A stretch of 37,008 bases of DNA from Anaerolineae bacterium. GTDB lineage: Bacteria; Chloroflexota; Anaerolineae; Aggregatilineales; Phototrophicaceae. The position numbers and the translations under genes were made by a program. Below, piece by piece: positions 1 to 37,008 of the stretch (position 1 is the stretch's first letter; every line of letters starts with the position of its first letter). The notes beneath the pieces were generated by a model, which was not told the DNA's origin, ran no database searches, and was given only the letters and a program-made list of their open reading frames with translations. The DNA lies in the NCBI GenBank assembly GCA_022843745.1, contig JALHNB010000064.1, positions 1 through 37,008 on the forward strand, in the 5' to 3' direction.

Positions 1-724
1 CATTGGTTCTTGCTCACATTATGTGCAGGAGCATAGAGTCAACTATCTGGAACTCAAAACGTGAGGCTGGTTTCCCTTATATCAAGGCCATTTACCAACG
101 CACACGAGCGGTAACGTGCTGATTGCACATAAATTGGACAAGAACCTAGAAGAACCATACAGGCTTCACGAGTTAGAGCGCTCGTTACGCTTGAGATACC
201 GAAGCACAGAGCCACATCAACACCGTCGATGGTTTCTGCCATGCGGTTCCACCTCAACTCGGCTCAGCTATACTTGCCATCACCCAACCATTCCAACGCG
301 ATAGTGCCTGGCGGTATCCGATGAGCCGGGCTGTCGGCGAGGCAAACGCTCAGATGCCTTATGCCTTCATATTCGCGCTCCACTACGTAATGGACGCAGC
401 GTCGCTCTGGATACGCCAGAACGTAGGCTGTAGAACATTGCGCTGTGCAGGGTCGTCATCCTGTGTATGCGTTCAATGAGGCCCCCACGATCAATTTTGG
501 CGGGCTGCTCTATGTGTACTGATCTCTTTGCTCGTGGGGCAGCCAGAACGACCTCTTAGTGAGCCAGTAACCTAGCAAGCGTTTGCCCATGCCTCAAAGT
601 ATCCCGCACGCCTTAGTGCCGGAATGAGGCGTGTAGAGACCCTATAGCCCCTTTTGAGTATTCGCCCTCAGCTTGTAGCTGGCCACTGGCGGCGACCAGT
701 TCGTACTCCAATTATGGGGTACCG
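1..724. other. Gene-poor stretch, no supported gene
   Basis: No reading frame in these 724 bases shows a recognisable protein, and the short open frames have unconvincing composition. The only structure I noticed is an imperfect hairpin at 607-633 (CACGCCT paired with AGGCGTG around a 13-base loop). Given the transposase remnant and broken ORFs that follow, this is probably decayed mobile-element or intergenic DNA, but nothing in it proves that. Confidence 0.4.
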
Positions 725-734
725 TTAAGGCTGT

Positions 735-976
735 TCATGCTTGCTCCTCTGGTGGATTGAAGCTGATGGTGAGGCGGGTCGATTTGACGCGCTCGAAGGC
801 AATGTAAATCGCCTCGTAGCCCTGATGTCGGTAGAGTGTCTGGAGCGTTTGACGGCTTTCGTATCAGGATACGAATGCGTCTCGGCGTGACACTTGGGAC
901 AGATCGCGGCCAGCAGTTCAGGCACGTCGGTCAGTTCACAAATGTATTCTAGCGTTGACTTGCTGCGGGCATTCGG
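735..976 (-). pseudogene. Frameshifted remnant of a small CxxC-containing protein
   Basis: Two minus-strand frames together read like one protein tail. The upstream part (about 976-865) contains ELLAAICPKCHAETHSYP, with a CPKC knuckle. After a frame change near 862-870 the adjacent frame continues with YESRQTLQTLYRHQGYEAIY and ends at a stop at 735-737 preceded by NPPEEQA. No single frame joins them, so a one- or two-base indel is implied. The CxxC-H arrangement suggests a zinc-knuckle or HNH-like fragment, but I do not recognise the family. A stop lies upstream near 977, so the 5' part is also missing. Confidence 0.35.
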
Positions 977-1024
977 CTAAAGGCTTGTTCATGAATTGGT
1001 GTATTCATTGTTTTTCTGCTCCAC

Positions 1025-1460
1025 TCATATTTGGTCAAATAGACTTTTTACGCGAGTTAGCCCACTACCAGGAGCAGGGGGCTGTAGGAACTGTGCGGAA
1101 ACTTCAGCCTCTCTGCCTTCCCACTCGCACCACTTACGGAAGCGCTTCTGATTCTGAATGATGTTGATGAGCCTAGTGGCACTCGGCCAGTTATTCATGG
1201 AGGACTCTATTGCCCTCGGCAGCGCTTCATGGGCAATCCAATCCCGGTAAGCAGGGTTGGCATCAAATAAGGCGTTGGAGGAGAGACCCGTCTTCACGCC
1301 TTTGATTTCTTCGTCGTAATATATTTCCGCTCTGTTCAGTGTTCTCACCATTGCGTCGCTGAGCCTCTTATTCCGACTGTTCGCGACGATGTACACCTCT
1401 AATGCCGTAGCCTTCTTAACCACAGCCTCATCCGAAGGCGTGCGTGTAGTAGCCGATGAG
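1025..1460 (-). pseudogene. C-terminal fragment of an unrecognised protein
   Basis: The minus-strand frame is open from 1522 to 1025, but its first ~20 codons are antisense to the IS3 transposase tail and read as nonsense. From about 1460 down it looks like real protein: charged and aromatic residues in balanced proportion, e.g. AEIYYDEEIKGVKTG and RFRKWCEWEGREAEV, ending at a stop at 1025. I do not recognise the family. The simplest reading is the 3' end of a host gene whose upstream part was removed when the IS3-type element inserted at about 1460. Confidence 0.4.
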
Positions 1461-1463
1461 TGC

Positions 1464-1730
1464 AACGCCTCCATTGACGCGGCGCGGATATGGGCGCGAA
1501 CCTTCTTCGCCTGGTACAACACCGAGCATTACCATTCTGGGCTGAACTTGCTGACACCGGGGAGTGTTCATTATGGCGAGGTACCTGCCATCCAGCAACA
1601 CCGACAGGCGATTATGCTGGCGGCGTATGCCGCTCATCCAGCCCGCTTCGCTCATGGACAACCAGTCGTCAAAGGCGCTCCGACAGCGGTCTACATCAAT
1701 CCGCCAAAACCAGCGGAGATTCTTGCTTAA
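1464..1730 (+). pseudogene. IS3-family transposase (OrfB), C-terminal fragment
   Basis: About 88 codons match the extreme C-terminus of IS3-group DDE transposases: SIDAARIWARTFFAWYNTEH followed by YHSGLNLLTP and a basic tail ending in PPKPAEILA. In the family this segment follows the last catalytic glutamate, so all three DDE residues and the helix-turn-helix are absent. The frame is open upstream to 1389, but that part is antisense to the neighbouring ORF and carries no transposase signature. The break at ~1464 is the truncation point. The element is dead; its right end should lie in 1731-1800, where I could not confirm an inverted repeat. Confidence 0.7.
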
Positions 1731-1800
1731 TCTATTTCACGAAGTTGTTTCAATGTCCTTGACACATACCGAAATCAAGCTGAATTAACCTATCCAAAAC

Positions 1801-4800
1801 TCAGGTTATATATACATCTGATGGGAAGGACACTGTTAAATGATGTACACTGCCGTCACGCAGGAAGATGTGCCTACTGGTGCCACCATCCAACACATTC
1901 CCTTCAATATGTTCAAGGCGTCCATCTGCAAAATGCACTGTAATGCTCATCTCATTGAACGCCTCAAGTACGACAGGTATCTGGCAGATTGAGAAAGCCA
2001 GAGATCCCGCTCTCAGATCGATATTTTGGTGCCGCCCATTGACATCCAGATAGGAATATGCCGAAGGGGAGTTGAGAAGTTCCTCCGGGTTAAGTAGCAG
2101 CGTATCAAATATTAGCCTGCCATCCTCGACGTATAATCCCATCTCGGCCTGTCGCGTCAGAATTTCCTCTTTGACCATACCTGTCATACCTGGTTGTTTT
2201 GCCCCCTGTCCTTTAGGTGTGTGCGAATAAGGGTCTGTAGGGAACGCTCTGTAAATATCCGGGGCTTTGTTAAAACCTAGCCCTTGTCGAATGTCTATAT
2301 AGCACTGTCGCAGATCATCGGCAGTCGAATCACCTCTGAATCGTACGGCTGTTTCCTGTGCCGCGAGTAGGAGTTTTGCAACCATGTGCCAATAGACACT
2401 TCCCAAACCTTCGTATGCAAAAAATGTTCCCGAACGCCCGGTGAACTCGTCGTGGTGGAAGGTTGCTTCAAACAATGCACTGATCTTCTCGAACTCTGCA
2501 TCTATTAGCTCAGCGTACCTAGGATGTCCTTTTAGGACATCCAGTGCTTGGCTTACATCGTGGAAGTTGCGGATATGACCACTAAAGTGATAAACACCAT
2601 TGACATCGCGGGTAATGATGGATTTATCCTGCGCCTCTAGCAGCATTTTAAAAAGTGCTATATCAGCCACCTGATCCTGCGTTAAACGGTTCTTCTGCAA
2701 AAAGCCTGGCAGATTCCGATCCGGGTAGAGAATGTAACTCTGTTGTTCTGGCTGATAAAGGGAGCTTTTTCGAAGGCTCTGAAGCAGGGCCAAAGATTCA
2801 TCACCCGATAACAGCCCAGATGAGAGGATGGCAACCTGACCTTCGAGCATCTCATATAGATGACTGACCGAGGCGTGGCCATCATCAAGGTGCAAAATAT
2901 TGTAAGCATGATATAGGCTATCGCTACGTCTATTGGCGCGCAGGGAGTGTTCAACGTATTGCTGCGCCAGATCGAGAAATGCGACTATTTCCATAACCGG
3001 TGAATCTATAAGTTCACCGGAGAAACCATTCTTGTAAAGTTTCCAGCGGTAGTCACTCCCAGTTTCACCCAGCGAATCCATTATGATCCGGCGTTGTTCA
3101 TCGTTAAAGGAGCTTTGCAGGGTGGCTTGGAACCGACTCAGTATGTTAAATACCTGTGTGTAGAACTTCTGAACCTCTGTACTGAGCGGCACAACATCGA
3201 GCGTACTCTTGCAGAACATTTCCCGGCAAAAAGCAATATATCGTCGGAGATAGCACAATGTCACCACTGACAATCCCTTGCCAACCAGGGCATTGTTAGC
3301 GTCGTTCCACTCCGGGCGTTGGGTGTTCATCCATATCCCGCCTTCGGGAACAAAGTTGACCAACTTTGCGAGCAGCAGAGACAGCAGTTTTTCCGCAAGC
3401 GATGCCCGGAGGACTTGACCATTGGGGGCATAGACCAGTTTTCCATCAGTGCCGTGTTCATTCTGTTGTGTCTTGATCTGCCGTTCCAGATTCCAGTCGA
3501 AATCGATAGTGTTATAGGGGTCCTTCAACAAATCAGCGTAGGGCTTAATTTGATATGGAACATTGGCATAGCTGAACATGAACCGCGCAAGAAATTCCTG
3601 AAGTTTTCCAGGGTTCATCTTGGCACTGATTTCCATCAGGCTTTGGAGATAGACGATCTGGTGATCGCTCCAATACCCTATGTTCGCCCAGGGATTATCT
3701 GGCTCCGGAACTTCCCAATCGACCCCATAGTAGGTGATTCGGTAGGGGTTGTAACCATCTACTGTTGTGGCGTTCAGGAAGGTGGCGATCATACTCTCAA
3801 CAAATTCAGGATATGAATAAGCGAGCGCCTCCCAGTTTTGGAAGATATCACGCCAGTTTCCTTCATAGTCTAGCTTTACAGAGCCATCAGGCTTCTTAAC
3901 GTTTATGGCAAACCGATTCCAGGGGCGGCTGGGATCGCCATGACGTCTGCTGAAGGTCAACGGCAAATAGGCATAGCTCAGGCGAATGAGCTCAGGCGAA
4001 CCATGTACCTCTGCTCGAGTTTGTAGATCGAATACCCGAATTCTGTCCGGCAGCGTGGCGAAGAAATCCGAATACGCTTGCAGCACCTGACGATTACGAG
4101 CCGATACAAAATCGATGAACTCAGCAGTTTGTATCCAGTATTGATCAGCGAAAATACCGCCTCGCATGACGTTAAACATCACGTTCGCAAAATGATGGGC
4201 GGAATACAGTTGATTGTTGGAAAGCTGTACACCGTCTGCGCTGGCAACAATCTTCCACAAATTTGACTGGTTGGCTGCAATATCGTCTTCCAACTCCTTC
4301 GCCAGAGACACTTGGTTACCTTGTAGCCACTGTATCTTTTGGATAATTGTAGCACTGTCCTGCTGAACATCTGCTATCAGATGCCAGGTACAGTCTTCTT
4401 GTGTGGCTAAATCAAGTGTCGCATGAACAAAATATGCGCCGCGCCGGCCACGTACTTCCGTTTCTGTCACCGGGCTATCTCCAGCTCGGAAACGGTTGAG
4501 CTGTGCCGACGAGAGAAGATAGCTTGCTTGGGGGAGACCGAGCTGTGCAACAGTGGTAGCTAGAAGTGACTCGCTGGGTTCTGCCAAGTCGGTAAGTGTC
4601 GAACTTAAGGTGAATATTGCCAATCCGGTTTCAGGCTCTAATTCGCTCCGCTTGTAAGCGTCCAAGAGGGAGCTAAATACATTCTGTGTCACCATAGCAA
4701 CATTGGCGGGCAGGATATTCTGCAAACCATCGACAAGCTCAACCTGGCAGGGTGAATCCTCGATATTTTTCAGCCAGGTTGTCTTGACAAAACCGAATCT

Positions 4801-5271
4801 TTCGCTGGTTCGCCAAGCATAGTGGTAGGTCAGTCCAAGATCGAAGTTCATTTCTTCAAAGACCAGCGCCGTTCCCGTCACATTCTTATAGAGATTTCGC
4901 TGGATGGAATAGCTTCTTCGGAAATGATCTGAGAAGGGTTCCCACAAATTCGTTCGACCGGAACGAGTCACTAGCAGGATTGCTTTCTGCCCCGTGTTTT
5001 CACTGTTTTCTGTGAGTTTGTCTACCGTGTAGTAGGGAAAAAGAGAGTGTTCGGCGTTCCCTCGTCCGGCTGAAAGCCCGCCCGTCGACGCGACAAAGAG
5101 CCAGTGATCAGAACTGCTGACGACGCTCATGAAGAACGGTTCCATCACGTCAAAATTCTGTATCCGATAAAACGACTCTCCCAGTAGTGTGACATAATCA
5201 CCACTGACTGGTTTCTCAGTTTGCTCTTGTGGCGTATCGCCAATGAAAATCGTTTGCGGATCTCGCTTCAT
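1801..5271 (-). CDS. Large inverting glycoside-phosphorylase-like protein (GH94/GH149/GH161-related)
   Basis: This 1156-residue protein has no signal peptide and so should be cytoplasmic. Its build recalls the inverting phosphorylases: a beta-rich N-terminal part with SSDHWLFVASTGGLSAGRGN at about residue 50, then a long helical region with NWRDIFQNWEAL and IGYWSDHQIVYL (about 480-560), and a late FFAYEGLGSVYWHMV segment. Length fits the ~1100-1200 aa GH149 and GH161 beta-1,3-glucan phosphorylases better than ~800 aa cellobiose phosphorylases. It is the last gene after a secreted GH16 glucanase and a sugar ABC transporter, so a role releasing glucose-1-phosphate from imported beta-glucan oligomers is likely. 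The family assignment rests on fold-level resemblance and context; I cannot pinpoint the catalytic acid. Start is the ATG at 5271; the ribosome site is weak. Confidence 0.62.
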   Translation of the reverse strand: MKRDPQTIFIGDTPQEQTEKPVSGDYVTLLGESFYRIQNFDVMEPFFMSVVSSSDHWLFVASTGGLSAGRGNAEHSLFPYYTVDKLTENSENTGQKAILLVTRSGRTNLWEPFSDHFRRSYSIQRNLYKNVTGTALVFEEMNFDLGLTYHYAWRTSERFGFVKTTWLKNIEDSPCQVELVDGLQNILPANVAMVTQNVFSSLLDAYKRSELEPETGLAIFTLSSTLTDLAEPSESLLATTVAQLGLPQASYLLSSAQLNRFRAGDSPVTETEVRGRRGAYFVHATLDLATQEDCTWHLIADVQQDSATIIQKIQWLQGNQVSLAKELEDDIAANQSNLWKIVASADGVQLSNNQLYSAHHFANVMFNVMRGGIFADQYWIQTAEFIDFVSARNRQVLQAYSDFFATLPDRIRVFDLQTRAEVHGSPELIRLSYAYLPLTFSRRHGDPSRPWNRFAINVKKPDGSVKLDYEGNWRDIFQNWEALAYSYPEFVESMIATFLNATTVDGYNPYRITYYGVDWEVPEPDNPWANIGYWSDHQIVYLQSLMEISAKMNPGKLQEFLARFMFSYANVPYQIKPYADLLKDPYNTIDFDWNLERQIKTQQNEHGTDGKLVYAPNGQVLRASLAEKLLSLLLAKLVNFVPEGGIWMNTQRPEWNDANNALVGKGLSVVTLCYLRRYIAFCREMFCKSTLDVVPLSTEVQKFYTQVFNILSRFQATLQSSFNDEQRRIIMDSLGETGSDYRWKLYKNGFSGELIDSPVMEIVAFLDLAQQYVEHSLRANRRSDSLYHAYNILHLDDGHASVSHLYEMLEGQVAILSSGLLSGDESLALLQSLRKSSLYQPEQQSYILYPDRNLPGFLQKNRLTQDQVADIALFKMLLEAQDKSIITRDVNGVYHFSGHIRNFHDVSQALDVLKGHPRYAELIDAEFEKISALFEATFHHDEFTGRSGTFFAYEGLGSVYWHMVAKLLLAAQETAVRFRGDSTADDLRQCYIDIRQGLGFNKAPDIYRAFPTDPYSHTPKGQGAKQPGMTGMVKEEILTRQAEMGLYVEDGRLIFDTLLLNPEELLNSPSAYSYLDVNGRHQNIDLRAGSLAFSICQIPVVLEAFNEMSITVHFADGRLEHIEGNVLDGGTSRHIFLRDGSVHHLTVSFPSDVYIT

Positions 5272-5351
5272 AATCTCTAATCTTTCATTATAGGAGGCTG
5301 ATCGCCTGCTGTCCCTCGAAGAGCAGCTTGTCTCTCCGAGGGATGCCTAAA

Positions 5352-6212
5352 TCAAGACGGTTCCCGCTGGAAGACACGCACGTAATCCACCAAATACTGT
5401 GCTGGAAAAACGGTATCCAGCCCGATGGGGCCGGGCAGTTGTCCGCCCAGTGCGAGGTTGAGGATGATGAAAAATGGTTGGTCAAAGACCCATTCGCGTT
5501 CTCCGACATCGCTGCGGGTATAGGTGCTGTATTCGACTCCGTCATAAAACCAGGTGATCTGCTCTTCATCCCACTCGATGGCGTAGGTATGAAAATCATC
5601 GGCAATGTCATAATCTTGACGGTGCCATGTACTCAGCCCCAGTGCTCCGGAATAGCCCGGACCGTGTATGGTGCCCAGAATCAGGTCTGGTTCTCTGCCA
5701 ATGTATTCCATAATGTCAATTTCACCGCAGTCGGGCCAGCCGACTTCCTCGAAATTTGACCCCAACATCCAGAAGGCGGGCCACAGCCCCCTGCCGGCGG
5801 GTACTCTGAGGCGGGACTCGATTCGTCCATACTGGAATTTCTGCAATCCCTGCGTTTTGAGCCGTGCTGAGGTATAGTAGGCCTCTTCATAGCGTTCCTG
5901 CCGCGCTTCGATCACTAACATACCATCTTCCAGGCGGGCATTCTCAGAACGATCAGTGTAATACTGCGCTTCCCCATTGCCCCAGCCCCCACCTCCGAGA
6001 TCGTAAGTCCAGTTTTCATCATCAATCGTTTTGCCGTCAAATTCATCATGCCAAGCCAAAGCCCATCCCTCGGGCACAGCAATCGGCGTGACTTCGGCTT
6101 CGGGAGTCGCCTCAGGAGTGGGTTGTTCCTGTGCAGTGGCAGCGCTTATCAAGCCCAGGCTGATAACCACAAGCGCCAGCAGCAGAAAACAGCGACTAGA
6201 AGTTGTTCGCAT
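5352..6212 (-). CDS. Secreted GH16 family beta-1,3(4)-glucanase (laminarinase)
   Basis: The protein (286 aa) opens with a classic Sec signal (basic start, hydrophobic stretch, cleavage after SAATA) and a Pro/Thr/Glu-rich linker. A complete GH16 jelly-roll follows, from WALAWHDEFDG to the terminal LVDYVRVFQ. The catalytic signature EIDIME is intact at about residues 164-169: nucleophile Glu, assisting Asp, acid/base Glu. Landmarks YGRIESRLRVP and GLWPAFWMLG are typical of the laminarinase subfamily. It should cut beta-1,3-glucan outside the cell and feed the adjacent transporter. I chose the ATG at 6212 over the GTG at 6215 because AAGGAAGG lies seven bases upstream. No lipobox or anchor is visible, so it is probably freely secreted. 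The gene lies 56 bases after the upstream permease, in an apparent operon. Confidence 0.88.
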   Translation of the reverse strand: MRTTSSRCFLLLALVVISLGLISAATAQEQPTPEATPEAEVTPIAVPEGWALAWHDEFDGKTIDDENWTYDLGGGGWGNGEAQYYTDRSENARLEDGMLVIEARQERYEEAYYTSARLKTQGLQKFQYGRIESRLRVPAGRGLWPAFWMLGSNFEEVGWPDCGEIDIMEYIGREPDLILGTIHGPGYSGALGLSTWHRQDYDIADDFHTYAIEWDEEQITWFYDGVEYSTYTRSDVGEREWVFDQPFFIILNLALGGQLPGPIGLDTVFPAQYLVDYVRVFQREPS

Positions 6213-6268
6213 CACAATACCTTCCTTAATGTAAACACCAGACGGCGCAGTATCGATTGGTTATGCTG

Positions 6269-7117
6269 CTATCCCTTGACAGAACCAGCGGTCAAACCCG
6301 AGACAATGTATCGCTGCAAGAACAGGAACAAGATGACCATCGGCAGCGTAAGCATCAGCACTGCGGCGGCCAGCACGGGCCAGTCGCTGCCATAAACACC
6401 CTGAAAGACAATCAAGCCGCGCGTGATCGGATAGTAATCTTTGTTGGTCAGGTAGATGGTCGGCAAAATGATCTCGTTCCAGATGCCGATGGCGTGCATG
6501 ACGACTACGGTGGCAACGGCAGGTCGAATCAGGGGCAAGACAATGGACCATACAAACCGGAAATACCCACAGCCATCCAGAGCTGCCGCCTCATCAAGTT
6601 CCTTTGGCACTGACTTGATGTAGTTCACCAGAATGACAATCCCAATGGGGTTGACAATGAAAAGGAGGATATAGCCGATGGGGTTGTTGTATAACCCCAA
6701 ACGTAAGATAAGCTGGAACTGTGGGATCAACGCTGGCGGCAAGAATAAAGCAATCACGAATAACAGCAGCAGCGCACCGGAGTATTTGACATAGCCGCGC
6801 GCAATCGGGAATGCCACAAAAACAGCGGTCAGAACGTAGATTAAAGTGGCGGAAACGGTGTAAAGTACCGAATTGAACAGGTATTGAGGGAAGTTGGCTT
6901 TTTCCCAAGCCTCCGCGAAATTTTCGAAGTTCGGTTCGACTGCCAACCCTGTAGCGTCCCTCATAAAAGATGGTGTCGTTTTCAAAGAGGTGTTGACGAG
7001 CATAAGCAAAGGTCCGAGGTAGACTATGGCTAACAGCACCAGGAACGCATACGAACCAATCCTTCCCCAATCAATCCCGTTTCGTAGGCGTAGAGCTTCG
7101 CTGGATGTTGTATTCAT
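6269..7117 (-). CDS. Sugar ABC transporter permease, MalG type
   Basis: A 282-residue membrane protein with about six hydrophobic segments. It has the permease EAA loop EAAALDGCGYFRFVWSIVLP, through which CUT1-family permeases contact the ATPase. The C-terminus FLQRYIVSGLTAGSVKG is the standard MalG-type ending. The ATG at 7117 overlaps the stop of the preceding permease gene in an ATGA arrangement, indicating translational coupling. The frame is open further upstream, but that part overlaps the neighbouring gene and is not membrane-like. No ATPase gene lies in this locus, so a shared MsiK/UgpC-type ATPase encoded elsewhere is presumably used, as is common for CUT1 systems. Confidence 0.9.
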   Translation of the reverse strand: MNTTSSEALRLRNGIDWGRIGSYAFLVLLAIVYLGPLLMLVNTSLKTTPSFMRDATGLAVEPNFENFAEAWEKANFPQYLFNSVLYTVSATLIYVLTAVFVAFPIARGYVKYSGALLLLFVIALFLPPALIPQFQLILRLGLYNNPIGYILLFIVNPIGIVILVNYIKSVPKELDEAAALDGCGYFRFVWSIVLPLIRPAVATVVVMHAIGIWNEIILPTIYLTNKDYYPITRGLIVFQGVYGSDWPVLAAAVLMLTLPMVILFLFLQRYIVSGLTAGSVKG

Positions 7118-8040
7118 TCCAGTATCCTCGCTTCTCTGCGACGTAGCACATATTGCACCGACATACCAATCACAAGCACCAGTATGAACATGATGATCGA
7201 AGCCGCAGCCGCATATCCCTGTCGGAAACTGCTGGTCACACTGCCTGATGTTTGTCCAAACCCAGTCGCATAAATCAAGTATCCCAAGACCTGCGTCCCA
7301 TTGCGGTAGCCGAGCAATACCAGAAATAGCTGCCACGCCTGAAGACTGCCGATAACATTAAGAAGCAGATTGGTGTTAACGCTGGGAGTGAGCAGAGGCC
7401 AGGTGACATTAGCAAAGACCTGCCAGCGGTTTGCGCCATCGCTGCTGGCTGCCTCATAATACTCTTTCGAGATGGTCTGGAGACCGGCAAGGAAGATGAT
7501 CATGGTCGTACCCATGTTTGCCCAGATTTGGACAACAATGACCCATGCAAAAGCCTCTGTTGGCTGTGCGCCTAGAAACTCAGAGCGAGCACCGAAAACA
7601 GCCAGGAATTTTGCCAAGGGTCCGCCGAGAGGATACAGGAAGAGAGACCAGATCAAACCCTGAATGACGGCACCTAGAATCACGGGCATGAAGTACAGCG
7701 TTCGGAAGAAATTCCTGCCGCGTAACTTCTGATTGAGAATGATCGCGACCAGGAGACCGAGTGTGAACTGAATCGTGGTCACAAAGAAGCAAAAAACCAA
7801 CGTCCGTCCGACAGCATTCAAGTTATCCCTAGCTGCCTGACCTAAGAAGAGAAATTCGTCGTAATTATCTAGCCCAACCCAGTTTACAGGGGCACCAGGC
7901 AAACCAGTGGCATCTGTAAAAGAGTAAACAGTTGTAGCCATAGATGGCCCAAGGGCTATGACGAAGTAAGCGATAACCCCTGGCAAGAGTAGCAAATAGG
8001 GAAGCCACCTGGATCGACCACGACCGAAGTGATACGTCAT
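7114..8040 (-). CDS. Sugar ABC transporter permease, MalF type
   Basis: 308 residues with an N-terminal transmembrane segment (LPYLLLLPGVIAYFVIALGP) and further helices. The EAA loop reads EAASSDGANRWQVFANVTWP. This is the MalF/UgpA-type partner of the next gene. A strong ribosome site (GGAGG) sits just upstream of the ATG at 8040. It lies between the binding-protein gene (77-base gap) and the MalG-type gene (4-base overlap). In context the pair should form the import channel for beta-glucan oligosaccharides made by the GH16 enzyme; the substrate is inferred from neighbours, not from the sequence of the permease. Confidence 0.9.
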   Translation of the reverse strand: MTYHFGRGRSRWLPYLLLLPGVIAYFVIALGPSMATTVYSFTDATGLPGAPVNWVGLDNYDEFLFLGQAARDNLNAVGRTLVFCFFVTTIQFTLGLLVAIILNQKLRGRNFFRTLYFMPVILGAVIQGLIWSLFLYPLGGPLAKFLAVFGARSEFLGAQPTEAFAWVIVVQIWANMGTTMIIFLAGLQTISKEYYEAASSDGANRWQVFANVTWPLLTPSVNTNLLLNVIGSLQAWQLFLVLLGYRNGTQVLGYLIYATGFGQTSGSVTSSFRQGYAAAASIIMFILVLVIGMSVQYVLRRREARILE

Positions 8041-8117
8041 AATGTCACTCCTCCTTTCTGACTGAAGTGTGTGGGCTTCCCACCAAATCGAGGGAAGTCC
8101 ACACGCAAGATTGTGAG

Positions 8118-9413
8118 CTAACTACCTGCCACATCCAGACCAGACTGTAGGTCGGCTTGAACCGTATCGGCAAGCGCCTGCGGATCATCAAACGTGCCAA
8201 ACGGCTGGAAGTACGACGCCCAGGGATTGGCGTACTGACCAACGCCGCGCGGCGCGACCCAATACTGCTCGTAACCTACACGGAAGTTGGCGAGATAGGG
8301 AGCCACTTCCTCACCGAGGTGCGTATCCAGTTGTGCTGTCGGCTGAGTAGGGATGAAGCCGACGGCATTGACGAACAGCTGATAATTCTCGGGGGCAGAG
8401 AACTCTGCCAGATACGTCATGGCAGCTTCTGCGTTGGGGGTATTGGCAGCGACCGCCCAACCTTGATCATATTTGCCGAACAGGTATTGGTTGTCCTCAG
8501 CATTTTCGGAACCGGGGAAAGGAATGTAGCCCCACTCGAATTCCGGCTCAGCACTCTCGATGGCTGGCGCGTACCACGTTCCGCCGGGGAACATCGCCAC
8601 AGCGCCGGAGGCGAAGCGACCGGGAGCAGCATCACCAGCGATCCCACTCGCGCCCGATTCAATCATGTCGCGCGTGTAGATTTGCATTCTTGACCACATC
8701 TCTAACGCCTTTTCGTCGTTCCATGTGATCGTGCCTGTCCATAAACCTTCAACCAATCCAGCTTGGTCGGCATACAATGAACCGATCAAACCGTAAGCGC
8801 CGACGAAGATGGGCCAGCCATCTTTACCACCCGCTGTCATGCACGGGATGTTAGCTGCCACAAACGTCTCACAGGCTTGAACCAGTTCACTCCAGGTTGT
8901 CGGGACTATGACATTATTCGCGGTGAACAAGTCCTGGTTATAGAAGATGCCACTGTAGGAAACGCGCCCAAGATTAATTTGGTAAACTTTGTCATTGTAG
9001 GTGCCCGCATCCCGGATCGTCGCATCGTCATAGTTCGCAACGAAGGGTTGGTCGGTGATATCCATCAACAGTCCGGCATCAATCAACTGCTGCCAGTTGG
9101 GGGGATCGACGTCGGTCATGTAAGGCTGCGCCGCATTGGAGAAGCCAAACATATCGATTACGTCGATGTCGTTGGCGCTCAAGCGCGTCTGGGTCACGGT
9201 GCTCAGGTCACCAGCGTTCACCACCGACATATCGACTACGATCTCGGGGTGTCTTTCTTGGAACTGCTGGTTAAACGCCTCCATAAATTCCACCATTGGG
9301 GGATTCTGATGGACGAGTACCCGCAACGTCGTGGTCTGGGCCACCGCTGGTTGAATGAGCGCCACGCTCAGGACCAGTAGGGCAACTACTGAGAGCAAAA
9401 CCGTCTTTCTCAT
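8118..9413 (-). CDS. Extracellular sugar-binding protein of the ABC transporter
   Basis: 431 residues: a Sec signal peptide (MRKTVLLSVVALLVLSVAL, cleavage after AVAQ), then a family 1 solute-binding fold (LRVLVHQNPPMVEFMEAF... FQERHPEIVVD). Family landmarks include GGKDGWPIF, AVAMFPGGTWYAP and the late YEQYWVAPRGVGQYANPW. There is no cysteine at the cleavage site, so it is not a typical lipoprotein; soluble or otherwise retained binding proteins are frequent in Chloroflexota. A good ribosome site AAGGAG precedes the ATG. It is the first structural gene after the regulator genes and should capture the oligosaccharides that the two permeases import. Confidence 0.88.
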   Translation of the reverse strand: MRKTVLLSVVALLVLSVALIQPAVAQTTTLRVLVHQNPPMVEFMEAFNQQFQERHPEIVVDMSVVNAGDLSTVTQTRLSANDIDVIDMFGFSNAAQPYMTDVDPPNWQQLIDAGLLMDITDQPFVANYDDATIRDAGTYNDKVYQINLGRVSYSGIFYNQDLFTANNVIVPTTWSELVQACETFVAANIPCMTAGGKDGWPIFVGAYGLIGSLYADQAGLVEGLWTGTITWNDEKALEMWSRMQIYTRDMIESGASGIAGDAAPGRFASGAVAMFPGGTWYAPAIESAEPEFEWGYIPFPGSENAEDNQYLFGKYDQGWAVAANTPNAEAAMTYLAEFSAPENYQLFVNAVGFIPTQPTAQLDTHLGEEVAPYLANFRVGYEQYWVAPRGVGQYANPWASYFQPFGTFDDPQALADTVQADLQSGLDVAGS

Positions 9414-9538
9414 TATTATTTCTCCTTGTTCGGTTCATTTATCCTTAAGTGGATTGATGTGATTTGGTAAACTCGCCACTGAAAAGATCTCTTGCTCCTT
9501 CCACCTCTTTCCCGTCTCGCTATTAGCGGGTTGGTCCA
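9414..9538 (-). promoter_or_regulatory. Leader between the HTH gene and the transport operon
   Basis: These 125 bases hold the AAGGAG ribosome site of the binding-protein gene next to its ATG, and probably the operon promoter. I could not identify a convincing -10/-35 pair. They do not encode any continuation of the LacI-type protein next door. Confidence 0.35.
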
Positions 9539-9733
9539 TCACGATTGTTTTCGCGAACGCTGCGCCGCTAAAGAACGCGCCTCCAGGTTGGGTTGGTAGC
9601 CATACTCGCGGATAATCCGCAGCACACGCTCACGGGTCGCCGGACTCACACCTGTCCGTCCGTTTGCAACTCGCGAAGCGGTTGTGCGGGAAACCCCAGC
9701 TAACTTCGCAATCTCCTCTAAAGTGATCACCAT
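9539..9733 (-). CDS. LacI-type helix-turn-helix-only protein (64 aa)
   Basis: The 64 residues form a textbook LacI headpiece: EEIAKLAGVSRTTASRVANG (recognition helix VSRTTASRVAN), then ATRERVLRIIREYGYQPN and the hinge start LEARSLAAQRSR. It then stops (KQS*). Normal LacI proteins continue for ~270 residues with a sugar-binding domain; the next 125 bases encode none. It is either a truncated LacI gene or a deliberately detached DNA-binding module. The gene directly upstream (9920-13507) supplies a LacI-type sugar-binding domain lacking a headpiece, which makes the second option worth considering. A perfect GGAAGCGCTTCC palindrome lies 22 bases upstream of the ATG, a typical LacI-family operator shape. 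Confidence 0.7.
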   Translation of the reverse strand: MVITLEEIAKLAGVSRTTASRVANGRTGVSPATRERVLRIIREYGYQPNLEARSLAAQRSRKQS

Positions 9734-9754
9734 GATTTGCCTTTGGTTACTTTA

Positions 9755-9766
9755 GGAAGCGCTTCC
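9755..9766. promoter_or_regulatory. LacI-family-like operator palindrome GGAAGCGCTTCC
   Basis: Twelve-base perfect palindrome in the 187-base gap between the regulator gene end (9920) and the HTH-only gene start (9733). The central CG step flanked by inverted half sites matches the general LacI/GalR operator pattern. Its position 22 bases before the ATG suits autoregulation and control of the downstream transport/glucanase genes. Binding is inferred. Confidence 0.6.
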
Positions 9767-9919
9767 AAATCTACTTAAAGTCTATCAAGCACGCCTTCAC
9801 CGGACATGGACAAAAGCGGGTTGAATCTGGACAATTCATAGCATGGGCGGAATAAAAGAACGACCTTGTCAAAGAGTGAAAAGAGAAGGGTTATCTAGCC
9901 TTGAGACCCAAAACAACGC

Positions 9920-12900
9920 TCAGGAACGTCGGAATGCTTCAGGGGACATACCGGTTTCGCGGTGGAATAGGCGGCTGAAATACCCGCTATCCGAAAAACC
10001 CACGTTTGACGCAATCTCAGTGATGGTCTGTTGACTTTCCTTAAGTAGGTCTTTCGCTTGGCGGATCCGGTAGCGCTGGAGATACGTAATGGGAGTGGTT
10101 CCCAATTCCTGCCGGAAACAGAAGGTCATATGATCTTCGGATAGACCTATGTGTTGTGCAATATCCCGGCGGGATATCGTTTCAGCAAAATGTTCATGGA
10201 TATAGGCCATTGCAGACCGGATTAGGTATTGCGCCTCTCCGCTAAGTTTACGTTTATGCTCCATGGCAGCTCCGATATGAGTAACTATCTCCTCGATGCT
10301 GAACAGTCCATTTCCCAAGACAGCCGTAACGCCCTGGTTCAGTCGCGTCATGTCAATCTCCGTTAGAACCTTGCCAGTCACCACGATTACAGGGATTTTG
10401 TGCGCACTTTCCATATCGTGTATCACTTCTAGCACTTCAAAACCGTCCATCTCCGGCATCTGCAAATCTAGCAGAATGAGATCTACAATCTCACGATGCA
10501 GGATTTCCAATGCCTCCTTTCCGCTACGGGCCTTCAACACTCGATTGGAGGACGCATGAGCCTGAACAATCCGAACATGCATTTCAAGCGTATTCGGTTC
10601 ATCATCAACCACTAGGATGGTGCGTGTTAGTCGAACAGTATCCGCCACAAACCAGTGTTGATCCAGTGCTCTTGTCAGCTCGGATATTTGGATTGGCTTG
10701 GTGAGATAATCCAGTTCTAACAATGACCCATCGAATTGGGAAGATGAAAAGAAAAATACAGGAATTTCCGACATGGTTCGGTTGCCCTTGATTTCTTTCA
10801 GAGCATCCCAACCGAGAGTAGAGTCAGTGCTCACATCTAATATAATTGCATCTAGAGGCCACTCGTCCAGATGTGAATGCCAATCAAATCCCCGTTTCAT
10901 CAGTACGATTTGCACTTTGAACCCGCGCTGGTGTAAATGCTCACGCAATCGCTCAATGGTGCTCGGATCATTGGTCAACACTACCACGCTTTGTTGCGCG
11001 GATGGCAATCTTTTCTGGAGACGAGCCTGTTCCAACGGTGGCTGTGCAGTCGGAAGAGTAAAGGAAAAGGTTGAGCCGACACCTTCTTCACCGGTAGAGT
11101 GTACGGCCATTGTTCCACCATGCATTTCGACAAGGCGTTTACTAATAGCCAATCCAATACCCAGCCCCCCATAACCTCGCTCGATACTGCGTTCTGACTG
11201 TCGGAACTCATCAAAGATCGCTTGCTGCTCATCGGGTGAAATACCCAGGCCAGTGTCTCGTACCGTGACTGTAACGAAATCGGTGTTGTCCTCAAGTCGA
11301 AGGCTCACACTGCCGCTTGTGGTGAACTTAATTGCATTGTTGATAAGATTGAGCACAACCTGTCGCAGGCGTGTCTGGTCACCCCATACCCACGGACCTG
11401 TTTCGGGCATATTTTCTTCCCAACTCAATCCCTTGTCGGCAGACATCTGGCTACCGCTCTCAGCGATCATGCGTAAAGCTTGCCCAAGATCAACATATTT
11501 GTTGTTCAAGCGGAGCTGCCCGGCGTCGCTGGTGGCAAGATCGATCACATCCCCAATTAACCCGCCCAGATGTTGTGAATAAGCATGAATCCGATCAACA
11601 TCCTCGCGGATTGATTCGGGCAGTGCTGAATCATTCTCATCGCTATCGTGCAGGACCATTCCGCTTAGACCTACGATCAAATTTAAGGGTGTTCGCAACT
11701 CGTGACTAATGGTCGATAGAAAGCGGCTCTTCATCAGATTTGCTTCTTCCGCCAATCGACGGCCTTCGGTCGCCTGACGATACAACCGGGCAGTGTTGAG
11801 TGCACCTCCCAATTGTTGAACAATCGAACCGTACAGATCAAAGTGCTCTGTGTCAAATGCCATAAAGCCAATTTGACCAGATCGGTCAACCATGGGTATC
11901 AAGATTAGGATAAATTGGCGCTCTCTGGTAAATAGGCTGGCAGGCGGAAACTCCTGACTGCGAAAGCGAAATAGTCCTTGATCCAGGTTAATGATATTGC
12001 GTACCGTGCTCCATGCGAACGGATCGTCCCCTTCCGCTTCAAACAACCCAAGCATGGCGGTATGGATATCCATGTCGGGTAAGTGTTTTGCCAGGATTTC
12101 ATAGATTTGCATCTCATCGAGAGCATTGAGCAATCTGGCAGTTAAAAGGCTCAAGCGGCTGGATGTCCATCGCTCATCCACAACATAATGCCGATGCTGC
12201 CGCCGCATATGGGCACTGATCGTCAGCCTCGCATCGTTCAGGATGTCATACACTAGCAAAGCAGATGCCGTACCGGCAGTAGATACTTCTGCGAAATCTT
12301 TTCCTAATAGTGAAATAGCATCCTGCCATATATGGGTATCATCATCTGCGGCGGCTGTATGGTGGAGTATATCTGCGAGGGTTTCTTGGAATTCTGAGCG
12401 GTCGCCATACTGAATACTTGTAGCAAATGTATCCACTAAACGCTGACAAAAAGCCAAACCAGCATCTTCTGTTAGGCTGTGAGCTTGATTCATGATTGTC
12501 GTTGCTATCGTTCTTGCCAACCGTGAAGCCTGCTCTTCTCCATTAATAAGTTGTCCCTCACTGGTTGTTTCGGCCTTGACGGAAACATATTCCCAGGCAC
12601 GACAACCACAAGATTCGCGAATTACTAGATGCGTATCCACCTTGACCAATTCGGGTAGCTGAGTCTTGCCTTCAATGTGTTGCAGCAGCAAATCAACGGC
12701 TCGATAACCGATATTGAACAACGGGACATGAATACTGCTCAATCCCGGTTCTTGCACAGCACCCTCAAGCCGATTATCAAACCCAATGACGGCCACATCA
12801 TGCGGGACTTTGCGCCCGGCCTTCTCGAGTGCGTGCATCGCCCCTAATGCTGATTCATCGTTGCTGGCTAGGACCGCCGTAAATTTGGCCCCGGAGTCCA

Positions 12901-13507
12901 AGACTTGCTGCATGGCAAAATAGCCGCCATCATAAACGTGCCGTCCGTAGGCTATCAGACGAGAATCTTTGTCCAATCCATATATTTCACAACCAGATTG
13001 GTAGGCCCGCAAGCGCTCCCCACTATCTCCGCTCGCATCGTCCAATGTACCAGCAATAAAAACAATCTGCTGGTGCCCGTGCTCAACCAAGTGATGCGTC
13101 GCTTCAAGAATGCCACCAGTGTTATTGGCAACAATCGTTGGGCCGATTTCCCCCGACCCAACAAAAAGGATTGGATGCCCGGCGGCAATCAGACCTTGAA
13201 TGTATGCTGACCGCGCTTGAGAGTGGAGCGGAACTGTGATGATCAAACCATCCGTATTCCAAGGACCAATGGGGACGAAATCGTGATCAGGGGAGAGTGC
13301 GGGCCAGGCCGGACGTATCGGATCAGTTGGGCTGGCGGAAGGCCCAATCCCGCAGCCTAACAGCAAATTGCATCCTAGACTCTGTGCAGCGCGCGTAACT
13401 CCGCGAAAAATGGGTGCAAGGTAGCTGAGGTTAGTCGCCGTCCTGTAAAACTGCCAGCCCGCTAAGATGCCAATGGTTGGTCTTGTGTGTCGATATTTTG
13501 AGTCCAT
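9920..13507 (-). CDS. One-protein phosphorelay: LacI-type sensor, histidine kinase, two receivers, AraC output
   Basis: 1195 residues in one chain with no signal peptide or membrane segment, so it acts in the cytoplasm. Domains in order: LacI/GalR-type sugar-binding domain without headpiece (about 9-300), a linker starting ESCGCR, a GAF-like region (about 400-575), HisKA with STISHELRTPLN (His 602), HATPase with NLINNAIKF, DTGLGIS and GYGGLGIGL (710-820), receiver 1 (838-950), receiver 2 (962-1085) and an AraC DNA-binding domain (1090-1195). Receiver 1 keeps Asp 891 and Lys 937 but only one of the two N-terminal acidic residues. Receiver 2 keeps Asp 968, 969 and 1014, but its usual switch Lys is missing (VLGNGLF). 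It probably senses an imported sugar and drives the glucan locus. ATG at 13507 has AAGGAA upstream. Confidence 0.88.
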   Translation of the reverse strand: MDSKYRHTRPTIGILAGWQFYRTATNLSYLAPIFRGVTRAAQSLGCNLLLGCGIGPSASPTDPIRPAWPALSPDHDFVPIGPWNTDGLIITVPLHSQARSAYIQGLIAAGHPILFVGSGEIGPTIVANNTGGILEATHHLVEHGHQQIVFIAGTLDDASGDSGERLRAYQSGCEIYGLDKDSRLIAYGRHVYDGGYFAMQQVLDSGAKFTAVLASNDESALGAMHALEKAGRKVPHDVAVIGFDNRLEGAVQEPGLSSIHVPLFNIGYRAVDLLLQHIEGKTQLPELVKVDTHLVIRESCGCRAWEYVSVKAETTSEGQLINGEEQASRLARTIATTIMNQAHSLTEDAGLAFCQRLVDTFATSIQYGDRSEFQETLADILHHTAAADDDTHIWQDAISLLGKDFAEVSTAGTASALLVYDILNDARLTISAHMRRQHRHYVVDERWTSSRLSLLTARLLNALDEMQIYEILAKHLPDMDIHTAMLGLFEAEGDDPFAWSTVRNIINLDQGLFRFRSQEFPPASLFTRERQFILILIPMVDRSGQIGFMAFDTEHFDLYGSIVQQLGGALNTARLYRQATEGRRLAEEANLMKSRFLSTISHELRTPLNLIVGLSGMVLHDSDENDSALPESIREDVDRIHAYSQHLGGLIGDVIDLATSDAGQLRLNNKYVDLGQALRMIAESGSQMSADKGLSWEENMPETGPWVWGDQTRLRQVVLNLINNAIKFTTSGSVSLRLEDNTDFVTVTVRDTGLGISPDEQQAIFDEFRQSERSIERGYGGLGIGLAISKRLVEMHGGTMAVHSTGEEGVGSTFSFTLPTAQPPLEQARLQKRLPSAQQSVVVLTNDPSTIERLREHLHQRGFKVQIVLMKRGFDWHSHLDEWPLDAIILDVSTDSTLGWDALKEIKGNRTMSEIPVFFFSSSQFDGSLLELDYLTKPIQISELTRALDQHWFVADTVRLTRTILVVDDEPNTLEMHVRIVQAHASSNRVLKARSGKEALEILHREIVDLILLDLQMPEMDGFEVLEVIHDMESAHKIPVIVVTGKVLTEIDMTRLNQGVTAVLGNGLFSIEEIVTHIGAAMEHKRKLSGEAQYLIRSAMAYIHEHFAETISRRDIAQHIGLSEDHMTFCFRQELGTTPITYLQRYRIRQAKDLLKESQQTITEIASNVGFSDSGYFSRLFHRETGMSPEAFRRS

Positions 13508-13536
13508 ACAATCCGATTCCTTGTGGATTTAGATAA

Positions 13537-13551
13537 TATCTTGGCAAGATA
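13537..13551. promoter_or_regulatory. 15-bp palindrome TATCTTG-G-CAAGATA upstream of the regulator
   Basis: Perfect inverted repeat with a single central base, 30 bases before the regulator ATG on the minus strand. On that strand it runs straight into GATATTAT, a -10-like sequence, so a bound protein would block or position RNA polymerase. It is a candidate autoregulatory site for the AraC or HTH protein; the binding protein is not determined by the sequence. Confidence 0.45.
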
Positions 13552-13940
13552 CGTTTCGCTTTAGAAGCCGGAGGTCGCGACGCGACACGATAAAGCACGC
13601 AATGCCAGTTTTCGAGGCACTGGCCAAGAGTCGCTTTTCTCTATTACTGAGCCTAACATAGAAGTCTAAAGTCGAAGGGATAAGCCTGTGTGTTAAAATC
13701 AACTCAAGATGATCTCCGGTTTGTGTCGGAGGCGGGCGATGGTTTTGCCGACGCTTAACCCATGACCGACTACTCGCACTGCTTTTCGCTGACCTTTTCG
13801 GTCATTTTACCTGAAAGTGTCAGGTTCTCAGATGGATAAGCTTTACGGAACAATCAGTAAGCGTATAATTTGGTTCCTGTGAATACCGCCCTAATCGCTA
13901 GACTTGATCGTTTTAAAGAGCAACTTGGGAGTATATTTCG
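13552..13940. other. Intergenic region between glucan locus and mobile island
   Basis: About 390 bases with no supported gene. It holds an inverted pair GCCAGT/ACTGGC near 13602-13622 and two -10-like elements on the plus strand (TGTTAAAAT at 13691-13699 and TATAAT near 13864). No downstream ORF fits the first, so a small RNA or a decayed gene cannot be excluded. I see no rho-independent terminator. Confidence 0.3.
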
Positions 13941-13949
13941 TGCTAAAAT
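13941..13949 (+). promoter_or_regulatory. Extended -10 promoter element TGCTAAAAT (copy 1)
   Basis: TGnTAAAAT is an extended -10 form. The same block recurs at 13997 and, with one change, at 14691. Each copy lies upstream of the toxin-antitoxin pair or the recombinase. Flanks are also similar: TTTCG before it and ATACGA-like sequence after it. Confidence 0.5.
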
Positions 13950-13996
13950 GGCATACGAAAAGTGCACTTTTCGCCCGACGAAAGGCTCGATTTCGG

Positions 13997-14005
13997 TGCT
14001 AAAAT
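13997..14005 (+). promoter_or_regulatory. Extended -10 promoter element TGCTAAAAT (copy 2)
   Basis: Second copy, 56 bases after the first and 47 bases before the antitoxin ATG, the best placed promoter for the toxin-antitoxin pair. A GAGGTGA ribosome site follows next to the start codon. Confidence 0.55.
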
Positions 14006-14051
14006 AGGATATGAGAATGGACCTTCGGAATCGGTTCTGTGAGGTGACAAA

Positions 14052-14333
14052 ATGGCAGCCCGACGCAAGATAGACTATCCAGATGGCTTGGACAAAATCG
14101 CTGAGGAATTTGGGGTATCAACCCCTGAGTTACTCGATGAAATTGCCAACGGCGACTTAATCATTGTGCGCCCTCCGTCTGAGGAAGAGTTGGCCGCCGA
14201 TGATGCCTTGTGGAATGAACAGTTTGCTGCATCGCAAGATGTACTGGACAAATTAGCCGAGAACGCCCTGGCAAAGTATCATGCTGGATTGACGGAAGAA
14301 TTTGACCCTGACACCGACCCCGATCTGCAATGA
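14052..14333 (+). CDS. Putative antitoxin of a RelE/ParE-type pair
   Basis: A 93-residue acidic protein (AEEFGVSTPELLDEIANGDL near the N-terminus, acidic tail ending DPDTDPDLQ). It does not match a classical RelB, ParD or HigA fold that I recognise. The call rests on position and properties: small, acidic, immediately before a RelE/ParE-like toxin, and its TGA overlaps the toxin ATG (ATGA), the usual antitoxin-first coupled order. GAGGTGA is the ribosome site. The N-terminal helical segment could be the DNA-binding part, as antitoxins generally repress their own promoter. Confidence 0.62.
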   Translation: MAARRKIDYPDGLDKIAEEFGVSTPELLDEIANGDLIIVRPPSEEELAADDALWNEQFAASQDVLDKLAENALAKYHAGLTEEFDPDTDPDLQ

Positions 14334-14602
14334 AGTCTCACCTATCAGCCGAATTTCGCGCGATGCTGCGTGCATTACCAAAGGATGTGAGGCGGCAAGC
14401 TCGCGCCGCTTATCGCCAGTTTAAAAGTGACCCTTACCATCCTAGTTTGCAGTTTAAACCGATAGGCAAGGGGAAAACCCTGTATTCTGTACGGATCGGC
14501 CTGCGCTATCGCGCACTTGGTGTACGGGCCGGTGAAGACGTGATTATATGGGAATGGATAGGCTCACATGCGGATTATGACAAACTGCTCAAGCAAAGGT
14601 GA
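14330..14602 (+). CDS. RelE/ParE-superfamily toxin
   Basis: A 90-residue basic protein. The core LQFKPIGKGKTLYSVRIGLR followed by YRALGV and the ending WIGSHADYDKLLK are characteristic of RelE/ParE-like toxins, which usually cut mRNA on the ribosome or block gyrase. Which activity applies here is not decidable from the sequence. It is translationally coupled to the upstream acidic gene. A short hairpin (GGTGA-AATTC-TCACC, 14598-14612) overlaps the stop codon but lacks a U tract. Such pairs often stabilise integrated elements, consistent with the adjoining recombinase. Confidence 0.82.
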   Translation: MKSHLSAEFRAMLRALPKDVRRQARAAYRQFKSDPYHPSLQFKPIGKGKTLYSVRIGLRYRALGVRAGEDVIIWEWIGSHADYDKLLKQR

Positions 14603-14690
14603 AATTCTCACCTCGACGCCTGCTCTTTTAAATGGCCCTTCTCAGACTATATGATTAGCCCACTCGAACGGGGAAATCAGGGTATTTTCA

Positions 14691-14699
14691 TGCTAAGAT
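14691..14699 (+). promoter_or_regulatory. Extended -10 promoter element TGCTAAGAT (copy 3)
   Basis: Third member of the repeated promoter block, 47 bases before the recombinase ATG, the same distance as copy 2 from the antitoxin. It is preceded by ATTTTCA and followed by GGAGTACGTAA, resembling copies 1 and 2. Confidence 0.5.
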
Positions 14700-14745
14700 G
14701 GAGTACGTAAATAACTACTTTTGATACGCCAACGGAGCGAAAAAC

Positions 14746-15657
14746 ATGTCCGACGAAAATCTTGAAACTGCGCTGGTCCCCGTCGATCCCGATTACATCC
14801 GCTACCGGGACAGCCTGCTCCTGACCGTCGCGAACAGCAGCGCCCGTATCTACACCGACACTTTCAAGAAGTGGGAAGCCTTTGCCGCTGCCAATGGCTT
14901 TCTGCCGCTCAACATCAACCCGACCAACGTGCTGAAATTCATCGAGAGTCAGGATACGACGCTCACGACCCGTAAACGCCAGAAATCGGCCTTCTCGTCC
15001 TTAGCAAGGCATGTGTGGCTGCTGACGGGTGAACCCCAGGACGAACGCGCCTACAAGATCATCCAGGCGACCAAATTGAGCGCAGATCGTGCGGGCGGCC
15101 AGGAACGCACCAAACAGCCGATGTCGCCCAAAGATGCCCAGCGCATGATCGACCTGGAGAAGAACCCGCGCGACATGGCCTTGATCGCCCTGCTGCTCAC
15201 AACAGGCATTCGTCGAGCCGAAGCGACGACGCTGCTCTGGACGGACATCAACTTTGACCGGGGGGTGCTGGCGGTGCGACATGGTAAAGGCGACAAAGCG
15301 CGTGAGATTCCCGTCACCGATGGGACGCTCGACAAGCTGCGGAAGTGGCAGATGGTTCAGCCTGCCGGCTACACGCACGTGTTTACGATGCTCAAGCGCA
15401 ACGGCCAGCCCGGTGCGGATACGCCGCTAAGTGGGACGGATATTTACCGGGCGTGGGTGAAATATGCTGAGGCGCTGGGACTGGACAGCAAGCCACACGA
15501 CGCGCGGCGAACGCTCATCACGGAAGTGATTCGTCGGGTCGATGTGCGCAGCGCCCAGGCCGTCGCCGGACACGCGAGAGCCGAAACGACGTTGGGTTAC
15601 GCGCAGGGTGTGGAAGTCGATGAGCTGCGCAAGAAATTGAAATTGAGCTATGGGTAA
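14746..15657 (+). CDS. Tyrosine recombinase / integrase (XerC/D-like)
   Basis: 303 residues. An N-terminal SAM-like core-binding domain (about 15-105) is followed by the catalytic domain. Catalytic residues are all present: Arg 156 in TTGIRRAEATTL, Lys 184 in RHGKGDKAREIP, His 251 and Arg 254 in PHDARRT, His 276 in AGHARAETT, and the nucleophile Tyr 285 in TLGYAQ. It should cut and rejoin DNA by the phosphotyrosine mechanism. It has its own promoter element and a GGAGCG ribosome site. Base composition is visibly richer in GC than the neighbouring toxin-antitoxin genes, suggesting a different origin. Whether it integrates an element or resolves dimers is not shown; no attachment site was identified. 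Confidence 0.88.
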   Translation: MSDENLETALVPVDPDYIRYRDSLLLTVANSSARIYTDTFKKWEAFAAANGFLPLNINPTNVLKFIESQDTTLTTRKRQKSAFSSLARHVWLLTGEPQDERAYKIIQATKLSADRAGGQERTKQPMSPKDAQRMIDLEKNPRDMALIALLLTTGIRRAEATTLLWTDINFDRGVLAVRHGKGDKAREIPVTDGTLDKLRKWQMVQPAGYTHVFTMLKRNGQPGADTPLSGTDIYRAWVKYAEALGLDSKPHDARRTLITEVIRRVDVRSAQAVAGHARAETTLGYAQGVEVDELRKKLKLSYG

Positions 15658-15733
15658 AAGGATCGAATGGGTTATGCCACTTGGAGGAAATGCTTAGGTC
15701 AGTGAACCAAGGCGAGAACCTGTCCATCAAGTC

Positions 15734-15986
15734 ATGAAGCAACCAGCCGATTTACAACATTCTGGAGAAGCGGGCGGCACAGGTAGGCGTGGCAGAGTTC
15801 TCACCGCATGACTTTCGTCGGACGTTCGCGGGCGACATGCTCGATGAAGGCGTGGACATCGTAACGGTAGCGAAGCTGATGGGCCACGCGAGTGTCGAGA
15901 CGACGGCACGCTATGATCGACGACCAGAAGCGGTGAAGCGGGCGACTGAGTGGCAAACCTGTGCGCTATACTTATATACCGATTGA
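15734..15986 (+). pseudogene. C-terminal remnant of a second tyrosine recombinase
   Basis: The frame reads [20 protein letters not shown] and then [40 protein letters not shown]. This is the H-x-x-R box, second His and nucleophile Tyr of an integrase, but nothing N-terminal to it. A stop codon lies just upstream at about 15733, so the arm-binding and first catalytic Arg regions are gone. After [12 protein letters not shown] the frame runs into unrelated sequence and ends at 15986, overlapping the epimerase remnant in another frame. It is a different lineage from the intact recombinase next to it, so it is not an internal duplication. Confidence 0.75.
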
Positions 15987-16442
15987 CGAAACATTTCCGC
16001 CCGTCCCCGAAGACCCTTATAGTCTCAGCAAACTGGTCAATGAAGAAACCTGCGCAGCCTTTCATCGCGCATATGGCATGACAACGGCAGCCTTTCGTTT
16101 CGCTGGGGTATGGTCAATCGAAATGTATGAGAAGCGACTGGCTGAAGGTTTACAGCCAACGACCCAATGGTCAGATGATCTTTACCAGTGGGTGCATCTT
16201 ACTGACATTGTAGAAGGCATCCGTTTAGCCTTAGAAGAATCCAATTTGCCGGGTTATGGCGCTTATACGCTCAGTGGTGCCGACACCCGCTGTCCAGAAC
16301 CAACGGCAGAAATCATGAATAAGCTGCGGCCTGATCTGGCGCAAAATGTACTCACCCCACTGGAAGGGCACGCCCCCTGTTCTCAATTGACCGCGCCCGC
16401 CAGACATTCAAATATGCGCCGTGTTTCCGCCTGGGTGATTAA
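15961..16442 (+). pseudogene. Truncated, frameshifted NAD-dependent sugar epimerase/dehydratase
   Basis: The segment carries the second half of an extended short-chain dehydrogenase: DPYSLSKLVNEET holds the catalytic Tyr-x3-Lys, followed by FRFAGVWS, DLYQWVHLTDIVEGIRLALE and LPGYGAYTLSG. The Rossmann N-terminus (GxxGxxG) is missing because the recombinase remnant abuts it at about 15955. Near 16373-16377 a run of C has lost one base: restoring it gives LFSIDRARQTFKYAPCFRLG and a stop at 16440-16442, the normal end for the family. The gene is therefore broken twice. It converges on the flavoenzyme gene (stop at 16439) with a 4-base overlap, so it may once have belonged to the catabolic cluster to its right. 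Confidence 0.78.
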
Positions 16443-17758
16443 CTCCAAGGGTACGGGCTGTTGCTCACCGGATGCAGTTCGCCCTGGCTGAAACGGGCAA
16501 AGCGGAAGGGATAAAGCACCGAACTCGCCTCGCCCATCAGCACGCGCGCGACCTCTTTGCCCACACCGATCATTTTGTAGCCATGATTGCTATCGGCAAT
16601 AACGTAAACGTTGGGCAGCATAAAATCGAATACCGGGAAATTATCCGCTGTGAAAGCGCCGATCCCGCCCGACGGCGACCAATCATAAATCTTGTGACTG
16701 CCTTCAAAGCGCTTCATGCAGTGTGCCAGCCCTGCCGTCCAATAATCGACAAAATCCTCTTTGACTACGTAAAGCTGGCTCTGTGTTCCATAAGGGTCAA
16801 GCTGCGCCGATGTTCCGAGATTTTCTGGCGTTGCCCCGCCCTGGACACCTTGTTTATCCGGCTTGAAATAGATGCCCCACAATTGGTCGGTAATCAGATT
16901 CCCGGTTTTGGTTGAGATCAGCGGTTCGCTGGAATCAATGTGAATCACAGGCGGGACTTTACCTTCAGCCGTCACATAAGTTTTTGGGTCGAAATGTATT
17001 TCACCTTCAGCAAGCCGCCAATACGTCCACATTGGCTGATCTTGTACCACATCGCCGCCAGGTGTGCGGATGTCGATCACGTTGGGCAAACCCAACATCG
17101 TCCAAAGTGACTTAATCCAGGGGCCGGCGCCGATAATCACCTGATCGGCTTCAATCGTACCCTGGTTGGTTTGAATCGCACGCACCAAATCGCCGCGAAT
17201 ATCGAATCCGGTCACTTCGACGCCAGAAAGAATTTTCACGCCCTCCGCTTCCGCTTTAGCCGCCAGCCCAAGCATGGACGCTTTATTGAAAGCAAAACCA
17301 CCTTGTTTTTCATGTAAACAAGCTGTTAAACCCCGTGCTTTCCAATCCGGCAGCATCGCACGCATATAATCATGCACATTTTGTTCGCCTAAAATCAGAT
17401 CGGAACGATAGCCGCTGCGCTGTTGGCGCTCAAAAATCGTTTCGAGGTCATGTTCTTGTACCGGCCCCGCCACCGCCAGATAGCCGACCGGGTTATAGTG
17501 AAAGTCCTCTTGATTTTCTTCCCACACCTCGACGCTGACGCGCATCACTTCGCCCATCGCAGGCTGGAAATAAAAGTTGCGAATCACGCCGCAGGCAATC
17601 CCCGAAGCCCCGGCTGCGACTCCGCTTTTATCCAGTATAACAATATCCTCACCAGAGCCTTTGCCACGTGCTTTTAATTCTTTCGCCAAGTGCCAGGCTG
17701 TGCTGAGTCCATGTACACCCGCGCCGATGACGACGTATTTTTTGAATTTTGGCAGCAT
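16439..17758 (-). CDS. FAD-dependent oxidoreductase, DAO / SoxB-like
   Basis: 439 residues with an N-terminal dinucleotide fold (VVIGAGVHGLSTAWHLAKEL) and a DAO-family FAD motif (GASGIACGVIRNFY). Mid-protein IEADQVIIGAGPWIKSL and C-terminal SPSGGIGAFTADNFPVFD complete the fold. The family oxidises N-methyl or secondary amines (sarcosine, dimethylglycine, amino acids). It is distinct from the other SoxB-like protein of this operon. Being last after the heterotetrameric sarcosine-oxidase genes, it may act on the more methylated intermediate before them. I chose ATG 17758 (GGAG eight to nine bases upstream). The 108-base gap before it contains the 36-bp repeat also found upstream of the SDR gene. 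Substrate unknown. Confidence 0.82.
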   Translation of the reverse strand: MLPKFKKYVVIGAGVHGLSTAWHLAKELKARGKGSGEDIVILDKSGVAAGASGIACGVIRNFYFQPAMGEVMRVSVEVWEENQEDFHYNPVGYLAVAGPVQEHDLETIFERQQRSGYRSDLILGEQNVHDYMRAMLPDWKARGLTACLHEKQGGFAFNKASMLGLAAKAEAEGVKILSGVEVTGFDIRGDLVRAIQTNQGTIEADQVIIGAGPWIKSLWTMLGLPNVIDIRTPGGDVVQDQPMWTYWRLAEGEIHFDPKTYVTAEGKVPPVIHIDSSEPLISTKTGNLITDQLWGIYFKPDKQGVQGGATPENLGTSAQLDPYGTQSQLYVVKEDFVDYWTAGLAHCMKRFEGSHKIYDWSPSGGIGAFTADNFPVFDFMLPNVYVIADSNHGYKMIGVGKEVARVLMGEASSVLYPFRFARFSQGELHPVSNSPYPWS

Positions 17759-17783
17759 AATCACTTCTCCATTAAAATCTGAT

Positions 17784-17819
17784 TTGAACCACAGAGACAC
17801 AGAGAATACAGAGGGAAAA
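17784..17819 (-). repeat. 36-bp repeat (copy A) just upstream of the DAO gene
   Basis: Read on the minus strand it ends CTCTGTGTCTCTGTGGTTCA and lies 26 bases before the DAO start codon. A copy identical at 32 of 36 positions, in the same orientation relative to the next gene, lies at 35732-35767 before the SDR gene. The last 21 bases are identical. Confidence 0.85.
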
Positions 17820-17866
17820 TTTGAATTTTTCTGCGTCTTTACCCCCTGTGTTATCCTTTGAAATTT

Positions 17867-18400
17867 TTATTCCGAGAATTCCTGCATCGCGTCGGCGACA
17901 ACATCCCACACATAAGCCGCCAGTGAGACGCTCACGATAAGGTGATAAGTTCGTATATTCTCGTCATCCAGGCGCACGATCAGTGTTCGAACTTTCGCCA
18001 GGCTCGACTGTGCCGAATGCTGATTAGGAAATGCTGAATCTGCGAAATCCAGTCCGCAGATTTTCGGCAGCAAGTCCCGTGCGCCCTCTCCCACCAGCCG
18101 CAATTGCCCATAAGCGTGCGTCATATCGGTGATGGTCGCACGAGTTGCGCCCGCTTCCATTTGCAGCCACTTACCGGCCACATCAACATTCGCGTCCAGC
18201 AGCATATACTGCTCAGGAGTCAGCCGCACGAGTATGCCCTTATCAATGCACTTGACCTCACCAATCCGAATCGTTTGAAAAATCCCGCCCAGATCGCGAC
18301 CACGAATGTCGATTAATCCCCTGCCACTGACATCCGTTAGCGAACCAGCGCTACTTTGCACAGCAGGTGTAGAAATGGGAGATATATAAGGGAGGTTCAT
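17867..18400 (-). CDS. soxG: Sarcosine-oxidase-like gamma subunit
   Basis: 177 residues. The sequence has the SoxG/GcvT-like pattern: VKCIDKGILVRLTPEQYMLL, then TDMTHAYGQLRLVGEGARDL and LPKICGLDFAD near residues 80-130. It ends in the strand-rich VSVSLAAYVWDVVADAMQEF. In heterotetrameric sarcosine oxidase the gamma subunit is a small scaffold without cofactors that contacts the alpha subunit. The gene follows the alpha gene by about 15 bases with its own GGAGCG site, matching the conserved B-D-A-G order. Identification is mainly from this order and the GcvT-like motifs, since gamma subunits diverge quickly. Confidence 0.82.
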   Translation of the reverse strand: MNLPYISPISTPAVQSSAGSLTDVSGRGLIDIRGRDLGGIFQTIRIGEVKCIDKGILVRLTPEQYMLLDANVDVAGKWLQMEAGATRATITDMTHAYGQLRLVGEGARDLLPKICGLDFADSAFPNQHSAQSSLAKVRTLIVRLDDENIRTYHLIVSVSLAAYVWDVVADAMQEFSE

Positions 18401-18415
18401 TTTTACACCGCGCTC

Positions 18416-21322
18416 CTATGAATTGAGTTTGAGGCCATCAGGATCGTAAAATGGCAGCGGCACGACTCGGCCAGTCTTCATTTGGCCGCGCACACGAATC
18501 GTAAATTCCTGCCCCGGCTCGGACATCTCTGTCGGCAACCAGCACAAACCGATCACTTTTTTCAGGGTCGGGCTGCGCCGCACACTGGTGATTCTGCCGA
18601 TAATTTCCAGGCCAATCGGCCCATTTCCTGGTCTTACAATCTGATTGGCTTCTTCAGGTATCGTGCCATCCGGCATCTCAAAGCCGACCAATTTTTTAGT
18701 CACGCCTTTTTGGTTCGCCATCAACAGCGATGCCTTGCCAGTGAAATCCTGTTTGTCCAGCTTGACCGCCCACTCCATCCCTGCCTCAAACGGGTTCGTC
18801 AGGCCATCTGTGTCCTGGCTGACGATAATGTGGCCTTTTTCCAGCCGCAAAATGCGCTGCGCTTCGACACCAAACGGCGTGATTCCAAATTCTTCACCCG
18901 CTTTTAATAGTGCTTCCCAAATATGCAATCCGTAACCGCTTGGTGTGTGTATTTCGTAGCTCAACTCGCCTGTGAAGCCGATACGCAGCAGCAGCACAGG
19001 AATTCCGGCAATTGTTGCCTGACGGACACTCATATAAGGAAAGGCGGCATTGCTCAGATCGACACCCTGTATAATCTTCGCTAGCACATCGCGGGAGCGC
19101 GGCCCGGCCAGATTCATCGCGGCCCGTAAATCCGTCACATTTAGCAGGTGAACGTCATACGACCAACCACTTTGCAAATTCCATTCCATATTTTCGAAAA
19201 TGCCACTTGCGCCGCTGGAGGTCGCTGTCATGTAGTAAAAATCATCATCGAGCCGTGCCGTCACACCATCGTCCAGAACAACGCCCTCTTCAGTGACCAT
19301 CAGGCCATAACGCACGCGCCCAACGTCCAGTTTTTGCCAGCGATTGGTATACACGCGCTCAAGCAAGCCCGGAACGCCCGGCCCACGAAGGTGAAATTTT
19401 CCGAGTGGTGTCACATCGATCAGGCCGACGCGCTCACGCACGGCACGCACTTCCGCGCTCGGATCGCCATAATGATCGGGACGCTTCCACAATCCGGCGT
19501 TCATCATCACCGCGCCATGCTTCACATGCCAGTCGTGCATCGGCGACACGCGCACCGGCTCCATTAGCCGCCCACCAAGCGCCCCCATCGTCACAGGTGT
19601 TACGGGTGGGCGTGAAGTTGTGTTTCCCGTTTCAGCAACGGTTTTCTGATTGTAATGGGCACAGACGTGAATCGCGTTGATGTTACACATCTTGCCCTGG
19701 CACGGCCCCATACTGACCGTACTGTAACGCTTAAGCAGTTCAACGCTGTCAAAGCCTTCTTGGATTGACTGCTTGATCTCCTTGCGCGTCACATCCTCAC
19801 AGATACAAACGAAATCCTTTTTCGCTTCATCTTCGGCGATATGAATTTGCGTCCAGGGGATGCGTTCTGCACGACGTTCTTCAACCTTCGCCGCCAAAAA
19901 CGTAACTTTTTCGATTTTGCCACCAAATCCAGCAAACTGAGCCGCCTGCAAGCCTGCTAACTCACCCTCACGCTCAATATCTTCGAGCAGGTGAGTGGCA
20001 GCCGCCTCCCCAGCAGCAAATACATCCGACGGCAGCATATCGAGGGTGAATTCATGAATTTGCTCGTTCCACCTCAGCTTACCACCTGCCTGAAAAAGCA
20101 GTTGGTTTGCAGGCGTATAGCCAGTCGAAACCAACAGCAGGTCGCATGGAAATTCGTGAATTTGTCCGCTATGGAGCGATTCCAGCGATACACCCTGCAC
20201 TTTGCCAATGCCCCAGGCGCGTTTGATCGTCGTGCGTTTGAAAATCATGACGTGTTCAGCCGACAATTTTCGGATCAAATCGGCATCTGGTTCTTCACGC
20301 ATTTCAGCGAGAGCCTCGATGTGAACCCCTGCCGCAATCAGATCAAGCGCTGCTTGTAGTCCGCGACGATTGGCGGAAACAACTACCGCCCGTGCGCCAG
20401 GTACAACACCCCACAGATGAATCATCCGCTGTACCGCCGAACCAAGCATGATGCCCGGCAGATCATTATTTTCAAACAGCAGCGGAATCTCATACGCGCC
20501 TGTCGCAACGATCAGCGCCTTTGTACGCAGCTTGATAAGCCGGTTTCCAGTTACCGCGCCGACCCAATTGCGGTCGTAGCGGCCTACCGCTGTCGTGTTC
20601 GTCAAAATTTCGACATTCGAAAATCCGACTAATTCCGCAGCCATTTTCGCAACATATTCGTAGGCAGGCAGGCCATCAATTTCATCCATCCTGTAGCGCA
20701 AATGACCGCCAGGTGAGGATTGGTCATCCATCAAAATGACTCGTGCGCCGGATTTCGCTGCTGCCAGTGCTGCCCGCAAACCCGCCGGGCCGCCGCCAAT
20801 CACAGCTACATCAACATGTTTGTAAATTTTGTCAAAATAGCCTGGCTCAGAATCTGGGTCGATTTTGCCGAGTCCTGCTGCTTGGCGCAAGAAGCGTTCA
20901 TACGTCGGCCACAGCGCTTGTGGGCGGATAAACGCTTTGTAATAGAAACCCGCTGGCAAAAAGCTATCTACCAACTGTGTCGCGCTCATCACATCAACAT
21001 CTAACGAGGGCATGGCATTTTGCGCTTCGACTTTCATACCTGCCTGAACAGGGGTTGTGCAGCTTCGCACGTTGGCTTCATCGCCTACTTGTACTAAACA
21101 ATTCGGACAAGCGCCTGCCGCGCAGAGTAAACCCCTCCGGCGGTGGTATTTGAACGAACGACTAAAGGTCATCACCCCCGCCGCCACGAGTGCCGAGGCA
21201 ATCGTATCGCCTTCATAAGCAGTATAGGTTTTGCCATCAAATACGAAATCGACTATTTTTTCGCGGTTAATGACCTGCGAAGGCGTTTCCGGCAGCCGTC
21301 CAACTGCGGCCTGTATTGCCAT
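18416..21322 (-). CDS. soxA: Sarcosine-oxidase-like alpha subunit with two [2Fe-2S] ligand sets
   Basis: 968 residues, the usual size. Domains: ferredoxin-like (about 24-105), NAD/FAD reductase with VAVIGGGPAGLRAALAAAKS (171-190), BFD-like (503-550) and a GcvT-type folate-binding domain (about 590-965). Classical oxidases have lost the ferredoxin cysteines. Here C67-x4-C72-x2-C75-x12-C88 is complete, and the BFD-like region keeps C506-x-C508 and C541-x4-C546. The protein can therefore hold two iron-sulfur clusters, as in the opine- and proline-dehydrogenase or HCN-synthase relatives. That points to a dehydrogenase passing electrons on rather than a simple oxidase. The folate domain implies transfer of the removed methyl carbon to tetrahydrofolate. 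It lies six bases after soxD. Confidence 0.9.
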   Translation of the reverse strand: MAIQAAVGRLPETPSQVINREKIVDFVFDGKTYTAYEGDTIASALVAAGVMTFSRSFKYHRRRGLLCAAGACPNCLVQVGDEANVRSCTTPVQAGMKVEAQNAMPSLDVDVMSATQLVDSFLPAGFYYKAFIRPQALWPTYERFLRQAAGLGKIDPDSEPGYFDKIYKHVDVAVIGGGPAGLRAALAAAKSGARVILMDDQSSPGGHLRYRMDEIDGLPAYEYVAKMAAELVGFSNVEILTNTTAVGRYDRNWVGAVTGNRLIKLRTKALIVATGAYEIPLLFENNDLPGIMLGSAVQRMIHLWGVVPGARAVVVSANRRGLQAALDLIAAGVHIEALAEMREEPDADLIRKLSAEHVMIFKRTTIKRAWGIGKVQGVSLESLHSGQIHEFPCDLLLVSTGYTPANQLLFQAGGKLRWNEQIHEFTLDMLPSDVFAAGEAAATHLLEDIEREGELAGLQAAQFAGFGGKIEKVTFLAAKVEERRAERIPWTQIHIAEDEAKKDFVCICEDVTRKEIKQSIQEGFDSVELLKRYSTVSMGPCQGKMCNINAIHVCAHYNQKTVAETGNTTSRPPVTPVTMGALGGRLMEPVRVSPMHDWHVKHGAVMMNAGLWKRPDHYGDPSAEVRAVRERVGLIDVTPLGKFHLRGPGVPGLLERVYTNRWQKLDVGRVRYGLMVTEEGVVLDDGVTARLDDDFYYMTATSSGASGIFENMEWNLQSGWSYDVHLLNVTDLRAAMNLAGPRSRDVLAKIIQGVDLSNAAFPYMSVRQATIAGIPVLLLRIGFTGELSYEIHTPSGYGLHIWEALLKAGEEFGITPFGVEAQRILRLEKGHIIVSQDTDGLTNPFEAGMEWAVKLDKQDFTGKASLLMANQKGVTKKLVGFEMPDGTIPEEANQIVRPGNGPIGLEIIGRITSVRRSPTLKKVIGLCWLPTEMSEPGQEFTIRVRGQMKTGRVVPLPFYDPDGLKLNS

Positions 21323-21328
21323 GTACTT

Positions 21329-21595
21329 TTACTCCTGGGGTCGCGCTTCCCAAACATAGGTTTTGAGGACTTCATGGGTTTTCGTGTGGCGTTCGGCGAT
21401 AAGCCACTGACCGCACCCGCTCTGATGACACCACCACTCCGGCATTACCCCCAACACGTTTTTCCTCACATAAAGATAATTTGCCCACTCTGCCTGCGTC
21501 GCAGTATTTGGATTAGGGCGCTTGGTGATCTCGCCGCCATAACGAAATTCACTTACATTGCGCGTCCCACAGTTCGGACACGTCAAAAGAATCAT
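21329..21595 (-). CDS. soxD: Sarcosine-oxidase-like delta subunit (zinc protein)
   Basis: 88 residues with all family landmarks: CPNCGTRNVSEFRYGGE, WANYLYVRKN, EWWCHQSGCGQWL and ERHTKTHEV. The probable zinc ligands are Cys 6, Cys 9, His 57 and Cys 61, matching the ligand pattern known for the delta subunit of tetrameric sarcosine oxidase. It lies between the beta and alpha genes in the conserved order. A 28-base GTAGGGGC hairpin separates it from the beta gene. Confidence 0.92.
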   Translation of the reverse strand: MILLTCPNCGTRNVSEFRYGGEITKRPNPNTATQAEWANYLYVRKNVLGVMPEWWCHQSGCGQWLIAERHTKTHEVLKTYVWEARPQE

Positions 21596-21632
21596 GATAT
21601 TTTTGCCCTTTCAGCCGCAAATTATTGGGCTT

Positions 21633-21660
21633 GTAGGGGCACAGCTTGCTACGCCCCTAC
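21633..21660. repeat. GTAGGGGC...GCCCCTAC hairpin (REP-like)
   Basis: Perfect 8-bp stem, 12-base loop, in the 79-base gap between soxB and soxD. The same GTAGGGG start recurs at 25849, 29812 and 30053. There is no U tract, so it is more likely an mRNA-stability or polarity element than a terminator. Confidence 0.75.
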
Positions 21661-21674
21661 GGAGAGAATTTTTA

Positions 21675-22910
21675 TTAATGGCCTACCGATGCCGCACCCT
21701 TTTCACCGATTAGCGCACCGTCTTCGAAACGCCCAAGATAAAATGGTGCGATCAAATCCGGCGTGCGGTTCGTAGCAATCAGTTCCGCCATGCGCTTGCC
21801 GCTGACTGGCCCGGCTTTGAAGCCATATGTTCCCCAGCCAACATCTACAACGAAACCCTCAACCGGCGTAAAGCCCATGATCGGACTGTAATCCGGTGTC
21901 ATGTCACAAACCCCTGCCCATTGGCGCAGAATTTTGACGCGCGACAGGCTGGGGAAGAGTTCGAGCATATGTCCGCTGAGGCTTTCGAGAAAGCCGAGCG
22001 TTGAATCGAGCGAATACGACTGATACGGGTCAATTGATGCCCCCATCACTAGCTCACCGCGATCCGACTGGCTGACATAAACATGTAGTGAACCGGAAAC
22101 AATCACAACATCCAGAAATGGCTTCAGTGCTTCACTGACACAGGCTTGCAGTGGATGCGATGTGATCGGCAGTTTCACATCAACCATATCGCAAATCAGC
22201 GAACACCAACCAGCCGTCGCATTTAGCACCATACCGGTTTTGATCGTCCCGCAATTGGTTTGTACCGAGATCACTTTGTTGTTTTCAACGTTGATTCCGG
22301 TGACTTCGGTCAACTGATGAATGTGGACACCGCGCTCATCCGCTCCACGCGCATAGCCCCATACCACCGCATCGTGGCGGATAATGCCGCCCGGCGGGTG
22401 ATAGAGTGCACCGAGAATCGGATAGCGGGGATGTTCGCTCAAATCTAAATGCGGGCAAAGTTTCGCGATTTCATCGGGGTAAATCAGACTGCTGTTCACG
22501 CCTTGAATCTGGTTTACTTCCGCCCGCCAGCGCATCGTCCGCACGGCTGCGTCACTGTGCGCCAACGTCAGATGTCCTCGCTGACTGAACAGCACGTTAA
22601 AATCCAGATCAACCGACAGGTTTTCATAGAGCTTTATGCTCTCATCGTAGAACGCCACACCTTCAGGTGTCAGATAATTCGAACGCAGAATAGTCGTATT
22701 GCGCCCGCTGCCGCCGCTGCCGATATAGCGCTTCTCCAACACCGCCACGTTGGTGATACCGTGATACTTCGCCAGATAATAGGCCGCCGCCAGCCCATGC
22801 ACCCCGCCGCCGATAATTACCACATCGTAGCTGTCCTTCAGGTCGTGCGTGCGCCACATTCGCGGCAGCGGTTTATTGCCATTCAATCCATGCCGAATGA
22901 GTTTCCACAT
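21675..22910 (-). CDS. soxB: Sarcosine-oxidase-like beta subunit (FAD/FMN amine dehydrogenase)
   Basis: 411 residues. N-terminal SYDVVIIGGGVHGLAAAYYL is the FAD fold, followed by GSGGSGRNTTILRSNYLTPE, diagnostic of SoxB-type subunits. Further family segments are YHPPGGIIRHDAVVWGYARG and GVCDMTPDYSPIMGFTPVEG, ending with GWGTYGFKAGPVSGKRMAEL. In the family this subunit carries the amine-oxidising FAD and contacts FMN shared with alpha. It starts three bases after the methyltransferase gene stop, so they are cotranscribed. Together with D, A and G it should N-demethylate a secondary amine such as sarcosine or a larger N-methyl compound. Confidence 0.92.
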   Translation of the reverse strand: MWKLIRHGLNGNKPLPRMWRTHDLKDSYDVVIIGGGVHGLAAAYYLAKYHGITNVAVLEKRYIGSGGSGRNTTILRSNYLTPEGVAFYDESIKLYENLSVDLDFNVLFSQRGHLTLAHSDAAVRTMRWRAEVNQIQGVNSSLIYPDEIAKLCPHLDLSEHPRYPILGALYHPPGGIIRHDAVVWGYARGADERGVHIHQLTEVTGINVENNKVISVQTNCGTIKTGMVLNATAGWCSLICDMVDVKLPITSHPLQACVSEALKPFLDVVIVSGSLHVYVSQSDRGELVMGASIDPYQSYSLDSTLGFLESLSGHMLELFPSLSRVKILRQWAGVCDMTPDYSPIMGFTPVEGFVVDVGWGTYGFKAGPVSGKRMAELIATNRTPDLIAPFYLGRFEDGALIGEKGAASVGH

Positions 22911-22913
22911 GAA

Positions 22914-23954
22914 TTAGCTCTTCTTTTCAAAATCCTGAATATGCCGTTTGTATTTTTCCTTCGACTCGCCCTGTGCGCCCAGAACCGGGTGCATCGAGAG
23001 ATCAGGTGAATAGACGCTGGCAGGCACAGTACGCCCCAACGCTTCAGACATCGCACGGACATGATGTGGCGCTCCACCGCAGCAAATACCAATGAAATTC
23101 ACGCCCAGATCGCGTGCTTTCACGGCAAATTCGGCCATTTCGAATCGGTTCACGAGGAACGGATCAAGTGCTACGGGAAATGCGCGGTTGCCATGTACAT
23201 CTTCCAGCACCTGAAAATAAGGATGATTGTGTGTCGTGTGATATGGGACTGGCTGTGCTGCTACATAACATTTGACTGCCGCGCGTATTTTTTCGAGCAA
23301 ACCAAACATCGTTTCTGGCCCACGGCTGCAATTCAGACCAACCACATCTGCGCCTTCATCCTCCAGAATTTTGCACGCCTCTGCCCAGGGAACGTTATCG
23401 TAAGTGGATTCACCCTTCGCTGCGAACGTCACCATCGCGGTCAATCCTGCTTTCTTGATAACATCGAGTGCGAGTCGCGCTTCGCCCAAATGATTAAATG
23501 TCTCGGCAATGATAAAGTGTGCGCCTTCTTCCTTCGCCCACTGCACTTGTTCCTCAAACATTGGGCGAACCGTTTTCTCACTTTCAGCCGGCTTCTCCGG
23601 GTCAAATTCCCAGGTATTGCAGATATTTCCGGCGACCAGCGCATCGCCCTTCGATGCTACTGTTTTTGCCAGCTTCAGCGCATCGCGATTCAAGCGTTCG
23701 AGGTCGCCCTCTCTACCAATCGCACGCATTTTAGCTCGGTGGCCATAGTAGGTGAACGCAACCATCACCTCCGCTCCAGCACGCAGAAACTCGGTGTGCA
23801 GTTCGATCACGGCCTGCGGATATTCCAGGACGACTTCAGGAACATATGCCCCTGCCTTCAGATAGCCGCGCCGCTCAAGTTCAAACAAATAACCTTCTGC
23901 GCCAATTACCACATCGTTCTTAAGTCGATCCAGTAAGTTCTGTGGTTTCATCAT
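22914..23954 (-). CDS. Betaine-homocysteine-type S-methyltransferase
   Basis: 346 residues from the ATG-ATG pair at 23954/23951, preceded by AAGGAGAGG; the frame is open further upstream, but that extension would run through the operators and is not protein-like. The sequence follows BHMT closely: FELERRGYLKAGAYVPEVVL, ELHTEFLRAGAEVMVAFTYY, EEGAHFIIAETFNHLGEARLAL. The zinc ligands are Cys 209 (GLNCSRGP) and the pair Cys 291-Cys 292 (GICCGG). The family moves a methyl group from betaine (or S-methylmethionine) to homocysteine. First in the operon, before the Sox-like genes, it would take the first methyl from a trimethylammonium substrate, leaving a dimethylamine for the flavoenzymes. The exact donor is not shown. 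Confidence 0.86.
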   Translation of the reverse strand: MMKPQNLLDRLKNDVVIGAEGYLFELERRGYLKAGAYVPEVVLEYPQAVIELHTEFLRAGAEVMVAFTYYGHRAKMRAIGREGDLERLNRDALKLAKTVASKGDALVAGNICNTWEFDPEKPAESEKTVRPMFEEQVQWAKEEGAHFIIAETFNHLGEARLALDVIKKAGLTAMVTFAAKGESTYDNVPWAEACKILEDEGADVVGLNCSRGPETMFGLLEKIRAAVKCYVAAQPVPYHTTHNHPYFQVLEDVHGNRAFPVALDPFLVNRFEMAEFAVKARDLGVNFIGICCGGAPHHVRAMSEALGRTVPASVYSPDLSMHPVLGAQGESKEKYKRHIQDFEKKS

Positions 23955-23978
23955 GCCTCTCCTTCGATTGATAAACAG

Positions 23979-24001
23979 ATTATGCACAAGTATTGCATAA
24001 T
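23979..24001. promoter_or_regulatory. Operator-like palindrome, copy 1 (ATTATGCA-N7-TGCATAAT)
   Basis: Perfect 8-bp inverted arms around a 7-base spacer (CAAGTAT), 25 bases before the methyltransferase start on the minus strand. A near-identical site lies at 24088. On the minus strand TATTAT and CATAAT -10-like sequences fall within or beside it. It is probably the target of the IclR-type regulator encoded at 30822-31601. Confidence 0.72.
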
Positions 24002-24051
24002 ACGCAAGAAAGAGGTACAAACGACACGTGAGTGTGAAAAAAATTACAAAA

Positions 24052-24081
24052 TTGACATTTCGCCCAAGTTGAACATAGAAT
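24052..24081 (+). promoter_or_regulatory. Sigma-70-type promoter for the plus-strand operon
   Basis: TTGACA at 24052-24057 and TAGAAT at 24076-24081 with an 18-base spacer. Transcription should start about 24088, inside the second palindrome and some 70 bases before the binding-protein ATG. This makes repression by a protein bound at that palindrome plausible. Confidence 0.7.
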
Positions 24082-24087
24082 TTGCGC

Positions 24088-24110
24088 ATTATGCACAAGC
24101 CCTGCATAAA
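24088..24110. promoter_or_regulatory. Operator-like palindrome, copy 2 (ATTATGCA-N7-TGCATAA)
   Basis: Shares ATTATGCACAAG and TGCATAA with copy 1; the arms are 7 bp perfect, and the eighth pair is broken. Centre-to-centre distance to copy 1 is 109 bases. It sits just downstream of the TAGAAT -10 box, overlapping the expected start of transcription. Confidence 0.72.
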
Positions 24111-24158
24111 TTATTATTTTACCATCCCTCGCAAACTAGATTATTGAGGAGACCTAAC

Positions 24159-25826
24159 ATGAAGTTCGATCTAAAGGCTTTACGAGCGCGCAAGGAGCAA
24201 GTCCAGGAGGCACATTTCGAATACACCCAGGGGAAAATCTCACGGCGGGATTTCCTGCGTTTTTCGTCAATGCTCGGTGCAGGGGCAATGGCTACAGGAC
24301 TACTGTCCCCACTTGAGCGCTTCCAGATGGATCAGGCCAAGCGGCTGCTTGCGCAAGATATGGCACCCACGCGCGGCGGCACGATTGTCAACGCTCTGGG
24401 CATCGACACCACTCGTTTCGATGATCCCGCCCGTCTCAGTCTGGTCTTCCCTTCCAACTATGTGCGTCAGGTTTGCGATTATCTCGTCCGGCTCGATCCC
24501 GAATTAAATTTACAACCTGCGTTGGCCGAAAGCTGGCTGCCTTCCGAAGATGGCCTCACCTGGACGCTCACCCTGCGCCAGGGCGTGAAGTTCAATCACG
24601 GCAAAGATTTTAATGCCGATGATGTCGTGTTCACCATTAATCGCCTGATCGATCCCGAAACCGCCTCCGGTTTTGCAGGTGCGGCCAACTACGTCACAGG
24701 CGCGGAAAAAGTTGATGATTTCACGGTCAATATTCACACGGATCGTGTCGCGGCGGATTTCATTTATTCGTTGTTTCTCTATCAGGCGGCAATTCTGCCC
24801 GCTGACTGGCCGGGTGATTTTTTCACCAATCCCTGGGGAACTGGCCCATTCACCATCGAGGAATTTGCGCCGGGTGAATATATCCGTTTCAAACGCCGCG
24901 AAGATTATTGGATGTTGGGTGCGGACGGCCTGTCTTTACCCTATCTCGACAGCGTTGAATTTGTCAGCTACCCCGATGAGCTTGCCCGCATCAGCGCTTT
25001 GCAGGAAGGTTCGTTACATCTGGCCCCGGCAAGCATCACTTTGATCGACCAGTATCAATCACTGCCTGGTTACGATTTCAAATCGGTACAAACGGGCAAC
25101 CTGCACATCGCCATCATGCAGTTCAACCAGGAACCCTGGACAGACCCCAAAATGCGTGAAGCATTAAAATTGTCGATTGATCGTCAGGCATACGTCGATA
25201 CGCTGTATCTGGGCTATGCGATTCAGGGCGACGATCACCCCATCGCCCCCGGAATGTACCCGCTTGCCCCTGCCGACCAGACACCGCGTCAGCAGGATTA
25301 CGAACAGGCCAGGGCATTATTGGCCGAGGCTGGTTATCCCGACGGCATTGACCTCACCGCACTCTACATTGACCCGGCTAGCGACGGCGGCTTTACCGAA
25401 GGCTTTGCTCTGTTCCTGGCAGCACAAGCCGAACCTGCTGGCATCCGTATCGCCTTGCAGCCCACGCCCGATTACTGGAATATCTGGCTGGATGATTGGG
25501 GTCCAAACCACATCGGCGTCTCCAACTGGGCGCAGAAAAACACTGCTAGCGAAATGTTCAACCTCGCCTATCGTACAGGCAGCGTGTGGAACGAAAGCCA
25601 CTGGAGCAATCCCGAATTCGACGCGCTCCTTGAAGAATTTGACCGCACGCTTGACCAGGAAACGCGAGTTACCCAGCTCGCTCAACTCACCGATATGCTT
25701 TCCAACGACGGCCCGGTGATTGTCCCTGGCTTCCGGCAGGATTTCGCGACGATGGTTTCCAAGCTGCACTACAACCTTCATCCACAGGCGTTTGTCTGGA
25801 TGGCTGATGCCTGGCTCGAACCATAG
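24159..25826 (+). CDS. Tat-exported peptide/opine-type ABC substrate-binding protein
   Basis: 555 residues from the ATG at 24159, which has GAGGAG seven bases upstream. The N-terminus carries a twin-arginine signal: KISRRDFLRF (Arg 29, Arg 30), then a hydrophobic SSMLGAGAMATGLL. The mature part is a family 5 solute-binding protein (DppA/OppA class): YLVRLDPELNLQPALAESWL, TLRQGVKFNHGKDFNADDVV, NPWGTGPFTIEEFAPGEYIR, REALKLSIDRQAYVDTLY. This class binds peptides, opines, amino-sugar conjugates and other mid-size ligands, so the name does not fix the substrate. Tat export suggests folding before export. It is the first plus-strand gene, controlled from the shared divergent region, and so should bring in the substrate of the demethylation operon. 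Confidence 0.9.
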   Translation: MKFDLKALRARKEQVQEAHFEYTQGKISRRDFLRFSSMLGAGAMATGLLSPLERFQMDQAKRLLAQDMAPTRGGTIVNALGIDTTRFDDPARLSLVFPSNYVRQVCDYLVRLDPELNLQPALAESWLPSEDGLTWTLTLRQGVKFNHGKDFNADDVVFTINRLIDPETASGFAGAANYVTGAEKVDDFTVNIHTDRVAADFIYSLFLYQAAILPADWPGDFFTNPWGTGPFTIEEFAPGEYIRFKRREDYWMLGADGLSLPYLDSVEFVSYPDELARISALQEGSLHLAPASITLIDQYQSLPGYDFKSVQTGNLHIAIMQFNQEPWTDPKMREALKLSIDRQAYVDTLYLGYAIQGDDHPIAPGMYPLAPADQTPRQQDYEQARALLAEAGYPDGIDLTALYIDPASDGGFTEGFALFLAAQAEPAGIRIALQPTPDYWNIWLDDWGPNHIGVSNWAQKNTASEMFNLAYRTGSVWNESHWSNPEFDALLEEFDRTLDQETRVTQLAQLTDMLSNDGPVIVPGFRQDFATMVSKLHYNLHPQAFVWMADAWLEP

Positions 25827-25848
25827 ATCAACCATAACAATATTTCTC

Positions 25849-25874
25849 GTAGGGGCGCGTTGCGATGCGCCCTT
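25849..25874. repeat. GTAGGGGCGC hairpin (REP-like)
   Basis: Inner stem GGGCGC/GCGCCC around an 8-base loop, in the 89-base gap between the binding-protein and permease genes. A stem here could protect the upstream binding-protein mRNA and lower downstream expression, a common arrangement in ABC operons. It belongs to the same GTAGGGG family as three other sites in the window. Confidence 0.6.
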
Positions 25875-25915
25875 GAATACATATGCCACATCGCTGCACA
25901 TTGAGGGCTTGATCC

Positions 25916-26863
25916 ATGCTGCGATTCATCCTGCGTCGGTTCGTGACATTGCTGATTACCATGCTGGCGCTCTCGATTCTGATATTTGGCCTATCTGAAG
26001 TGCTACCCATCGAACCCGCGCTGGTGATCCTGGGGCGCGAATCCACGCCGGAAGCACGTGCCGCACTGTCCGAAGAAATGGGATTTAATCGCCCTTTGCC
26101 GGAACGCTACGTCAATTGGCTGGTACGATTTATCAGTGGAGATTGGGGCGATTCGTATCGCCTCGGTGCGCCTATCCAGCCACTCGTCATGCGGCGTTTG
26201 CTCAATTCGACCATTCTCGCAGCATTAGCGCTGCTTATTATCAGTCCGATTTCCCTCTTTCTCGGCGTCATCGCCGGGCTGTATCGCGCCCGTTGGCCGG
26301 ATCGCGCAATTTCCGCCGGGAGCTTGCTCACGATTTCGCTGCCGGATTTTGTCGTCGGCCTCCTGTTGATAATCATTTTCTCTTGGTGGCTCAAGCTGCT
26401 GCCCGCCGATAGCAGCCTGCGCGGTGCAGATATTGACCTTGCCCAGCACTGGCGTAAGCTGATTCTTCCGGCGGTCACAGCGGCCTTCGTGCTGGTCGGT
26501 TATATCACCCGCGTGACGCGCGTCAGCATGATCGAAGTGATGGATTCACCCTATATCCGCACTGCCATTTTGAAAGGCCTGCCCTACCGCACCGTGATTA
26601 TCCGCCATGCCCTGCGCAACGCTTTGATCGCACCGATTGCCATCATCACGACGCAATTCGCCTGGCTCGTTGGCGGTTTAATTATCATCGAACAGCTTTT
26701 TAATTACCCTGGACTCGGCAGTTTATTTGCCGACGCAGCGCGTTCCAATGATTTGCCCATGATCGCAACATCGTCTATGATAACCGTCTCGCTGATCGTA
26801 TTCTCGCAGGTCATCGCCGATGTCCTCTACGGCCTGCTCAATCCGCGCATCCGGTTCAGTTAG
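25916..26863 (+). CDS. ABC transporter permease, DppB type
   Basis: 315 residues. The start MLRFILRRFVTLLITMLALS is the typical first membrane segment of DppB/OppB permeases. Later come GDWGDSYRLGAPI and the EAA-type loop region SPYIRTAILKGLPYRTVIIR with HALRNALIAPI. Then FAWLVGGLIIIEQLFNYPGL and the standard ending VIADVLYGLLNPRIRFS. With the next gene it forms the import channel for the ligand bound by the upstream protein. It is preceded by GAGGG and follows the binding-protein gene after the REP-like hairpin. Confidence 0.92.
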   Translation: MLRFILRRFVTLLITMLALSILIFGLSEVLPIEPALVILGRESTPEARAALSEEMGFNRPLPERYVNWLVRFISGDWGDSYRLGAPIQPLVMRRLLNSTILAALALLIISPISLFLGVIAGLYRARWPDRAISAGSLLTISLPDFVVGLLLIIIFSWWLKLLPADSSLRGADIDLAQHWRKLILPAVTAAFVLVGYITRVTRVSMIEVMDSPYIRTAILKGLPYRTVIIRHALRNALIAPIAIITTQFAWLVGGLIIIEQLFNYPGLGSLFADAARSNDLPMIATSSMITVSLIVFSQVIADVLYGLLNPRIRFS

Positions 26864-26875
26864 CGGGGAACACCG

Positions 26876-27754
26876 ATGGATCAATCTTTAGAACCAGTCC
26901 TGAGCCAACCCGTTATACAAAAAAAGAATCTCTGGCAGCGGGTTTTCGCCCTGCGCCGCAATCTGACGGTGCTGCTCGGCGCGAGTATTCTGATTTTTTG
27001 GGTCATCATCGCCATCTTTGCCCCCTCAATTGTTCCTTACGGCATTAACGAAATGGCATCCGGCCAGGTGTGGAAGTCGCCCTCAGTGGAACATCCTTTT
27101 GGCACGGACAACCTGGGGCGAGATATTTTCACGCGCGTCTTGATCGGTGCGCGTCAGATGGTCGTCCTTCCCGCCCTTTCGGTCAGCCTGGCCGTCATCA
27201 TCGGCACCAGCATCGGCCTCCTCTCCGGCTATCGCGGGGGTTGGGTCGATGAAATTATCATGCGTGTCATGGACGCGGTGATGGCCTTCCCGGTGCTGAT
27301 GCTCTACTTGATGATTATAGCGGCGGTGGGCGCGTCCGTCGTCAATGTCGTGATCGCCGTCGCCGTCGCCACAGCCCCGGCAATTTCGCGCCTCGTGCGT
27401 GGGCTGGTGCTGGATTTACGCAGCCGCGAATTTGTCGCCGCCGCCCGGATGCGTGGTGAGCCGACCAGCTATATTTTGTTCCGCGAAATCCTGCCAAACG
27501 CGATCAACCCAATCATGGTGGATGCGCTGGTTCGCATCGGTTATGCCTCATTTTCGATCAGTGCGCTTGGCTTTTTGGGCCTGGGCGTTCCGCCGCCAAA
27601 TCCCGACTGGGGCGGCATGGTCAGTGAAGCCCGCAACGCCCTCATTATCACGCCTACCGCGCCGCTTCTTCCCGCACTGGCGATTGCATCATTGGTGATC
27701 GGCTTCAATCTGCTTGCCGACGGCCTATCCGAAGTGATGAGGACGGAACGATGA
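26876..27754 (+). CDS. ABC transporter permease, DppC type
   Basis: 292 residues with the DppC/OppC architecture: a single helix near residue 40, then PFGTDNLGRDIFTRVLIGAR, the LLSGYRGGWVDEIIMRVMDA segment, the coupling loop FVAAARMRGEPTSYILFREI, and LGFLGLGVPPPNPDWGGMVS. It begins 12 bases after the DppB-type gene and overlaps the ATPase gene by four bases (ATGA), so the genes are translationally coupled. It provides the second half of the membrane channel. Confidence 0.92.
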   Translation: MDQSLEPVLSQPVIQKKNLWQRVFALRRNLTVLLGASILIFWVIIAIFAPSIVPYGINEMASGQVWKSPSVEHPFGTDNLGRDIFTRVLIGARQMVVLPALSVSLAVIIGTSIGLLSGYRGGWVDEIIMRVMDAVMAFPVLMLYLMIIAAVGASVVNVVIAVAVATAPAISRLVRGLVLDLRSREFVAAARMRGEPTSYILFREILPNAINPIMVDALVRIGYASFSISALGFLGLGVPPPNPDWGGMVSEARNALIITPTAPLLPALAIASLVIGFNLLADGLSEVMRTER

Positions 27755-29796
27755 CACCTGTTCTGGACATTCAAAATCTCAACGTCAATTATCACAGTTC
27801 GCGCGGCATCGCCCGTGCTGTGCGTGACCTTTCGCTCACCATCGAGGGCGGCGAGACTTATGGGCTGGTCGGCGAATCCGGCTGTGGCAAATCAACAGTC
27901 GCTCTCTCGATCATGCGCTATCTCCCGCGACAGGCGCAGGACAGCGGCGGAATCCGTTTCCAGGGGCGTGACTTGATGCAAGCACCCGCCGAAGAACTGC
28001 GGCATTTACGCGGCAACCGCATCGCTATTGTCTACCAAGACCCCCAATCCTCGCTGAATCCGGTTTTAACCATAGAGCGTCAGTTAAGCGAAGTAATTGC
28101 TGCCCACGAAGAACATTCCGCATCAGAATCGCGACGGCGTATTCTCGATATGCTCGAACGGGTTCGAATGCCCGATCCGCAGTATATTTTGGGGCGCTAT
28201 CCCCACCAACTCAGCGGCGGAATGCAGCAGCGCATTGTCATCGCGATGGCCTTGCTTTTGCGGCCTGATCTGGTCATCATGGATGAGCCAACGACAGGTT
28301 TGGATGTGACGATTGAGGCGGGCGTTCTCGACATTCTGGACGACCTGCGCCGCGAATTTAAAATGGCGATTCTTTACATCAGCCATAATCTGGGCGTAAT
28401 CGCGCGTATTTGTGACCGTGTAGGCATCATGTATGCGGGCGAACTCATCGAGCAAGCACCCGTAAATGACATTTTTGCACATCCCAGCCACCCTTACACG
28501 CTTGGGCTGCTGCGCTGTGTGCCGCGCCAGGGACTTCGTTATACCAATGAAGCGCTGTACTCAATTCCTGGACGTGTCCCGCCGCTTACAGCGCTCCCGC
28601 AAGGCTGTGCATTTGCGCCGCGCTGTGTGCTGGCCGAATCCGCCTGCACTGCGGCACACCCCCGATTGGAATCGACGGCACAGGATCACAGCGCCCGCTG
28701 TATCCACTGGGAAACAGTCGTTGAGCAGCCAGAGCGCGTCACATTTACACGTCCACTTTCATCTCAGACTGACCAAAATTCGGAGAAAAATTTACTCAAC
28801 GTGCGCGGGTTAAAAGTCTACTTTATGCAGGCGCTTGATGTCCTGGGTATCCGCAAACGCCCCAACATCAAAGTCGTGGACGGCGTGGATTTCGATCTTC
28901 CCGCCCAACGCACACTCGGCGTTGTCGGCGAAAGCGGCTGCGGCAAAAGCACAATTGCTAAGGTTCTGGCGGGCCTAACTCCCGTCACCTCCGGCAAGAT
29001 TGAATTTTCCGGCAGCGATTTTGCCAAACCGATTGAGAGCCGCAGCAGCGATTCATTACAACAGCTACAGATGGTTTTCCAGAATCCCGATTCGTCGCTG
29101 AACCCGCGCCATACGATTTCCCAAACCTTGAGCCGCCCGCTGCGACGCTTTAAAATTGTCCCTCAAGACCAGGAAAACGAGACCATTATCGGGCTGCTGC
29201 GCTCGGTCAATCTGGATGAAAGCTACCTGGATCGTTACCCAAGCCAACTCAGCGGCGGCGAAAAACAACGTGTCGCCATCGCCCGCGCGTTCGCCGGAAA
29301 CCCTGAACTCGTCGTCTGCGATGAGCCAATTTCATCGCTCGACGTTTCCGTACAGGCGGCAGTATTGAATTTGCTGCACGAGTTACAACATCAACGCAAA
29401 GTCGCGCTCGTTTTTATCGCGCACGACCTGAATGTGGTACGCTATATTTCAGATGAAGTAGCGGTTATTTACCTGGGGCGCATTTGCGAAATTGGCCCGA
29501 CAGATCGGATTTTTAGCCCACCATCGCATCCTTATACCGAAGCTTTGATGTCTGCCATTCCCGTAGCTGATCCGAATGCGCAGATCAACCCGATCCGGCT
29601 GTCCGGCAACGTACCCAGCCCGGCCAATCCGCCGACAGGCTGCCATTTTCACACACGCTGCCCGCGCAAAATCGGCGCGATCTGTGAAACGCATGAGCCG
29701 CCAGCGCAGGAGGCGGGCGACAATCACAAAATTTTCTGCCACATCCCGCTTGACGAACTACGGGTGCTGCAAACCGATGTGATGGTCAAAATGTAA
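27751..29796 (+). CDS. Fused double ABC ATPase (DppD-DppF type)
   Basis: 681 residues holding two complete ATP-binding cassettes in one chain. The first has Walker A GESGCGKST in its first 60 residues, signature LSGGMQQR and Walker B LVIMDEPTTGLD. The second has GESGCGKST near residue 390, LSGGEKQR and LVVCDEPISSLD. Each cassette ends with the oligopeptide-transporter tail containing conserved cysteines (CAFAPRC, CHFHTRCPRK), which in DppD/DppF can bind an iron-sulfur cluster. Most relatives use two separate genes, so this is a natural fusion that fixes a 1:1 ratio. It powers the importer formed with the two upstream permeases. Confidence 0.93.
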   Translation: MTPVLDIQNLNVNYHSSRGIARAVRDLSLTIEGGETYGLVGESGCGKSTVALSIMRYLPRQAQDSGGIRFQGRDLMQAPAEELRHLRGNRIAIVYQDPQSSLNPVLTIERQLSEVIAAHEEHSASESRRRILDMLERVRMPDPQYILGRYPHQLSGGMQQRIVIAMALLLRPDLVIMDEPTTGLDVTIEAGVLDILDDLRREFKMAILYISHNLGVIARICDRVGIMYAGELIEQAPVNDIFAHPSHPYTLGLLRCVPRQGLRYTNEALYSIPGRVPPLTALPQGCAFAPRCVLAESACTAAHPRLESTAQDHSARCIHWETVVEQPERVTFTRPLSSQTDQNSEKNLLNVRGLKVYFMQALDVLGIRKRPNIKVVDGVDFDLPAQRTLGVVGESGCGKSTIAKVLAGLTPVTSGKIEFSGSDFAKPIESRSSDSLQQLQMVFQNPDSSLNPRHTISQTLSRPLRRFKIVPQDQENETIIGLLRSVNLDESYLDRYPSQLSGGEKQRVAIARAFAGNPELVVCDEPISSLDVSVQAAVLNLLHELQHQRKVALVFIAHDLNVVRYISDEVAVIYLGRICEIGPTDRIFSPPSHPYTEALMSAIPVADPNAQINPIRLSGNVPSPANPPTGCHFHTRCPRKIGAICETHEPPAQEAGDNHKIFCHIPLDELRVLQTDVMVKM

Positions 29797-29811
29797 AATC
29801 ATTCATGTATC

Positions 29812-30032
29812 GTAGGGGCGCACAGCCGTGCATACGCATTAAGCTAAGACATTTTGAGGGTAAAACAGGCTGGAAAAGGTACTTTTTGAACCTATCATCC
29901 ACTGCTTTACGCCGTTTTTATGGTCGCTTTTGGGCTTTTGCAGCGAGAATCGTTGCAGCTTTGTGCCTAAAAAGCGCTCAAAAACGGGTTTAATTCCTTA
30001 GCTTAATGCCAATGCACAGCCGTGCGCCCTAC
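29812..30032. mobile_element. 221-bp MITE-like element with ~36-bp imperfect terminal inverted repeats
   Basis: The left end begins GTAGGGGCGCACAGCCGTGC and runs to CATTAAGCTAAG (29848). The right end, CTTAGCTTAATG to GTGCGCCCTAC (30032), is its reverse complement with one indel and about four mismatches. Only non-coding sequence lies between. The outer halves belong to the GTAGGGG hairpin family, while the inner part looks like separate DNA. With no coding capacity it would depend on a transposase elsewhere. It fills most of the 326-base gap between the transporter and amidotransferase genes. Confidence 0.65.
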
Positions 30033-30052
30033 AACAACGACAATTCGTATTC

Positions 30053-30077
30053 GTAGGGGTAGGTCTGAGACCTGCCC
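30053..30077. repeat. GTAGGGGTAGGTC hairpin (REP-like)
   Basis: Stem GGGTAGGTC/GACCTGCCC (one G-T pair) with a 3-base loop at 30057-30077, preceded by the GTAGGGG family start. It lies 45 bases before the amidotransferase ATG. Confidence 0.65.
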
Positions 30078-30122
30078 AATAGAAACAAACGACAATTAGG
30101 ATTTTAATCGCGGAGACAAACT

Positions 30123-30815
30123 ATGCTGGCATTTGTCAATATTCAACACGAAAAGCTCGTTTACGACCCCAAAGTCGGGCCACCGCACCTCAAAGAACTT
30201 CAACAGCGTGCGGACAACATCGGCGCGGCGGTTGGGCTGCCGTGTGTCCCTGTCCATTATCGCGATTTCAGCCTCGACTGGATGCGTACTAACGGGATCA
30301 AAGCCTTTTTTATCAGCGGCAATACGCCAGATTGGTTCGAATACGATTGGGAAAATTTTAAACCTTTGCAGGAAGCGGTATGCAGCGGCGAATATCCGGT
30401 CATGGGATTTTGCGGCGGGCATCAGCTTATCGGCATGACCTACGGCGCACCCTGCGACGCATTGGGGCCGCTTGAACCCGGCGAAACCGACCTGATGCCA
30501 GACTATCATCCAGGGATGCGTAAAGAGCGCGGTTATCTACCGCTGAAAATCGAAGTTCCTGAACATCCAATTTTCGATGGTTTCCAGCCATCCGGCCCAG
30601 TTATCCTGGAAAGCCATTATTGGGAGATCAAAGGTCTACCAAACGAGTTTGAACTGCTGGCATCGACTAACTGGTGCCGTGTCCAGCTCATGCAGCACCG
30701 CGAACTGCCCATCTACGGCACGCAGGGACACCCGGAGGCCTACACCGAGCAGTATCCTGACGGCAAACGCCTGATTCGGAATTTCGCGCTGGAGACAGGG
30801 GTTATCAAGCCGTAA
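30123..30815 (+). CDS. Stand-alone class I glutamine amidotransferase-like protein
   Basis: 230 residues comprising just a class I glutaminase domain. The nucleophile elbow is VMGFCGGHQLIG (Cys 97) and the second part of the triad is QGHPEAYTE (His 203, Glu 205). An oxyanion-type FFISGNTPDW strand-turn lies near residue 62. Class I domains normally feed ammonia to a synthetase; none is encoded nearby, so it more likely hydrolyses a gamma-glutamyl or other amide, as PuuD-like relatives do. A GGAG site precedes the ATG. It opens the second half of the plus-strand cluster and sits seven bases ahead of the IclR gene. The substrate is unknown. Confidence 0.82.
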   Translation: MLAFVNIQHEKLVYDPKVGPPHLKELQQRADNIGAAVGLPCVPVHYRDFSLDWMRTNGIKAFFISGNTPDWFEYDWENFKPLQEAVCSGEYPVMGFCGGHQLIGMTYGAPCDALGPLEPGETDLMPDYHPGMRKERGYLPLKIEVPEHPIFDGFQPSGPVILESHYWEIKGLPNEFELLASTNWCRVQLMQHRELPIYGTQGHPEAYTEQYPDGKRLIRNFALETGVIKP

Positions 30816-30821
30816 ATCGTA

Positions 30822-31601
30822 ATGGTCAAAAAAAATTCGAAACAAGAGAGTGGGTCGATTCAATCTGTCGAGCGTGCGTTGAGCATCCTCTTTATGCTGG
30901 CGGAAGCTGAGTCGCCGTTGACTGTCGGACAAGTCGCCGAAAAATTGGATGTCCACAACAGCACCGCCTCGCGCCTGCTCAGTACCCTGGCGCAGCAAAA
31001 CGTCGTCGTCCAGAATCGCAGCGGCTACCAGCTTGGGTTGGGGCTGCTGCATCTGTCACACGTTGTTCTGAGCGAGATGACCATTCGCAACCGCGCACAT
31101 CCCCATTTACAGCAGCTTTCCCGCGAAACGGGTCATACGGTCTATCTGGCGACTCTTTTTAACGGTGTCGAACTCTACCTGGACGAGGTGAACGCGAACG
31201 ACGGAATCTCGCGACCTGTCTGGATCGGGCGCACGATTCCCGCGCATACCGCCAGCAGCGGCAAAGTGCTTCTCGCCTATCTGCCCGAAGATGAGTTGGC
31301 AAACTATATTGGGCAAGGCTTGACGGCAAATACGCGCTCTACGATCACCGACGCGGTTCAACTGCGCGAACAGTTAAGCCTGATTCGAGGACGGGGTTAT
31401 GCCACCAGCCGGGACGAATACATGATCGGTTTCAGCAGTGTTGCCGCGCCAATTTTTGATCGCTCCGGCCAGAACACCGCCGTCGTCACGCTCTCCGGTG
31501 CGACTTCGCAGCTTTCGCTGAAACGCCTCGATGAACTCGCCCCGCTGGTCATTGCTAGCGGAAACGCAATTAGCCTGGAACTGGGCTACAAACCGTCATA
31601 A
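30822..31601 (+). CDS. IclR-family transcriptional regulator
   Basis: 259 residues: an N-terminal winged helix (SVERALSILFMLAEAESPLT, then VGQVAEKLDVHNSTASRLLS, about residues 13-65) and the C-terminal IclR effector domain (about 80-255). Effector-domain landmarks include GHTVYLATLFNGVELYLDEV, HTASSGKVLLAYLP, RGYATSRDEYMIGFSSVAAP and IFDRSGQNTAVVTLSGATSQ. The family binds palindromes as dimers or tetramers and senses small catabolic acids. It is the only regulator in regions 4-5 and is the natural candidate for the paired palindromes at 23979 and 24088. Its start follows the amidotransferase stop by six bases with no strong ribosome site, suggesting coupling. Confidence 0.92.
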   Translation: MVKKNSKQESGSIQSVERALSILFMLAEAESPLTVGQVAEKLDVHNSTASRLLSTLAQQNVVVQNRSGYQLGLGLLHLSHVVLSEMTIRNRAHPHLQQLSRETGHTVYLATLFNGVELYLDEVNANDGISRPVWIGRTIPAHTASSGKVLLAYLPEDELANYIGQGLTANTRSTITDAVQLREQLSLIRGRGYATSRDEYMIGFSSVAAPIFDRSGQNTAVVTLSGATSQLSLKRLDELAPLVIASGNAISLELGYKPS

Positions 31602-31614
31602 AGGAACAAGCAGT

Positions 31615-32964
31615 GTGAGTGCCATCATCGAATTTACCCACAACCTGAAATTTAACGACCTCCCTGACGACGTGATTCATCAGGCGCAGCGCTGTCTGCT
31701 TGACCTGATCGGCACAGCTGCGGGCGGATATACCACGCCTGTATCGCGCATCACTCGTAATTTCGCCGTGCGCCATATGGGTGGCAGCGACTCCCGGCTG
31801 ATTTTTGATGGCAGGCGGGCAAGTCCCGGCGGCGTCGCACTGGCTGGTGGCACGATGATCGACAGTATGGATTGTCACGACGGCCACGTTCTCACCAAAG
31901 GCCACATGGGAGTCGCGGTTTTCCCGGCGCTCCTGGCGCTCATCGACAGTGAAGGCGAAATCGACAATCGCGAATTCATCACGTCGCTGGTCATCGGCTA
32001 CGAGATCGCTACCCGTGCCGGAATCGCACTCCACGCCACAGCCTGTGATTATCACAGTTCCGGCGCATGGAACGCCCTGGCCTGTGCCGCGCTCGGCGCA
32101 CGTTTCCTGAAAATGAACGCCGATAAAACCCGCCATGCGCTCGGAATCGCGGAATATAACGGCCCGCGCAGCCAGATGATGCGCTGTATTGATGACCCGA
32201 CGATGGTTAAAGATGGTTCTGGCTGGGGTGCAATGACAGGCTTGAACGCCGCCTATCTCGCCGCTGATGGCTTCACAGGCGCGCCCGCTATAACGGTTGA
32301 AAATACCGAAGTTGCTGCCATTTGGTCGGACTTGGGGAACCGCTGGCGCATCCGCGAACAATATTTCAAGGCTTACCCAGTCTGCCGTTGGGCACAGCCC
32401 GCCATTGAAGCCGCCAGCAGCCTGCAAAGAGCTTATCAGATCGCCGCAAATGACATTCAGCAGGTTGAGGTTTTCACCTTCCACGAAGGCACACGCCTGG
32501 CAACGCGCTGCCCGGAAACCACTGAAGAAGCGCAATACAGCCTGCCCTTCCCGGTGGCAGCGATGCTCACCCATGAGCAAATCGGCGCGGGCGAAGTGAC
32601 TGGAGACAGCCTGTATGATCCTGCCATTTTGCGCCTCTCCAATTCGACAATTTTGACTGAATCCGAAACCTATAACGCACGTTTTCCGGCAGAGCGTTGG
32701 GCACATGTGGCGTTTACGCTTACGGATGGGACACATTTGACATCCGAACCCGCCATCGCACGTGGCAACCCCGAAAATCCACTCACTGATGACGAAATCA
32801 CAAAAAAGTTTTATCTTCTAGCGAATCCGGTGTTAGGTACAGACCGCGCACAGCGAATCGCGGTGCTGGTTTCGCAGCTTGCCGATGCGCCGGAAGCGCT
32901 CAATGAACTGCGACAGCTTTTATTTGACCCTGTAATGGGAGAACACAATGCAGAAAAAGATTAG
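31615..32964 (+). CDS. MmgE/PrpD family protein
   Basis: 449 residues from a GTG at 31615 with AAGGA ten bases upstream; the frame is open earlier, but that part lies inside the IclR gene. Family landmarks: VIHQAQRCLLDLIGTAAGGY, GGTMIDSMDCHDGHVLTKGH (residues ~85-105), CAALGARFLKMNADKTRHAL and GIAEYNGPRSQMMR. The later YFKAYPVCRWAQPAIEAA corresponds to the C-terminal catalytic lid of the family. Known members dehydrate 2-methylcitrate, decarboxylate cis-aconitate or epimerise iminodisuccinate, all on small polyacids. The activity here is undetermined. The gene end overlaps the GH4-like gene by 17 bases. Confidence 0.88.
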   Translation: MSAIIEFTHNLKFNDLPDDVIHQAQRCLLDLIGTAAGGYTTPVSRITRNFAVRHMGGSDSRLIFDGRRASPGGVALAGGTMIDSMDCHDGHVLTKGHMGVAVFPALLALIDSEGEIDNREFITSLVIGYEIATRAGIALHATACDYHSSGAWNALACAALGARFLKMNADKTRHALGIAEYNGPRSQMMRCIDDPTMVKDGSGWGAMTGLNAAYLAADGFTGAPAITVENTEVAAIWSDLGNRWRIREQYFKAYPVCRWAQPAIEAASSLQRAYQIAANDIQQVEVFTFHEGTRLATRCPETTEEAQYSLPFPVAAMLTHEQIGAGEVTGDSLYDPAILRLSNSTILTESETYNARFPAERWAHVAFTLTDGTHLTSEPAIARGNPENPLTDDEITKKFYLLANPVLGTDRAQRIAVLVSQLADAPEALNELRQLLFDPVMGEHNAEKD

Positions 32965-34297
32965 CATTATCGGTGCAGGCAGCGCGGTTTTTTCGCTGCG
33001 ACTGATTATCGACCTGTGCCTGACACCCAATCTTGAGGGCAGCACCATCAGCTTTATGGATATTAATGAAGAACGCCTCGACGCGATTCATAACCTGTGC
33101 CAGCGCTACGCCGATGAGATCGGCAACAAGCTCATCCTCGAAAAAACGACGGATCGCCGCAAATGTCTGCAAGGTGCAGATTTCGTCATCAATACCGCGC
33201 TGGTCGCAGGACATGAACGCCTCCGCGCGGGATGGGATGTCGCCCGCAAACATGGTTATCGCATTGGCGGCAGCTTGCACGTCATGCACGATGAAGCCTT
33301 CTGGATTAATTTCTACCAGTTCAAACTCTTTGATTCGGTCATGGAAGATATTCTCGAAATTTGCCCGGATGCGTGGTATCTCCAGGTCGATAACCCTGTG
33401 CTGGCGGGCATCACCTACCTGGGACGCAAATACCCACAGGCCAAAATTGTCGGCCTGTGTCATGGCTTTGGCGGTGTTTATACCGTCGCAAAAGTCCTCG
33501 GCCTGGAACGCGAACATATCAATTTCCAGATTCCCGGCGTGAATCACTTCGTCTGGCTGACGAATCTGTATTACAAAGGCGAAGATGTGTTCCCGATGCT
33601 GGATCGCTGGATCGAAACCGAAGCAGAAAAATTCTGGGAAACCTGCGGCCCTTGCCACCAGATGGGGCCAGTCGCGATTGACCTTTACAAACGTTTTGGC
33701 GTGTTCCCGATTGGTGACACCGCCAACCCCGGCGGCGGCTCATGGCCGTATTGGTATCATATCGACGATGCGACGGAGAAACGCTGGCAGGAAGACCCCC
33801 AAAAATGGTATGGCGACTATTTCGGTTGGCTCGAAGAAAAAGTTGCACATATCAAAGCCGCTGGTGAAGACACCGCCACTCCAGTCATGCAAGTATTCCC
33901 GCCAAAAATGTCCGGCGAGGTAATGGTGCCGATGATCGAGTCGATTGCCTGTGACATTCCCCGTGTGATTATCGCGAATATTCCCAATCACGGCGATTTT
34001 GTGCCGGGTGTTCCCGAAAATTTTGCCGTCGAAATCCCAACACTAGTGAGCAAGCGCGGCATCCAGGGAATCCGTACCGAAGGCCTGCCCCGTCCGCTGA
34101 CCGCTTATATCTTGCGGGATCGAGTCGCGCCGATTGAAATGGAGCTTGAGGCCTACGAAACAGGCGATAAAAACAAGCTGCTCCAAATGATTTTGATGGA
34201 TCCTTATACGCACTCCGAGGAACAGGCTGCCGCGATGTTGGACGAAATTCTCGCACTGCCCTTCCACGAAGAAATGCGCCTACATTTCGGCTGCTGA
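32948..34297 (+). CDS. GH4-family NAD-dependent glycosidase-like protein
   Basis: 449 residues. ISIIGAGSAVFSLRLIIDLC is the NAD-binding fold, with FMDINEERLD providing the ribose acid. The metal site is recognisable: NP at 149-150, Cys 171-His 172 in GLCHGFGG and Asn 199-His 200 in GVNHFVWL. GH4 enzymes oxidise C3 of the sugar with NAD, eliminate the aglycone and reduce back, needing Mn. The CHG form is closer to the alpha-glucuronidase/galacturonidase branch than to the CHS maltose-6-phosphate branch, though I cannot fix specificity. GGGAG lies upstream of the ATG, inside the end of the MmgE/PrpD gene. A glycosidase in an N-demethylation regulon is unexpected and hints at a glycosidic or polyol substrate. 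Confidence 0.87.
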   Translation: MQKKISIIGAGSAVFSLRLIIDLCLTPNLEGSTISFMDINEERLDAIHNLCQRYADEIGNKLILEKTTDRRKCLQGADFVINTALVAGHERLRAGWDVARKHGYRIGGSLHVMHDEAFWINFYQFKLFDSVMEDILEICPDAWYLQVDNPVLAGITYLGRKYPQAKIVGLCHGFGGVYTVAKVLGLEREHINFQIPGVNHFVWLTNLYYKGEDVFPMLDRWIETEAEKFWETCGPCHQMGPVAIDLYKRFGVFPIGDTANPGGGSWPYWYHIDDATEKRWQEDPQKWYGDYFGWLEEKVAHIKAAGEDTATPVMQVFPPKMSGEVMVPMIESIACDIPRVIIANIPNHGDFVPGVPENFAVEIPTLVSKRGIQGIRTEGLPRPLTAYILRDRVAPIEMELEAYETGDKNKLLQMILMDPYTHSEEQAAAMLDEILALPFHEEMRLHFGC

Positions 34298-34325
34298 TTT
34301 ACTACACGAAAGAAAAAAAGGCGTT

Positions 34326-35645
34326 ATGGTTCATCCACTCTCACGCATCATGGTCGATTTCAAGCAGATGAAGGATTTCATTGAAGACCCCTTCATTATA
34401 GATCGCGCCCATGATATTTATATTTATGACGACCAGGGCAAGGAATACATCGACGGCATCGCGGGTGTATTCGTCGCCAGCGTCGGTCACACCAACACAT
34501 CGGTGCTGGAATCGATTGTCGATCAGATGCAGCGTCTGACGTTCGCGCCGCCCCTTGCAAGTGCAAATCAGCCCGCCGTGCACCTTGCGGAGCGCATCTG
34601 CGAACTAACGCCGTCGAATTTCAATCTGGTGAAATTCGCCAGCGGCGGCTCGGAAGCAATCGAAAATGCGCTTAAAATGGCGCTGCAATATCACAAACAG
34701 ACTGGGCATCCCGAAAAATACAAGATCATCGCCACTTACGGCTCCTATCACGGTGGAACGATGGGCGCGTTGAGCGCCAGTGGGATCGCAGGCCGCCGCG
34801 CAACCTTTGAGCCACTGATGGGCAACTTTATTCACGTTCACCCGCCGAACTACAACCATTGCCCGCTGGCATTGGACTCGGCGCAATGCTCGATCTCGTG
34901 TGTAATGCAATTTGAAGAAGCGATTCGCCGCGAGGGGCCGAATACCGTCGCAGCGGTCATTGTCGAACCTGTGATGAATGTCGAAGGGCTGATCTGGCCT
35001 CCCTCATCCTACTTCCAGGCACTCCGAAAAATTTGCGACAAATACAATGTGCTGCTGATTTACGACGAAGTGATTACCGGATTTGGGCGCACCGGGACGC
35101 TGTTTTTCGCGGAGCAGGCAGGCGCTTGGCCGGATATGCTCTGCGTAGGTAAAGGTGTCAGCGGCGGTTATATTCCACTCGGCGCAACGATTATCAACGA
35201 TAAAGTCGCTGCTGCCTTCTGGGGCGATACTGAGGATGGCGTGCAGTATAACGGCGGTCATACTTTCGGTGGAAACCCGATTGCCTGTACAGCCGGATTA
35301 GCCGTTCTGGATTATTTCAGAAATCACCGCATCATGGAACACGTTGCTCAGGTCGGCCCTTATCTCGGCGCAAAATTGACCGCGCTCAAAGAGCAGTTCC
35401 CGTCGATCATCGACGTGCGCGGATTGGGGATGTGGTGGGGAATCGAATTTCCGCAGGATAACACCACCGGGCAAATGACCAATGACATCGGGCGGCGCAT
35501 CGAACGTGCGGCACGGAAACGTGGCCTGGTACTGCGCGGCGCACCAACGATGGTTTCATTCGGCCCGCCGCTGATTATCACGAAAGAGCAAATCGACGAG
35601 ATGGTCAGTCGGCTGGCGCTGGCAATCGGCGATGTGCTAACTTAA
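34326..35645 (+). CDS. Class III (omega) aminotransferase
   Basis: 439 residues of the class III PLP fold. Features: SGGSEAIENALKMALQYH (phosphate binding), ATYGSYHGGTMGALSASG, LLIYDEVITGFGRTG (Asp 247 holds the pyridine nitrogen) and the Schiff-base Lys 276 in CVGKGVSGGYIPLGA. HTFGGNPIACTAGLAVLDYF closes the active site. The family moves amino groups from omega- or beta-amines to pyruvate or 2-oxoglutarate. In this setting it could remove the amine left after demethylation. It begins 28 bases after the GH4-like gene. Substrate preference cannot be read from the sequence. Confidence 0.92.
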   Translation: MVHPLSRIMVDFKQMKDFIEDPFIIDRAHDIYIYDDQGKEYIDGIAGVFVASVGHTNTSVLESIVDQMQRLTFAPPLASANQPAVHLAERICELTPSNFNLVKFASGGSEAIENALKMALQYHKQTGHPEKYKIIATYGSYHGGTMGALSASGIAGRRATFEPLMGNFIHVHPPNYNHCPLALDSAQCSISCVMQFEEAIRREGPNTVAAVIVEPVMNVEGLIWPPSSYFQALRKICDKYNVLLIYDEVITGFGRTGTLFFAEQAGAWPDMLCVGKGVSGGYIPLGATIINDKVAAAFWGDTEDGVQYNGGHTFGGNPIACTAGLAVLDYFRNHRIMEHVAQVGPYLGAKLTALKEQFPSIIDVRGLGMWWGIEFPQDNTTGQMTNDIGRRIERAARKRGLVLRGAPTMVSFGPPLIITKEQIDEMVSRLALAIGDVLT

Positions 35646-35675
35646 CACAAATCTGCAAACCAGTGCCAAGTTCTG

Positions 35676-35711
35676 AGTGCTGAGTGTAAAGTCACAAACC
35701 AACTCAGCACT
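35676..35711. repeat. Inverted repeat AGTGCTGAGT / ACTCAGCACT
   Basis: Perfect 10-bp arms with a 16-base loop, 31 bases after the aminotransferase stop. It could form a transcript hairpin, but no U-rich tail follows directly, so it is a weak terminator candidate at best. Confidence 0.6.
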
Positions 35712-35734
35712 TTAAACTTTGCACTTTAAACTTT
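35707..35734 (+). repeat. Tandem 14-bp repeat, two copies of GCACTTTAAACTTT
   Basis: Exact head-to-tail duplication that begins inside the right arm of the preceding inverted repeat and ends at the edge of the 36-bp repeat. All three lie in the 147-base gap before the SDR gene. Confidence 0.8.
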
Positions 35735-35767
35735 TCTCTCTGTGCCCTCTGTGTCTCTGTGGTTCAA
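35732..35767 (+). repeat. 36-bp repeat (copy B) just upstream of the SDR gene
   Basis: Ends CTCTGTGTCTCTGTGGTTCA and lies 25 bases before the SDR start. It matches copy A (17784-17819, opposite strand) at 32 of 36 positions and has the same orientation and almost the same distance to the following gene. Confidence 0.85.
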
Positions 35768-35792
35768 TTTATTCTCAGGAGAAACACACACT

Positions 35793-36566
35793 ATGAAATT
35801 ACAAAATCGAGTAGCCCTCATTACAGGCGGCGGATCGGGCATCGGGCGGGCGACTGCCGTGCGACTGGCGCAGGACGGCTCAAAAATCGCCATCGCGGAT
35901 CGAAACCCGGCGATGGGTGCGGAAACCGTTAACCTGATCGGCGGCGATACGTTATTTATCGAAGCCGACCTTTCAAAAGTCTCCGAAACCGAGCGAATCG
36001 TCGCGGAAACCGTCGCGAAGTTCGGCAAACTGGATATTCTGGTCAACAACGCTGCCGTGATGCTGGAAAAAACCGCCGTCGATACCACCGAAGAAGATTG
36101 GGATCGCATCGTCAACACCAATCTGAAAGGCACATTTTTTTGCGCCAAGTACGCTATTTTGCAGTTTCGCAAGCAGGGAACAGGCGGCAATATCATCAAT
36201 ATGGCCTCGGTCAACAGCTTTTTTGCCGAGGGCGGTATCGCGGCCTACTGCGCAACCAAAGGCGGCATCGCCCAATTCACCCGCGCATTGGCGATGGATC
36301 ACAGTATCGAAGGCATCCGCGTGAACTGCATCGCCCCAGGCTGGATCGAGACACCGATGAACGCCAAATTTTTCTCGATGGGGCCGCATATCCGCGAGCA
36401 GGCCGCGAAATTACACGCGATTGGGCGCATCGGTCAGGCGGAAGAAGTCGCCAACGCCGTCGCATTCCTGGTATCCGACGAGGCTGGATTCATCACGGGT
36501 TCGATGATGACCGTCGATGGCGGCTTCTCGGCAGGGTTAGCACCTGCTATGGGCATCGTGGTTTAA
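35793..36566 (+). CDS. Short-chain dehydrogenase/reductase (SDR)
   Basis: 257 residues of classical SDR build: TGGGSGIGRATA (11-22, cofactor), NNAA at 85-88, Asn 110, Ser 139, Tyr 152 and Lys 156 (AAYCATKGG) forming the full catalytic tetrad. RVNCIAPGWIETPM and the C-terminal GSMMTVDGGFS complete it. The Asp after the second strand (AIADRN) favours NAD(H). It probably oxidises or reduces a hydroxyl/keto group in the pathway. ATG 35793 was chosen over an upstream in-frame start because AGGAGA precedes it and the upstream codons lie in the 36-bp repeat. Last gene of the cluster. Confidence 0.9.
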   Translation: MKLQNRVALITGGGSGIGRATAVRLAQDGSKIAIADRNPAMGAETVNLIGGDTLFIEADLSKVSETERIVAETVAKFGKLDILVNNAAVMLEKTAVDTTEEDWDRIVNTNLKGTFFCAKYAILQFRKQGTGGNIINMASVNSFFAEGGIAAYCATKGGIAQFTRALAMDHSIEGIRVNCIAPGWIETPMNAKFFSMGPHIREQAAKLHAIGRIGQAEEVANAVAFLVSDEAGFITGSMMTVDGGFSAGLAPAMGIVV

Positions 36567-36626
36567 TATTATGACTGCGCGACTCGATTCCAACTGGCAG
36601 TACAACAGTCATCCCTATTGTGTGCC

Positions 36627-36803
36627 CTATCCTTCCAATCGTCCTATCGTCTTGTGCGCTTCCTGTAAATCCTTTTTGGTTTCATCCAATTGGCGGCGCA
36701 GTTCGCTAATCGTGCCATCCTTTTCGGCGGACAGACGTTCGGTGTCACGAAGCTGGCTCTCAAGGTTGATTACTCGTTGCTGCAAGCGTTCCATTGCAGC
36801 GTT
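36627..36803 (-). pseudogene. Coiled-coil C-terminal fragment
   Basis: About 58 codons on the minus strand form a strong heptad pattern (MERLQQRVINLESQLRDTE, then ISELRRQLDETKKDLQEAH and IGRLEG before the stop). The frame is open further upstream to 36950, but that stretch is antisense to a transposase tail and looks non-coding. The protein thus appears truncated at its N-terminal side near 36805, where the transposase homology begins. Function unknown; such segments occur in many scaffold and transposition-associated proteins. Confidence 0.45.
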
Positions 36804-36809
36804 ACTTGT

Positions 36810-37008
36810 GTCGAACTCTACGACGGCTACCAGGCCGCGCCAACGCCCAAGCCCCAGCAAAAACACTCGATCTGGTATCGCATGAAACGTTTGATTTGGC
36901 GGCTGTGGACGCGCTGGGAACGCATCACGCTGGATGAGCATTTTGAGCACTTGGATGGCACCAACAATGCCTGTGAGCGCTTGATTGGCTGGTGGATCAA
37001 AGAACGCT
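36810..37008 (+). pseudogene. Transposase C-terminal segment, runs off the window
   Basis: The frame starting near VELYDGYQAAPTPKPQQKHS continues IWYRMKRLIWRLWTRWERIT and LDGTNNACERLIGWWIKER to the last base. The NN-x2-ER-x-IGWWIKER block resembles the region around the last catalytic Glu of a DDE transposase, although I cannot name the IS family. No transposase-like sequence exists upstream of 36810 in this frame, so it is 5'-truncated; the 3' end lies beyond the window. Confidence 0.55.

Follow-up and report, generated by a model that had tools for sequence, protein, structure and literature searches.

Two palindromic sites lie between two divergently transcribed operons in the window (the whole 37,008-nucleotide stretch of DNA that was analyzed), raising the questions of which protein reads them and which operon they control. 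Both 23-bp sites that an earlier note on this DNA had described, 109 bp apart at 23979–24110, were found in place: a distal one, ATTATGCA-N7-TGCATAAT, at 23979–24001 with 0 mismatches, and a proximal one, ATTATGCA-N7-TGCATAAA, at 24088–24110 with 1 mismatch. Each consists of two boxes (B and C) and neither is assigned to a strand; the 109 bp is the centre-to-centre spacing.

Position and conservation of the palindromes

By scanning the window for ATTATGCA-N7-TGCATAAT with up to 3 mismatches, the two sites were recovered as the sole 2 matches, in agreement with the earlier note, which had noticed no further copy; shuffled windows gave a mean of 0.16 matches, and 2 of 100 shuffles reached two. 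The genome-wide scan that the note had proposed as a check (7.96 Mb, 117 contigs) yielded no additional copy at 0–1 mismatch and six weak others at 2 mismatches. When two TGCA-N7-TGCA pairs were sought across the class under looser conditions, 12 of 396 genomes matched, the window's own among them. Pair matches beyond the window were taken as chance, since none displayed continues with a TAA arm after the first TGCA pair, the displayed stretches starting at the first TGCA.

Downstream of the sites, the presumed regulated operon begins on the plus strand with a gene for a substrate-binding protein (SBP_bac_5, 24159–25826), followed by the permeases (25916–26863 and 26876–27754) and the double ATPase (oppDF, 27751–29796) of a peptide/nickel-type ABC transporter and by a glutamine amidotransferase-like gene (30123–30815), which ends 6 bp before the gene of an IclR-family regulator with HTH_IclR and IclR_C domains (30822–31601), the presumed operator reader. 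The cluster continues on this strand with MmgE/PrpD (longest ORF 31531–32964, the true start probably lying after the IclR stop), GH4 (32948–34297), a class III aminotransferase (34326–35645) and, at its end, an SDR (35742–36566). Between the ATPase and amidotransferase genes lies a gap of 326 bp (29797–30122), compared with about 30 bp in the related genome G057, so it is uncertain whether, in the window, IclR is transcribed together with the binding-protein gene. Repeated GTAGGG-type phrases occupy this gap.

On the minus strand, the divergent operon starts with a homocysteine S-methyltransferase-family gene (22914–23951) and continues with a soxB-like DAO (21675–22910), soxA-like (18416–21322) and soxG-like (17867–18400) genes and a further DAO (16439–17800). 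The whole cluster (16439–36566) thus brings together sarcosine-oxidase-like, homocysteine S-methyltransferase-family, peptide/nickel-type transporter and GH4 genes; its substrate is not obvious, and our guess would be, perhaps, a glycosylated N-methyl compound. Elsewhere in the window, a phage-integrase-family gene (14746–15657) separates the sox part from an SBP_bac_8 transporter part, and a minus-strand reading frame of 1156 aa (1801–5271) has no Pfam match at E ≤ 0.001.

A strong promoter-like sequence for the binding-protein operon, TTGACA-N18-TAGAAT with 11 of 12 consensus letters, is located between the two sites at 24052–24081 on the plus strand. As the earlier note had proposed for the second site, the proximal operator, whose full extent is given below, covers the expected transcription start and directly adjoins the −10 hexamer here; its counterpart in G057 overlaps with TATTAT, the −10 sequence there. 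The note had also read an opposite-strand −10 sequence in the first site, which proved to be merely the operator arm CATAAT, and no minus-strand promoter passed the promoter scan. A weak plus-strand match, TAAACA-18-CATAAT (23972–24001), overlaps the distal site.

Binding-protein orthologues at about 70% identity or above were found in six other genomes. Two of these, G057 and G060, hold both palindromes upstream of the binding-protein gene, with 1 mismatch each and 86 bp apart, and these are the only 0–1 mismatch sites in either genome, so that the phylogenetic footprinting suggested by the earlier note found both sites kept before the orthologous operon. Their clusters retain the binding-protein, transporter, amidotransferase, IclR, MmgE and GH4 genes, with two extra genes between IclR and MmgE in G060, and the two genomes were counted as one lineage because they are nearly identical at this place. 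Across the six sites of the three genomes the N7 spacer varies. The CAAG shared by both spacers in the window, to which the note had drawn attention, is missing in G057 and G060 and was rejected as a recognition element, the palindromes themselves being real. Beside the orthologous cluster, PhyH and GH116 genes were seen in G057 and an MTTB-family gene lies upstream in G101.

Three-box structure of the operators

Alignment of the six sites, with the promoter-facing side to the right, gave the arm TGCAYAAT followed by R-CGCAA, in which the inner flank TTGCG (CGCAA) is invariant in 6/6 sites. Among the four distinct site rows this is a 5-column invariant run in 16 columns; drawing rows at random 100,000 times from the same intergenic regions produced 0 such runs. 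Together with the adjoining arm, the inner flank forms a 15-bp motif, TTGCRY-W3-RYGCAA, which occurs with 0 mismatches at 23993–24007, with 1 mismatch at 24082–24096, and without a mismatch at either site of G057 and of G060. At ≤1 mismatch the window holds 2 matches, against a mean of 0.12 for 149 half-site permutations.

The sites named in the earlier note as palindromic operators are thus confirmed in position and revised in extent, since the conserved inner flank makes each a three-box structure of which the first-described palindrome is the outer box pair. The distal operator, TTGCGTATTATGCA-N7-TGCATA, spans 23981–24007 on the minus strand with 0 mismatches and contains the 15-bp pair at 23993–24007; the proximal one, TTGCGCATTATGCA-N7-TGCATA, spans 24082–24108 on the plus strand and contains the pair at 24082–24096 (1 mismatch). 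The direction of the third box alternates, and on either side of the promoter the operators mirror each other, an inverted orientation that is conserved, with pair centres 89 bp apart in the window and 66 bp apart in G057.

Through the pattern TTGCRYWWWRYGCA-N5-7-TGCRYA the sites fit the IclR three-box operators with an alternating third box, and through TTGCRY-W3-RYGCAA the IclR-type architecture with TphR-type boxes. The published group 1 (GKTYCRYW3-4RYGRAMC) and group 2 (TGRAACAN1-2TGTTYCA) consensus strings were absent at 0–1 mismatch from the window, the G057 contig and the G060 stretch, where group 1 was scanned with W3, the WTT-11-AAW form was included and both group 2 spacings were used; the nearest match at the sites, in G057 and G060, had 2 mismatches to the WTT-11-AAW form. 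According to the available part of PMC8222616, IclR sites are mostly centred at −20 to −80 from the gene start, and in the window the pair centres fall inside this zone, 70 bp from the start codon of the binding-protein gene and 49 bp from that of the methyltransferase gene. The distal site of G057, at 160 bp from a PhyH gene, lies outside the zone given there.

The IclR protein and the distribution of its candidate operators

The IclR protein (259 aa) scored 51.3 bits for HTH_IclR (cut-off 22) and 141.1 bits for IclR_C (cut-off 24), and with both domains and a length of about 250 aa it is a member of the IclR-family transcription factors. It is the sole IclR_C protein detected in its genome. 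Its orthologues in G057 and G060, which belong to another genus of the same family, have about 64% identity, and the best other IclR homologue among the matches listed reached 39% (151 genomes searched). The recognition-helix segment, residues 44–64, is identical in the three orthologues. A genome-collection scan with the IclR alignment, which used two exact peptide patterns and so reaches close relatives only, confirmed 2 of 31 candidate stretches, and these were the two known relatives, Anaerolineae MAGs. A literature search for this regulator found no publication on it.

Five residues of E. coli IclR, G160, A161, D212, S239 and S241, are given as glyoxylate/pyruvate-binding in Table 1 within the available part of PMC11323563. 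At these positions our protein has S, S, S, T and S in the alignment to chain 2o99, as read by eye and with the register of the E. coli numbers on the alignment counted by ourselves. As only 1 of the 5 oxygen-binding residues named in that part is kept, the protein falls outside the glyoxylate/pyruvate-sensing IclR/AllR type and a different effector is likely. From the pocket residues so read, glyoxylate as the effector was judged unlikely.

Next to the three genomes that hold both operators stand G041, G062 and G101, in which the operon order is kept, with MmgE directly following the amidotransferase gene and no IclR gene at that position; in all three, IclR_C proteins are encoded elsewhere in the genome. 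At 0 mismatches, the three-box pattern occurs exactly twice, once per orientation, in the window genome (G000), G057 and G060, and 0 times in the genomes of G041, G062 and G101, and a reversed-pattern control gave 0 in all six. G028 was left out of this count, its contig ending inside the binding-protein gene before the promoter. The regulator gene and the operators are thus present or absent together, the operon itself being unchanged, which amounts to a natural experiment, and since the three positive clusters represent two lineages only, the contrast rests on few evolutionary events. A class-wide binding-protein search at E ≤ 1e-140 in 396 genomes, of low sensitivity with three candidates scored per genome, found the window's own genome only.

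Upstream of the binding-protein gene, G041 (L066) and G062 (L067) have in common inverted-repeat-like TCACCTGTCCTACAGGTGA and TTGTAGGATAGGTTACAG about the same promoter region, which are perhaps operators of a replacement regulator. In G101 (L071, L072) several operon genes, such as those of the binding protein and the ATPase, are split across two frames, probably through assembly errors.

The motif was then sought in 94.8 kb of sequence made up of 27 other IclR-gene loci (L008–L034), each with flanks of at most 1.5 kb. At ≤1 mismatch, the 15-bp motif gave 11 matches in 8 of the 27 loci, 19 being without it, and 100 permuted motifs gave a mean of 0.32 and a maximum of 6, none reaching 11; the two best permuted motifs, with matches in 6 and 5 loci, were close variants of the real one. 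The distance to the matched IclR stretch is 25–107 bp for all 11 matches, of which six are on its 5′ side and five on its 3′ side. By our own reading of the IclR alignment, a recognition helix containing SASR is present in 18 of the 27 loci, and the 8 motif-bearing loci are all within these 18 (10/18 without motif), compared with 0/9 among the loci without SASR. Because some of these loci are orthologous, the independent cases are fewer than these counts.

An order-wide scan of 154 genomes found the three-box pattern in 8 genomes beyond the three, and the reversed control gave 2 matches. Two of them, G038 and G054, have the site at a distance of 64 bp from the stretch matched in an IclR paralogue. 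It falls there between the paralogue and the beginning of the gene that follows (L091, 7871–7897, in G038; L090, 7514–7540, in G054), which by its N-terminus resembles a Gfo/Idh/MocA-type dehydrogenase. In the other six (G065, G049, G017, G082, G107 and G139) the fetched flanks hold no IclR match, and these six matches count against a strict specificity of the motif. G049, G017 and G082 have near-identical stretches at the match, a likeness that suggests one orthologous, probably coding place.

Probable regulatory role and comparison with known systems

Taken together, we consider it probable, with good confidence, that the palindromes are parts of mirror-image three-box operators of the cluster-encoded IclR protein, which would act as a feedback repressor of the SBP-opp-GAT-IclR promoter. 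The IclR protein as reader, which the earlier note had already named as probable, is well supported at the sequence level by the footprinting, by a three-box pattern that tracks the IclR gene and by a 15-bp motif adjoining IclR genes in 8 of 27 other loci. Sequence comparison itself shows that the sites are conserved, how their motif is built, that they go along with the IclR gene and that the motif also stands near further IclR genes; from this we infer binding and its consequences as follows. An IclR dimer or tetramer would bind the operators, with the 15-bp pair facing the promoter and the third box on the far side. Repression of the binding-protein promoter is likely, because IclR bound at the proximal operator, directly next to the −10 hexamer in the window and overlapping with it in G057, would occlude RNA polymerase. 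An effector, probably a metabolite of the pathway, would release IclR and free the promoter, and IclR, if co-transcribed, would control the operon carrying its own gene. The distal operator would strengthen repression and, in this organism, might control the divergent methyltransferase/sarcosine-oxidase-like operon as well. The locus would thus hold functional-looking operators of an ordinary feedback circuit, unusually well supported.

That the sites are chance occurrences or a non-regulatory repeat is scarcely credible. Two matches at 3 mismatches did also arise in the few window shuffles mentioned above, but both sites are kept at the same place in another genus where the spacer and much of the flank have diverged, and the longer three-box pattern is restricted to these places in the six genomes searched. 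It is also quite improbable that a regulator other than IclR reads them, although the two-box palindrome as first described mismatches the IclR consensus strings in the available part of PMC8222616: the three-box pattern co-occurs with the IclR gene, the 15-bp motif stands beside other IclR genes and is like the TphR motif printed there, and a Pfam scan of 24 reading frames of the window turned up no other stand-alone transcription-factor gene, a hybrid kinase at 9920–13507 carrying an AraC-type HTH and 14746–15657 being the integrase. Activation by IclR from the distal operator appears unlikely rather than far-fetched. The distal operator does lie upstream of the −35 element, the family includes activators and dual regulators (PMC8222616, available part), and BhcR acts as an activator in vivo (PMC11323563, available part), because of which the sign of regulation could be opposite; the position of the proximal operator at the −10 hexamer nevertheless favours occlusion.

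A further reading, compatible with feedback repression by IclR and possible though somewhat less than even in our estimate, is that the region is a shared control region through which IclR co-regulates methyltransferase/sarcosine-oxidase-like catabolism and transport, possibly by a DNA loop. Each operator lies at a typical IclR distance from the adjacent start codon (49 and 70 bp; PMC8222616, available part), the inverted orientation is conserved, and G041 and G062 likewise carry both gene sets in a single cluster, so that these plausibly belong to one pathway. Against this, at E ≤ 1e-60 no methyltransferase homologue was matched in G057 and G060, which keep both sites, so the divergent operon cannot explain the conservation of the pair, and the pair is not the strong evidence of one regulon that the earlier note had seen in it. 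The divergent gene of G057 is a PhyH-family dioxygenase beginning 160 bp from the distal site (the G060 contig ends before any divergent gene is visible), and in the window the promoter scan passed no minus-strand promoter. With 109 bp between the palindromes here and 86 bp in G057 and G060, the spacings differ by about 2.2 helical turns, not a whole number, so strict helical phase is not kept and the spacing lends no support to a strictly phased loop, though looping may still occur. Control of the divergent operon by IclR in this organism is plausible. More speculatively, and with considerable doubt on our part, the six boxes in mirror order may make up a conserved device: a single IclR oligomer would span the two operators and silence the enclosed promoter, spacings of 86 and 109 bp being tolerated, and regulator and operators would be swapped as a unit when related clusters change their regulator.

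With IclR as the probable feedback repressor reading three-box operators, several known systems can be set beside this one. Like BhcR of Paracoccus denitrificans, our protein is of the IclR family, is encoded beside a catabolic cluster and has a candidate palindromic site near divergent promoters, and BhcR is its top-scoring NCBIfam model; unlike BhcR, it scores 155 bits, far under the cut-off of 350, and its ligand residues are mostly changed compared with E. coli IclR. The TphR operator of Comamonas, TTTTTGCGCATAGCGCAAAAA among the published IclR sites in the available part of PMC8222616 (Table 1), has the same box letters (TTTGCGC-ATA-GCGCAAA compared with TTGCRY-W3-RYGCAA), whereas the present sites have an additional third box and enclose one promoter as a pair of operators, and the cluster gives no sign of a terephthalate role. 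Three-box sites are predicted for 32 orthologous groups in that same part, and with these as well as with PcaU, PobR and HmgR our operators share three boxes of alternating direction and similar spacing, the gaps here being 3 and 3 bp by a hand count with the boxes as 7-mers. They differ from the consensus published there in having G and C where it has Y and R, and in their mirror orientation, the 15-bp pair centres being separated by 89 bp in the window and by 66 bp in G057, and not tandem at 18–22 bp. The share of Chloroflexi in every motif class of Table 2 in the available part of PMC8222616 is 0–3%. For Anaerolineae-type bacteria, in which few IclR motifs have been described, a concrete candidate regulator–operator pair is thereby gained, and TTGCRY-W3-RYGCAA can serve as a working motif for the IclR proteins of this order with an ASR recognition helix.
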